Shown here piece after piece: positions 1 to 64,000 of a stretch of 64,000 bases of DNA; position 1 is the first letter of the stretch; each line of letters opens with the position of its first letter. Below the pieces are notes generated by a model, which was not told the origin of the DNA, searched no databases, and was given only the letters and a program-made list of their open reading frames with translations. This DNA is from Zea mays (Eukaryota > Streptophyta > Magnoliopsida > Poales > Poaceae): NCBI RefSeq assembly GCF_902167145.1, contig NC_050098.1, positions 16,016,501-16,080,500 of the forward strand, given 5' to 3'. The position numbers were made by a program, and so were the translations under genes.

Positions 1-830
1 TTTTATAAAAAACGAGTAGACTAGTTCAATAGATTCTATAAATTTGGAACTTTGTATGACTAGCGAAGCAGGTTATCAAACATTGAGAACGCAAATGCTC
101 GGATGGAGAGCCACTAATTTTAAAAAGACATTTATAGTCTATAGAGATGTTTTTCTTTTAATATTCATCAAATTTACCTTTATAAAACGATATTTCTAGT
201 CTCTTGATGCTCGAATGCCTCTTAGTTAAAAAGGAATCGTGATTAGAGGTCGCGGGCAGATTGAGTGATTTCTTAATGGGTTTATTATTTTTACTAATGA
301 CTGCGTATAGGAGATGACGACTCAATTTAGGGATGAAAACAAGTGGGAAAACCCCTTTCCATTTCTGTTTCACATTTTATCATCGGAAGTGGGACCGGGT
401 CAAAATAGTCAGGAATAGAAATGGGTGCAGGATAAATGTATGTACAAAAACGAATGAAAACGGGAATATTAAGTGGAATCTCGTAACTTAATACAAAAAC
501 ACATTATATTGATGGCTAACTTGTGACCGACTAGTAGGAAAATAACATGAAACAAATTGATATAGAGAGGCAACGTTCCATTGTTGTTTGCTTGATAGTG
601 GTGTATATATAACTACAACCGGTGATATTTGAGTCATTAGGCCACTCATCATTGAGGAAAGCTGGTGGCTAGATTGACCTCTTATATAATAATTTGTTAC
701 CTAAGGACGAGGCTTTACCTAATGCACTAATGCATATTGGGCTGATTCTGGATTTCTCAAATACGGATTTAACCTTGCTAAAAACGGGATCCCGCAAAAA
801 CGAACAAAAAAGACCATCTTCCATTGGGCC
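1..830. other. no recognisable gene
   Basis: AT-rich sequence with only short open frames on both strands and no domain, terminal repeat or target duplication that I can recognise. Probably old, degraded intergenic DNA. Confidence 0.5.
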
Positions 831-915
831 AATTCCCTGTATGCCATTGGAAAATATACTCGTTCCTTGTGTGCCACTGGCCCCACATGTCATAGACACC
901 AAAAAATGTACCTAT

Positions 916-2186
916 TGAAAGGGAAATGGTCTCAACATTTCCTATAATCGATTTGGTGTTTGACGCCCATCACAAACCACATGGACTAACTAGTTTGCCT
1001 AGCTGTCATTTATCTCAGGTGCATAGAGTTCAACATAAACCAACAAAGAAAATGAGTTGGGGAACTCTACAAAGTTTGGAGCAAAAACAAGTATTGGTGC
1101 AGCCAGTGGCGCACCAGACACTGTCCGGTGTGCACTGGACACTGTCCAGTGCCCATGGCTGCAGCCCTCGCAAACTGACCGCTCTCGGTTTTTTCTCAGA
1201 ACCAAACCGCTAAAATTCACCGGACTCTGTGGTGTGCACCGGGCTGTCCGGTGAGCCAACAAAGCAACGGTCAACTACGCCCAATGGTCGACTGCACCGA
1301 CGGAGGAACAATGAATAGTGCAGAAGTCAGAAGTCGGAACTGCAAAGTCAGAATGCACCGGACTGTCCGGTGCTGCAACAGGACAAAGGACTTCAATGGT
1401 CAACCGCTCCAAACCCTAACAGTCGGTTGACGTGGTACGCACCAGACAGTGAACAGTGCCATGTCCGGTGTGCCCATCGACAACAACGACTAGAATAGTG
1501 GTTGGAGCTATAAATACCCCCAACCACCACCATTCAAGTCATCCAAGTTTTCAGACCTTCACATTCAATACTAGAGCAAAGACATACACTCCAAGCCAAA
1601 ATCAAAAGATCAAATCCTCTCCAAGTTCCAAAATCAACTCAAGTGCTTAGTGATTTGAGAGAGGATCATTTGTGTTTCTTTTGTTGCTCTTGTTGCTTGG
1701 ATTGCTCTCTTCTTCTCACTCTAATATTTGTAAGTGCTTTGTAAAGCTAGCAAGAGACACCTAATTGTATGGTGATCCTTGCGTGGTCTTAGTGACCCGT
1801 GTGATTAAGGAGAAGCACTCAACCGGTCTAATTGACCGATTGAGAGAGGGAAAGGGTTGGAATAGACCCGACCTTTGTGGCCTGCTCAACGGGGACTAGG
1901 TTCTTCGGAACCGGACCTCGGTAAACAAATCACCTTGTTCACTTGTGTTGATCTTCACTAGATGTGTTTCTCCCCTATCCTCTCTCTCTAAAGTTCCCTT
2001 GCTCATATTGTTTTGAGTTTGCTCCCAAAGTTATCATCATTGATTGAGCAACTCATAGCAAGAGGAACTATCTTCCACACTCCGAATTCAAGATTATTTA
2101 TTTTTAACCCTAACCCCGGGCGAAGTGTGTGTTCCAAGTTTATAATTTTCAGGTTCGCCTATTCACCCCCCTCTAGGCGACTTTCA
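916..2186 (+). mobile_element. solo LTR of a Ty1/copia (Sirevirus-like) element
   Basis: This 1271-bp segment starts TGAAAGGGAAAT and ends GGCGACTTTCA, and is flanked by a perfect 5-bp duplication CCTAT (911..915 and 2187..2191). No internal retroelement sequence is present, so it is a solo LTR left by LTR-LTR recombination. Its start and its CACCCCCCTCTAGGCGA tail resemble the LTRs of the complete Sirevirus at 16992..31835. It also has degenerate versions of the same GGACTGTCC-type palindromes, at 1120..1160 and 1350..1375. It belongs to a related but diverged family. Confidence 0.93.
1508..1516 (+). promoter_or_regulatory. TATA box of the solo LTR
   Basis: CTATAAATA lies about 590 bp into the LTR, downstream of the palindrome cluster, as expected for the U3/R boundary of a Sirevirus-type LTR. 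It could still drive outward transcription; nothing in the sequence shows that it does. Confidence 0.5.
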
Positions 2187-2282
2187 CCTATATACCACTT
2201 AGTGGCACACAAGAAATGTATCTATATGCCACTCAGTGGCACACAAGGAATGAATATAAAATCTGATGGCATACTAGGAATT

Positions 2283-3617
2283 TTTTCTCTTCCATTTCTG
2301 TCTCATTTCTAGATTTTTACACAAAGACCAAAATGAACATGTCAAATATGAAAACCATATGCATGGGTCGACAAGGCATGTCGTTTTTGAACCCTAACTC
2401 GACTAGACGTACCTCACTCTTAGACTTAAAAGTTTCGGTTTGGCCATTTAGGTCCGGCACGACACGACACAAAAATAAGGGCCTAAAACACGGCGCGATT
2501 CGAAGAAAAATGGGCTGGGCCGGCATAGTCCAAATGCTCGGGTCATGCCTCAAACTTAGACATGATGGTCGATATAGTACGACACGACTAGATGGACCGT
2601 GTTTGGGCTGACATGGCACGAAGTGATGCACGAATTAGAAACTAGCGTTTAAATAGCACTAGTCGGTTACCCGTGCTTTGCGACAGCTCACAACAATATC
2701 CACGTAAATTATCCACAAAAAAGATCTCAGTATTTTTTATTGATTGTCTCCGCTTTTCACATAATATTTTTTATGAATGCACGAGTACCGTAGGCAGCAA
2801 ATCAGATACCCCCATCCCTCGCTTCCCCCCACTTCCAAGGTTTCGTAGAGTAGGAGGGGAAGGGAAGAGGCGGACTTACCTGTTCGTTGCTAGAGAAGGA
2901 CACGACGAAGACCTGGGCATCTGGAGACGATATAGGTAGTATACCGCTACATATATTGGGAGAGAGCACGCAATCGGAGAAAGAAGCCCAGCCGAAGCAG
3001 CTCCAAACCGAGAGGCACCCGCACCAGGCGTCACTCCGAGAAGGGTGAGAGAATGCGAGTGTCTTCCCGGCCCTGGACCCGCCGAAGCGACACAACACCA
3101 TCACCAACTCCGTAGCATATGCCGATTGCTGCCACGCTACGGGCCTTGGTTACGTTGTCCAATATATCAAACCTAGACTCCTCATCGCCAAGATAACCTA
3201 AGCGTGACAGGCGCCACCATGTCCTCCTCGACGACACGCACGGAGAAAGGCCAGGAGCATGATCGACTCGCCCCGTACCCGCATCGACGAGCATCAGTCG
3301 GCTCGCGGCAGCGACCGTGGGCGGGGTAGCAGGTTGAGGAGGAAGAACAGTGCAAAGGCCGGGAAGACGAACGGGACGTCCGACAATGGCGAAAATGATG
3401 ATGCGCGCATGATGTGAAACGTCCTCGTGGACGTGCAATAGCCACTACGCGAGTCGGTATCAGGGCTGGTGTCGGACGAATACAGGGAGGAGGCGCCTGC
3501 TCCTAAGCCCTCTGCCGAGAATTGGGTGGCGCGAAGGAGGAGGCATGAGGGGAGAGAGAGAAGAAGTAGAATGACGAACGAGGTGGTGGCAAGAGGACCA
3601 TCATTATAGTGCAGAGG
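2283..3617. other. unassigned region with hAT-like debris
   Basis: About 2390..2640 has the GGCCGGCA/CGACACGACAC-rich composition seen at the hAT ends elsewhere in the window, but without recognisable termini. Bases 2800..3480 are GC-rich with minus-strand open frames that resemble no family I can support. No gene is called. Confidence 0.4.
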
Positions 3618-4330
3618 TATAGATGGCCAAATGAGTCGTGTCTGGCGAGCGGCCCGAGGCACGACCCATTTAATAGTGTCTGGGCCAACCCGGCACGAGC
3701 GCAGTACGGTGCTTGGACCGTAACCTTGACCCGTAGTTCTGGCCCGGCCCAACACGATTATTTTTTTATTTTACAAAAAATCATATATACCTATGTACAA
3801 TCTATATTCTATATTATAAACACCTGAGCATGATGTTCTACATGTTAGACAGCTTCGCCCAATGTCTCCCACCCTTCTTCCATCAGGGCCGCTTTTTAAC
3901 ATTTTACACTAAGTTGATTTGGAAAAAATGTTGGGAATTTTTTTGTAAAAAGACGACGCAGGACTACAGTTGAAACTGATGCTTTAAGTATATTAGAGAT
4001 TCCATGCTCCAATAATTTTCTTCACAAAAGTCATAGAAAACATTGTTCTCTTTCTCATAAGATTTTTTAATCTATAGCAAAATTATGAATAATTTGAAGA
4101 TGTACTTTTTACATATATATATATAAGTTTTTTTGTCTGTGACCTTCTTAGCCGCCACGACACGATTTCGACCCACCATGCTTTGGGCCGGACCTGCCCT
4201 AGCTTTTACTATCTGGGCATGACACTACCTAGCTCGAAATTATTTCGTGCCGTGTTAGCCCTAAAAAAATTAGCCCGAAGCATGATGGGCCCGTGTCGTG
4301 CCTGCCTTGCATGCTGCCTCGCTAGCTGTA
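3618..4330 (+). mobile_element. hAT-type element, left end and partial body
   Basis: Starts TATAGATGGCCAAATG, nearly the same terminal motif as the bounded hAT element at 10321..10696 (TATAGATGGCCAAA when its right end is reverse-complemented). The body is rich in CGGCCCG, CCCGGCACGA and CGTGTCGTGCC words. No matching right terminus or 8-bp duplication was found; the right limit is only where this composition stops. Confidence 0.5.
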
Positions 4331-4406
4331 GGTTGTCCGCTGCAGTATATCGGCTCAGTGGTCGGAACTCAGGCGTCACTCACTGTCGTGGTTGCGTTAT
4401 TTACAT

Positions 4407-4700
4407 AGAGCAAGTTTAGTAATATAGCTCATAGTGGGTTTTATAATATTATCATGTCACATATAGCCAACTAAAAGCCTACTAATGTTTTAATTATCTT
4501 ATGATATAAGTTGTACATTTAATACTTGGTATATAGCTCTCTCGCATAGAGCTTTGGAGTCCATGTGTAGTCTACTCTTAGCTGTCCACTAGTGAGTAGC
4601 TCGTTTTTTTTCTCTCACTTCACTTCTCCTTCTTTCATATCCACAAATCTAACGTGGCATCTTTTACTGTCCAACTACATTAGCTTGTTATACTTGCTCT
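4407..4700. mobile_element. candidate MITE (294 bp)
   Basis: The left end AGAGCAAGTTTAGTAATA and the reverse complement of the right end (AGAGCAAGTATAACAAG) form imperfect terminal inverted repeats. The 9-bp flanks TATTTACAT and TATTTGAGT match at 6 of 9 positions, which would fit an old Mutator-type duplication. It is non-coding and AT-rich. Superfamily is uncertain. Confidence 0.45.
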
Positions 4701-5385
4701 TATTTGAGTTCCATCACGCGCGCAACAGCACAAAACACGAATGTGCACGTCTGCCGCTCCTCACGGCAGAAGACCAGCCGACTCTAGGTGCAGATGGCTC
4801 TGATTCAAAGTCTATATATATTGGGTCGAGCGCAGGAGGACGTTAGGTCCGTCACTGCCATTGTAGAGAGATGGTCTCCTTTGGGCTGATTTAGTGTCCA
4901 GATATTACGAGGGAATCCATGGAGGATAGGGGATTCCTCTTCATAGATCGATCACCAAACCAGACCTTAGGTTGGACTGGGTGTTCAATCAGACGACAGA
5001 CAACGTCGCCTACCCTACCCAGCACTGGTGCTATTTGACAACGTCGCCTACCCAAATCATCAATATAGCCACAACCACAACACCTTATGATAGCACCATA
5101 TATGTAGTATTTAGGCAACTTGTTTTTGACAAGATACACTGATTGTGCATTGCTCAGCAAAGATACAAAAGTCGCAGAACCGACCTACAACCAACCTTCT
5201 TCCGACGACAACAAAGAGGATAATGGTTCCACCTACATATACGTACTACCAGCATTGAAGTAGAAACAGGTGTGGAAGCTTCAGAAAAGCCTTGTCCGTT
5301 CATGTCATCAACGACATGATGAGCGGGAGGGACTGGCACCTTGCAGTTTCAGGCACTACCGTACCGCACGGACCGGAAGCCTTTG
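4701..5385. other. 3' flank of the DUF674 gene
   Basis: No coding sequence recognised. A 17-bp direct repeat (GACAACGTCGCCTACCC) occurs at 4999..5015 and 5037..5053. The segment adjoining 5386 would contain the 3' untranslated region of the minus-strand DUF674 gene. Confidence 0.5.
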
Positions 5386-6256
5386 TCACTTGTTGGCGTA
5401 GAGGAAGACGTCAGTGAGGACGGACTTGGACTTGAGCGACGCCTCGAGAATCGCCAGACCCTGCATCGTGAAAACCAAAAACCAGCATCAACGTGCATTA
5501 TTTTGAGTAGGCCGGGTGACGCAGGAGATGGCGGATATATGAAGGGCGAAGATCAGTGGTGGACACACCGACCTGGTTGTAGCCCAGCTGCACGGTCTTC
5601 TCCTGGAGGTCGCCGATGTCCCTCACGGCGAAGGTGTTGAGCAAGGTGATGCTTGAGATGGAGGACTTGGGCGTTACCGTCACCGTCAGGTCGTCCAGCA
5701 CCGTGTACGTCGCGGTGCCCTGCACGAACCCTCCCGCCGCGCTCTGCGCCACCGATTGGCCGACGGAGGCGCTGCTGCCCCCCGCAAACGGCAGGTAATT
5801 CGCTGTGGTAGACATGGAGCAGCCACATGCCGGGCACGCCCTGCCGTACTGTTCCGTGATGTAGGCGCGGCAGTTGTTGACGTTCATATTGTTGGTATTG
5901 GTACATCTATACAGCTGCTTTGGCTGCACCGACGACGGCGCCGGCAGACGGAGGAGTGAGCTGCTAGTGTTCGCCGCCGGCGAGACAACCGTAGGGCAGA
6001 GGAGCGCGTTCTTGCCGACGCCGGCCTGCACGTAGGTAGCGGAGTCCAACTTGTCGACGCTTGCGTAGAGGTTGCCGACGCAGCCAACCATGGCCTCCTT
6101 CCCGATCAGCTTCACCGCCGTGGCGATGGGCAGCACGAGGAGGGAGAAGAGGAAGTCCACGACGTCCTTGCTCGCCTCCGCGAACAGCACCCGCTGTGCC
6201 TTCCTGTCGATGAGAAGCTTCATGGTCAGCCCGGCGGTGGCTGTGGTGGTTGACAT
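5386..6256 (-). CDS. DUF674 family protein, two exons
   Basis: The only apparently intact host gene. Exon 1 is complement(5573..6256), 228 codons ending VQLGYNQ. Exon 2 is complement(5386..5460), starting GLAILEASLKSK and ending in TGA. The intron 5461..5572 has GT at its start and AG at its end and is phase 0, giving 252 aa. The family signature is visible: an N-terminal MKLLIDRKAQRVLFAEA-like block (residues 12-28), a KDVVDFLFSLL segment, a central Cys pair set (Cys118, Cys129, Cys141, Cys144), then SSITLLNTF and the VLTDVFL tail. I chose the ATG at 6256 because family members start MSTTT just before that block; an in-frame ATG at 6304 would add 16 residues. DUF674 proteins are plant-specific and of unknown function. 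A LINE fragment starts about 320 bp upstream, so the promoter may be short or truncated. Confidence 0.88.
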
Positions 6257-6574
6257 CTCGTAAACGTAAGTGCTAAACCTTGCTAGTTTTTCTGGTAGTA
6301 TCATAGTATGCTCTGGGAGTCTGGGTAGATTGAAGGGCAGAGCGTGAGAACGAGATGGAGAAACACAAGATCGATACTTGTAGGGATAGCAACTAGCGCC
6401 TAGCATAGATTGTGTGACCTGAATACCTGATACGGGAATTTGAGACGACTGATTGATTGAAAACTCTTAGAATCATGCGCATTAATAATTCTGCATGGGA
6501 ATGGGAGAGGACATCATGCATTTGTGTACGGGGACTCGGGGAGATCGGTGGACACGGGTGAGTTTTAGGGCCTA
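6257..6574 (-). other. 5' flank of the DUF674 gene
   Basis: Non-coding sequence between the DUF674 start codon and a LINE fragment. I see no clear TATA box on the minus strand. Confidence 0.4.
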
Positions 6575-8440
6575 GGGTTTATGGTTCCTAGTTTAGTCGG
6601 GGGATTTTCTATCATTCAATATGCTGATGATATCGTAGTTTTTATAGATCATAGCTTGCAGCATGCTCGTAACTTGAAACTAATACTATCTGCTTTTGAG
6701 CAAATGTCTGGCTTGAAAATCAGTTTTCATAAAAGCGAGTTATTTTGCTATGTTTTAGCTAAGGATTATGAACAGAATTACTCTCGCCTTTTTGGTTGCA
6801 GGATCGGTTCGTTACCTTTTAGATACCTTAGGATTCCCATGACCCTCCACATGTTACGGAATAGCGAATGACAATGTGTCATTGATAGAATTGAGAAAGG
6901 ACTAAGTACTTGGAAAGGTAAACTTCTTTCTTTCATCAGGCGCCTAGTTCTCATTAATTCGGTACTAAGCAGTTTTTTCTATTTTTATGATGTCCTTTTT
7001 TGAGGTGCCTATGGGGGTGTTACAATAGCTAGATGCCATCCGCTCTCACTTCTATTGGCAAGGTAGCCATTTCAAAAAGAAATATATACCGGCAAAGTGG
7101 AATTCTGTTTGTCAACCCGGAGGAATGGGGGTTGCCAACCTATCCATTAAGAACAATTGCTTACTCAGCAAGTGACTCTAAGTTAATTAATGAAGATGGT
7201 AAAAGGCAACAAATTATTAAGAATAAATACTTAGGATCCAAGTCTGTTACTCAAGTCGTGAGAAAATCAAGAGACTCACACTTCTGGTCTAGACTCATAA
7301 ATATTAAAGAGAAATTCTTGAGATGGGGGAGCTTTCGAGTTGGTGATGGTCATACGACCTGTTTTCTAGAATGACAGATGTATTCTAGATAGACAACTTA
7401 GGAACCATTGACCAAACCTTTTTAATGATTGTGCCTAATAAGAATGCTTTAGTTAAAGATGTTTTGATTGGAAATATACCCCATTTATCTTTTCACATAT
7501 CTATCATCAGGGTGAAGTTGGCCGAATGGAATAATTTTTTAAATTTATTGGCAACTATCCTGTTGAGACAATCGAGTGACAAATTCATTTGGTGATTTGG
7601 GGGCACAAAGTTACGCTCAATGTATTCTCTTCTAAAGGATACGCCCCATGCAAATCAAAATATGTCGCTCTGGAAACTTAAACTCCCTTTAAAATTAAAA
7701 AATTTATTGTGGTATTTAGGTAGGAGAGTTACTATCACCGGAGACAATTTAGCCAAGAGCGGGTGGAAAGGTAGTACGAAATGCAATATTTGTAATCAAA
7801 ATGAGAGTATTCAACATCTTTTTTATTGTTACCTTGATAGAAATATTTGAAGAATTATTTTGTTTGCTCTAAATATAGAGACCCAACAATATCAGCAATA
7901 TTAATCATAAAATGGGCAATTGGGTTGCTAACAAGAATGCCGCATATAGAAAAACTCCTAATTGGAGTGGTGGCATTGTTTTGGTCTATTTGGCTTTTGT
8001 CGCAATGATTGTGTTTTAATTTTAAACCAAAACCATCATCTAAGCAAGTTCTTTTCAGGGGAACATACTGGCTTAGATTTTAGAGAGTATTGCAGAAAGA
8101 AAAAGCTCAACAAGAGGTCCTTGCAGTATGTCAAGCCTTAGAGATGGTGGATATGGATATCTTTGCAAGTCATGGTTGGAGATCCAATGCTCGATTAGAG
8201 GGCTTTTGATTTGTCCATGTGTTCTCCCTTGGAATGTTTCTAGTACATGGATGCTTGTTATTTTCCAACCTATAAAGTTGTATGTAGGATACTGCAAAAG
8301 GCTAGAACTATTTGTTTCCATTATAAAAAAGGAGCAAGCAAAATATTTTGCAAGAACAGACTGTAGCCTCAGCCCTCGTCTCACAAGAATTTGTTACTCC
8401 ACCCTGGGTGAGAGACTTAGGGCTTTCATCGAGACTTAAT
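6575..8440 (+). pseudogene. degenerate 5'-truncated LINE (reverse transcriptase part)
   Basis: Several frames carry parts of a plant L1-like ORF2. About 6581..6871 encodes the RT palm with the catalytic YADD (QYADDIVVF) and a downstream LKISFHKSE block. About 7033..7374 covers the post-RT region with stops and frameshifts. About 7620..7850 encodes a zf-RVT-like segment with CNIC and a following His. No endonuclease is present, so the copy is 5'-truncated. It is not part of the LINE at 10292..32836, which has its own RT and zf-RVT. No target duplication or poly(A) tail could be placed; both ends are approximate. Confidence 0.75.
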
Positions 8441-8605
8441 TGGGGTGAGCTGTGTTGTGCATGCCAAATGCCATATAGCCAGCCATACAAGCTTCTGATG
8501 AGCTAAGAGCATGTTTGGTTTCCATATATTCTAATAATATTGTGCAAATCTCGCTATCTAAGACATCGCTGCTAACGTGAGATAACCGAGGGAAATCTTT
8601 AAAAC

Positions 8606-9003
8606 TGTTATAAATCAATACGATACAAAGTAAATCAAACACAGAGAAGACATAGATTTAACGTGGAAAACCCCTCCAAGATGAAGGGGAAAAAACCACG
8701 GACGCCGGCCAGCAACAATCTCACTATTTTCGGGTGGTTACAGATCGCATGAGACATACAATGAGATAACTATCTCCTGCGGCTTACAAGTATATTTATA
8801 GAGTTGAAACCCTAAACAGAGTAGGGAATGATCCGTACCGCGGGAGCCCCCCTCCCCCCCGCACCCCAGCCAAAGGCCAGTTGGCGTCGCTACGCTCTTG
8901 TCCAAGCCTCCCGGCGACGGGTCTCCGCTTTGCTCGCCAACTTAGCAGCCTTCTTTAGAATTTGGATCATAAACTCAATAAAAAGACGAAAATAGCCCTA
9001 ACA
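8606..9003 (-). mobile_element. candidate solo LTR of a small copia-type element
   Basis: A 398-bp block bounded by TGTTA...TAACA. Read on the minus strand it starts TGTTAGGGCTATTTTCG, contains a TATAAATATA box and ends TTTATAACA. The block AACGTGGAAAACCCCTCC followed by a GGGGAAAAAACCACGG motif is typical of copia LTR leader regions in plants (recognition, not search). The 5-bp flanks (AAAAC and GACTC) do not match, so it may be truncated, recombined between elements, or old. Confidence 0.5.
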
Positions 9004-9634
9004 GACTCTCGATGACACTGCTTCGTCTCCTCTCTATCCTCTCTTCTCCACTACTGATCTCCTAACGCACCAAAGCTGTCGTTTCCTATCCACAGCAACC
9101 CTCGGCATACCCGCAACTGCCAACTAGAGGACCGTAGGCATACCACAGCGCACAGACGGTGTTGGTCCACGCCACCGTCGCCACACACATCCCCCTCCGC
9201 ATCCACCCCCACTTCCCTCTCCGCAGTAACATCCAATGCACTCCACAAAGCTCCAATCTCATGGATTTCTTTGGGGTTAGCGCCAACGACGAAGACGACA
9301 TGGATCCCTCCCACTCCTCCGGCTAAAGGCCTAGCAAGGAAGCAATGGACTTCTTCTCCGAATCCGGGAATTCCAAGGGTGTTCCTACAGATCATCGAGA
9401 ATGCATAATTGTTGCCTCTGAAGCCTTCGATAACAACTTAGAAGCCCCTACCTGGCCGAGCCTCACTGACATGCTTCAGTCTGCATCCACTCCCAATACA
9501 GGGGAAGTTGCGGTTGCAAGAGGATGTCGCCAATCTGTAATTTCTAGACCGCCAAATCCTTTGTGTCATGTGGTGGCGCCGGGCCGGTGGCACTATGGCC
9601 CATCTGAGTATATTGTATAATTTAGCAAAAAATA

Positions 9635-9713
9635 TGTAGTTGTGAGGGCTCGAACTCACAACCTAGTAGTGCATAAGAGGCTTAAACGCATCCATCTAAC
9701 CAGTGCAGCTACA
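9635..9713 (-). repeat. tRNA-Lys-like sequence (SINE head or tRNA pseudogene)
   Basis: On the minus strand 79 nt can be laid out as a tRNA. The acceptor halves TGTAGCT and AACTACA pair with one mismatch. There is an A-box-like TAGCTGCACTGG, a CTCTTA anticodon-loop segment like tRNA-Lys(CUU), and a B box GAGTTCGAGCC. The anticodon stem is poor and the T arm needs an 8-nt loop, so it is not a functional tRNA gene. It fits the head of a tRNA-derived SINE or a decayed tRNA. Confidence 0.5.
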
Positions 9714-9779
9714 GTTTAATTATGTTATATATTGAATTCTTATACTTAATATATGTAAACTATTATTTTTAAAATAAAA

Positions 9780-9961
9780 AATGTAACTGTGTCGTATTCG
9801 TGCCAGCACTACGGGTCGAGATAGTGGCCCAGGTACGGCACTATAGTCGTGTCGTGCCAGGCACTGGCACTATACTAACCGGGTCGGGTCGTGCCTGGAC
9901 CGTGCTTTTTCGTGTCGTGTCTGGGCTGGCCCATCGTGTTAGTGCCAAATGGCCATCTATA
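9780..9961 (+). mobile_element. hAT-type element, right end
   Basis: Ends GCCAAATGGCCATCTATA at 9961, the terminal motif of the local hAT family, preceded by a CGGCACTATAGTCGTGTCGTGCC-type GC-rich body. The 8-bp right flank GCGCCACC is not found beside any plausible left end, so the element is truncated or rearranged. GGGCCGGTGGC at about 9579 might belong to its other end. Confidence 0.5.
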
Positions 9962-10273
9962 GCGCCACCACGCAGCAGCTCGAGCGTCGATTACACGTCC
10001 ATGGCGGTAAAGCCCTACTGTGCTCCTCGTGCAAGTACCAAGGGCAAACGTGCAACTCGTCGCGGCGCTTCCGTCTCTAGTGGGAATGCTAGAACACCTC
10101 AGCGACGCTCTCAATCAACCGGTGCACGCATCACTCCTGTCAATGCTGCTGATACATCACAAATTGAGTAGATGTCGACGTTGGATGCTACAGTTGGCCC
10201 GCAATGTTTTGACGACGATGTGTTGGGCGGCGATTCATTAGTAAGCACTTTTTATTTATGCTGTTATGTTACT

Positions 10274-10291
10274 AATCTCATTATCGTCAAT
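10274..10291 (+). repeat. target-site duplication of the LINE, left copy
   Basis: AATCTCATTATCGTCAAT here is repeated exactly at 32837..32854, directly after the LINE A-rich tail. The 18-bp length fits target-primed reverse transcription. One or two A residues at its left edge are ambiguous with the tail. Confidence 0.92.
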
Positions 10292-10320
10292 TGCATGTCA
10301 ACTCATGCTCTGCCCCACCT

Positions 10321-10696
10321 TAGAGATGGCCAAACGGGCCGGCCCGGCCCGGCCCGGCCCGGGCCCGGTGAAGCCCGGCCAAAACCGGGCCGGGCCTGCT
10401 GAGCCAGCGGGCTTAAGTTTCTGTCCAAGCCCGGCCCGCAGCGGGCCTAAACGGGCCGGCCCGTTTAGCACGAAAAAACGGGCCGAAAAGCGGGCTAAAC
10501 GGGCCGGTAAGCACGTTTTAGTGTAAAAAAACGGGCTTAACGGGCTTAGAGGTAAACGGGCCGTGCCAGGCTAGCCTGCCGTGCCTAGTTCCCTGTCCAA
10601 GCCCGCCCGCTTATTCTACCGTGCCGGGCTCGGACCGGGCCCAAAAAGCGAGCTTCGTGCCGGGCTCACGGGCCTCGTGCTTTTTGGCCATCTATA
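10321..10696. mobile_element. non-autonomous hAT element (376 bp)
   Basis: Terminal repeats TAGAGATGGCCAAA and (reverse-complemented) TATAGATGGCCAAA, with a perfect 8-bp duplication CCCCACCT at 10313..10320 and 10697..10704. The body is a GGCCCGGCCCG-rich low-complexity sequence without coding capacity. It inserted 29 bp inside the LINE 5' end. Confidence 0.92.
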
Positions 10697-12163
10697 CCCC
10701 ACCTTAGCCGCCTCCCCTTCCCGGGCGTGGCCCCTCGGCCTAGGCGGCCGTATGTCCCGCTCCCGTGCCTCTCCCCTCGGCTTCGGTGATGGGGCAACGA
10801 CGGTTCTGTTCTCTTGGCAACTGAGGTATTCTCGTGATGGGCATGGCACGTGGATCCCTGTTTTCTCGACACGCTCTTCGTCTCTCCTATGGTTTTTGGG
10901 ATTGGTCTGCATTGAGGTGTTCTTCTCTTCCCCTCTCCCCTGTTACCTGGCCTTCTTTTTTTCTTTCGGATGGATCTAGCAAAGTTGGATTATCAGCCGG
11001 GGATCATCTTTGAGGATTATATTCGGCGCCGTCTGGCTTCCCTAGTGTGTTCTAGGTGTCTGGATCTCCCTTCGACCTTTTGGTTGGTCATCTCTTTTGG
11101 TCGTTGCATCTTCAAGCTCGACACAGATTCAGTTGGCTATCTTCTTCAAGCTTCTCTGGGAGGATTTGCAAATGGCTTCAATGTAACTTAGTTGTCTGAT
11201 CGGGTTTTTCGTTTTTCGGTATTCTCCAAGGTCGTGGGTTTTCATGTTTATAATTATAAATGCATCGATCGCTCGGAGTTCAGAGCCTTCTTGAATCTAT
11301 GGAATCATGGTGGACCGAATTGGATTCATGAATACAGTAAATTCATTCAGGAAGAAAATGCTAATTGGTGGACTATTAGGGGCAAGAAGAAAATTTCTTT
11401 TGCTAATATTGTTAAGCTACCCCCTGTCTGGTGCAAACGCAGTTCCGATTCTTAGCAAGAAGGAGTTCTCTCATCTTGATGGGAATTTTGCTAAGACAAG
11501 AATTTCTGTCTTTAAGAGATTGGGGTCATCTGCCCGTTATTCAGGATTTCGGGGCTCTAGAAATTCTATGAATGCAAAGAACTCGGCAATTTCCATGAAT
11601 GTTCTTCCTCGCCGGGCGTTTTCTGCGGTGAGTTACTCTAGCCTTAATGGAGGCGCGATTAGCCGCGGTCGCTGCGGACGCGCTGTTTACCAGGATTCAA
11701 ATTTAAATTTAACTAGACCTCGTAACCTTCATTGATGGCCCATTCTGAGGATGGGGCCTGTCACGCCTGGGCCTGGGCCTGGGCCTTCGCCTTGGCCATT
11801 TCTGGGTCGTCTGACTTTGCCATTTCTGTAAAGTCAAGGGACATTTGGAATTATTTTGTAATTTAAAGAAACCAAAATTCGGATTTCCACTATCTTCGTT
11901 CCCTTCCTTTGAGAGCTGATCCAATTTGGAAGGGAAATTAAAATTCTTGGACTACAGTTCTTGGTTCCGCCCTCTCTTAGGGTCCCTGACTGCTGGGCCT
12001 CCTAAGTTTGGTTGCTTCAAAGAGTTCGCAAGGGCGGTTTTATTAAAAAAATCTGAACAGACACCTTTCGCGTCCCTGGGGGTCTTGTTGGGTGTCACTT
12101 CACCAAAACCCCAAACCGCTTCTTCTCCAGTCGTCTGCTGGCGATCTTCGGACCCTCTTGCAA

Positions 12164-13938
12164 TGGCGTACCGGCGTGTGGACCCGAAGCCTTTCTTGCC
12201 GCCGGGCTTCAGCGCCATGGCGGTGCAGCACCGTGAGATTATGTCTAGGTCAATCTCTAGGAGGCTTCCACCAATGCATGAGGACTGGGCGATTATAAAT
12301 ATTCATCCTTTACCAGAACATGAGGTACTTTTCCTCGCGGTTAGGGATGTGATTAGGGAATACTTAGTTGAGCATCGGAGGCTTGGGGTGAGAGATATTC
12401 AGCACACTCACCTGGGTCAGGTTCTGGTGCGGTTTCAAAGTGTCCTTGAGAGAGATAATCTTGTTTTGCTTGGTCCTCAACAGTACCTTGATGCTACTTT
12501 CATGCTTTACGGCATAATGATGCATGGAATCACCGGGCTCTTTTTTTAATCATGAATGCTGGTTGATGCTATTGGGCTTTCCTCTGGATTACCGCTCTTC
12601 GGAGTACTTGCATGCAGCCATTGGTTCTTTTGGCAGGTTGATCCTATGGGAGGAAGATAGACATAATGTCACCAGGACTTTGCTTAGGGTCCGTGTCACA
12701 TCTCTTGAAGAAGTCCCTCAGTTTATTGTTTTCTCTAAAGCAGAAGGATTCATTGGGGCTTCATGGACGATGCAGTGCGAAATCATTCAACAAAATATGC
12801 TTGGTGGCCAACCTCAAGATGAGGACCCAGTGCCGGAGGCTCCGGAGGATGGTCAACAGCTTCCTCTCGCTTTTTTTTGGTCTGGGTCAACCTTTGCCTC
12901 CTGCTGGACTCGACCTCAACTTCCCACCGGTTCTGTTGGGGGTGATGTTCAGGCCCAGCCTGATGACAATGTTCAGGGAGATTGGGACCAGTGGATTGCA
13001 AATATTCAACCTGAACAACAGATTCAGCATGACATTCAACCAGATGAGCAACAGATTAGCAACCAACACTCTGGTTTATCGTCGGACAGCTCTGTTGGTC
13101 TCAACCAGGGCGCGCCGCTTCAGAATGGCCAGATTTTAGAGGACCATCTTTTGGTTGGGCCTATAGTGCTGGTTAATGTGCATGTTGTCCTTGCTTTAGG
13201 TGTTGCTCCTATGAATGGGCCACAAGAAGTTGATGGCCCAGTTATTCAGTTGGACCCCCATGCTATGGATGATGGCCAGCCCCTAGAAGCTCCGGAGGGG
13301 GGCATAATAATCATTTTTTGCACAATGTGGAATTGAATTACATGTTCGCCCAGGATTGGCAACCGGATCCAATGTTTCAATTGCACATGGAGAGGAAAAG
13401 GCCTGCTCAGTTCTACAGGATTTGGGCCAATTATTTTGCACCTACGGGGAACCCAAATATTTCTGTGAAGATTCCCAAAAAATGGTCGTCCTTTTTCCTA
13501 TCGAATCTGTTTTAGCCGGACTCGTTTAACTGGTCCAAGTCCTTCCTGTCGTCAGAGATTCCTTCAATGCTGCTGGAGCCTGAACTTGAGTCTCTGTCAT
13601 TCGCCATCCCCAAGAGCTGCCCAAATGATAAATTTCTAGATAAAGTTCTCTCAGAGGAACCCCATTAAAGGACCTCCGAACAGGAGGAGGTCAATTCTAG
13701 TGTCTCTGGTCTGACAATTGTGGATTCAGATCTTAGAAGGAGCAAACGCTTGAAAGACTCCAGAGCTGGGTTTAGACAGGGATCATGCCCGAAAATGAAT
13801 TGTCTGATGTGCCACCATAACTTCGATGGCCCACCATCCCTGTCCTCCAAGGTTAACCGGAATCTTGGGGCAAAATTTTGCAGCATGTCAGAAGATTTGT
13901 CTGACAAAAACCTGAAGAAGAAGAAGTTTTCCTCATGA
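12164..13938 (+). pseudogene. LINE ORF1 (DUF4283-type, broken)
   Basis: The frame from 12164 (MAYRRVDPKPFLPPGF) shifts near 12540 at a T7 run into the frame of 12524..13336, which carries HECWLMLLGFPLDYRSSEYLH, a block characteristic of plant LINE ORF1 proteins that join DUF4283-like RNA-binding and zinc-knuckle regions. An acidic, Gln-rich linker follows. After another break, about 13720..13938 encodes SKRLKDSRAGF and a Cys-x2-Cys motif (CLMC), the usual basic ORF1 terminus. ORF1 proteins bind LINE RNA in ribonucleoprotein particles. At least two frameshifts and several stops are present. Confidence 0.7.
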
Positions 13939-14183
13939 TCTGTCTATCCAAAAAAGCCAAACAAAAAGGACAAAAATGACAAGAAAGAAGATAATAATGA
14001 GGAAGACAAAGAGTAAGTCGAAGAAGTGCTGGTTGGGGATATTTTACTTTCTTTTGAAATGTTGGGCATTTTGGCTGGTTAATCCCAGGAGGTTATGTTT
14101 ATCTGTTGGCACTTGGATGTGTCTGTATTCTAGCTTTGATACTTTAACGTTTGTTGATCGACACATGTTTACTCACCCAGTAA

Positions 14184-16991
14184 TTGGGCATGGGTTTCCT
14201 CTTGGCAAAGAATATGCAAGTTTCCTTAATGATTAATTCTAGTACTATTAATTATTCTGAGTGGTCTGTCTTGAGCCACAATGTTAGAGGGATTAATTCT
14301 AGTGTTAAATGGAATGGCATTCGTTGTGCAATTCGGGAATCTGGCTGCGATGTTATTTGCTTACAGGAAACCAAAAAGGAGCTATTTGATGAGGCCTATC
14401 TAAAAATTTATGTCCCAATTACTTTGATTCTTTTTCTTTTGTCCCTTCGATGGGGAACTCGGGTGGCTCAATTATCATTTGGAAAAGTTCAAAATTGGTA
14501 GGCAATGATATTTTTCAAAATGATTATGCTCAATCTATGGAATTTAGCTCCAATTTATCGACACGCTCCTGGATTGTCACGAACATTTATGCACCATGTA
14601 CTTCGCAAGGGAAAATTGATTTCCTCAACTGGTTCTAAAATATTAATATGCCCTCGAATAAGCTTTGGCTCATTGTTGGAGATTTTAATTTAATTCGTCG
14701 GCAGGAAGATAGGAATAAAGCTGGGGGTGACATTAATTTAATGTTGAAGTTCAATGAAGCAATAAGTAACCTAGATTTGGTTGAAGTTCCCCTTCACAGT
14801 CTATCCTTCACCTGGTCGAATAGGCAGAGGGAACCCCTTCTCCAGAGGATAGACTGGTTTTTCATTTCTCAATAATGGTCGATAGTCTACCCTGAAACTC
14901 GTGCAAGAACGCTGCCACGTGACATCTCCGATCATGTGCCTTGTCTAGTTTCGTTTAAGTCCAAGGTCCCTAAACCTAAGATTTTTAGGTTTGAAAACTT
15001 TTGGCTTGAATATGAGGGCTTCATGAATATTTTACAAAGTACCTGGCTTGGCCTTCCAAGTCTTTCTGATAAAGCAAAGAACTTAACAACCAAGTTTAAG
15101 ATTGCTAGGAAGGTTCTCAAGGATTGGCAGAGATCACTCCCAAAGATTGATAAAACAGTACGAGACATCAAGTTATTAATTGAGTTTATAGACAATATTG
15201 AAGAGCACCGAGATCTTTCTATTGAGGAATGGAACTTCAGAGATATTATGCAGATCAAAGTTGCTGAATTGTTAAACATTCAAAAATTTATTGGAAGCAA
15301 CGGGCGTCTATCAAGTGGATCACTGACGGAGATATTTGCTCGCGTTTTTTTCATGCACATGCAACGGTAAAACACATGAGAAATTCAATTGCCTCACTGA
15401 CTGACGATAATGGGAAAATCCACTCGGAGCATGATCACAAATCAAATCTTATGTGGAATGCTTTCAAGAGCAGATTGCGATCTTTTGATTTCTTAGGCAT
15501 TGATTTTGACCTGACAGATCTATTACCTAGGCATGATGGTCTCCAATGGTTAGACTCTCCCTTCACTAAACAAGAGATTGATAGCATTATGAAATCCCTT
15601 CCTTCTGACAAATCCCCCGGTCCTGATGGGTTTAACACCAATTTTGTTTAAAAATGCTGGCATGTCATTGCTCAAGACTTCTATGACCTTTGTGATAAGT
15701 TTTATCAAGAAGATGTTTGTTTGAGAAGCATCAATGGATCCTTCATTGTTTTGATTTCGAAGAAGGATAATCTGCAAAAAGTGGGAGATTATAGGCCAAT
15801 ATCACTGCTAAATAATAGTATGAAAATTATCATGAAACTTCTTGCAAATCGATTGCAGACGATGATGACATTGTTAGTTCACAAGAACCAGTATGGTTTC
15901 ATAAAAGGGAGAACAATTCAAGATTGCTTGGCTTGGGCCTATGAATACATTCATCTATGACATTCCTCAAAAAAAGAAATCATTGTTCTTAAGCTTGATT
16001 TTGAAAAGGCTTTTGATACTTTAGAGCATGAACTGATTCTGCAGGTACTGATTCATAAAGGATTTGGACCAAAGTGGATTAACTGGACTCGAAATATCCT
16101 TCACTCTGGCACTTCTTCGGTGTTACTCAATGGAGTCCTAGGGAAAACCTTTCATTGTAAACGCGGAGTCAGACAAGGAGATCCCCTCTCACCCATGTTG
16201 TTTGTCTTGGCGGCTGATCTCCTTCAGAGTATTATCAATAAAGCTAGACATCTGAATTTGCTTCAGCTACCTTTGCCAGACAGTTGTGAACAAGATTTTC
16301 CTATTGTTCAATACGCTGATGATACTCTCTTGATAATGGAGGCCTATCCAAAGCATTTATTCTTTCTAAAGGCAATTCTCAATTCTTTTGCAACCTCAAC
16401 TGGTCTAAGGGTGAATTATAACAAATCAAGTATGTATCCGATAAACGTTAACCCTGGGAAAATGGAGATTCTTTCAAGAACATTCAATTGTCAGATAGGA
16501 TCAATGCCTTTCACTTATCTTGGATTGCCTCTGGGTCTTTCAAAGCCACGACTTCAGCATTTCTTACCCCTAATCCAAAGAATTGAAAAGAGACTGTCAT
16601 GTACCTCTAATTTCCTATCTCAGGCTAGGCGATTGGAGTTGGTAAACTCGGTTTTTTCAGCCTTACCAACTTTTTTTATGTGCACGCTCAAAATCCCAAT
16701 ATCTACCATTAAACAGATAGACATTTATAGGAAGCATTGCCTTTGGAGGGGGAATGATACGAACTCAAAAAAGTTTCCTCTAGTTGCATGGTCCACGATT
16801 ACTAAGCCGAAAGTCAGTGGAGGTCTTGGGGTGATCCGGTTGGAAACTCAAAATGAGGCGCTTCTCCTTAAATTCATCAACAAGTTCTTCAATAGTCATG
16901 ACTTACCTTGGGTAAATATCATTTGGAAAAGCTATTATACGTCTAGCAGACTCCCTGGTCATAGAAGAATTGGCTCTTTTTGGTGGAAAAG
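14184..16991 (+). pseudogene. LINE ORF2, endonuclease and reverse transcriptase part
   Basis: The apurinic-type endonuclease is recognisable by SHNVRGINS, VICLQETKKE, VGDFNLIRR and RIDWFF between 14260 and 14875, over several frames. The RT starts with LPSDKSPGPDGF at about 15600, continues with GDYRPISLLN (15785) and [11 protein letters not shown] (16170), and reaches the catalytic YADD at 16313..16324. The frame 16120..17040 is open over 306 codons up to the Sirevirus insertion at 16992; its last codons are Sirevirus LTR. Premature stops (for example 15649..15651 and 15958..15960) and frameshifts make it non-functional. ORF2 nicks the target and reverse-transcribes the LINE RNA. Confidence 0.88.
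16987..16991 (+). repeat. target duplication of the Sirevirus, left copy
   Basis: AAAAG at 16987..16991 is repeated at 31836..31840, on either side of the TG...CA-bounded element. Confidence 0.93.
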
Positions 16992-18213
16992 TGAAAGGGA
17001 AATGTGCCCTTGGGCCATTTCTAAGTATTTTGGTGATTGAGTGCCAACGCAAGTGCTTTTGTGTTGATCTATGCAATGTGGTGGACAAAGTGCAAATCAT
17101 GTCAAAAGGTATGTTTCTAGACTTAGTACATTGTTTTATGGACTAATGTATTGTGTCTAAGTACTGGAAACAGGAAAGATTGAATTGGAAATGAGATGGC
17201 TCTGTTCAGCCAAAGTCAGCTCGGTCTGGGTGCACCGGACAGTGTCCGGTGTGCCAGGCTGGCTCAGGCGAACTTGCCGCTCTCGGGAAGGAATTAACGG
17301 TGTACGGCTATAATTCACCGGACTGTCCGATGTGCACCGGACTGTCCGGTGAGCCAACGGTCAGCCGGGCCAACGGTCGGCTGCGCGATCCGCGCGAGAC
17401 ACGTGGCCGAGCCAACGGTCGGGAGGGGGCACCGGACTGTCCGGTGTGCACCGGACAGTGTCCGGTGCGCCAACGGCTCCAAGGCTGCCAACGGTCGGCT
17501 TCGCCAAAGAAGGAAAGAAATCCGCACCGGACAGTGTCCGGTGGTGCACCGGACTATCCGGTGCGCCAGGCGACAGAAGGCAAGAATTGCCTTCCCGGAT
17601 TGCTCTCAATGGCTCCTAGCTACCTTGGGGCTATAAAAGGGACCCCTAGGCGCATGGAGGAGAACACCAAGCATTCCTTGAGCACTCTTGATCACTCACT
17701 CCATTCTTGCGCACTTGTTCGACATTCTAGTGATTTGAGCTCCATTCTAGTGTGCTAGTCTTTTGAGCTTAAGTCTGGGTCTTGTGTGTGCGTATTTGCT
17801 GTGATCTTTGTGTCTTGTGTGAGTTGCTAATCCCTCCCTTACTCCGTGCTTCTTTGTGAACATCTTTGTAAGGGCGAGAGACTCCAAGTTGTGGAGATTC
17901 CTCGCGAACGAGATATAGAAAAGAAAAGCAAACAACGTGGTATTCAAGTGGGTCTTTGGACCGCTTGAGAGGGGTTGATTGCAACCCTCGTCCGTTGGGA
18001 CGCCACAACGTGGAAGTAGGCAAGTGTTGTACTTGGCCGAACCACGGGATAAACCACTGTGTCTACCTGTATTGATTCTCTTGTGGTCATTGTGTTTCGA
18101 AAAGACTCTTCTCTAGCCACTTGGCAATACTGTGCTAACGCTTAACCAAGTTTTTGTGGCATTAAGTTCAAGTTTTATAGGATCACCTATTCACCCCCCT
18201 CTAGGTGCTCTCA
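16992..18213 (+). repeat. Sirevirus 5' LTR (1222 bp)
   Basis: Begins TGAAAGGGAAATGTGCCC and ends TCTAGGTGCTCTCA. It carries palindromic motifs such as CACCGGACTGTCCGGTG and the CACCGGACAGTGTCCGGTG variant between 17230 and 17565. A TATA box TATAAAA is at 17632..17638, with the presumed transcription start just after it. It is 23 bp shorter than the 3' LTR, with palindrome-number differences prominent. Confidence 0.95.
17632..17638 (+). promoter_or_regulatory. TATA box of the Sirevirus 5' LTR
   Basis: TATAAAAGGGACCCC context, about 640 bp into the LTR and just after the palindrome cluster. The same motif is at 31251..31257 in the 3' LTR. Confidence 0.7.
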
Positions 18214-18231
18214 ATTGGTATTAGAGCCGTT
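18214..18231 (+). promoter_or_regulatory. primer-binding site (tRNA-Met type)
   Basis: ATTGGTATTAGAGCCGTT directly follows the LTR. TGGTATTAGAGC differs by one base from the TGGTATCAGAGC found in most plant copia elements, which is complementary to the 3' end of initiator tRNA-Met. Confidence 0.85.
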
Positions 18232-18287
18232 CTCTTCAAGAAAGGGACTAACCGCCCGAAGAGATAGATCCTAAGGGCAAGGGGATT

Positions 18288-20540
18288 GTGATCAATGACA
18301 AGGAGAAGGAGTCATTCATCAACGAGCCCAAGGATGACAAGCCTACCGACTCGGGCTCAGGCCACAAACGCAAAGATGGGAAGAAGAAGAAGACAAGACG
18401 CATCAAGGAGATCGTCTACTACGACGACAGCAATGAGTCCACTTCTTCCCAAAAGGACAACGACGACAACGACTACGAGAGAAGTAAACCGGTTAATTCG
18501 AACTTTTCTTTTGACTACTCTCGTATTCCGCAAAGTACAAATGCTCATTTGCTCTCCATTCCACTTGGCAAACCTCCTCACTTTGATGGAGAGGACTACG
18601 GATTTTGGAGCCACAAAATGCGTAGTCACCTGTTCTCTCTCCATCCGAGCATATGTGAGATTGTGGAAAGTGGAATGAAATTTGATAGCTCGGATAGTCC
18701 TATGTTTATCAATGAACAGATTCATAGAAATGCACAAGCTACTACTGTGTTGTTAGCCTCTTTGTGCAGGGACGAGTATCATAAGGTGAGCGGCTTGGAC
18801 AATGCCAAGCAGATCTGGGACACCCTCAGGATCTCACATGAGGGGAACGACGTCACCTTACTCACCAAAATGGAGTTGGTGGAGGGCGAGCTTGGAAGAT
18901 TCGCAATGATCAGGGGAGAGGAGCCAACCCAAACATACAACCGGCTCAAGACCCTCATCAACAAGATAAGGAGCTACGGAAGCACACGATGGACGGACCA
19001 CGACGTCGTTCGTCTAATGCTAAGGTCCTTTACTGTACTTGATCCACATTTGGTGAACAATATCCGTGAAAATCCTAGGTACACCAAGATGTCGCCCGAA
19101 GAAGTTCTTGGAAAATTTGTAAGCGGGCGAATGATGATCAAGGAGGCGAGATATGTCGACGACGCGTTGAACGGTCCAATCCATGAGCCTCAACCCATTG
19201 CTCTCAAGGCAACGAGGAGCAAGGAGGCACGACCTAGCAAGGTGGCGCAAGTTGAGGCGGTCGGGCTCAATGATGAAGAGATGGCCCTCATCATCAAGCG
19301 CTTCAAGACGGCGCTAAAAGGTCGCAAGGGGCAGCCAAGCAAGACCAAGACAAAGGGGAAGCGCTCATGCTTCAAATGTGGTAAGGTTGGTCATTTTATT
19401 GCTAACTGTCCCGACAATGATAGTGATCAGGAACAAGGGAACAAGAGGGAGAAGAAGAAGAACTATAAGAAGGCAAAAGGCGAGGCACATCTTGGCAAGG
19501 AGTGGGACTCGGATGGTTCGTCATCTGACTCCGACAACGAAGGACTCGCCGCCACTGCCTTCAACAAGTCATCCCTCTTCCCCAATGAGCATCACACTTG
19601 CCTCATGGCAAGGGAAAAGAAGGTAAGCGCTCGTAACACTAGTACTTATGCTTCTTCAAGTGAGGATGAGTCTAGTGATGATGATGAAATATATTATTCA
19701 TGTTTATTTAAGGGTCTAGATAGAACCAAGGTGGATAAAATAAATGAATTGATTGATGCTTTGAATGATAAGAATAGATTGCTAGAAAAGCAAGAGGATC
19801 TCTTATATGATGAACATGATAAGTTTGTAGAAGCTCAAAAATCCCTTGCTTTAGAAATAAAGAGAAATGAAATGCTTTCTTGTGAACTATCTTCCTGCCA
19901 TGAGACAATTTCTAGCTTAAGGAGCATAAATGATGATTTGAATGCTAAGTTAGAGATGGCTAGTAAATCTAACTCTTGTGTAGAACATGTTACGATTTGC
20001 AATAGGTGTAAAGATTTTGACATTGATGCTTGTAGTGAACACCTTGTTACAATTTTCAAATTGAATGATGAAGTGGCTAGTCTTAAAATTTGCAAGGGAT
20101 GCCTACACGATTGGTAGACACCCCTCAATTAAGGATGGACTTGGTTTCAAGAGGGAAGCCAAGAACTTAACAAGCCATAAGGCTCCCATCCCCGCCAAGG
20201 AGAAAGGGAATGCCCCTATGGCTAGTAGTGCTAAAAAGAACCATGCTTTTATGTATCATAGGAGACATGCTAGAAATGCAAATAGAAGTTATGATGCTTT
20301 TGATTCACATGTTTATGATTCATATGCTATGTTTGCTTCTAGTTCTTCCTGTATGCATGGTAGAAATGTGCCTAGGAGAAATGGTGTTAATGTTCCTAGG
20401 AAAATTAATGAATCTTCTACCATATATCATGCTTTAAATGCTTCCTTTGCCATTTGTAGAAAGGATAGGAAGATAGTTGCTAGAAAAGTAGGGGCAAAAT
20501 GCAAGGGAGACAAAACTTGCATTTGGGTCCCTAAGACAAT
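18288..20540 (+). pseudogene. Sirevirus gag (internal deletion, weak start)
   Basis: The open frame 18288..20117 (609 codons) holds a charged N-terminus, a UBN2/DUF4219-type gag core (PLGKPPHFDGEDYGFW near residue 92, then LMLRSF and MMIKEARY blocks), a CCHC zinc knuckle (CFKCGKVGHFIANC, about 19367..19408), an acidic Ser-rich tract and a long coiled-coil-like tail. Frame is lost near 20095, where VASLK jumps to KFARDAYT; sequence that normally links these seems deleted. The rest of gag (RDAYTIGRHPS to WVPKTI) follows in another frame until the CACTA insertion at 20541. An in-frame ATA at 18264, before DPKGKGIVIND, sits where a start codon would be expected. Gag forms the particle that packages the element RNA. 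Confidence 0.85.
20538..20540 (+). repeat. target duplication of the CACTA element, left copy
   Basis: AAT at 20538..20540 is repeated at 26519..26521, immediately outside the inverted CACTACAAGAAA termini. Confidence 0.9.
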
Positions 20541-20559
20541 CACTACAAGAAACTGGTTA

Positions 20560-21030
20560 AAGAACGTGGGTGAAAAACCGTCAAACTTAATGTAATAAGC
20601 CGTCGAACTTACCGTAAGAACGTGGGTTTACCGACGAATATAGCCGACGGCGATTTTTGGACGAACTTAGAGAAGTAAATTCGACGGCCTCGTCGAACTT
20701 AAGGTTAAGAACGTGGGTACCGTCGAACTTAATGTTAAGAACGTGGGTACCGTCGAACTTAATATTAAGAACGTGTGTTTTTAAGTTCGGCGGGGGCCGT
20801 CGAATTTTTTCCCATAAGTTCGACGGCACCCACGTTCTTAACCTTAAGTTCGACGGGGCCACGTGGCCGTCGAACTTATGTGTCCTGCGGACGTCTGCAC
20901 GGACTGCACAATAAGTTCGACGGTACCCACGTTCTTAACATTAAGAACGTGGGTACCCACGTTCTTAACCCTGCGTGGGTCTGCGCGGACTGCACAATAA
21001 GTTCGACGGTATCCACGTTAACCCTTTTCC
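20560..21030. repeat. left subterminal repeats of the CACTA element
   Basis: More than ten copies of TAAGTTCGACGG or its complement alternate with GAACGTGGGTAC words, forming many local inverted repeats. In CACTA elements such arrays are binding sites for the element-encoded DNA-binding protein. The matching array at the other end is at 26296..26500. Confidence 0.85.
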
Positions 21031-21283
21031 AGAAAAAAAATAAAAAATACAAAAATGAAAAAATAGACACACAAAATATCACATGCAACACAATATATTA
21101 CATACAATACAGATTTCAAACACATTGATATATGTTCATATCACAAATTCACACAAGTCCAAATATATAAGTTCGCAAATTCACATAAGTCCAAATACAT
21201 AAGTTCACAAATTCACACAAGTTCACATCCATAGTTCACAAGTTCAAATACACAAGTTCAAACATTAGCCCCGCCGCTCTCGA

Positions 21284-21384
21284 TCAGGACATCGGATTGT
21301 TGTTCGTAGCTCCACCACTAGAATTGAGACATCTGTCCGCAAAGTCAACGTGAGGGGGGGAGTCACTTGATGGGAGCTGGAATC
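21284..21384 (-). pseudogene. possible terminal exon of the CACTA gene
   Basis: On the minus strand a TTTTGTAG acceptor at 21385 is followed by an open exon (FQLPSSDSPPHVDFADRC...) ending in TGA at 21284..21286. A second candidate exon at about 22264..22330 reads QLTLKLDQFLRLQAALQQ before a possible GT donor. Such exons are plausible remains of the element's own subterminal-binding protein gene; homology not proven. Confidence 0.3.
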
Positions 21385-23024
21385 CTACAAAATAAACCAA
21401 AATTCTCATAAATACACAACTGGCATTAAATCACATGCATGTACACAAAGATATAGGAAAGCATGAAATTCACACAGTACAAAAAAATAAAAAATACATA
21501 AATGAAAAATTAGACACACATAATATCACATGCCACACAAAATATCACATACAATACAGTTAGTCATATAGCCTTTTGTTGTACTTAGTCCTATAGCCTT
21601 TTGTTGTACTGTGTCCACCAACCACTACCTCTCCTCTCGGCATCGGATAATCAGAAATCTTGTAACCACCTTCTTCCCATGAAACAAGCTACATTGGTTT
21701 GACGAAAAAAGGAACATATTTCAGATAATTAAGGCCTGGACATGCTGGAAAGAGATCAGTTGCAAAAGAAGCGGAGCATCACGTTTAGAGATTTAACTCA
21801 AGATGTTCCAGCTCTATAACAAGATATACATGTAATAAGACATCAAAAGGACGTGGTTAAGGAATGAAAGTTTTAAAAACCCAACCCATATCTTTGGAAT
21901 TTTCTATATCTGCGACAAAAAATCCAAATGCTTAGAATTCAATAACGGGGCATTTGGATCCCTTCATTTTATAGGAATTAGAATTCACTCAATAAAGTAA
22001 TTTATTTAGTTTGGAATTTGGCATTCCACCACTTTCCAAAGTTCAGATATAAGCCTATCTAAAATTCATTGGGTGGAGGATGAGAAATGATTTTATGCAT
22101 TAGTAGAATTTGTTTCTACTCTGTAACTTACATGACACTCTTTGTGTTACTCCTCTAGTAAAAATGTAGCACATAAATATTTTTGACATCTTGAGATATG
22201 CTTTACAAATGAAAAGATGAGGAAGGAGGTGGGGTAGATAGAAGAGGAGGAAAAGGAAGCGAACCTGTTGGAGTGCAGCCTGGAGCCGTAAGAATTGGTC
22301 GAGCTTGAGAGTGAGCTGGTGCCATAGCTTTCACGGGTAGAGATCAGCGAGAAATAGAAATGCTTGTGTAGCATCGTAGTGGACCACTAAATAGTAGAGA
22401 CAAGTAGCAATCATCTACATCTTTGTAACTTAAGACAAACAAAATATAATTCCCTCAGAGAAGTTGTGACGTCTTAATTAAGTATCTTAAGCAATAATGC
22501 CTCAAACATTGATTTTACAAAGTATTAGGATCACTGGCCTCTAATATACAAGGAATAGTAGTCTTTGCTGATACAGCTGTTACAACCTACAAACAGGCAA
22601 AAAAATAATAAATAATTTGAAGAAAGCATCTTATCCTTATCCTTACTGACCGAGAAGAATAGGAAGACACGACACCTTTCCCCATGCATATTAAATTTTG
22701 GGCTTCATGGTATGCAACATCCAACTTATTGTTCACATATTATTTTGTTATCTCCAACAAATAAGAAAAGATAATGTTCTACTAATGCATAAAATGAACT
22801 GAGCTGAACTGAACTGAGAAGATTTGGGCTTCATGGACAGAAGAAATGAACTGAACTGAGACAATATCTCAAAACAGCCATGTTCAGGAATTCAGGAATC
22901 GTGAGACAAGATTTTGATTTTCATCATCACCTATTACGTAGTACAAATACTAGCGACAATGATGACTCGTAGTATAGACAACAAACATCAATAAGATCGC
23001 TCTTCTGAATCACTATACCTGGAC
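21385..23024. other. CACTA interior, mostly non-coding
   Basis: AT-rich sequence with short frames, presumably introns or 3' parts of the chimeric minus-strand transcription unit. Apart from the candidate exon near 22264..22330 nothing is recognised. Confidence 0.4.
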
Positions 23025-23154
23025 CTCGTATGTCACCATTCCACCTGAAGTAGCAGATTGCCGAAGCGTTGCTTTTGATATGGTGCCATTTGCTGAATGG
23101 ATGCAAACCGCGTGTGATGTGCTGAGAGAATGACATGATCTTTGCCAATGCGTT
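23025..23154 (-). pseudogene. captured AHL (AT-hook, PPC/DUF296 domain) exon fragment
   Basis: On the minus strand, after a TTTTCCAG acceptor, the sequence reads NALAKIMSFSQHITR, and after a frame change CIHSANGTISKATLRQ then TSGGMVTYE. This is the core of the PPC/DUF296 domain of AT-hook motif nuclear-localized proteins, whose conserved string is close to KIMAFSQ...ANGAISNVTLRQ...GGTVTYEG. The frame break (about 23108, around CGCGGTTTGC) shows it no longer encodes the domain. No AT hook is present. The exon ends near GAG|GT at 23025. Intact AHL proteins bind AT-rich DNA in the nucleus. Confidence 0.7.
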
Positions 23155-24184
23155 CTGGAAAAGCAAGAATTCAATCCATTTACAGCAGCGAACCTCTGCT
23201 TACGAGCATCTGCTATGGACTACAGTAATCTCACATCTAACCATAATCTGGCTAAAAAAGAACTGATAAAAGTCTTGTCCATCATAGCGGTAAGTACTCA
23301 CCAATAGCTGAAATGAAAAAGAAAAACAAAGGTTAGGTGTAGTTGTAGAATTTAGCAAATTTTCCTCTAGCAATCTTTTCCCAGGACATACATATATATT
23401 ACTAAATTAACAAGATGAGTCTCTCTTTAGTAAAGAAGAATAAATATATGCATTGCAAATGAAGTTGCACAAACCAAATATACCTTCTGAAATAGTACCA
23501 GTGCCCTGATCTTTGCTTTTTTCCTTCTGTAAAAAATATCTATTAATAATTCCATAAACAACATCAGAAGCACAAAGACTACCCATACAAAATAATGTCA
23601 TGTGAAGCCAATCATAAATGAGGAATTGACTGCAAAGTGAATGCGCATGGACAAGGATTATGACATTGTAGTACCGCATGTTCTCCTTCGACGGAGACAC
23701 ACTTATCCCTGGTGTTGCACGCGTGAGAAGAAAAGGGGAATCAAACAATAGAGAACTGAGACTAATACAGTAGCAGCAGACTTCGAACTACACCAAAATT
23801 TCAAGGGAGCTAGGCACCTGGTTCGCTGAGCAACCAATGTGTCTTGCACATATCCAAAACTGAAATAGATTACTCATCAGCATAGGCCAACAGACACAAT
23901 ATCCGATTCCACGGAGCAGAATAGGAACGTGATAGATCGGGGAGAGTGAGGAAGGGTGACCAGATCGCGAGGCAGACCTTGATGATTCGACACAGGAGGT
24001 TGTTGTTGGCCCGCACCTAAGACAGTGCCCCCGTGACAGGAGCAGGTGACAGCGCGGGAGCTGAGGTCGGCGTCATCCTAGGGCGCTCTTCTGCCTCATC
24101 ACGCACAAGCTCATCTTCGTCGTTGGGATCGTCGGCAATACATTTTAATGGACACAAGTTTACATTCCAGGAAATGATCTTTAC

Positions 24185-25363
24185 CTGCCTCAATAGCCTC
24201 ATCGCTAAATTCAGCTGCATAGCCTTCCTCGCCAATCAAATGAGCACGTCTCCTATGCTCTTCCAGTTCTGTCTTCTTTTTTAGAACAAGGTCTTTCATC
24301 TTGCTCGCTTTAAGTTACTCGAGTCTTAAAACTTCAGATTCCACCTATATTTTAGATCAATATACAATCTCAGAACATTCCAAGCTCAAACATAGAAAAA
24401 CATAGCAACAGTGGCATGAGCAATATCTGAAGAACAATGAACTCACGTAGCTGAGGAAGTCAATAGAGAGGGTGTTAGGCTCAGTTATTTCATGTTCAGA
24501 AGCAGCAATATTGCACGTTACATTCTGGAACATCTGTTGTTCTTCAAGTGGTGTATCCATGAGATTCCAAAGTTCAAGCATGCTAGAGGCAAATCTTGAA
24601 GCTGTGACATTCAGAATTTCATATTAACAATGTTAAAGACACTAAATAATTGAAAATTGTTGAGGGTTGCTTGTGCTGAAGAATCAAATTTGACACTAGT
24701 GAATGCACTGAATAATCAAAAAGATTGACGGTTGACTGCGCTGAATCATTGAAATTTCTTAAGTGATACAAAGAGTGCTAACCTTTTGCATCCTCTTGAC
24801 TTTCAATTCACGCAGTCTGCTTGCAGCTGATGCAAGGCTTTCAATTGTACATTTGCTTAGGTTCTTTGATCCATCAGCCTCACCCAGGCTAGGGTGCACC
24901 TCATTTACTGTTTGTTTGAAGTCTACACCAAGCACCTCACATAACGAATGCAAAGTGTTAAGATGTTCCATGACTTGCTTCAGCCGATCACTCTGTTAAA
25001 AACAGGCACAAACAATAAGATGTATAGACTTGTATGAGTATTGAAGGAAAATAATAGACATGGGGAGTAATATTCATTAGACAGATAAAGAGGATTTGAA
25101 CAAGTGATGCTGACCTTCTCCTTCTGAAGGGATTGCAGCTCTTTCGTTAGCTCCTCCAGCTTTCTTAAAGACAGATCAGACTGATCCACAGGAATTCTAA
25201 AGGGTACAAAATCTGCAGGCCTGATTTTAGATGCAACCTTCTTAATTTGCTCTATGACATCAACAAATTGGTCCCATCTTTCAACTTTCTTCTTTCTCAT
25301 CTCCTCCAAGTATGGGACAATCACATTCAATTCTTCCCTTAAACCTTGTAACTTCTGATTTGA
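24185..25363 (-). pseudogene. captured MAP65 gene fragment, four exons
   Basis: Four consecutive exons of a MAP65/Ase1 microtubule-associated protein, with GT...AG introns, lie on the minus strand. They are 25115..25363 (LREELNVIVPYLEEM... to LQKEK), 24783..24992 (LKQ, MEHLNTLHSLCEVLG... to KRMQK), 24447..24601 ([18 protein letters not shown]... to FLSYV) and 24185..24344 (KMKDLVLKKKTELEEHRRRA... to EAIEAG). MAP65 proteins crosslink antiparallel microtubules; these exons cover part of the central coiled-coil region. Exon 3 lacks one G near LQDL (frameshift), and exon 4 has a TAA after SEVLRLE, so this is a decayed fragment. The N-terminal and microtubule-binding C-terminal parts are missing. 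Retained introns show capture at DNA level. Confidence 0.88.
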
Positions 25364-25463
25364 CTGCCATTTAAAAGAAAACAAATTACTGATGGAGTCA
25401 CTACTGAAACATTCAGTCTTCATACCAGAATGCATGCAGTTCCTGACTTCAATGCCGGACAAT

Positions 25464-26295
25464 TTTGTTCGGTTACTCCCTTAAACCATTCACGTTCTTA
25501 CTCTACTAACATTTTTCACTAAAAGGGTAAGAATTACTAGTAGATCACACTACAGTTATTTTTGTAAGCCTTCAATATAGCAGAGTACAAATAACCTGCA
25601 TATCTAGACAATAGCTATCACACTATCACAGCCCTAAAGTTGCAATGACAAAAAAGATCGTGAGAGAAAATTCTGTAGAATATATTTCTGCAGTATAGCA
25701 ATAGTACTCAAATGTTACTTGTTTCTTTCATAGTATATGGTACTTCAAAGCACAGAAACTAGAGGGTCCAGCTGCGGCTACTGCTGACCTTGAGGAGCCA
25801 CTGAGAGGTTGAGGGGCTCAGCTGTCTCCCTCTCTGGCTGCGGCTACTGTTGGGCCGTAGAAGCCTTGAGCGGCAACACCAGAGGGTCCAGCGGTCCCTG
25901 GGGAGCCTAGATGTGGCCATCCCGACAGGGGCAGGGGCGGGTGAGGACGAGCTCCAGGAGGCGCTGGAGCGAAGGGAGGCGGCGGGAAGCCGCGAGGCGG
26001 GCAGCGACAAGGGGCGTGAGGCTGTGGTTGGGTCGGAAAACGGAGGACGCGTCTGCGGCGGCCAGCAGAATGTGGAGGTTGAGCGCCGCGAGTCAGGGGT
26101 GGCGGGCTCGGCGGAGGAGACGAAAGAGAGAGGCGGGGGAGGAAGCGTGAGCGGAGGGGAGCACCGGGAGCGGGTTAGGCTGCGCGCGGGGGAGGAGCGG
26201 GGACCGGCGGCGCGCGGGGGAGGAGCGGGGACAGGCGGCTCGCGCGTAGGCGGGATAGACGAGAGACGCGCGGGTCGCTAGGGATTTAGTTTGGG
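25464..26295. other. CACTA interior: AT-rich part and GC-rich first-exon-like part
   Basis: Bases 25464..25750 hold nothing recognisable. Bases 25760..26290 are GC-rich with overlapping open frames on both strands (Arg/Ser-rich on minus, Gly/Arg-rich on plus). This looks like a 5' UTR or first exon of the minus-strand chimeric transcription unit, just inside the right subterminal repeats. No domain seen. Confidence 0.35.
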
Positions 26296-26500
26296 TTAAG
26301 TTCGACGGTATCGACGTGGCCCACGAACTTAAATTAAGAACGTGGGTACCCACGTTCATAATAGGTTAAGTTCGACGGTTTTTGCTAGGGCCCACGAACT
26401 TAATTTCAGAACGTGGGTACCCACGTTTTTAAAAAAACCCATGAACTTAACTAATGTAAGAACGTCGGTACCCACGTTCTTAATAAAACCCACGAACTTT
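26296..26500. repeat. right subterminal repeats of the CACTA element
   Basis: GTTAAGTTCGACGG and GAACGTGGGTACCCACGTT words repeat several times, in both orientations, up to the terminal TTTCTTGTAGTG. They match the left array at 20560..21030. Confidence 0.85.
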
Positions 26501-26521
26501 TATCAGTTTCTTGTAGTGAAT

Positions 26522-29500
26522 TGTGACTAACCTTGTAGGACCCAACAAGAGTTGGGTACCTAAGACTCAAGCCTAAATTTGCCTTGCAGGTTTATGCATC
26601 CGGGGGATCAAGCTGGATTATCGACAGCGGATGCACAAACCATATGACGGGGGAGAAGATGTTCACCTCCTACGTCAAAAACAAGGATTCCCAAGATTCA
26701 ATAATATTCGGTGATGGCAATCAAGGCAAGGTAAAAGGGTTAGGTAAAATTGCTATTTCATCAGAGCACTCTATATCTAATGTGTTTTTAGTTGAGTCTC
26801 TTGGATATAATTTGTTATCTGTTAGTCAATTATGCAATATGGGATATAATTGTCTATTCACAAATGTAGATGTGTCTGTCTTTAGAAGAAGTGATGGTTC
26901 ATTAGCTTTTAAGGGTGTATTAGACGACAAACTTTACTTAGTTGATTTTGCAAAAGAGGAGGCCGGTCTAGATGCATGCTTAATTGCTAAGACTAGCATG
27001 GGCTGGATGTGGCATCGCCGCTTAGCACATGTGGGGATGAAGAACCTTCACAAGCTTCTAAAGGGAGAACACGTGATAGGTTTAACTAATGTGCAATTCG
27101 AAAAAGATAGACCTTGTGCAGCTTGTCAAGCAGGCAAACAGGTGGGAAGCTCTCATCACACCAAAAATGTGATGACCACATCAAGACCTTTGGAGATGCT
27201 TCACATGGACCTATTCGGACCCGTCGCCTATCTAAGTATAGGAGGAAGTAAGTATGGTCTTGTTATAGTTGATGACTTTTCCCGCTTCACTTGGGTATTC
27301 TTTTTGTAGGATAAATCTGAAACCCAAGGGACCCTCAATCGCTTCCTAAGGAGAGCTCAAAACGAGTTTGAGCTCAAGGTGAAGAAGATAAGGAGCGACA
27401 ATGGGTCCGAATTCAAGAACCTTCAAGTGGAGGAGTATCTTGAGGAGGAAGGGATCTAGCACGAGTTCTCCGCTCCCTACACACCACAGCAAAATGGTGT
27501 GGTAGAGAGGAAGAACAGGACGCTAATTGATATGGCGAGGACGATGCTTGGAGAGTTTAAGACCCCCGAGCGCTTTTGGTCGGAAGCCGTGAACACGGCT
27601 TGCCACGCCATCAACCGGGTCTACCTTCACCGCCTCCTCAAGAAGACGTCGTATGAGCTACTAACCGGTAACAAACCCAATGTTTCGTATTTTCGAGTTT
27701 TTGGGAGTAAATGCTACATTCTAGTGAAGAAGGGTAGGAATTCCAAATTTGCTCCCAAAGTCGTAGAAGGGTTTTTGTTAGGTTATGACTCAAATACAAA
27801 GGCGTATAGAGTCTTCAACAAATCATCGGGTTTGGTTGAAGTCTCTAGCGACGTTGTATTTGATGAGACTAATGGCTCTCCAAGAGAGCAAGTTGTTGAT
27901 TTTGATGATGTAGATGAAGAAGAAGTTCCAACGACCGCAATACGCACCATGGCGATTGGAGATATGCGGCCACAGGAACAAGATGAGCAAGATCAATCTT
28001 CTTCCTCAACAATGGTGCAACCCCCAACTCAAGATGATGAACAGGAGGCATGTGATCAAGGGGGAGCACAAGATGATCATGTAATGGAGGAAGAAGCACA
28101 ACCGTCACCTCCAACCCAAGTTCGAGCAATGATTCAAAGGGATCATCCCGTCGACCAAATTTTGGGTGATATTAGCAAGGGAGTAACTACTCAATCTCGA
28201 TTAGTTAATTTTTGTGAGCATTACTCCTTTGTCTCTTCTATTGAGCCTTTCAGGGTGGAAGAGGCCTTGCTAGATCCGGACTGGGTGTTGGCCATGCAGG
28301 AGGAGCTCAACAACTTCAAAAGAAATGAAGTTTGGACACTGGTGCCTCGTCCCAAACAAAATGTTGTGGGAACCAAGTGGGTGTTCCGCAACAAACAAGA
28401 CGAGCACGGGGTGGTGACAAGGAACAAGGCACGACTTGTGGCAAAAGGTTATGCCCAAGTCGCAGGTTTGGAATTTGAGGAGACTTTTGCTCCTGTGGCT
28501 AGGCTAGAGTCCATTCGTATCTTGCTAGCATATGCTACTCACCATTCCTTCAGGTTGTTCCAAATGGATGTGAAGAGCGCTTTCCTCAACGAGCCAATCA
28601 AGGAGGAAGTGTACGTGGAGCAACCCCCTGGCTTCGAGGATGAACGGTACCCCGACCACGTGTGTAAGCTCTCTAAGGCGCTCTATGGACTTAAGCAAGC
28701 CCCAAGAGCATGGTATGAATGCCTTAGAGACTTTTTAATTGCTAATGCTTTCAAGGTTGGGAAAGCCGATCCAACTCTTTTTACTAAGACTTGTGATGAT
28801 GATCTTTTTGTGTGCCAAATTTATGTCGATGACATAATATTTGGTTCTACTAACCAAAAGTCTTGTGAAGAGTTTAGCAGGGTGATGACTCAGAAATTCG
28901 AGATGTCGATGATGGGCGAGTTAAGCTACTTCCTTGGGTTCCAAGTGAGGCAACTCAAGGATGGAACCTTCATCTCCCAAATGAAGTACACACAAGATTT
29001 GATCGAGAGGTTTGGGATGAAGGACGCCAAGCCCGCAAAGACTCCGATGGGAACCGACGGACACACCGACCTCAACAAAGGAGGTAAGTCTGTTGATCAA
29101 AAAGCATACCGGTCTATGATAGGGTCGTTACTTTATTTATGTGCTAGCAGACCGGATATTATGCTTAGCGTATGCATGTGTGCTAGATTTCAATCCAATC
29201 CTAAGGAGTGTCACTTAGTGGCTGTGAAGCGAATTCTTAGATATTTAGTCACTACGCCTTGTTTCAGGATCTGGTATCCAAAGGGGTCTACCTTTGACTT
29301 GATTGGATATTCAGACTCCGACTATGCTAGGTGTAAGGTCGATAGGAAGAGTACATCGGGGACGTACCAATTCTTAGGAAGGTCCCTAGTGTCATGGAGT
29401 TCTAAGAAACAAACCTCCGTTGCCCTATCCACCGCTGAGGCCGAGTACGTTGCCGCAGGACAGTGTTGCACGCAACTACTTTGGATGAGGCAAACCCTCA

Positions 29501-29775
29501 GGGACTTTGGCTACAATCTGAGCAAAGTCCCACTCCTATGTGATAATGAGAGTGCTATCCGCATGGCAGATAATCCTGTTGAACACAGCCGCACAAAGCA
29601 CATAGACATCCGGCATCACTTTTTGAGAGACCACCAGCAAAAGGGAGATATCGAAGTGTTTCATGTTAGCTCCGAGAACCAGCTAGCCGATATCTTTACC
29701 AAGCCTTTAGATGAGCAGACCTTTTGCAAGTTGCGTAGTGAGCTAAATGTCTTAGATTCGTGGAACTTGGATTGA
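26522..29775 (+). pseudogene. Sirevirus pol (protease, integrase, RT, RNase H)
   Basis: One reading frame from about 26584 to TGA at 29775, broken only by TAG at 27307..27309 and TAG at 27457..27459. In order it shows the protease (WIIDSGCTNHMTG, catalytic DSG), a GAG-pre-integrase zinc region (WHRRLAHVG... CAACQAGK), the integrase core ([26 protein letters not shown]), and the copia RT ([26 protein letters not shown] with catalytic Asp codons at 28828..28833). RNase H follows ([22 protein letters not shown]), ending [12 protein letters not shown] and RNase H (27499..29775, 758 codons) are uninterrupted with catalytic residues present. Both stops fall inside the integrase. The N-terminal join to gag is cut by the CACTA insertion. 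Confidence 0.93.
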
Positions 29776-29903
29776 ATTATAGCATACTTGTGTTTATGCC
29801 CTTGATCATGTTCCTTATGCATTTTGTTGCTTATTTATGGTGCTCAAGTTGTACAAACACTCTCCGGACCTCACAAGTCCGTTGCAAAGTGGTGCACATA
29901 TTT

Positions 29904-30590
29904 AGGGGGAGATGTGTTACAACTTGACCCTTTGAGACTAACCATGTGCTTGAGTTTGCTTGATTTAGTCTCGAAGGAGGATTGAAAGGGAAAAGGTGGA
30001 CTTGGACCATGCCAGACTTCCACTGCACTCTGATTCCAAGTTCATCTTTATGACCTTATTGCCTTTGTACTCTTATTTGAATATTTTGGTGAGGCAATGG
30101 GGTTCTAGGGCCAAAATTGATCCCGTTTTGGTGCTTGATGCCAAAGGGGGAGAAAATAAAGGCCAAAGCAATAAATGGATCAGCTACCACTTGAGATATT
30201 TTGGAAATAGTAGAATAGAGCTTTTGGTTTGTCAAAACTCTTTTATTATCTCTTTTGTCAAAAGTTGGCCTCTTGTGGGGAGAAGTGTTGATTATGGGGA
30301 AAAGGGGGAGTTTTTGTGGGGAGAAGTGTTGATTATGGGAAAAAGGGGGAGTTTTTGAAATCCTTGATCAATTTCTTTTGAAATACCTCTCTTTATGTCT
30401 CTACAAGTGAATTTGACTTAGAGATAGGAAATTGAGTTTGATTTGAAAAAACAAACCAAGTGGTGGCAAAGAGTGATCCATATATGCCAAATATGAATCA
30501 AAACTATATTGAGTTTTCATTTGCATTGATATTGCACTTGTTCTAGTTGCTTTATGTTGTGTTGGCATAAATCACCAAAAAGGGGGAGAT
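29904..30590 (+). promoter_or_regulatory. multiple polypurine tracts before the 3' LTR
   Basis: AGGGGGAGA-type tracts occur at 29904..29913, 30143..30154, 30296..30310, 30337..30351 and 30577..30589. The last one directly precedes the LTR and should prime plus-strand DNA synthesis. Repeated tracts of this kind are a published Sirevirus hallmark. Confidence 0.8.
30275..30356 (+). repeat. 41-bp tandem duplication
   Basis: Units 30275..30315 and 30316..30356 are nearly identical (GTGGGGAGAAGTGTTGATTA start) and each ends in a polypurine tract plus T5. This duplication created one of the extra polypurine tracts. Confidence 0.85.
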
Positions 30591-31835
30591 TGAAAGGGAA
30601 ATGTGCCCTTGGGCCATTTCTAAGTATTTTGGTGATTGAGTGCCAACGCAAGTGCTTTTGTGTTGATCTATGCAATGTGGTGGACAAAGTGCAAATCATG
30701 TCAAAAGGTATGTTTCTAGACTTAGTACATTGTTTTATGGACTAATGTATTGTGTCTAAGTACTGGAAACAGGAAAGATTGAATTGGAAATGAGATGGCT
30801 CTGTTCAGCCAAAGTCAGCTCGGTCTGGGTGCACCGGACTGTCCGGTGGTGCACCGGACAGTGTCCGGTGGTGCACCGGACAGTGTCCGGTGTGCCAGGC
30901 TGGCTCAGGTGAACTTGCCGCTCTCGGAAAGGAATTAACGGCGTACGACTATAATTCACCGGACTGTCCGATGTGCACCGGACTGTCCGGTGAGCCAACG
31001 GTCAGCCGGGCCAACGGTCGGCTGCGCGATCCGCGCGGGACACGTGGTCGAGCCAACGGTCGGGAGGGGGCACCGGACTGTCCGGTGTGCACCGGACAGT
31101 GTCCGGTGCGCCAACGGCTCCAAGGCTGCCAACGGTCGGCTTCGCTAAAGAAGGAAAGAAATCCGCACCGGACTGTCCGGTGCGCCAGGCGACAGAAGGC
31201 AAGAATTGCCTTCCCGGATTGCTCTCAACGGCTCCTAGCTGCCTTGGGGCTATAAAAGGGACCCCTAGGTGCATGGGGGAGAACACCAAGCATTCCTTGA
31301 GCACTCTTGATCACTCACACTCCATTCTTACGCACTTGTTCGACATTTTAGTGATTTGAGCTCCATTCTAGTGTGCTAGTCTTTTGAGCTTAAGTCTGGG
31401 TCTTGTGTGTGCGTATTTGCTGTGATCTTTGTGTCTTGTGTGAGTTGCTAATCCCTCCCTTACTCCGTGCTTCTTTGTGAACATCTTTGTAAGGGCGAGA
31501 GACTCCAAGTTGTGGAGATTCCTCGCGAACGGGATATAGAAAAGAAAAGCAAACACCGTGGTATTCAAGTGGGTCTTTGGACCGCTTGAGAGGGGTTGAT
31601 TGCAACCCTCGTCCGTTGGGACGCCACAACGTGGAAGTAGGCAAGTGTTGTACTTGGCCGAACCACGGGATAAACCACTGTGTCTACCTGTATTGATTCT
31701 CTTGTGGTCATTGTGTTTCGAAAAGACTCTTCTCTAGCCACTTGGCAATACTGTGCTAACGCTTAACCAAGTTTTTGTGGCATTAAGTTCAAGTTTTACA
31801 GGATCACCTATTCACCCCCCCTCTAGGTGCTCTCA
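30591..31835 (+). repeat. Sirevirus 3' LTR (1245 bp)
   Basis: Same ends as the 5' LTR, TATA box TATAAAA at 31251..31257, followed by the AAAAG duplication. Relative to the 5' LTR it has additional CACCGGAC...GTCCGGTG palindromes at 30831..30890 and lacks one near 31165, plus scattered substitutions. Confidence 0.95.
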
Positions 31836-31840
31836 AAAAG

Positions 31841-32836
31841 TATGCTGAAACTTTTACATAATTTCAAGGGGTTGGCATACCCAATCATTGGCAATGGTAG
31901 ATCAATTCTTTTCTAGGAATACCTATGGAATAAGAGTATTCCAAGTCAACAATATCCAGAATTATTCTCTTTTGCACACAACACAAAACTTTCTATTGCA
32001 GAGGCTAAATAACAAGATCATCTATTCCAAATTTTCCAATTACCTATCTCTGAACAAGCCTATGAACAATATTTGGAGTTACATGAAACTTGGGAGCAAA
32101 TTATCATAAATAACTTGAAGGACAGATGAAGATATATTTGGGATTCAGATAGCTATTCAACAAAAAAGGCCTACAGACACCTAATGGGGCATACAAACGT
32201 TCATACTATTTACAAGTGCCTATGGAAAAACAAATTCCAACCAAAACATAAAGTTTTCTACTGGTTATGGCTTAAAAACAGACTGAACATTAGGAATATG
32301 CTGAGAAGGAAAAACATGACACTGGAGTCATATTCGTGTGAGAACTATATATGGCAAACGGAGGAAACTCTTTATCAACTATTTCTTAGATGCGATTTTG
32401 CAAAAGCCTGCTAGAATTCAATTGGCATAACCCCTCCTAGAATTGTTCATTCGAAGGAGGCCTCGGCAAACCTCAAGCACCAACTTAATGTTCCTTTTTC
32501 TATGGAGATTATTATACTCATGACATGGAGTATCTGGAAATGCCGAAATGAGTGGCTATTTGAAAACAAAGACCCATCAGTACAACACTGCAAGAATGAA
32601 TTCATCAAGGAATTACGGGTGGTTGTACATAGAGCGAGAGGGAAATATGACAACTCAATTCCGAATTGGCTTGATCAGTGGCAGGCATAACTTTTGTACT
32701 CTTCTGATCCTTCTTCTTAGCTTCTTAACTAGACCTTCCCAGCTCATATCTATCTCTTGTACTCATGTCGCGTTGTAATTTTACATTATTAATAAAATTT
32801 TATAGTAGGGGTTCACCCTCCTTATCTTTCAAAAAA
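31841..32836 (+). pseudogene. LINE ORF2 C-terminal part and 3' UTR
   Basis: Continuation of the LINE after the Sirevirus. About 32130..32413 encodes a zf-RVT-like region (SYSTKKAYRHL, LWKNKFQPKHKVFYWLWL, SCENY) and 32502..32690 a C-terminal tail (WSIWKCRNEWLF, PNWLDQW). Frameshifts separate the pieces. The 3' UTR has an AATAAAATTT signal-like stretch near 32790 and the A tail at 32831, followed by the 18-bp target duplication. Confidence 0.82.
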
Positions 32837-33111
32837 AATCTCATTATCGTCAATGTCTTAATATTTGTCGCTATATGATTCGTGTTACTAAATTCACTAG
32901 TACTATTGCTTTTGTGTTGGTTTAATCTAGCTCATATTCTTTTTACCAACACTCCAATATATATGGACTATTTTAAGGCCATTTATAAATTTACCTTATG
33001 TACAACATTTTTTTGGCATAGAGCTTGATTGGTGGCTGAAACCTTAGGGAAATTTTCCATTGCCTGCATGACTTGTTAGTGACATCATATGGTTTGAAGT
33101 CAATCAAGAGG

Positions 33112-34104
33112 ATGAGATATATAGAGGCCATATTAATGTTTTTATGGATAATTGGTGCCCCACAATCAACTAGGCAAGCAGAGAATTGATTTGAGAGGTC
33201 GACTGAGACAGTTAGTCGGAAATTTAATGAAGTGTTGAATTTTGTGTACCGCTTGTCAGTGGATATTATAAAACCCAAAGATCCTAAGTTTAGGACAGTC
33301 CATCCGAGACAAAGAGATGCTCGTTTCAGTCCATATTTTGATAATTGCATCGGTGCAATAGATGGCACACATATTCCTTTTGTTGTGCATGCGGAAAAGG
33401 TGCTTCAGTATGTGGGACGACATGGATATCCTTCGCAAAATGTATTGGCTATCTGTGACTTCGATATGAGGTTTATATTTGTTGCGGCTGGATGACCTAG
33501 TTCGGTACATGACATGAGAGTGTTTAGCGATACTATAAGAAAGTATGGTGACAAGTTTTCTCACCCACCACCAGGTAGTATTAAGTTCATCAGATTTATT
33601 AGAAATGTACACATGTCATGTTTAGTGTTATATGTGTAAGTGTTACTTTCTATTGGCATTATGTAGGTAAATTTTATCTCGCTGATTCAGGCTACCCTAA
33701 CCGACGAGGGTACCTTGCACCGTACAAGGGGACCAAGTACCATGTACCGGCATTTCAACAATGTGCAGGGCCACGTGGCAAAAAAAGAGCTATTCAATTT
33801 TCTTAATTCATCGCTTCACAATGTCATTGAGCGATCATTTGGAGTTTGGAAAATGAAGTGGAGGATCATGATGAAGCAATCAAAAATAATACTTGCATGT
33901 ATGGCTCTGCATTACTTTATCCGAGAAAGTTCATTGGCGGATGCAGACTTCGATATGTGCGATTGTGATGAAAACCATATGCCAATGCCCCTTGCATTGT
34001 CATCGGAAGATAACAATGAAAGCCATAATGTAGGTTGTGAAGATCTAGATATGAATGTGTTTCGTGATAATCTTGCAGATGCTTTATTTGCTAGACGACC
34101 ATGA
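33112..34104 (+). pseudogene. PIF/Harbinger transposase (DDE_Tnp_4), one intron
   Basis: The frame from ATG 33112 encodes an HTH-like N-terminus (MFLWIIGAPQSTRQ, ETVSRKFNEVL) and the first catalytic Asp in GAIDGTHIP. The second is in KFYLADSGYPNRRGY and the Glu in NVIERSFGVWK, the DDE triad of HARBI1-like transposases that cut and paste the element. Exon 1 ends CCACCAG at 33574; an intron 33575..33666 (GT...AG) precedes GTAAATTT. Defects: TGA at 33187..33189, TGA at 33493..33495 (AAG*PSS, normally a Trp there), and a frameshift near 33785 in an A7 run. The reading frame then continues to TGA at 34102..34104. Inactive, but recent enough to keep all three catalytic residues. Confidence 0.88.
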
Positions 34105-34147
34105 GTTGGTTTGAAGCATATTTGTGTGCTCTATTAACTTGTGGTGC

Positions 34148-34305
34148 TGAAATGTTTGTATATATGGCTATGATGTCCATGAAGAACTCGTATGTGTTTG
34201 GGTAGAGTTTTATTTTAAAGAAATGTTGAAATGTTTGTATATATGACTACGATGTCTATGAAGAACTCGTATGCGTTTGGGTAGAGTTTTATTTTGAAGA
34301 ATCAA
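34148..34305 (+). repeat. 79-bp tandem duplication
   Basis: 34148..34226 and 34227..34305 are diverged copies (TGAAATGTTTGTATATATG start) downstream of the transposase, presumably in the Harbinger 3' UTR. Confidence 0.8.
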
Positions 34306-34722
34306 TCTTGCTCATATTTTTAAAATCCCATTGGTATAAATTACTCTGTAGTTCAATGTGTTGGAATATAATAAGTGAATTACTTATTTTTTCTATCAGT
34401 TTAAACTTTTAGGTTGAATTATTTGATGGATCATGAGTTCAAATTCTAGTCAACACAATTAAAATAAAATAATTATTGCTCCATCGTATTCCGGGTTGAT
34501 ACATGCAACTTAACACGCGGCGGCTGTAAAGAGCAAATTGTACAGCGCAAACAGACCAACGGTATATTGCAATGGGCATTGTAGGAATAAATTAACCCAG
34601 GCAACAAAAAAAATCCAAGGCGCTAGCTGTGAACCAAACAGATTACTAGTATTACATAGTGCTACCAAATTCTACAGATTATCTGAATTGTAAAAAAAAA
34701 GAGCCAAGAACCAAACGCAGCC
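34306..34722. other. Harbinger 3' non-coding end
   Basis: AT-rich sequence without genes. Two GAACCAAAC motifs (about 34631 and 34708) resemble PIF/Harbinger termini; the second is followed by TAA and is taken as the tentative element end. Confidence 0.4.
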
Positions 34723-34804
34723 TAAAAAACACAAAACAGGGAACATGCTCAGTCTCATTCACACTCTCATCTTAACAGGACGCTTGAAAGTGGAACAATA
34801 TTTA

Positions 34805-35176
34805 AGCTCTGTTTCAATCTCAAGAGATAAACTTTAGCAACTTTTTAACTACTTTTAGCCATTTGGTAATCTAAACAGGAGAGTTAATAATGGTGTGATA
34901 AAATTTAGCACATATTATCTCATAAACTGCTCAAGGGATGCTAAAAGGAGCTAAACGTGGGCCGGAAAACTTCATTTGCCACTCATACCCTCTAACCTCA
35001 TTCGCTCTCTCTCCGCATTAGGGGCATGGGTGTCTAATTATTCCAATAAGCTAAACTTTATTAGAGTAGTCTAAACACCCTAAGGAGCTAAACTTTACTT
35101 CAATTCATATATTCAATTTATATAGCTAAAGTTTAGCAGAAATCTAAAGTTTATCCCGTGAGATTGAAACGGGGCC
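34805..35176. mobile_element. Tourist-like MITE (372 bp)
   Basis: Left end AGCTCTGTTTCAATCTC, then AGATAAACTTTAG; right end reverse-complemented GGCCCCGTTTCAATCTC, then GGATAAACTTTAG. About 30 bp of good terminal inverted repeat. Flanking trinucleotides are TTA and TGA, close to the TWA duplication of PIF/Harbinger MITEs. No coding capacity. Confidence 0.75.
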
Positions 35177-35603
35177 TGACTCTAAAAATCCAGTAACAAT
35201 CATCACATCTCATCTCCGAACCAAACAATATTTTACTCTAAAAATCCAGTAACAATACTTACTCTAAAAATTGCTGTCACGCATTGCGGCTTACAAACGC
35301 AGAGATCACAGCAAGCAAGCCAACGACGTTAAACGGGGCTTGTATGTACAAAAGTTCAGTCCCTTTGCGGCACGACATCGCAACAAAAAAGACCCCATGC
35401 ATAACTACTGTGAATTGCCAAGAAGCTACCAGATGGTATCAGTTCAGTGCGACACAAACCAAAATGCTGGAACGGACGACGTCGCAGCAAGTTGGCCCAT
35501 CGTCCTAGAAGAGCAACCAAACCTAGTTTCGTTCACGCCAGGAGCCAGCCATTCAAGCACGAGGACAAGTCGCACTACCGCCCGGCCGGGGACGCAGCCT
35601 GCA
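35177..35603. other. non-coding, 3' side of the DUF674 remnant
   Basis: An ACTCTAAAAATCCAGTAACAAT motif occurs twice (about 35178 and 35234). The rest has no recognised coding sequence and probably includes the 3' region of the broken DUF674 copy. Confidence 0.4.
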
Positions 35604-35660
35604 GGGACATCAGTGAGGACCGGCTTGGACTGCAGGGACGCCTTGAGGATCGCCAGGCCC
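35604..35660 (-). pseudogene. DUF674 last-exon remnant
   Basis: On the minus strand, a GGCGCAG splice acceptor at 35661 is followed by GLAILKASLQSKPVLTDV, nearly the same as exon 2 of the DUF674 gene at 5386..5460 (GLAILEASLKSKSVLTDV). After TDV the sequence diverges and lacks the normal FLYANK end. The upstream side runs only 62 bp, within the presumed intron, to the gypsy LTR at 35723. Exon 1, if still present, would lie beyond the right end of the window. Same orientation as the intact gene, so a former tandem pair is likely. Confidence 0.75.
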
Positions 35661-35722
35661 TGCGCCAAAATTCATCCACATGCAAGCTGACGTTCATGTC
35701 AAGATCCAACAAAAATTAACAG

Positions 35723-36388
35723 TGTTGAAGACCTTCGTCTTCCGAAGGTACTCAAAAACACGGCTTAACAATGTCTTTTAAGTGTGACATATAAACAGGC
35801 ACCTTCGGACTCGGGTTAAAAGTATGCACGATGTAAAGAGCATGGTCGTGACGTAGGTTGGTGTTGCTCCGAAGCTACGGGCAAAGGAGCTTCGGCTAAA
35901 TGGCGGAAAAAGGAACCGACTTAAAGGGAAAAAGACTATTTAGTCCTCATATAATTGTCTATAAGTCAATAGTAAATATGAAGGGCATGAATGTAATTTC
36001 TGACAGGCCTGTGTCTATAAATAGATGAACAGTACCCTCGTACTATTCACGCTGACTTGTATTCGCTTGTGCGTCACGCTTGTACTTTCACCTTCTATCA
36101 AGCCGAAGGTACATTTGTAATTCAATATTGTTTCTGTCTTTCCAGGATAATATGATGGAAAAGAATTAATAATGTTACATAATTGTTTATGTTGTCTCTA
36201 ATATTTCATATGCTTCTTCTTTTATTAACATATACTACGATGATGAAGGTATGTCCTTCATGACCTTCGTCTGAAGATCATTATATCCTAAGAGAAATAA
36301 TGCTTCGAATGACGAAGGGGCATTAATATTTAATGTTTTGTGTTGCCTTGTTCTTTAATTCATAGCATTTGAGAACAAGTCCCCAACA
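35723..36388 (+). repeat. 5' LTR of pol-less gypsy copy 1 (666 bp)
   Basis: Starts TGTTGAAGACCTTCG and ends AAGTCCCCAACA, next to the primer-site-like TTGGCGCTCACCTCCGG. TATA box TATAAATA at 36016..36023, identical in context (TAGATGAACAGTAC) to copy 2. Rich in CTTCG/CGAAG words. Confidence 0.9.
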
Positions 36389-36446
36389 TTGGCGCTCACC
36401 TCCGGTGAACTCTTTCGACCACCTTCGGCAAGCACTGACCTTCGTC

Positions 36447-37975
36447 ATGCCGCCGAAGAAAGCTTCAGCGATAGGGGTTGCTGCACTGCAGCCACTGGAC
36501 CCAAACCAGGAAACTCTTTCTCTCCGAGAAGCTCGAAGCCAGAAGAGGAAGGCCACCAGTCCAACACTCCAGGCGGAGGAATTGGACCAAGAGATCAGGG
36601 ACATGGAAATCATCCATCAGCAAGTACAAAGGAAGAAGGAGAAAATGGCATTGCTGGCTGATCTTCAAAGGAAGATCGACGAAGCTACTGAAGAAGTGTG
36701 CCATCTTGTTCAAGATGAACAAGACCGAAGGCCCCAACACAGGGAGCTTCGTCAAGAAGGCTTATTTAACGAAGATGGATGGTATGATGATTTTAATCAT
36801 GATACCTTTACTTTTGATGATTCTTCTCCCTTGGCAGCAGAACTGCAGGCTACCCCATGGCCCCCATCATACAAGCCACCTCAGCTTCCCATGTATGATG
36901 GGCACTCAGACCCAAAGCAGTTTCTGATGAGCTACGAAGCAACTATATCTTCGTATAGGGGCAATACTGTAGTCATGGCGAAGTCCTTCGTCATGGCAGT
37001 CCGAAATGTAGCCCAAACATGGTATTCTTCTCTTCGGCCAGGGACTATCACATCGTGGCAAAAGCATAAGGACATGCTGGTGACCAGTTTCCAAGGTTTT
37101 CAGACGAAGCCAGTCACAGCTCAGGCTCTGTTCCAATGCACGCAAGACCATGAGGAATACCTCCAGTCGTATGTCCGAAGGTTCTTGCGATTGAGGGCAC
37201 AAGCGCCCACAGTGCCCAATGAAATTGTCGTTGAGGCCATGATTAAGGGCCTTCGACCAGGACCTATGGCTCAGTACTTCGCTAGGAAGCCCCCACAAAC
37301 TCTGGAGAAGCTGCTCCAGAAAATGGATGAGTACATCCAGGCTGACAACGACTTCCGCCAAAGAAGAGAGGAAGCTTACAGATTCTCGGAAATGACTAGG
37401 GGCTCGGAGGAAGAATCCACCCGAGGCATGTCAGGTCAATCCATAATTCCACTCAGAGTGATGACAAAGGGAGTCAGCCTCAGAGGTCGCAATACACCTC
37501 ACAATCTTTGGGGCAACAGCAAAGCTCTTTCAGGCCACCAGCTCCAAGGGGCAGAAGCGCCAGGGGCTTCGGGGGAAGATTTGGGGATCAGCCTAGAAAG
37601 ATCTACTGCTTATTCTGTGGTGAGGACAAGGGCCATACTACAATAATGTGTCAAATCACCATTCAGAAGCAAAATGAGATAGCATAAGCCGAAGCTCGGC
37701 AGAATCAACCGAAGCAGGTCTTGCACACTGCTTCGTGCCATTCTCCCTACATACCAGAGTATGTGGGCAATCATCCTGCAGCTTCTGTTGCTTCGGCTAG
37801 CCATTCACAGGCTTTCTGGCCACAACTCCCACCCCCACCACCACTACAACCGACCTATTCCCGAAGCCAGCAGCCAGAAGGGCACCAGCACTCTCAACAG
37901 CAACGGGAATTCAGGGAGGAATCTGAAGCTCGCACAGTCAACAATACCGTGCCGGAATCAAAGCACATTTATTGA
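36447..37975 (+). pseudogene. gag of pol-less gypsy copy 1 (broken)
   Basis: Starts MPPKKAS and is clearly homologous to copy 2 gag: a coiled-coil-like N-terminal part (EELDQEIRDMEIIHQQVQ), then the gag core PQLPMYDGHSDPKQFLMSYEAT, TWYSSLRPGTITSWQ and FARKPPQTLEKLLQKMDEYI. Frame is lost near 37400 (copy 2 reads RGFGGRSYPR where this copy reads RGSEEESTRG). A TAA follows EIA near 37687, and the C-terminal part continues from about 37721 to TGA-distal stop at 37975. Gag would build the particle; this copy cannot encode a full one. Confidence 0.87.
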
Positions 37976-38144
37976 GAGATATCCTACCTCTGAAAAATTT
38001 CTCACATTCTATGTCATTTTTGCTTTTCAATAAGGAACAAGTAATGTATATTTAGTTTTAATTCCTTGTAATAGTTCTGTTTCTATTAAAATGAAATATA
38101 TCTTCTTCACAGATTTACGAAGCTCAAAAAATGTCGAAGCTCAA

Positions 38145-38525
38145 AAGTCGTTCCTAAGGGAATACATAGCTAGATAAATACCGAAGCTACAAAAAAAAGA
38201 CGTTCCTAAGGGAGCACAGCGTAAGTTTTGACGAAGCTACAAAAAAGTCGTTCCTAAGGGGGCACAGTGTAAGTTTTCTGCTCAAAAGTCGTTCCAAAGG
38301 GAATGCAGAGCCAAATACCGCCGAAATATAAGGCGAAGAAGTTCAAAAGACGTTCCTAAGGGAATGCAGAACTTACACCGAAAAGTCAACGGTGATACCA
38401 CCGAAATAGAAGGCGAAGAAGTTCAAAAGACGTTCCTAAGGGGATGCGGAACTTACACCGAAAAATAAGCGGTGAAGCCGAAAAATTAACGGCAAATAGA
38501 TTCCGATCATTCCTAAGGGGACGCA
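38145..38525. repeat. CGTTCCTAAGGG repeats between the convergent genes (copy 1)
   Basis: The motif CGTTCCTAAGGGAATGCAG, with small variations, recurs about seven times at 40-80 bp spacing, together with GGCGAAGAAGTTC and ACCGAAAAGTCAACGG modules. The array lies between the 3' end of gag and the 3' end of the antisense gene. Copy 2 has an equivalent array at 52680..52995. Confidence 0.8.
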
Positions 38526-38994
38526 GAGATGGTGTGTTCCAGTGTGGATGTGTATCTTCGGCATTAGCATCATCCTTCATATCATCACATCATACATCAT
38601 ATTGCACCGATGACACGAATTGAATACGAAGTCGACCTTCGGAGACTGCTTTATAAAAAATGAAAATGTGCTAAGGCACAAAGTAAGCTGAGAAATACAA
38701 CTCCATCAGCTTTATTGCAAAAGAAGGGATCCTTTGTTTACGAAGCTGGGATGTTTTTACGAAGCATGGATATTTTCACGAAGCACGGATTTTTTTTCTT
38801 TACTAAGCATGAAAAGAAGGGAAGGTGTTTTTCGCCAAAGGCTCAAAAACGGTATGTATATAAAGTTTCATGCATCGCAAAGAACTGAATTACAAATAAT
38901 TTACATATTAGATTCAAAAATATGCACATCGAATATTACAGTCTTGTTACAGCAAAGCTACATTGATCATCTAAAAATGTTTTTACAATAAGTA

Positions 38995-41900
38995 CTAATC
39001 CTCTTTCAGGACCTTCTCCGCAACTTCATTTAACAACTTGTTAACAACTTCGTCAACAATAGATTCGGCCATATTGATGATCTCTATTGCTTTCTTCGTT
39101 TCTGGGTCGGCCAGGGGGTCGAACGATTCCGGTGGAGGAGATAGTTCAGCTACAGTAGAAAAAAATAATCAGTTCGAAGTCACGAAAACAAATGTCGAAG
39201 CTAGATACCGCAAAACAATACCTATGCGCCTCTCGCGCTCTGCAGCTTCTTCAGCTTGCTTAGCTTGTACTCGGGTGTCATGGATGTCTTTTTCACTTTT
39301 CTTCATAATTTCGGGAGCCATTTCTCGGCCACCATTTATCCAGATGTCACTATAAAATTTTCCACCCATTAAACTTGCTTCAGCTGAGGGATCTTTTGTA
39401 TCATCCACGGAGAAGGCAGCTTCGGCCTGGGCCAGGGTTTTGACATGGTCGCAACCCGCCTTCTCCAGGATGGCTGAAATTCCTCTTGCACCGGAGAACG
39501 CGCAGACATCCCCGCGATCACTTAGAATTTCTTCAAAAGCTTTGGCCTCTGCGCTTATCCACTCGATAACACCTTCAAGGTCGCCTCGTATGAAGTTATC
39601 TTCGTTTGAATAGGCGCCCACGTTGGCGAAGTTAGCCTTTATCTTCTCCACACAACCCAAAGATTTTTCAAAACATCTTTCCTTGGATGTGCGAAGTTCT
39701 TCAACTGTTTTCTCTAAATAGTTTTTTCCAATATTCGTTGGCCTCTCGGTTAGCTTCTGTGAGAGCGCATTTTTCTTTGGCCTCTATCAATTGTTTCCGA
39801 ATGTCTTCGATCTCATTCTTTTGAATCTCATCTTGAGCCTTAGAACTAGCTTCATCTTCTTTCACTTTGTTTACCAATGAAATCAATATTTTGTCTTTTT
39901 CAAGGCCTTCGTTCCTTAACTTGATCACCTCTGAACGAAAGTTGTTCAGAGCCATTGTATACTCTTCATCTTCAATGTTTTTCTGTGCTCTAAGGGCATT
40001 GCTAAGGACTAAACCCTGCAAGAGAAGGACAAGATTAAGTATAAACAAATGAAATATTTCGTTTTCAAAATACAAAATTGGCTTTTATACCTTTATGCTA
40101 TTATACGCTAAACTGTCAGCCATTTCATCCTTTGATAATATTGAAAGGTCATCTTCCAGCTTCAGAAATCCGAAGCTTCTACCTATCTCCTGGCAGACGG
40201 ATATCTCTTTATTATCCAGGAGACAGTACAAAAAATCTTCTTCCCCACTGCCATTGAACACTAATGCCCCCTTCGGGTATTTCAACTTTTGGGCATAATG
40301 TTGAGCTTCTCGTTTTTCTTTCTGAGAAAGTCCCTTTCCCGAAGCATGGCGGATAATGTAATCAATGCTCTCTTTTAAAGCTTCGGGAGCAGCAGTTGCA
40401 ACATTTTCAAACGAAATTTGCTCTGTGGCCTTTTCTTCTGTTGCTTTTTCTTCAATTCCGGCAGGCTTTATCTCAGTGGGCTCTGAAGGCCCAGCTTCGG
40501 TTTCAGTTTGAATTTTTATAGCTTCGACTTCTGATGTTTCGTTTCAGCTTCGGGTTGCGCCTTGGAAGTTTCGGCAATTTTTCTGGTAGGAGTAGGATTC
40601 AATGTTCTTGATGTTTCTAGTACAACATCTAGCACGTTCGCCATCCTTCTCTTTTTAGGAGTTGCGGCGGAGCCTTTTTGCATCTTCGGCACAATCCAAG
40701 AGGGAGATCGTGACCGGCAGCGACAAGTCCGCAAGCTTGGGGAGAACTCATTCGAGGGAGTCCGGCCACAAGCATAAGGAGTCCACTTCCTCCGTCAAGT
40801 CACAACGGAGAGGTGACAAGAAAAAGAAGATGAAGAAAGTGGTCTACTACGAGACCAACTCTTCGTCACCCTCCACCTCTGGCTCTGAATCGTCATCCGT
40901 AACTTCTAAGCGCTATGAGCGCAAGAAGTATAGTAAGATGCCCCTCTACTATCCTCGCATTTCTAAATGCACTCCATTACTTTCTGTTCCCCTAGGCAAA
41001 CCACCATTTTTTGATGGTGAGGATTATTGTATGTGGAGTGATAAAATGATTTTTTGCCGAAGATGTTGTACTAGAAACATCAAGAACCGGAGATGTTGCA
41101 CGTTCGCCATCCTTCTCTTTTTAGAAGTTTTTGCGCCTTTGGTGAGGATTATTGTATGTGGAGTGATAAAACTTCTGGCATTCTTGACATCTCTACAATT
41201 TTTGGCCCTTCAGTTTTATCTTTGTCAGCCTTCGGTTCAACTAGCTTAACCAAAGGTATCTTCGGCATTGTAGTCGACTCTTCAGTCCTCCGCATGGGAG
41301 GAACGGTTTCCTTTGTCTTGGCAGATGAGGAGGTCCCTTCGCCAAGTTCAGGTATCACAGCCGGTTCGATGTAGTGTGGCCGGTGAGTTAGGACCTTCAA
41401 TTTTTTCCCTTTCGGCACAGGCTCGTTTGGGGTGGCCGAAGTAGCAGCTTTCCTCTTTTTTCCCTGTCCTCACAGTGGATAGCGGTAGTCGGGGTAAACG
41501 AAGCCAATGGCATCAAAAACTCTGTTCAATCTCTTCTTTCTCCGACTTCCGAAGGCTGTGGATAATGCATTATCTTCTGCCTTGGAATATGATCCATGCA
41601 GTTCATCACTTGTAGCTTCGATACATTTCAGCCAATCGTCGTTTGGTTCATCGAACTTATACCCAAATCTGAATGTATATTTTAGCCGGACCAGATCACC
41701 TTCGTTAGACTTGGTGATGGTTTCCTTTGGCATCTCCCAGCTTTCTGCAAGTGGCCATACTCTGAATGCTATATGCTCTTGAATTAAATCTCGTGTACCA
41801 ATAAAGGAGCAGACTGTACTGAAGGCCTTCTGACACGCTTCGGCGGCATCATCAATTTCGACCTTCGGCTTTCGGAGGCCGAAGCGGGACCAGATGGGGC

Positions 41901-42561
41901 GCATAATAACTTCCTTAATATCTTCCCTTGCTTTCAAATCATTTTTTACATAAAATCATTCTTCCATCCAAGCTCTAGGCCATCTCTTCTGAAATGTTGG
42001 TACTGGGTGGCTTGCGTTGGAACGAGCGACAAGCCCATAACAACCAAAGTTGTTGTGGTACTGTTCTTTACCCATAGCCTTCGTCTCATATAGCAATTCA
42101 TGCATATTGCAGAAGCACTTTGCGCTTGGTTCTAACCCCTGGCTCCTTACTGCCCACACAAAAATCACCATCCTTATTATGGCTTCGGGGGTGATCTGAT
42201 GGAGAAATATTTGGAACGTCTTCAGCACTTCAACTACGAACTTACTCAAAGGGAACCGAAGTCCAGCCTTGAAGAAGCTTCGGTAGATCACAACTTCATT
42301 TTCTTCAGGGGCAGGGACGTTGTTGTTTCCACCAGGGCCGATCCTCAGAATCTTCGTCCCCACTTTCTACATCATAGCTGTCGTTGTCACCAGTATCTTC
42401 AGACAGGCCCTCCAGTATCTCCTTAGTAATCTTCTCTGTATTTGTTTTTGCCATTGACTCATAAATCCAGCAATATAAGGATTCACAACCTTCTTCTCCT
42501 CAAAAAGCTTCTCCTCTTCAGTTAGCTTTGTCTCAGCAGCAATCTTCTTGTCTTGAGACAT
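38995..42561 (-). pseudogene. antisense gene of pol-less gypsy copy 1 (interrupted)
   Basis: Minus-strand homologue of the copy 2 antisense gene. Start ATG at 42561 (MSQDKKIAAETKL). Exon 1 is complement(40091..42561) with an insertion at about 40693..41172. Intron 1 is 40016..40090, exon 2 complement(39222..40015), intron 2 39150..39221, and exon 3 complement(38995..39149), ending in TAG after VLKED. Intron positions and the phase-1 second intron match copy 2 exactly. Recognisable blocks are GLRFPLSKFVVEVLKTF (PF04195-like 'putative gypsy type transposon' region), KKRLNRVFDAIGFVYPDY, and the coiled-coil exon 2 with FYSDIWINGGREMAPEI. Frameshifts near 42430, 41945 and 39720 make it a pseudogene. 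At the position of copy 2's premature TGA this copy still has Trp (NDDWLKC). Confidence 0.85.
40693..41172 (+). mobile_element. Sirevirus gag fragment and filler DNA inside the antisense gene
   Basis: Bases about 40697..41047 encode on the plus strand an N-terminal copia gag piece (REIVTGSDKS..., KKVVYYETNSS, SVPLGKPPFFDGEDYCMWSDKM), from a different family than the Sirevirus at 16992. They are followed by filler copied from nearby: 41062..41087 is the exact reverse complement of 40604..40629, 41098..41124 repeats 40632..40658, and 41141..41171 repeats 41016..41046. There are no LTRs or target duplications. This fits template switching during reverse transcription or microhomology-mediated repair. 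Confidence 0.85.
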
Positions 42562-42714
42562 TTCTTCTTTAGAAAGGACGAAAATGTGTCTTTTTTTACC
42601 GAAGCTCAGAGAGCTCGAAAAAACCAGCAAGTGTTAGTGACCAAAGAGCTATGAAATTGAGAAAATAAAGCAAATGGCACAAGCAGCGTATCAAATGCAG
42701 CTGGTGTGAGTTCT

Positions 42715-42722
42715 TATTTATA
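42715..42722 (-). promoter_or_regulatory. TATA box of the antisense gene, copy 1
   Basis: TATAAATA on the minus strand, 154 bp upstream of the ATG at 42561. The same 8-mer lies 143 bp upstream of the ATG in copy 2 (56866..56873). Confidence 0.65.
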
Positions 42723-42785
42723 CGCTCAGCACGCTCCAAATTGTGGGGCCCCGTACGTCATTTACTGTTGCTATTCTAGCAAAGG

Positions 42786-44411
42786 TGTCGGCGTTTCGAG
42801 ATCGGGGGGTCCCTAAGCCGACGAGTGAGTGTGCCGCGTGCCCCAGCCCAGATGGGTCGAGCGCGTGGGCGAGCGCGAAGGGGGGAAAGGCGAGGTGGCC
42901 GGAGACGGGCGTGAGAGAGGTGGAGATCCCGCGGCCTTCGTGTTCGTCCCGTGCCCAGGTCGGGTGCGCTTGCAGTAGGGGGGTTACAAGCGTCCACGCG
43001 GGTGAGGGAAGCGAGCGGCCCCAAGAGAGCGCCTGTCCCGTCCTCGGTCCCGCGCGGCCAACCTTCTCTAAGAAGGCCCTGGTCCTTCCTTTTATAGTCG
43101 TAAGGAGAGGATCCAGGTGTACAATGGGGGTGTAGCAGAGTGCTACGTGTCTAGCGGAGGGAGAGCTAGCGCCCTAAGTACATGCCAATGTGGCAGCCGG
43201 AGAGATCTTGGCACCCTGCTGGTGTGATGTCGTGGCTGTCGGAGGAGCAACGGAGCTTGGCGGAGGGACAGCTGTCGGAGCGGTCGAGTCTTTGCTGACG
43301 TCCCCCTGCTTCCGTAAGGGAGCTGAGAGCCGCCGTCGTCACAGGGCACGTGGGGCGCCATCATTGCCTATCTGGCGGAGCTGGCCAGTTGGGACACCGG
43401 TCTTGTTCTCTGCGGCCCGAGTCGGCTCGGGGTAGGGTGATGATGGCGCTCCCTGTTGACGTGGCGGGCCCGCGCCCGAGGCCGGGCGACGTGGGGGCTC
43501 CTCCGAAGCTAGGGTCGAATCTGTCTTCCGTTGCCGAGGCCGAGCCCGAGCCCCCGGGTCGGGCGAGGCGGAGGTCGTTCGGCAGAGGCCAGGGCGGAGC
43601 CCGAGCCCTGGGGTCGGGCGAAGCGGAGTTCGTTGTCTTCCGGGTCTTAGCCCGAGTCCGAGCCCTGGGGTCGGGCGGAGCGGAGTTCGCCGTCTTCTGG
43701 GTCTTAGCCCGAGTCCGAGCCCTGGGGTCGGGCGGAGCGGAGTTCGCCGTCTTCCGGGTCTTTGCCCGAGTCTGAGCCCTGGGGTCGGGCGGAGCGGAGT
43801 TCGCCGTCTTCCGGGTCTTTGCCCGAGTCCGAGCCCTGGGGTCGGGCGGAGCGGAGTTCGCCGTCTTCCGGGTCTTTGCCCGAGTCCGAGCCCTGGGGTC
43901 GGGCGGAGCGGAGCTTCCTATGGCGCCTTTGGCAAGGCCTGACTGCCTGTCAGACTCACTCTGTCGAGTGGCACTGCAGTCGGAGTGGCGCAGGCGGCGC
44001 TGTCCTTCTGTCAGACCGGTCAGTGGAGCGGCGGAGTGACGGCGGTCACTTCGGCTCTGCCGGGGGGCGCGCGTCAGGATAGAGGTGTCAGGCCACCTTT
44101 GCGTTAAATGCTCCTGCAACTCGGTCAGTCGGTGCGGCGATTTAGTCTGGGTTGCTTCTTAGCGAAGCCAAGGCCTCGGGCGAGCCGGAGATGTGTCCGC
44201 CGTTAAAAGGGGGGCCTCGGGCGAGACGGAAGTCCCTCGAGGTCGGCTGCCCTTGTCCGAGGCTAGGCTCAGGTGAAGCGTGATCGAGTCACTCGTATGG
44301 ACTGATTCCTGACTTAATCGCACCCATCAGGCCTCTGCAGCTTTATGCTGATGGGGGTTACCAGCTGAGAATTAGGCGTCTTGAGGGTACCCCTAATTAT
44401 GGTCCCCGACA
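42786..44411 (-). repeat. Tat gypsy 3' LTR (1626 bp)
   Basis: Bounded TGTCGGCGTTTCGAG...GGTCCCCGACA. It contains five 57-bp tandem units; the other LTR has four, and the length difference between the LTRs is exactly 57 bp. TATA box on the minus strand (ACTATAAAAGG) at 43090..43096. Confidence 0.93.
43631..43915 (-). repeat. 57-bp tandem repeat in the left LTR, five units
   Basis: Units start at 43631, 43688, 43745, 43802 and 43859, each containing CGAGCCCTGGGGTCGGGCGG and GTCTTCCGGGTCTT. As 57 is divisible by 3, the array stays open on both strands and yields 19-residue repeat proteins (for example ARTRAKTRKTANSAPPDPR), which are artefacts. Confidence 0.92.
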
Positions 44412-44430
44412 GTAGCCCCCGAGCCTCGAA
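44412..44430 (-). promoter_or_regulatory. polypurine tract of the Tat gypsy element
   Basis: On the minus strand CGAGGCTCGGGGGCTAC directly precedes the 3' LTR start, the expected place of the plus-strand primer. Confidence 0.7.
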
Positions 44431-45142
44431 GGGAGTGTTAGCACTCGCTTGGAGACTTTCGTCGCACTTTTTTGCAAGGGGACCAGCCTTTCTCGGTTGC
44501 ATTTTGTTCCGGTGGGTGCGCGCGAGCGCACCCGCCGGGTGTAGCCCCCGAGGCCTCAGAGGAGTGGTTTCACTCCTTCGAGGTCTTAATGCCTTGCGTA
44601 ATGCTTCGGCTGGTCTGGTTGTTCCCTCATGCGAACTAGCCGTAGCCCGGGTGCACGGTCGGGGCCCAAGCTCTCGGGCTGGTATGTTGACGCTGTCAAC
44701 GGTCTGGCCGGAGCCGGGTTTGCGAGAGCAGCCCCCGAGCCTCCGCACAGGGCGAGAGGGCGATCAGGGACAGACTCGGCTTTTTGCATACGCCCCTACG
44801 TCGCCTTTCCGCAAGGAGGAGGGGGGAGTGCGCCATGTTACCCTCGATGGGCGCCGAACATGGTGTCTTCGGTGAGCTGCAAGCGGGTAATCCGAGTGGA
44901 CGTCCATGCCCCGTTCGTTGGGGGTCGGCTAGGGGCCCAGAGGCACGCCCAAAAGTACCTGCGGGTGATCTGCCGGACCCGGTCCCCTGGCGACGGGGTC
45001 CGAGGGCTCGATGCCTCCCTCCGATGGGATTCCGTTACAAGATTGTTCCCGCTGGTCTCGGAAATGTCCTAGGGTACCTCGGGAGTGCAGCCCGAGCCTC
45101 GGTTATGTATCGAACGTACCCCTGGTCATCCCTCGCTCGGCG

Positions 45143-45365
45143 TCTGAGGCGACTGTGAACCCTTCGGGGGCCAGCCTTCGAACCCCTGATCAGTAATGGG
45201 CGCGGAGCCCGAGTAGCCTGAGGCGGCCATGGAGCCCTTCGGGGGGCTGGCCTTCGAACCCCTGACCAGTAGTGGGTGTCGGGCCCACGCGATCTGAGGC
45301 GGCTGTTGAACCCTTCGGAGGGCCAGCCTTCGAACCTCTGATCAGTAGGGGGGCTCGGAGCCCGG
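45143..45365. repeat. 75-bp tandem repeat, three units
   Basis: Units start CTGAGGC at about 45143, 45218 and 45294, each with GAACCCTTCGG-type and CCAGCCTTCGAACCCCTGA-type modules. Copies are diverged. Confidence 0.82.
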
Positions 45366-46234
45366 TTCCTTCACAGGGAAGGATCCTTTTCGGGGTATCC
45401 CCCTTTCCCGGTCCCTGTTGCAAGAGATAGAGAAAGAGGAAAAAGGAAAAGGATACGAAATCGAATGACGTGGCATACCTTTTTTGGCGCGGTTATCACG
45501 GCGAAGGCGAAGCGTCGCCCGCTTCTCCTGCCAGAAACGCCGCCTTTCCTCCGCGGAGTTAATGCGACGGGGCGAGTGGTTGGCGGGGCGGCCGTTGCGC
45601 GTGCGCGAGCCGTTCGAGGGACGGATCACGGGTGCGCCGTCTTCGCGCCGTGAGAGGAGGCTCTCTTGCTACCCCTGGATGGGACGTGAGCCTGGCTGAC
45701 GACGCGACCGCTGCTCCCGCCCGCCTGCCACCGTCATTACTGCCGGCCCACTTTCGGCCGTATTGACCGTCGCGCCAGGCTGGCGCCGCTGGGTCGCCTC
45801 GAGTCGCGGCATCGGTTCCGCAACCGAAGAGGCGCGGCGGTGGCGCAAGTGGCGGTGCAGTTGCCTGCATGCAGCATCCGGCGCGCCGGTTGCGTGACGC
45901 GTGGGCCTGGGCCTCCAAGCTGGTGTGTCAGAAGTCGGAGAAGCGCGTCCACCTGGCGCGGTTGCATGCCGCCTGCATGGCTGCCCGCCCCTTCCGCCCG
46001 TTGGTCTGGGCAAAAGTGGGGGGTCGCTCGTAACCGCTGGGCGGTTGTGTGCACCACGCGCGGCGCTTTGGCTTCTTCTGCTCTGAGTCGGTTTGCATGA
46101 CATGCGGGACCTAGCCCCCGCGCCGCAGGGGAGGGCCTTGGAGTGTGTTCGAGAAGACTCAGCCTGTGGCGTTTGGGGGCGCACGTAGGGAGAGCTGCCT
46201 TTAAAAGGAGGGTGACCCCTTTTGGAAGGCAACC

Positions 46235-46585
46235 ATGTCTTCTTCCTCCCTCATGCGTCATGTCTTTCCATCTTCCAAGCCCCCAGATGGGGGGTACCCG
46301 CCGTCTTTCCGCCTCCTCATTGGAGGAACGCAACTCCGTGGGAGTTGGTACCTTTCAGCCATCGTTCGGCTTCAAGGATTTTCATCATGCAGCCCGGCCG
46401 TATCCCCCCGCCGGTGGTCACCCAAGATGGTGACCTCCAGCTTGATGGTGGGGAAAAGCGAGCCGGGCTGCGGCCTCTACCCCTCCCTCAGCCTCAAGGA
46501 TTTTCATCACCAGGGCTGGGGAGGGGAGTGTGCCGAGTTGAGGTCGGCCCCTGCGTGGGCGGCGGCCCGCTCCTTCACTCCGTGA
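46235..46585 (+). CDS. candidate antisense ORF in the Tat gypsy 3' region
   Basis: A 116-codon plus-strand frame (MSSSSLMRHVFPSSKPPDGG... ARSFTP), opposite to the element's genes. Its sequence type is familiar to me as a recurrent hypothetical protein of large grass genomes, but I cannot assign a domain. A TTTAAAA box at 46200..46206 lies only 29 bp upstream of the ATG, so the transcript start would be almost at the ATG or the start codon is further in. A GGATTTTCATCA motif occurs twice around it (46376 and 46498). It may be the counterpart of the antisense genes known in Grande/RIRE2-type elements, or chance. Confidence 0.3.
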   Translation: MSSSSLMRHVFPSSKPPDGGYPPSFRLLIGGTQLRGSWYLSAIVRLQGFSSCSPAVSPRRWSPKMVTSSLMVGKSEPGCGLYPSLSLKDFHHQGWGGECAELRSAPAWAAARSFTP

Positions 46586-47160
46586 TCTGAGGGAAGGGCG
46601 GTCGTCGTCCGTGGCGCTGGCAGCTGCACCGTGCCTGGCTCTCGGACGCGAGTGGCTTCGGAGCCGCTCGCGACGCCGGCGTCCGCCACGGCAGCTTGAA
46701 GAGGTTCTTCTGCCGGCGAGATGGCCAAGGCCGGCCACGGACCGACCTCCAACTCTACGGCCTTCTGCCCGTCCTTGCCTCACGAGTTTTGGCATGGGCG
46801 GGGGCCTCCTGGCAGCGGCATCCACCCTGAGGTCAGCGTTGCCGCTGTTCGGCCCCCGGAGCAGAAGTCGTCGTCGTCGCCGCTGCTGGAGCAGGTGATG
46901 GCGCGCCGTTCGTCGGCCTTCCGTCGCTCCGCAGGCCTTCCCCCTCGGAGTGGGGTTGTTCGTACCTGCGGAGGGGGAACCGGAGTTCCGTTTGCAATGG
47001 CACTTCGAATGCCAGTGTTTTTGTTCATTGTGGCTGTCGAGGCCTGAACATGTATGTAATTTCGGCACGGAGCCGTGTTTTTTCTTTATTTTCGAGCACT
47101 AAGTCTCGCCTGTCGATTATCTGAACCGCTTCACCAAGCATGAGTCGCCCCGTGTCAAGG

Positions 47161-48034
47161 TGACGAGTGAGGTATCCGTATCCCGGAGGCGTAGGAGTCC
47201 CTTGGCTCGATCGGCCTTGTTGTCTGAGGCTCCTCTAGCTTAGTTAAGGGGACCCCTTGGCCGCTCTTCGATGAGCCGAGACCAGGGGTAGCGATATCAG
47301 TACGAACAGAGGCGGAGTTGGCTCGAAAATGGGAACCTGGTTGGCCGGAGCCTAGCCGGGTTGTCTGTCAGCGGGGCCGACGCCGGAGTCGACCAGCCGA
47401 GGCCTCGGGTCGGGCTGGCGCCCTTGGAAGATGGTTGGCCGAGGCCCCAGGGGTAACCGGCCGAGCCGCCTGCTCGGGCCGGATTCCCGGAGAAGTCCCT
47501 GGACCGCGTCGCCATCCGAGGCCTGGTCGGATCTTCGCTGAAGGTGTCGTCGATGCCGAGGGTGCTAGCCCCCTTCCAGCGTGAAGACCCGAGCCTGCAG
47601 GATCAGATCGCCTTGTAGCGTGTGCCTTCTGCTGCCGCTGAGGCCAGAAAACACACCCTCGCTGCGCTGTAAAGCTGCGCCTTTTTTCCTCTTATTCCGA
47701 GCATCTGGACTTTTTCGTCGGTAACAGGGATGTTTGTGCGGGCGAGAGTTGCTTTTCGCGGAAGGTGATGAGTGAGGTATCCGTATCCCGGAGGCGTAGG
47801 AGTCCCTCGGCTCGGTCGGCCCTGCCGCTTACGCGTACTTTCACCCGTCCATGAGGCCCTGTCTCCGACTCAGTCGAGAAAGCTTGAAGGACCGCTTCGG
47901 CAGAAGAGCTTCCGAACGTAAAGACTTGTTCGGTCCACGGAGTCACTTTATCCGAACGCGAGTTACTTATCGCAGAAGGTGATGAGTGAGGTATCCGTAT
48001 CCCGGAGGCGTAGGAGTCCCTCGGCTCGGTCAGC
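47161..48034. repeat. dispersed 55-bp repeat, three copies
   Basis: A block with GAGTGAGGTATCCGTATCCC and GGAGGCGTAGGAGTCCC occurs at 47161..47217, 47765..47821 and 47978..48034, always in the same orientation, within the 3' region. Confidence 0.87.
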
Positions 48035-48271
48035 CTTGGCTGCTTACGTGTACTCCGTCGTTTCCAGGATCCGCTTTTCGAAGTAGTCAAAAAGCACGAA
48101 AGAAATTCTGCTAAAATGAGATCTTTTTTCGAGGAAAAAATTCGACGCAGAGGGGGTCTCCCCCCTTTTAGCCCCCGAGGGAGGGTCGGGCTTTGCCGAG
48201 GCGAGGCCGACCCTTCCTTGATGACTAAACTTTTGCGTGGGCGCGAGGTATATGAACAACTTGAAAACATC

Positions 48272-50215
48272 TTAAGGGTAGAAGCGACGTAGCTGTTTGA
48301 TGTTCCAAGCGTTGCCGTAGACCTCGCCTTGATTGTTGGCCAGCTTGTATGTTCCGGGCTTCAGAACTTTGGCAATGACGAATGGCCCCTCCCAGGGGGG
48401 CGTGAGCTTGTGCCTCCTCGGGCGTCTTGCCGCAGCCGAAGCACCAGGTCGCCCACCTGGAGGTCTCGGGACCGGACCCCTCGGGCGTGGTAGCGTCGCA
48501 GGGACTGCTGGTACCGCGCCGAGTGTAGTAAGGCCTTGTCCCGAGCCTCTCCCAGCTGGTCCAGTGAGTCTTCTCGGCTAGCTTGGTTGCTTTGATCGTT
48601 GTAGGCCCTCGTCCTCGGGGAGCCGTATTCCAGGTCAGTGGGCAAGATGGCCTCGGCCCCGTAGACCAGGAAGAACAGCGTGAAACCCGTGGCTCGGCTT
48701 GGCGTTGTCCTCAGGCTCTAGATCACCGAGGGGAGTTCCTTCATCCATCGCTTGCCGAACTTGTTGAGGCCGTTGTAGATCCGGGGCTTGAGCCCTTGCA
48801 GAATCATGCCGTTGGCACGCTCCACTTGCCCGTTCGACATGGGATGGGCCACAGCGGCCCAGTCCACCCGGACGTGGTGATCCTCGCAAAAATCCAAGAA
48901 TTTTTTGCCGGTGAACTGGGTACCGTTGTCGGTGATGATGGAGTTTGGGACCCCGAAGCGATGGATGATGTTGGTGAAGAACGCCACCGCCTGCTTGGAC
49001 CTGATGCTGTTCAGGGGTCGGACCTCGATCCACTTGGAGAATTTGTCGATGGCGACCAGCAGGTGCGTGTAGCCCCCGGGCGCCTTCTGCAAGGGACCGA
49101 CGAGGTCCAGACCCCATACAGCAAAGGGCCAGGTGATGGGTATCGTCTGCAGAGCCTGAGCGGGCAGGTGGGTCTGCTTCGCATAGAATTGGCACCCTTC
49201 GCAGGTGCGGACAATTCTAGTGGCGTCAGCCACCGCCGTTGGCCAGTAGAAGCCTTGCCGGAAAGCATTCCCGACAAGGGCTCGAGGCGCTGCATGATGA
49301 CCGCAAGCCCTCGAGTGTATTTCCTGCAGGAGTTCCTGACCTTCGGCGATGGAGATGCATCGCTGGAGGATGCCCGAGGGGCTCCGGTGGTAGAGCTCCT
49401 CCTCGTCGCCCAGCAAGACGAACGACTTGGCGCGTCGTGCTACCCGCCGAGCCTCGGCTTGGTCGAGGGGTAGCTCTCCCTGGCGGAGATATCGCAGGTA
49501 CGGGGCCTGCCAGTTTCGATCAGGCGTGGCCCCGCTCTGCTCCTCCTCGACGTCCAGTGCCTCGCCCTCGGGGGCCGAGGGTACCTCGGGCTGGACCGCG
49601 GACGCCTCGGGCTGATCCGAGGGCGCCTCGGGCTGTGCCGAGGGTGCCTCGGGCTCTGCCGAGGGTGCCTCGGGCTTGGGAGCGTCGTCGATCTTGACGG
49701 AGGGTTGATGCAGATCCCGGGAGAAGACGTCCGGGGGAACCGTTGTTCGCCCCGAGGCTATTTTAGCCAGCTCGTCTGCAGTCTCGTTGTAGCGCCGAGC
49801 GATGTGGTTGAGCTCGAGCCCGTAGAACTTGTCTTCCAGGCGTCGAACCTCATCGCAGTAGGCCTCCATCTTCGGGTCGCGGCAGTGGGAGTTCTTCATG
49901 ACTTGGTCGATGACGAGCTGCGAGTCACCGCGGGCGTCGAGGCGTCTGACCCCTAGCTCGATGGCGATCCGCAACCCGTTGACCAGAGCCTCGTACTCAG
50001 CCACATTGTTGGACGCCGGGAAATGGAGGCGTAGCACGTAGCGTAGGTGCTTCCCGAGGGGTGAGATGAAGAGCAGGCCCGCGCCGGCTCCCGTCTTCAT
50101 CAGCGACCCGTCAAAAAACATGGTCCAGAGCTCTGGTTGGATCGGAGCTGTCGGCAGCTGGGTGTCGACCCATTCGGCTACGAAGTCCGCCAACACCTGG
50201 GATTTGATGGCCTTC
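48272..50215 (-). pseudogene. Tat gypsy pol, RNase H and integrase part
   Basis: Minus-strand continuation of pol after copy 2. RNase H: MFFDGSLMKTGAGAG, EYEALVNGLRIA, DSQLVIDQV and the NETADELAKIAS tail. Integrase: an HHCC zinc finger (HSRACGHHAAP... CEGCQFY), the catalytic core with GLDLVGPLQKAPGG, ITDNGTQF and GQVERANG (D, D, E), then a C-terminal chromatin-binding-type part (GDLVLRLRQ, GPFVIAKVL). An Ala/Glu/Pro-rich repeat (about 49560..49680, PSAEPEAPSA-like) links RNase H and integrase. Breaks: TAG at 48718..48720 inside the integrase and a frameshift near 48430. The frame ends YP-stop at 48272..48274. Confidence 0.9.
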
Positions 50216-50913
50216 TGTTGGGGGCCTTCGTCCTCCGAAGGTCCTCAAAAACATGATTTAACAATGTTTTCCAAGTGGATTATGTGAACAGGTACCTTCG
50301 GACTCAGAATTACGAACATGAAGTGCGGTCAGGACGAAGCCTGAACCAGACGAAGGACGGGCTGATTACCAAGCTCCACGAAGGATGGTGCACAGCCGAA
50401 GCTGTGCGCAGGGAAGCTTCGTCGCGATAGCAGAGAGGGGAACCGACTTAAAGATGAAAAGACTACGTGGACCTTGTCAGGTTTCCATAAGTCATTGACA
50501 AATGTAATGGACATAAATGTAATTTTACGTGGGCTGCGTCCCGCGTCTATAAATAGATGAACAGTACTCCCGTACTGTTCAGGCTGACTTGGCATTTGCT
50601 TTTGCGTCACGCTTGTACTTTTTATCTTCTCTCAGGACCGAAGGTACATTTGTAATTTGAAATCATTTCTATTTTTCCATGTTAATAAAATAGAAATGAT
50701 TCTATGATGATGCTTATATTATATTTCATGCTTTATATGAATCCTTCGTCATTACTTGTTATGTTTACGAAGGTATGTCTCTTATGACCTTCGTCCGAAA
50801 CTCATTATTTCCCGAAGGGACATAATGCTTCGAAGGACGAAGGACTTTAACACTTAACACTTTTTATGTTGCCTTGTTCTTAATTCTTAGCATTTGAGAA
50901 CAAGTCATCAACA
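50216..50913 (+). repeat. 5' LTR of pol-less gypsy copy 2
   Basis: TGTTGGGGGCCTTCG...CATCAACA, followed by TTGGCGCCCACCTCCGG as presumed primer-binding site. TATA box TATAAATA at 50548..50555. Confidence 0.95.
50548..50555 (+). promoter_or_regulatory. LTR TATA box, copy 2
   Basis: TATAAATA followed by GATGAACAGTAC; the same context occurs at 36016 (copy 1) and 57362 (3' LTR). Confidence 0.7.
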
Positions 50914-50987
50914 TTGGCGCCCACCTCCGGTGAACTCACTTCCACTTCGAGTTTTTTGAACACCTTCGGAAGCTATAGACCCTCGCT

Positions 50988-52505
50988 ATGGCACCGAAGA
51001 AAGCTTCAGCGACTGGGGCTGCAGCACTGCAACCGCTGGACCCCAACCAGGAGACCGTCTCTCTCCGGGAGGCCCGAAACCAGAAGAGGAAGGCTGTCAG
51101 CCCGACGATTCAGGAGGATGAACTAGACCAAGAGATCAGGGACATGGAGATGCTACATCAACAGGTGCAGAGGAAGAAGGAGAAGATGGCCAGGCTAGCT
51201 GAGCTGCAGAGGCAGATAGACGAAGCTTCTGAAGAAGTCCGTCACCTTACCCACGATGAGCAGAACCGAAGGCCTCAACAAAAAGACCTTCATCAGGAGG
51301 GCTTCTTCAATGAAGATGACTGGTATGATAATTTTCATCATGGAAATTTTGTTTTCGACGATGCTTCTCCTCTGTCCGCTGAGCTGCAGGCTACACCTTG
51401 GCCTTCGTCCTATAAGCCACCCCAGCTTCCCATGTTCGATGGCCATTCGGACCCGAAGCAGTTCTTGATGAGTTACGAAGCAACAGTGTCTTCGTATGGT
51501 GGCAATGCTGCAGTAATGGCAAAGTCTTTCGTTATGGCCGTCAGGAGTGTTGCTCAGACCTGGTATTCCTCCCTTCGGCCAGGAACGATCACTTCATGGC
51601 AGAAGCTGAAGGATATGTTATTGACCAGCTTTCAAGGATTTCAGACGAAACCGGTCACTGCTCAAGCCTTGTTCCAGTGCACTCAGGATCATGAAGAATA
51701 CCTTCAGGCGTATGTCAGAAGGTTCTTGCGTTTGAGGGCGCAGGCACCAACGGTGCCCAATGAAATTGTCACCGAAGCCATGATCAAGGGGCTTCGTCCT
51801 GGACCTGCTGCTCAATACTTTGCTAGGAAGCCTCCTCAGACCCTGGAGAAGCTGCTCCAAAAGATGGACGAGTACATTCGTGCTGACAATGACTTTCGCC
51901 AAAGAAGGGAGGAGGCCTTCAGATTTTCCGAAATGACAAGGGGCTTCGGAGGAAGATCCTATCCGAGGCATGTCAGGTCCATCCACAACTCCACTCAGAA
52001 TGATGATAAGGGGAGTCAGCAGAACAGACCGCAGTGCTCTTCACAGGCTTCGGGGCAACAGCAAAGCTCCTTCCGACCACCAGCTCCAAGAGGCAGAGGC
52101 GCCAGGGGCTTCGGCGGAAGATTCGGGGATCAACCCAGAAGAATATTTTGCTTATTCTGTGGTGAAAACAAAGGTCATACTACCAGGATGTGTCATGTTA
52201 CCATTCAGAAGCAAAAAGAGATAGCCGAAGCTGCCGCGCAACAGGCTCAGCCGAAGCAGGTCATGCACACTGCTTCGTATCATTCGCCCTACATCCCAGA
52301 ATATGTGGGCAACCATCCTGCACTCTCTGCTGCTTCGGCAAGTCAGCCTTCAGCTTCCTGGCAACAGCCCCCGCCTCCACCTCCGTTGCAACAAGGCCAG
52401 CAGCTAGAAGGGAGCCAATATGCTCCACATCAAAGGGACTTCAGAGAACAGTCCGAAGCTCGCACGGTCAACAGCACCGTGCCAGAGTCAAAACACATCT
52501 ATTGA
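50988..52505 (+). CDS. Gag of pol-less gypsy copy 2
   Basis: An intact 505-residue frame from ATG 50988 to TGA. Residues about 20-95 are a charged, coiled-coil-like region (DELDQEIRDMEMLHQQVQRK). The retrotransposon gag core follows (QLPMFDGHSDPKQFLMSYEA, AQTWYSSLRPGTITSWQKLK, EEYLQAYVRRFLRLRAQAP). Near residue 390 is a zinc-knuckle-like CLFCGENKGHTTRMC with spacing CX2CX5HX4C rather than the usual CX2CX4HX4C. A Gln/Pro-rich tail ends the protein. Gag should assemble particles around the element RNA. The protein ends without a protease domain, and no pol frame follows. Copy 1 has a broken homologue. Confidence 0.92.
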   Translation: MAPKKASATGAAALQPLDPNQETVSLREARNQKRKAVSPTIQEDELDQEIRDMEMLHQQVQRKKEKMARLAELQRQIDEASEEVRHLTHDEQNRRPQQKDLHQEGFFNEDDWYDNFHHGNFVFDDASPLSAELQATPWPSSYKPPQLPMFDGHSDPKQFLMSYEATVSSYGGNAAVMAKSFVMAVRSVAQTWYSSLRPGTITSWQKLKDMLLTSFQGFQTKPVTAQALFQCTQDHEEYLQAYVRRFLRLRAQAPTVPNEIVTEAMIKGLRPGPAAQYFARKPPQTLEKLLQKMDEYIRADNDFRQRREEAFRFSEMTRGFGGRSYPRHVRSIHNSTQNDDKGSQQNRPQCSSQASGQQQSSFRPPAPRGRGARGFGGRFGDQPRRIFCLFCGENKGHTTRMCHVTIQKQKEIAEAAAQQAQPKQVMHTASYHSPYIPEYVGNHPALSAASASQPSASWQQPPPPPPLQQGQQLEGSQYAPHQRDFREQSEARTVNSTVPESKHIY

Positions 52506-52679
52506 CAAATATCCTACCTTAATAGCAATCTTTTTCATTCAGTTTTATTTTTTGTAATAAAGGACATTGTTTAGGTTTCATGTAATTAGTTTCGTTGATT
52601 CCTACAAGAAAAATATGTTTTCTTCACAGGTTTGTGATAATAAAAAGGACCTTCGGACTATCGAAAATTCTTCGAAGCA

Positions 52680-52995
52680 ACAAAAAGTCGTTCTAAGGAA
52701 CGCAGAGTAAGTCTGACGAAGTCACAAAAAGTTGTTCCGAAGGGAGCGCAGTGTAAGTTTTCTGCTCCAAAGTCGTTCCAAAAGGAATGCAGAGCATACA
52801 GCGAAAAGTCAACGCTGATACCGCCTAAGTAAAAGGCGAAGAAGCTCCAAAGACGTTCCTAAGGGAATGCAGAGCTTATACCGCCTAAGTAAAAGGCGAA
52901 GAAGTTCCAAAGACGTTCCTAAGGGGATGCAGAACTTACAGCGAAAAATAAACGCTGATTCCGCTGAAGTAAAAGGCGAAGAAGCTCCTAAGGGA
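52680..52995. repeat. CGTTCCTAAGGG repeats between the convergent genes (copy 2)
   Basis: Five or more copies of a GTCGTTCC(T/A)AAGGGAATGCAG-type module with GGCGAAGAAG spacers, between the end of gag and the antisense gene. A perfect-looking segment is duplicated around 52825..52895. Confidence 0.8.
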
Positions 52996-53496
52996 GGCTT
53001 ATAATGAAAAAGTCAGTATTGATACAAAAGATTGTGCCCCATTGCAGGAATGTGCGTATCTTCGGCACAAAATATCATTCTGCATAACATAACATCATGA
53101 CATCATTTTGCATAGCATAATCATCATACATCATGCTGCATGTGGCACAAGAAGGGGGCATGTTATCGATCTTCGGAAAATGCTTTGAAAAAGGGCAAAT
53201 CATGCCAAGTTACAGGGAGAAACAATATTGATTTTCGAGGTATAGCTTCGGAGATTATTTTTACGAAGCTTGGATATTTCTTATCAGAACACTATGGATA
53301 TTGTCGTGATAAATGATAAATTCTTCTTCACGAAGCATGAAAAGAAGGGAAGGTGTTTTTTTCGTCGAAGACTCAAAAATGGTACGTGTTTAAAGTTTCA
53401 TGCATCGTAAAGAATTGAATCATAAAACAAGTATATTACATACAGGATTACAGAATATTACACAAATCATATATCAAATGTTTTTTGCAATAGCAC

Positions 53497-56400
53497 TTAG
53501 TCTTCCCTAAGTACTATCTCTGCAGCTTCGTTCAGCAGTCGATCGACAACCTGATCCATGATAGCTTCGGCCATCTTTTTAATTTCGTCGTCATCTTTAG
53601 GCTGAGGGCCCGAAGATGCTTTAGTAGGATCTGAGTGAGGACGGGATACTATTACATCATTATTACAGATCGCGAACGAACTATAAAATTAAAAGTTATA
53701 ATGCAATGAAAACTATTCGCTAGTACCTATTTGCCCTTCGGGCTCTGCGTTTTTCTCAGCAGCTTCGGCTACTTTTCTAGCCTCATGAATCCCTTTCTCG
53801 CTTTTCTGAATGATTTCTTGGGCCATTTCTCTACCACCGTTGTCCCAGATGTCGGTGAAAAATTTTCCCCCAACCGCGCTAGCTTCGGCTGAAGGATCTT
53901 TTATATCTTCAGTGGACAAGGTGGCTTCGGACTGCGATAAAATCTTTACATGTTCACATCCTTTCCCCTCCAAAATAGTGGCAATCCCTCTGGCACCAGA
54001 AAAAGCGCAGATGTCACCGCGGCTACTCAGGATTTCCTCGAAGGCCTCCGCCTCATGATTGATCCATTCCAGGGGACCTTCGGGGTTACCTCTTATAAAG
54101 TTTTCTTCTTGCGAAAATGCGCCAATGCTGGCGAAGCTAGTTTTTATTTTCTTGACACACTCTATAGATTTGTCGAAGCATTTCTTCTTGGCTGACCGAA
54201 GCTCTTTAACAGTTTCTTCTAAATAATTTGCCCATTGGTCGCTGAGTTCTCGCCTTGTTTCTTCAAGTATGCATTCCTCTTTAGCTCTGGCTAATTGTTT
54301 ACGAAGGTTTTCAATTTCACACTTCTGAGCTTCGGCCTGACCTTTGAAAATAGCTTCGTCTTCTTTTATTTTATTTATTAAGGAATGCAATATTTTGTCT
54401 TTTTCGAGACCTTCGTTCCTCAGTTCAATTACTTCGGAACGAAGGTTGCTCAGGGCTATAGTACATCCTTCGTCCTCAGCATCTTTCTGTGCTCTGAGGG
54501 CATTGCTGAGTATCAGGCCCTGCAGACAGGAATATGTCTGTGTTAATAGTTTTAAACAAACGAAAAATTTTGAATTCAACAAAAATATAAGAATTCCATT
54601 TGTCGCACCTTTAAACTGTTGTAAGCTAGGCTGTCAGCCAGATCGTTCTTTGACAGCACCGAAAGTCCGTCTTCTAAAGTTGGAAATCCGAAGCTTCTGC
54701 TTATCTCCCGACAGACAGAAATTTCCTTGCTGTCGGGGAGGCAATACAAGAAATCTTCTTCTCCACTGCCATTAAATATCAACGCCCTCTTTGGATATTT
54801 CAACTTTTGGGCATAGTGTTGGGCCTCTTGTTCTTCTTTTTCTGTTAATTTTTTCCCCGAAGCATGACGAAAAATATAATCACGAATTTTGGATGCTTCG
54901 GGGGTAACAACACCAGTTCCTTCAGCAAAAGTTGGCTTTGTTATTTTTTCTGCCTCACTTTCCAAGGTCTTTGCCTTTGAGGGCTCTGAGGGCCCAGCTT
55001 CGGCTTCAGTATCTTGCTCTGGAGCTTTAGAACCCGAAGCTTCGACTGTTGTTTCAGGAGTGACGGCAGCCTTCTTCGGAGGGGTGCTTGAAGATTTGAT
55101 CGTTTCCAGCACATCTAGCACATTAGCCATTCTCCTTCTTTTCGGAGTCACTGCTGGCACTTTTTGATTACTTACTGTTTCAATGTTTGCCACAGGACTC
55201 AAAACTTCTGATGTTTTGGAGTCCTCGGTTGCTTCCTTTACCTCTTCCATTTTTTCTGTGAATGGCGCTTCGGCCTTCTCTTTCGTTTCTGATAACAAAA
55301 TTTTTGATTGCTCCAATTTTGTCTTCGTTGGTATTTCGGCTGTTTCTGTGGCTTCTGGCAGCAAAGTTGGCTCGGCTGGTTTTTCAGCTTCGGTGGCCGA
55401 AGAAGTCTCTCCGGTAAACTCAGGCACCGAAGCTGGTTCAATATAACGCGGTCGATAAGTAAGAACCTTTATCTTCTTCCTTTTCGGTTCTGGCTCGCTA
55501 GGAGCAGCTGTAGTTTCTTCTTTTGCAGAGGTTGTATTTTTTCTCTTCTGCCTTCGAATGGGGTAGCAATAGTCAGGGTAGACGAACCCGATGGCATCAA
55601 ATACCCGATTCAGCCTTTTCTTTTTTCGGCCTCTGAAGGCTGCTGACATTGCAGTATCTTCGGCCTTCGAGTATGTCCCAAGCAGCTCATCACTTAAATT
55701 GTCAATGCTTTTCAATCACTCATCGTCTGGCTCAATAAATTTATCTTCAAATTTAAAAGTGTACTTAAACCTGACGAGTCCACCTTCGTCGGCCTTTTTA
55801 ACGATTTCTTGTGGCATTTCCCATTTCTCCGCAAGCGGCCACACCCTGAAGGCAATATGCTCTTGTACTAAGTCCCTTGTTCCTATAAAAGAGCAGACAA
55901 CGCCGAAGGCTCTTTGGCACTCTTCGGCGGCTTCGTTCATTTCAACCTTCGGCCTCCGAAGGCCGAAGCTTTGCCAAATAGGACGCATAATTATACCTTT
56001 GATGTCTTCTCGTACTGATAAGTCATTCTTCACATAAAACCATTCTGTCATCCAATCCCCGGGCCATCTCTTCCGAAAAGTTGGTACGGGACAGCTTGCC
56101 CCGGACCGAGAGACGAAGCTGTAGCAGCCAAAGTTGTTATGGTACTGTTCTTTGCCCCAAGGTTTTGTTTCATATAATAATTCATGAACATTATAGAAGC
56201 TTCTTGCGTCAGGCTTCAGACCTTGGCTTCTCGTGGCCCACACGAAGATATTTAGCCTTATAATAGCCTCTGGAGTAAGTTGATGAAGATAGACTTCGAA
56301 GATTTTCAACACCTCCACGACGAAGCTGCTCAAGGGGAATCGCAATCCGGCTTTCAAAAAGCTTCGGTACACCACAACTTCATTTTCTTCAGGGTGTGGA

Positions 56401-56723
56401 CAAGTCTTTTCCCCTTCGTCCGCCCTCACAATGGACAGATCCCGGAAATACCTTCCTCTCATATTAACAAGATGATTCTCTTTGATAGTTGATTTACCAT
56501 AAACTGAATGGCTTGGTCGCCAGGGGCGATCTTCGGAGTCTTCGCCACCGCTGTCCACATCATAACTTTCACTGTCACCAGTATCTTCAGACAGCCCTTC
56601 CAGAATTTCCCTGGTGATCTTTTCTGTGTTGGTCTTCGACATTGCTATAAGAAACCCTAAGTTCTTCTCTTCATCAAGACTCAGCTTCATTTCAGCAGCA
56701 GCCTTCTTAGCAGCTTCAGACAT
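53497..56723 (-). CDS. antisense spliced gene of pol-less gypsy copy 2
   Basis: Three exons: complement(54609..56723), complement(53727..54519), complement(53497..53648), with GT...AG introns of 89 and 78 bp (phases 0 and 1). Coding length is 3060 bp (1019 aa) if one TGA at 55716..55718 (codon 336) is read through; copy 1 has Trp there. Start ATG is 56723 (MSEAAKKAAAEMKL). Residues about 100-250 (GLRFPLSSFVVEVLKIFEVYLHQ-like) match the plant PF04195 'putative gypsy type transposon' region; a KKRLNRVFDAIGFVYPDY block, a long Glu/Lys/Pro/Thr-rich linker, then exon 2 with predicted coiled coils (ALRAQKDAEDEG, KDKILHSLINKIKED) and FFTDIWDNGGREMAQEI. A TATA box is 143 bp upstream. Function unknown; related antisense ORFs occur in Grande/RIRE2-type elements. 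Confidence 0.85.
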
Positions 56724-56865
56724 CTTCGGAAACACTAAAAAATTGTTTTCAAAGCCGAAGCTTCAAAGCTAAAAGCTTAGCAGATCACAGTGCACAAGAG
56801 CTAAAAAATGAGTGAGCAAGAGTGGTTGGCCAGAAAGCGTGCAAAATAAGTTTGCGGTATGGCCG

Positions 56866-56873
56866 TATTTATA
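56866..56873 (-). promoter_or_regulatory. TATA box of the antisense gene, copy 2
   Basis: TATAAATA on the minus strand in the context CGTATAAATACGG, 143 bp upstream of the ATG at 56723, and matched by copy 1 at 42715..42722. Confidence 0.65.
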
Positions 56874-57010
56874 CGCTTGATGCGTTGAAAGTTGAAAGAC
56901 CCCACTTGTCATTGAATGTTGCTATTCTAGCAAAGGGAAGGTGTTTTTTCGGACCTTCGGCATAAAGCCTTCGTTCATATCGCAATCTGAATTTATTATT
57001 TCAAACAAAT

Positions 57011-57029
57011 TAATATTGCGAGGGGCTAC
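57011..57029 (+). promoter_or_regulatory. polypurine tract of copy 2
   Basis: TATTGCGAGGGGCTAC directly before the 3' LTR start TGTTGGGGG. Confidence 0.65.
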
Positions 57030-57727
57030 TGTTGGGGGCCTTCGTCCTCCGAAGGTCCTCAAAAACATGATTTAACAATGTTTTCCAAGTGGATTATGTG
57101 AACAGGTACCTTCGGACTCAGAATTACGAACATGAAGTGCGGTCAGGACGAAGCCTGAACCAGACGAAGGACGGGCTGATTACCAAGCTCCACGAAGGAT
57201 GGTGCACAGCCGAAGCTGTGCGCAGGGAAGCTTCGTCGCGATAGCAGAGAGGGGAACCGACTTAAAGATGAAAAGACTACGTGGACCTTGTCAGGTTTCC
57301 ATAAGTCATTGACAAATGTAATGGACATAAATGTAATTTTACGTGGGCTGCGTCCCGCGTCTATAAATAGATGAACAGTACTCCCGTACTGTTCAGGCTG
57401 ACTTGGCATTTGCTTTTGCGTCACGCTTGTACTTTTTATCTTCTCTCAGGACCGAAGGTACATTTGTAATTTGAAATCATTTCTATTTTTCCATGTTAAT
57501 AAAATAGAAATGATTCTATGATGATGCTTATATTATATTTCATGCTTTATATGAATCCTTCGTCATTACTTGTTATGTTTACGAAGGTATGTCTCTTATG
57601 ACCTTCGTCCGAAACTCATTATTTCCCGAAGGGACATAATGCTTCGAAGGACGAAGGACTTTAACACTTAACACTTTTTATGTTGCCTTGTTCTTAATTC
57701 TTAGCATTTGAGAACAAGTCATCAACA
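57030..57727 (+). repeat. 3' LTR of pol-less gypsy copy 2
   Basis: 698 bp, the same length as the 5' LTR and, on a line-by-line reading, without any difference from it. Followed by CCTTC target duplication. Confidence 0.95.
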
Positions 57728-58943
57728 CCTTCCGAGGGGCGAACGAGATTGTTTCGCCCATGATTTCCACCGCCCACTTTGCGATCCTGCCCGAGGCCTC
57801 TCGGCACTGGATGATCTCCCCCAGGGGGAAGGATGACACCACAGTTACCGGATGAGACTCGAAGTAGTGTCGTAACTTCCGCCTCGTCAGGATCACAGCA
57901 TACAGCAGCTTCTGAACTTGTGGGTAGCGGATCTTGGTCTCGGACAGTACCTCGCTGACGAAGTAGACTGGCCTCTGAACGGGCAATGCATGCCCTTCCT
58001 CTTGCCTCTCGACCACAATCGCGGCGCTAACCACCTGAGTGGTCGCGGCGACGTAGACCAAGAGGGCTTCTCCATCAGCTGGGGGCACCAAGATAGGCGC
58101 CTTTGTAAGGAGCGCCTTCAGGTTCCCAAGGGCTTCCTCGGCCTCAGGGGTCCAAGCGGAACACTCGGTCTTCCTTAAGAGGCGGTACAGAGGCAGACCT
58201 CTTTCGCCGAGGCGTGAGATGAAGCGGCTCAGGGCCGCGAGGCATCCCATGACCCTCTGTACGCCTTTTAAGTCCTTGATGGGTCCCATGCTGGTGATGG
58301 TTGCGATCTTCTCCGGGTTGGCTTCGATGCCTCGCTCGGAGACGATGAACCCCAGGAGCATGCCTCGGGGCACCCCGAAGACACACTTCTCGGGATTGAG
58401 CTTGACTCCTTTCACCTTGAGACATCGGAATGTCACTTCAAGGTCGGAGAGGAGGTCGGAAGCCTTCCTTGTCTTGACTACGATGTCATTGACGTAGGCC
58501 TCGACTGTGCGACCGATGTGTTCGCCGAACACATGGTTCATGCACCGCTGGTACGTCGCGCCCGCATTCCTCAAACCGAACGGCATGGTGACATAGCAGT
58601 ACATGTCGAAGGGCGTGATGAAAGAAGTCGCGAGCTGGTCGGACTCTTTCATCCGGATTTGGTGATCCCCTGAGTAGGCATCGAGGAAGGACAGGGTTTC
58701 GCACCCAGCAGTGGAATCCACGATTTGATCGATGCGAGGTAGAGGGTAGGGAACCTTCGGACATGCTTTGTTGAGACCAGTGTAGTCTACACACATCCGC
58801 CATTTCCCCCCTTTCTTCCTCACAAGCACAGGGTTGGCAAGCCATTCGGGATGGAATACCTCTTTGATGAACCCTGCTGCCATTAGCTTGTGGATCTCCT
58901 CGCCTATCGCTCTGCGCTTCTCCTCGTCGAATCGGCGCAGAGG
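57728..58943 (-). pseudogene. Tat gypsy pol, reverse transcriptase part
   Basis: Minus-strand [23 protein letters not shown], the [16 protein letters not shown] motif, [26 protein letters not shown], and the catalytic box reading [10 protein letters not shown] at 58479..58499. The normal second residue pair is DD; here an Asn codon (58488..58490) replaces the first Asp, which should abolish polymerisation. A nonsense TAG at 58944..58946 separates this from the upstream protease frame, in phase. The thumb/connection part ([33 protein letters not shown]) runs to the copy 2 insertion at 57732, within the RNase H-like domain boundary. Confidence 0.92.
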
Positions 58944-61307
58944 CTACCTGACGGGTCGGGCTCCGGCCCGAATATCCAGCGAGTGCTCGGCGACTTCCCT
59001 CGGTATGCCGGGCATGTCCGAGGGACTCCACGCAAAGACGTCGGCGTTTGCGCGGAGAAAGTCGACGAGCACTGCTTCCTGTTTGGGGTCGAGCCCGGAA
59101 CCGATCCGGATCTGCTTGGAGGTGTCGCCACTGGGGTCGAGAGGGACAACCTTAACCGTCTCCGCTGGCTCGAAGTTGCCGGCATGACGCTTCACATCTG
59201 GCACCTCCTTGGAGAGGTTCTCCAGGTCGGCGATGAGGGCCTCGGACTCGGCGAGGGCCTCGGCGTACTCCACGCACTCCACGTCGCATTCGAACGCGTG
59301 TTTGTACGTGGGGCCGACGGTGATGACCCCGTTGGGGCCCGGCATCTTGAGCTTCAGGTAGGTGTAGTTGGGGACGGCCATGAACTTCGCGTAGCATGGC
59401 CTCCCCAGTACCGCACGGTAGGTCCCTCGGAACCCGACCGCCTCGAATGTCAAGGTCTCCCTTCGGAAGTTGGAGGGCGTTCCGAAGCAGACGGGGAGGT
59501 CGAGTCGTCCGAGGGGCTGGACGCGCTTCCCAGGGATGATCCCGTGGAAGGGCGCAGCGCCTGCTCGGACGGAGGACAGATCGACGCGCAGGAGTCGGAG
59601 GGTCTCGGCGTAGATGATGTTGAGGCAGCTGCCCCCATCCATCAGGACCTTGGTGAGCCTGACGTCGCCGATGATGGGGTCGACGACGAGCGGGTATTTC
59701 CCCAGGCTCGGCACGTGGTCGGGGTGGTCAGCTTGGTCGAAGGTGATGGGCTTGTCGGACCAGTCTAGGTAGACTGGCGCCGCCACCTTCACCGAGCAGA
59801 CCTCCCGGCGCTCTTGCTTGCGATGCCGAGCCGAGGCATTCGCCGCATGCCCACCGTAGATCATGAAGCAGTCGCGGACCTCGGGGTACTCTCCTGCTCG
59901 GTGATCTTCCTTCTTGTCGTCGTCGTGGGCCCTGCCACCCTCCGCGGGTGGCCCGGCCCTGTGGAAATGGCGCCGAAGCATGACGCACTCCTCGAGGGTG
60001 TGCTTGACGGGCCCCTGATGATAGGGGCATGGCTCCTTGAGCATCTTGTCGAAGAGGTTAGCACCTCCGGGGGGCTTCCGAGGGTTCTTGTACTCGGCGG
60101 CGGCGACAAGGTCCGCGTCGGCGGCGTCGCGTTTCGATTGCGACTTCTTCTTGCCTTTCTTCTTGGCGTCGCGCGGAGTAGACGCCTCGGGAGCCTCTTC
60201 CGATGGGCGGCCCTGGGGCTGCTTGTCCTTTCGGAAGATAGCCTCGACCGCCTCCTGGCCAGAGGCGAACTTGGTGGCGATGTCCATCAGCTCGCTCGCC
60301 CTGGTGGGGGTCTTGCGACCCAACTTGCTCACCAGGTCGCGGCAGGTGGTGCCGGCAAGGAACGCGCCGATGACATCCGAGTCGGTGATGTTGGGCAGCT
60401 CGGTGCGCTGCTTCGAGAATCGTCGGATGTAGTCCCGGAGCGACTCTCCCGGCTGTTGCTGGCAGCTCCGAAGGTCCCAGGAATTCCCGGGGCGCACGTA
60501 CGTGCCCTGGAAATTGCCGGCGAAGGCTTGGACCAAGTCGTCCCAGTTGGAGGTCTGCCTCGGAGGCAGGTGCTCCAACCAGGCGCGAGCGGTGTCGGAG
60601 AGGAACAGGGGGAGGTTACGGATGATGAGGTTGTCGTCGTCCGTTCCACCCAGTTGGCAGGCCAGGCGGTAGTCCGCGAGCCACAGTTCCGGTCTCGTTT
60701 CCCCCGAGTACTTTGTGATAGTAGTCGAGGGTCGGAACCGGATCGGGAATGGCGCCCGTCGGATGGCCCGACTGAAGGCCTGCAGACCGGGTGGTTCGGG
60801 CGAGGGACTCCGATCCTCCCCGCTGTCGTAGCGCCCCCCCACGCCTGGGGTGGTAGCCTCGGCGCACCCTATCGTCGAGGTGGGCCCGACGGTCGCGACG
60901 ATGGTGCTCGTTGCCGAGGTGGCCCGGGGCCGCAGGCGCGGTGTTGCGCGTGTGCCCGGTGTAGACCGAGGCTTCCCGCATGAATCGGGAAGTCGCGGCA
61001 TGAGGTTCCGAGGGGTATCCCTGCCTTCAGGAGGCAGTGCTCTCGGCCCGTCGGGCCGCAGCGCCTTCCAGGAGATTCTTGAGCTCTCCCTGGATTCGCC
61101 GACCCTCGGTGGTTGATGGCTCCGGCATCGCACGGAGGAGCATCGCTGCGGCTGCCAGGTTCTGACCAACCCCGCTGGATGCGGGCGGCGGTCTGACCCT
61201 GACATCGTTGGCGACGCGGTGCTAGAGACCTTGGGGCAGGTGACGTATTTCTCCGGCCGGGGGTTGGCCCGCCCATACCTGCCCGACATCCCGACGGATC
61301 GGCTCAA
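58944..61307 (-). pseudogene. Tat gypsy gag core and protease
   Basis: Open minus-strand frame of 787 codons. From about 60770 down it carries the gag core (ITKYSGETRPELWLADY, ARAWLEHLPPRQTSNWDDLV, LRDYIRRFSKQRTELPNI, VIGAFLAGTTCRDLVS), a zinc-finger-like CPYHQGPVKHTLEEC, and an aspartic protease with VLMDGGSCLNIIYAETL (a DGG form, usual in this lineage) and AVLGRPCYAKFMAVPNY. The first roughly 150 codons are probably out of frame: another frame (LAAAAMLLRAMPEP, MREASVYTGHTRNTAP) looks more like gag, so a frameshift lies near 60800. It ends at TAG 58944..58946, which separates it from the RT in the same frame. Confidence 0.87.
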
Positions 61308-62328
61308 GCGCTCCTGCTCCCTCGTCGAGCCTGGCTTGCGCCCCGCGGACTTGCTCGAGCTGTGGGTCGTGACCCCCCGCCGGAACGGGGACCACAGCTA
61401 GCTCCCGCGGGATGTCGGCGCGAGGCACCGGCCTAGGAAGATCACCGTCCTCTGGCATGCCAAGATGGTTGCCTTCGGAGGGATCCCCTAGCTCGACATG
61501 GAAACATTCGCGGCTTGGGCCGCAGTCCTCGTCGTCAAGGCTGCGGCTACCGTCGGAACAGTCGGAGAGGCAGTAGTCACATGCGGTCATGAAGTCCCGC
61601 ATGGCACTGGGGTTGCCAAATCCGGAGAAATCCCAACAGATGCTGGGATCGTCATCTTCCTCGGACCCAGAGGGCCCGTAGGTCGAGACGTCCGTCAATC
61701 GGTCCCAAGGCGACCGCATACGAAACCCCAGTGGGGTTGCACTCGCCTCAATGAGAGCGCCCGCCAAAGCAAGGTTGCTAGGCGGGTTGAGGCCGAGTCG
61801 AAATGACGTAAGATGGGAGTTAGTCAGTACCTTTTGGTCGACGAGGAGCGACGTAGTCACATCGGGGACTGGCTGCACCGTCGTCTCAGGTACGAGGGCG
61901 ACGTCCTGCAAGCTTTCCGCGAGCGCGCTGGCGTCGTCTTCTTGCTCGGGATCAGCGTGTCGCGGGGGGGCAGCGCTTGCCTTCATCTCGAACGCGAGGT
62001 CGACGCCCGGCGTGCCTTCCGTCGGGGCGCTGGGGATGTCGATTCGCTCGACAGCCGACGAAGCGCGGCCTCCCGCTTGGCCTTGGTTGCCCCGCCTCCT
62101 CCTCCGTTGGCGGGGGAGAGGACGGGGCGAGCTCGAATGTTGTTCTTCCACCGTGCGGGGAAGATGTCGTCGGTTCCGCCGCCGGCGGGCGGGATGTCGG
62201 CCGCCATTGTCGTTGTCGCGCGGCGGTGGAAGGAGTATCATGTCGTAGCTGCCGTCGAAGGACATGAACTCAAGACTCCCGAAATGGAGCACCGTCCCGG
62301 GCCGGAGAGGTTGCTGGAGACTGCCCAT
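61222..62328 (-). pseudogene. Tat gypsy gag, N-terminal part
   Basis: 368-codon frame from MGSLQQPLRPG at 62328, 61 bp from the 5' LTR. It shows SSVERIDIPSAPTEG-like linker sequence, RMRSPWDRLTDVSTYGPSG, CWDFSGFGNPSAMRDFMTACDY and FHVELGDPSEGNHLGMP, which I recognise as the N-terminal Gag part of large grass gypsy elements. It ends at 61222, where the gag frame probably shifts into the frames described for 58944..61307. Confidence 0.72.
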
Positions 62329-62368
62329 CTGGAGCTTGACGGGAAGCTGTTCGTCAGCACGCAGCAGG

Positions 62369-62388
62369 CCCCTACCTGGCGCGCCAAC
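62369..62388 (-). promoter_or_regulatory. primer-binding site of the Tat gypsy element
   Basis: On the minus strand GTTGGCGCGCCAGGTAGGGG follows the 5' LTR end. It starts with the TGGCGC common to gypsy primer sites; the tRNA is not identified. Confidence 0.6.
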
Positions 62389-63957
62389 TGTCGGTGTTTC
62401 GAGACCGGGGGGTCCCTAAGCCGACGAGTGAGTGTGCCGCGTGCCCCAGCCCAGATGGGTCGAGCGCGTGGGCGAGCGCGAAGGGGGGAAAGGCGAGGTG
62501 GCCGGAGACGGACGTGAGAGAGCTGGAGATCCCGCGACCTTCGTGTTCGTCCCGCGCCCAGGTCGGGTGCGCTTGCAGTAGGGGGGTTACAAGCGTCCAC
62601 GCGGGTGAGGGAAGCGAGCGGCCCCAAGAGAGCGCCTGTCCCGTCCTCGGTCCCGCGCGGCCAACCTTCTCTAAGAAGGCCCTGGTCCTTCCTTTTATAG
62701 TCGTAAGGAGAGGATCCAGGTGTACAATGGAGGTGTAGCAGAGTGCTACGTGTCTAGCGGAGGGAGAGCTAGCGCCCTAAGTACATGCCAATGTGGCAGC
62801 CGGAGAGATCTTGGCACCCTGCTGGTGTGATGTCGTGGCTGTCGGAGGAGCAACGGAGCTTGGCGGAGGGACAGCTGTCGGAGCGATCGAGTCTTTGCTG
62901 ACGTCCCCCTGCTTCCGTAAGGGAGCTGAGAGCCGCCGTCGTCACAGGGCACGCGGGGCGCCATCATTGCCTATCTGGCGGAGCTGGCCAGATGGGACAC
63001 CGGTCTTGTTCTCTGCGGCCCGAGTCGGCTCGGGGTAGGGTGATGATGGCGCTCCCTGTTGACGTGGCGGGCCCGCGCCCGAGGCCGGGCGACGTGGGGG
63101 CTCCTCCGAAGCTGGGGTCGAATCTGTCTTCCGTTGCCGAGGCCGAGCCCGAGCCCCCGGGTCGGGCGAGGCGGAGGTCGTTCGGCAGAGGCCAGGGCGG
63201 AGCCCGAGCCCTGGGGTCGGGCGAAGCGGAGTTCGTTGTCTTACGGGTCTTAGCCCGAGTCCGAGCCCTGGGGTCGGGCGGAGCGGAGTTCGCCGTCTTC
63301 CGGGTCTTTGCCCGAGTCTGAGCCCTGGGGTCGGGCGGAGCGGAGTTCACCGTCTTCCGGGTCTTTGCCCGAGTCCGAGCCCTGGGGTCGGGCGGAGCGG
63401 AGTTCGCCGTCTTCCGGGTCTTTGCCCGAGTCCGAGCCCTGGGGTCGGGCGGAGCGGAGCTTCCTATGGCGCCTTTGGCAAGGCCTGACTGCCTGTCAGA
63501 CTCACTCTGTCGAGTGGCACTGCAGTCGGAGTGGCGCAGGCGGCGCTGTCCTTCTGTCAGACCGGTCAGTGGAGCGGCGGAGTGACGGCGGTCACTTCGG
63601 CTCTGCCGGGGGGCGCGCGTCAGGATAGAGGTGTCAGGCCACCTTTGCGTTAAATGCTCCTGCAACTCGGTCAGTCGGTGCGGCGATTTAGTCAGGGTTG
63701 CTTCTTAGCGAAGCCAAGGCCTCGGGCGAGCCGGAGATGTGTCCGCCGTTAAAAGGGGGGCCTCGGGCGAGACGGAAGTCCCTCGAGGTCGGCTGCCCTT
63801 GTCCGAGGCTAGGCTCGGGTGAAGCGTGATCGAGTCACTCGTATGGACTGATTCCTGACTTAATCGCACCCATCAGGCCTCTGCAGCTTTATGCTGATGG
63901 GGGTTACCAGCTGAGAATTAGGCGTCTTGAGGGTACCCCTAATTATGGTCCCCGACA
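62389..63957 (-). repeat. Tat gypsy 5' LTR (1569 bp)
   Basis: TGTCGGTGTTTCGAG...GGTCCCCGACA with few substitutions relative to the left LTR. Four 57-bp units (63234, 63291, 63348, 63405) against five in the left LTR. Minus-strand TATA (TATAAAA) at 62693..62699. As the gene strand is minus, this is the promoter LTR. Confidence 0.93.
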
Positions 63958-64000
63958 AAAGGGAAGGTGTTTTTTCGGACCTTCGGCTTAAGGCCTTCGT
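63958..64000 (+). mobile_element. continuation of pol-less gypsy copy 1
   Basis: After the AAAGG duplication the sequence GGAAGGTGTTTTTTCGGACC and CTTCGGCTTAAGGCCTTCGT matches copy 2 from 56936. The 3' LTR of copy 1 should follow outside the window. Confidence 0.88.

What the first reader, a model, noticed from the sequence alone, without database searches (positions are those of the whole stretch)
53497..56873. Pol-less gypsy family with an independent, spliced antisense gene conserved in two copies
Seen directly: copies at 35723 and 50216 both carry gag forward and a large gene in reverse. In both, the antisense gene has TATAAATA about 150 bp before the ATG and two short GT-AG introns at the same codon positions and phases (0 and 1). 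Introns in a retrotransposon antisense gene mean it is not removed by genomic-RNA splicing: the genomic RNA is its complement, so the introns survive every replication cycle. Known: Grande and RIRE2-type elements have antisense ORFs. Inferred: a pol-less element that keeps gag plus a spliced antisense gene suggests the protein has a role, such as a silencing suppressor, regulator of the sense RNA, or chromatin targeting, that selection maintains.
Basis: partly seen in the sequence, partly recalled or inferred. Interest (0 to 1): 0.86.

Follow-up and report, generated by a model that had tools for sequence, protein, structure and literature searches.

The report
Split jumping gene with DNA tag
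A very abundant jumping gene of what is most likely the maize genome lacks its own copying enzyme and carries, on its opposite strand, a predicted three-exon gene with the marks of protein-preserving selection, which likely makes a protein that recognises a short DNA word repeated along this element and along a relative that does carry the enzyme.

Summary
By LTR length it is most likely Zeon, the published gag-only partner of Cinful. Its antisense gene is the Transposase_28 (PF04195) gene known from the Retand lineage. So gene, orientation and missing pol are known kinds.

What I add: (1) the splice sites are conserved in the relatives examined (69 of 70, 60 of 62, 100 of 104) and in fetched copies; (2) the antisense frame shows purifying selection between the window copies (pN 0.21, pS 0.75); (3) the window copy has a private in-frame stop, while exon 1 is open in 18 of 20 sister copies; (4) unexpectedly, CTTCG/CGAAG saturates the whole element (105 sites in 6.8 kb) and a pol-bearing, gag-less relative, beyond synonymous-codon expectation, but not two loci of another TRP28 family nor the rest of the window.

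Best mechanism, inferred: the antisense protein is a nuclear factor that reads this tag, as VANC proteins do in VANDAL transposons. No binding or RNA evidence exists here, and some of my tests are neutral or against.

The parts
50216..50913 (+). 5' LTR (698 bp)
   Evidence: identical to 57030..57727; TSD CCTTC on both sides
50914..50951 (+). primer-binding site and leader
   Evidence: 38 bp, 95% identical to the pol-type relative L056; PBS role inferred from position
50988..52505 (+). gag, the only sense gene found
   Evidence: open frame, 505 aa; PF03732
52506..53496 (+). non-coding spacer with short tandem repeats
   Evidence: parts of it matched at 80-91% in pol-bearing relative L055
53497..53648 (-). 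antisense gene exon 3 with stop codon
53649..53726 (-). antisense gene intron 2 (78 nt, phase 1, GT-AG)
   Evidence: donor residue kept in 100 of 104 relatives that reach it
53727..54519 (-). antisense gene exon 2, coiled-coil-like
   Evidence: relatives; coiled coil judged by eye
54520..54608 (-). antisense gene intron 1 (89 nt, phase 0, GT-AG)
54609..56723 (-). antisense gene exon 1 with Transposase_28 domain; one in-frame stop in this copy at 55716..55718
   Evidence: PF04195 E 5.8e-11; no stop in exon 1 of 18 of 20 fetched sister copies
56866..56873 (-). TATA box of the antisense gene
   Evidence: TATAAATA 150 bp before the ATG, similar arrangement in copy 1
57030..57727 (+). 3' LTR
50216..57029 (.). 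105 CTTCG/CGAAG motifs over LTR, gag, spacer, antisense gene and its promoter; median spacing 42 bp
35723..42785 (+). copy 1: older, decayed relative with the same layout; resumes at 63958 beyond a nested element

Best explanation
The window holds a gag-only LTR retrotransposon, most likely Zeon, whose antisense strand carries a predicted three-exon Transposase_28 gene that shows purifying selection and likely encodes a nuclear DNA-binding factor that would act in trans on the CTTCG-tagged DNA of both the gag-only element and its pol-bearing, gag-less relative. Shown: the anatomy, conservation of splice sites and reading frame, the tag in both relatives, and no excess of it in two loci of another TRP28 family or in the rest of the window. 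Inferred: the gene is transcribed from its own TATA promoter and spliced; because the introns lie on the strand opposite the genomic RNA they are not removed during replication; Gag from Zeon and Pol from Cinful-type elements complement each other; the TRP28 protein enters the nucleus (basic clusters), binds the dispersed CTTCG sites and keeps the split family transcribable, much as VANC proteins bind motifs repeated in VANDAL transposons and remove silencing marks. A shared DNA tag would let one protein serve both halves while sparing the host genome.
For: PF04195 and gag. Of 120 listed exon-1 relatives 70 reach the exon end and 69 of these continue with Val (GTN donor); of 120 listed exon-2 relatives 62 show the start, 59 preceded by Gln (CAG acceptor), 1 by Lys, 2 by residues that do not fit AG; 104 show the end, 100 with Gly at the intron-2 donor. 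Copies: GT-AG for intron 1 in 20 of 20, intron 2 in 19 of 19 (20 of the 39 other hits fetched); copy-1 branch GT 8 of 8, AG 7 of 8, one of the eight being the window's own. pN 0.208, pS 0.753 over 913 codons; of the five other frames four give 1.08-1.76 and one, on the opposite strand, 0.25; all five hold 23-73 stops. Tag: per-segment z 4.6-15.6 in copy 2, four other stretches of the window -0.7 to 2.2; above synonymous-codon shuffles in four of four coding pieces (0, 0, 0 and 1 of 2000); kept between copies 42 of 94, against 21 of 100 for CpG-containing permuted words, P 0.0007. Pol-bearing relative L055/L056: RT, RNase H, integrase, no gag match in L056, LTR end 81-82% and leader 95% identical, tag z 11.7 and 11.9, tag excess over synonymous shuffles in its pol pieces. 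Genome: GCTTCGGC pairs 3604, reversed control 172. Other TRP28 loci L052/L053: 14 vs 10.4 and 18 vs 14.0 expected. Literature: Zeon LTR 698; Zeon GAG, Cinful POL; TRP28 predicted to bind DNA; 38/41 Cinful-zeon subfamilies down in mop1.
Against: No RNA, protein or binding data. The structure model was useless (pLDDT 31). The better keeping of the motif between the copies comes from coding DNA (26 of 66 vs 8 of 70, P 0.0003); in non-coding DNA it is not significant (16 of 28 vs 13 of 30, P 0.43), and in the spacer permuted words are kept as well as the motif. Motif letters in 20 young copies do not differ less overall (45 of 12,088 vs 417 of 139,327, P 0.17; CpG letters less, P 0.04; other C/G letters more, P 0.003). 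In the LTR and leader shared with the pol-type element the motif is kept no better than other words (3 of 7 vs 180 of 365). The antisense protein is strongly diverged between the relatives (exon 2 30%, a TRP28-side stretch 39% identical) while the tag stays the same. In the passages read, VANC motifs lie in non-coding tandem repeats; these lie in coding DNA too. Shared variants among young copies show little constraint in exon 1 (8 non-synonymous, 3 synonymous). In mop1, 9 of 10 Prem1 subfamilies go down as well, so that response is not unique. The excess in the L054 exon-2 piece is not significant (174 of 1000).
Confidence: 0.4

Rival explanations
1. The antisense gene is a real, spliced, selected TRP28 accessory gene with a nuclear role such as pre-integration-complex import or transcription control, but it does not read the CTTCG tag; the tag serves something else, for example recognition by Gag, integrase or a host factor.
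For: The anatomy and selection evidence stands without the tag. L052/L053 carry TRP28 frames without the tag. The tag is shared by relatives whose antisense proteins are strongly diverged. A review proposes retrovirus-like accessory roles (PMC7264820).
Against: It leaves unexplained why the tag covers both halves of the split family in both orientations, which suits a double-stranded DNA reader better than an RNA signal.
Confidence: 0.38
2. The antisense transcript, not the protein, matters: it pairs with the sense RNA and tunes silencing through double-stranded RNA.
For: The transcript would overlap the 3' half of the genomic RNA; this role is proposed in PMC7264820.
Against: Changes between the copies fall mostly on third codon positions of the antisense frame (493 against 238 and 169), and splice sites are kept, none of which an RNA-only role needs.
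Confidence: 0.08
3. The motif excess is a by-product of mutation or base-composition bias in this lineage, not a binding site.
For: Short word; family-wide; no significant extra keeping in non-coding DNA.
Against: In coding DNA permuted words with CpG are kept less well (26 of 66 vs 8 of 70); excess over synonymous shuffles in gag, the antisense exons and three of four pol pieces at 0-1 per 1000-2000; absent from three fetched stretches without gag (L039, L042, L046 z -1.0, 2.5, 0.1).
Confidence: 0.09
4. The antisense frame is a relic maintained only by hitch-hiking and amplification of recent master copies.
For: Both window copies are broken; shared variants in exon 1 among young copies are mostly amino-acid changing (8 against 3).
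Against: Strong constraint on that frame between diverged copies; no stop in exon 1 of 18 of 20 fetched sister copies.
Confidence: 0.05

Closest known systems
Zeon / Cinful (Cinful-zeon, RLG00001) of maize
   Same: gag-only element and pol-only partner with related LTRs; LTR 698 bp and about 7.5 kb match the published Zeon sizes (PMC3091746 Table 1; PMC8547701)
   Different: the sections and passages read do not describe the spliced antisense gene or the CTTCG tag; identity rests on sizes and layout, no published sequence was compared
Retand lineage with antisense TRP28 ORFs (PMC11963269)
   Same: antisense PF04195 gene before the 3' LTR, non-autonomous members, two maize clusters without GAG
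   Different: that survey picked elements by their RT, so it leaves out gag-only ones, and counted ORFs of 600 bp or more (plus shorter TRP28 ORFs) rather than exons of one gene
Grande gene23 (as described in PMC7264820)
   Same: antisense gene in a maize gypsy element with its own promoter; nuclear protein
   Different: lies between pol and the 3' LTR of an element with pol; no sequence of gene23 was compared here; intron content not seen
VANC anti-silencing proteins of VANDAL DNA transposons (PMC5735166)
   Same: element-encoded protein plus a short word repeated along the element, differing between families
   Different: DNA transposons, motifs in non-coding tandem repeats, binding proven; here retrotransposon, motif also in coding DNA, binding untested

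Membership tests
Retand-lineage antisense TRP28 gene | PF04195 domain above cut-off in an antisense frame before the 3' LTR | tested here: met
   42.9 bits against cut-off 26.2
Retand-lineage antisense TRP28 gene | RT phylogeny within Retand | not tested
   the window element has no RT; the pol-type relative has RT and two RNase H-type domains but no tree was made
Zeon (gag-only half of Cinful-zeon) | LTR and element size | tested here: met
   698 bp LTR and 7512 bp here; 698 and 7.459 kb published
Zeon (gag-only half of Cinful-zeon) | GAG present, POL absent | tested here: met
   for the window copy; gag also matched in 11 of 14 stretches fetched beside relatives, not in the other 3 (pol was not searched there)
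Zeon (gag-only half of Cinful-zeon) | sequence identity of 80% to the published element | not tested
   no published Zeon sequence was at hand
Split gag/pol pair | pol-bearing partner with related LTR and PBS and no gag | tested here: met
   L056/L055, one locus: LTR end 81-82%, leader 95%, no gag match in L056, RT-RNase H-integrase
Split gag/pol pair | each half moves with the other's protein | not testable with these tools
   needs experiments
VANC-like anti-silencing system | short motif over-represented across the element and family-specific | tested here: met
   only one other TRP28 family (two loci) compared
VANC-like anti-silencing system | protein binds the motif | not testable with these tools
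   needs DAP-seq or gel shift
VANC-like anti-silencing system | loss of DNA methylation on target elements | tested here: inconclusive
   proxy only: CpG letters in motifs differ less (P 0.04), other C/G letters more (P 0.003)

The most novel reading that the evidence does not exclude
Maize's gag-only and pol-only retrotransposon halves share an element-wide DNA tag, CTTCG, written across coding and non-coding DNA alike, and a spliced antisense TRP28 protein reads it: a VANC-type sequence-specific counter-silencing system in LTR retrotransposons, with each TRP28 family having its own tag.
Probability: 0.24. Interest if true: 0.88.

Novelty: new variant of a known kind. Interest (0 to 1): 0.64.

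Why it matters
Antisense TRP28 genes were found in 97% of the recently active Retand clusters surveyed across flowering plants, yet their function is unknown (PMC11963269). If the protein reads a dispersed tag, its role becomes directly testable with one binding assay, and it would help explain how a split family came to fill several percent of the maize genome (Zeon 8%, Cinful 5% in PMC3091746). If the introns are real, earlier ORF counts have probably split one gene into several.

Tried and rejected
Structure of the TRP28 protein: AlphaFold2 on 43 relatives gave mean pLDDT 31.4, so no fold search was made; a sequence search of the PDB was not tried. Scans of the viral and prokaryotic collections returned no relative. 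UUCG RNA tetraloop as the reason for CTTCGG: judged unlikely because both orientations are similarly common; no hairpin test was run. Methylation-protection signal from differing letters: inconclusive. dN/dS with Jukes-Cantor correction saturates at synonymous sites (lower bootstrap bounds of 0 come from that), so pN and pS are given. Motif co-evolution with the protein: only two other TRP28 loci, of one related family, could be fetched, so inconclusive. In L052/L053 a second, coiled-coil-like frame follows the TRP28 frame, suggesting introns there too; by eye only.
Full report
What is there. Window copy 2 (50216..57727, 7512 bp) has identical 698-bp LTRs and a CCTTC target duplication, gag forward, a spacer with short tandem repeats and a large antisense gene. 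Copy 1 (35723..42785) has the same layout but is old: after a nested element it resumes at 63958, and its LTRs differ at 40 of 664 sites, K2P 0.063. The nested element (42786..63957, TSD AAAGG) carries gag, RT, RNase H-type domains and integrase on the minus strand; its size without copy 2, about 13.7 kb, is near the published mean of Huck (13,407), a label given by size only. Copy 2 sits inside it.

The host. The genome has 2.18 Gb and ten large contigs of 152-308 Mb; I recall these as maize chromosome sizes. The first look found 6236 candidate places for a piece of copy 2's antisense gene, the 40 scored being 99-100% identical, and 10,123 for a piece of copy 1's, the 40 scored being 89-100% identical. 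For PF04195 it found 39,000 candidates, 150 scored.

The antisense gene. Exon 1 holds a Transposase_28 domain (42.9 bits, cut-off 26.2). 1895 relatives were found among the 7993 candidates scored; 120 were listed. In 70 of these 120 the frame reaches the exon-1 end; 69 of the 70 continue with Val, as a GT donor in phase 0 demands, and in most the frame stops within a few residues. For exon 2, 3469 relatives were found and 120 listed: 62 show the start, 59 of them preceded by Gln (CAG), 1 by Lys and 2 by residues that do not fit AG; 104 show the end, 100 of them with Gly (phase-1 donor). Five of the twelve relatives printed read through an open intron 1, and by eye that part is the variable one. 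Of the 39 other hits, 20 were fetched: GT-AG holds for intron 1 in 20 of 20 and for intron 2 in 19 of 19 (one copy is cut off); exon 1 is without a stop in 18 of 20. In 8 loci of the copy-1 branch (one of them the window's own) GT holds in 8 and AG in 7. L054, tied to the pol side, has AAG|GT...CAG|AG at the same phase-0 place (read by eye). On the strand of the genomic RNA these introns are not GT-AG, so replication would not remove them: an inference, but a sound one.

Selection. Between copies 1 and 2 the antisense exons give pN 0.208 and pS 0.753 (913 codons; one stop in copy 2 and two in copy 1 left out); exon 1 dN/dS 0.09 (bootstrap 0-0.16), gag 0.085 (0.06-0.12). The other five frames give 1.08, 1.72, 1.10, 0.25 and 1.76 with 23-73 stops; the 0.25 is a frame of the opposite strand. 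Synonymous sites are saturated and the alignment was built from protein-level matches, so the value is approximate. In the window copy plus the fetched copies that fit (20 sequences for the exons, 19 for gag), singletons give pN/pS 0.37 (exon 1), 0.60 (exon 2) and 0.21 (gag); variants shared by two or more copies give 8 non-synonymous to 3 synonymous in exon 1, 0 to 4 in exon 2 and 1 to 6 in gag: few numbers, and exon 1 shows no clear constraint there.

The state of the window copies. Copy 2 has one in-frame stop in exon 1; it is private, since none of the 20 fetched sister copies has it. Copy 1 is broken in several places. Both would depend on protein from other copies.

The partner. Of 14 stretches fetched beside relatives of copy 1 (14 of 40 hits), 11 showed gag and 3 did not (L039, L042, L046); pol was not searched for there. 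Chasing the motif led to L055/L056 (one locus): LTR end 81-82% and leader 95% identical to the window element, no gag match in L056, then a protease-like frame (by eye) about 230 bp after the LTR, RT, RNase H domains and integrase, then the same spacer. L054, a second locus whose spacer is 89% identical to that of L055 over 402 bp, has a diverged antisense gene (exon 2 30% identical). So pol and antisense gene were seen on two loci of the same type, not on one. The pol query has 7542 candidate places; the 40 scored are 94-100% identical. [quoted passage not shown] Table 1 of PMC3091746 (section read) gives Zeon 7.459 kb, LTR 698 and 1930 ESTs, and Cinful 9.568 kb, LTR 653. The LTR length equals the window's. 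In PMC11963269 (parts 1-3 of 5 read) the two maize Retand clusters lack GAG and carry TRP28.

The tag. CTTCG/CGAAG occurs 105 times in 50216..57029, median spacing 42 bp, largest gap 226 bp, both orientations similarly common, extended form GCTTCGGC. Against first-order simulations: LTR 16 vs 1.3, gag 18 vs 3.0, spacer 14 vs 1.6, antisense gene 51 vs 7.8, promoter 4 vs 0.6; four other stretches of the window z -0.7 to 2.2. With a second-order expectation it is 105 vs 29.6 in copy 2 and 81 vs 25.6 in copy 1, and it is the top 5-mer only in these two of nine blocks. It exceeds synonymous-codon shuffles in gag (18 vs 6.0), both exon-1 pieces (17 vs 7.6; 15 vs 4.8) and exon 2 (16 vs 7.6). Of 94 aligned sites in copy 2, 42 are kept in copy 1, against 21 of 100 permuted words containing CG (P 0.0007) and 111 of 425 permuted words in all (P 0.0007); in coding DNA 26 of 66 vs 8 of 70 (P 0.0003), in non-coding DNA 16 of 28 vs 13 of 30 (P 0.43). 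Of 22 loci of the copy-1 branch (L030 being the window's own), 19 have z 4.8-17.8; the three stretches without gag give -1.0, 2.5 and 0.1. In the pol-type relative: L054 33 vs 8.4, L055 29 vs 4.1, L056 20 vs 2.1; with the second-order expectation 33 vs 10.5, 29 vs 9.0 and 20 vs 4.9. Over synonymous shuffles three of four pol pieces reach 0 of 1000 and one 22 of 1000, the L054 exon-1 piece 5 of 1000, its exon-2 piece not (174 of 1000). Two loci of another TRP28 family (L052, L053: 838- and 848-aa frames; in L052 a frame read by eye as integrase lies on the opposite strand) lack it (z 1.0 both; shuffles 81 and 326 of 1000) and instead share an 89-bp tandem array with GACTTAAG words in both orientations. 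Genome-wide, pairs of GCTTCGGC within 12 bases number 3604 against 172 for the reversed control.

Mechanism. A word placed on both strands of coding and non-coding DNA, in two complementary relatives, suits a double-strand DNA reader made by the element. The antisense gene is the candidate seen on both sides. Its relatives keep basic clusters (RKKKR-like in 34 of 43 rows, KRKRM-like in 39 of 43), which suggests nuclear entry; the Grande counterpart is reported as nuclear (PMC7264820, parts 1-2 of 3 read) and TRP28 is predicted to bind DNA. VANC21 binds YAGTATTAY repeated in VANDAL21, with loss of methylation (PMC5735166, passages). In mop1 plants 38 of 41 Cinful-zeon and 9 of 10 Prem1 subfamilies go down while 19 of 20 Huck subfamilies go up (PMC2774947, passages), so the family does not follow Huck; this is compatible with the model, not proof. 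Against it: the LTR comparison between the relatives shows no extra keeping of the motif (3 of 7 vs 180 of 365), non-coding DNA shows none between copies 1 and 2, differing letters in young copies are mixed, and the TRP28 side of the protein is only 39% identical over 49 residues (the fragment lies just beside the L056 LTR and may belong to a neighbouring copy).

Novelty. Antisense TRP28, non-autonomy and the gag/pol split are in print. That proteins from additional ORFs of LTR elements might shape their own methylation as VANC does is raised as an open question in PMC12844716 (passages). I found no report of the conserved introns of this gene (searches; PMC6317226 passages; the one paper listed was not opened) or of the CTTCG tag (searches, listings only); most subscription papers are not in that library, and I did not see the original Grande, Cinful or Zeon papers.

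Noticed in passing
42786..63957: A Huck-like LTR element (minus strand gag-pol, TSD AAAGG) is nested in copy 1 and itself holds copy 2.
   Followed up: partly
63958..64000 and L029: Copy 1 resumes here and ends in its 3' LTR just beyond the window; its two LTRs differ at 40 of 664 sites.
   Followed up: yes
28001..35000; L046; L054: The word CCGGAC is strongly over-represented (17 vs 2.2, 23 vs 2.9, 19 vs 2.2), with CACCGG and ACCGGA: a second repeated word in other elements.
   Followed up: no
L052 4295..4897, L053 1..230: 89-bp tandem array with GACTTAAG words in both orientations beside the antisense TRP28 frames of another family.
   Followed up: partly
56919..56933 and 42768..42782: The interrupted palindrome TTGCTAGAATAGCAA lies upstream of the antisense TATA box in both copies (sequence).
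   Followed up: no
43540..43970: 57-bp tandem repeats in the nested element.
   Followed up: no
18288..29772: Copia-type gag and RVT_2 polyprotein frames.
   Followed up: no
50988..52505 vs 53497..56723: Synonymous divergence between the copies is lower in gag (pS 0.58) than in the antisense gene (pS 0.75), hinting at mixed ancestry or extra constraint in gag.
   Followed up: no
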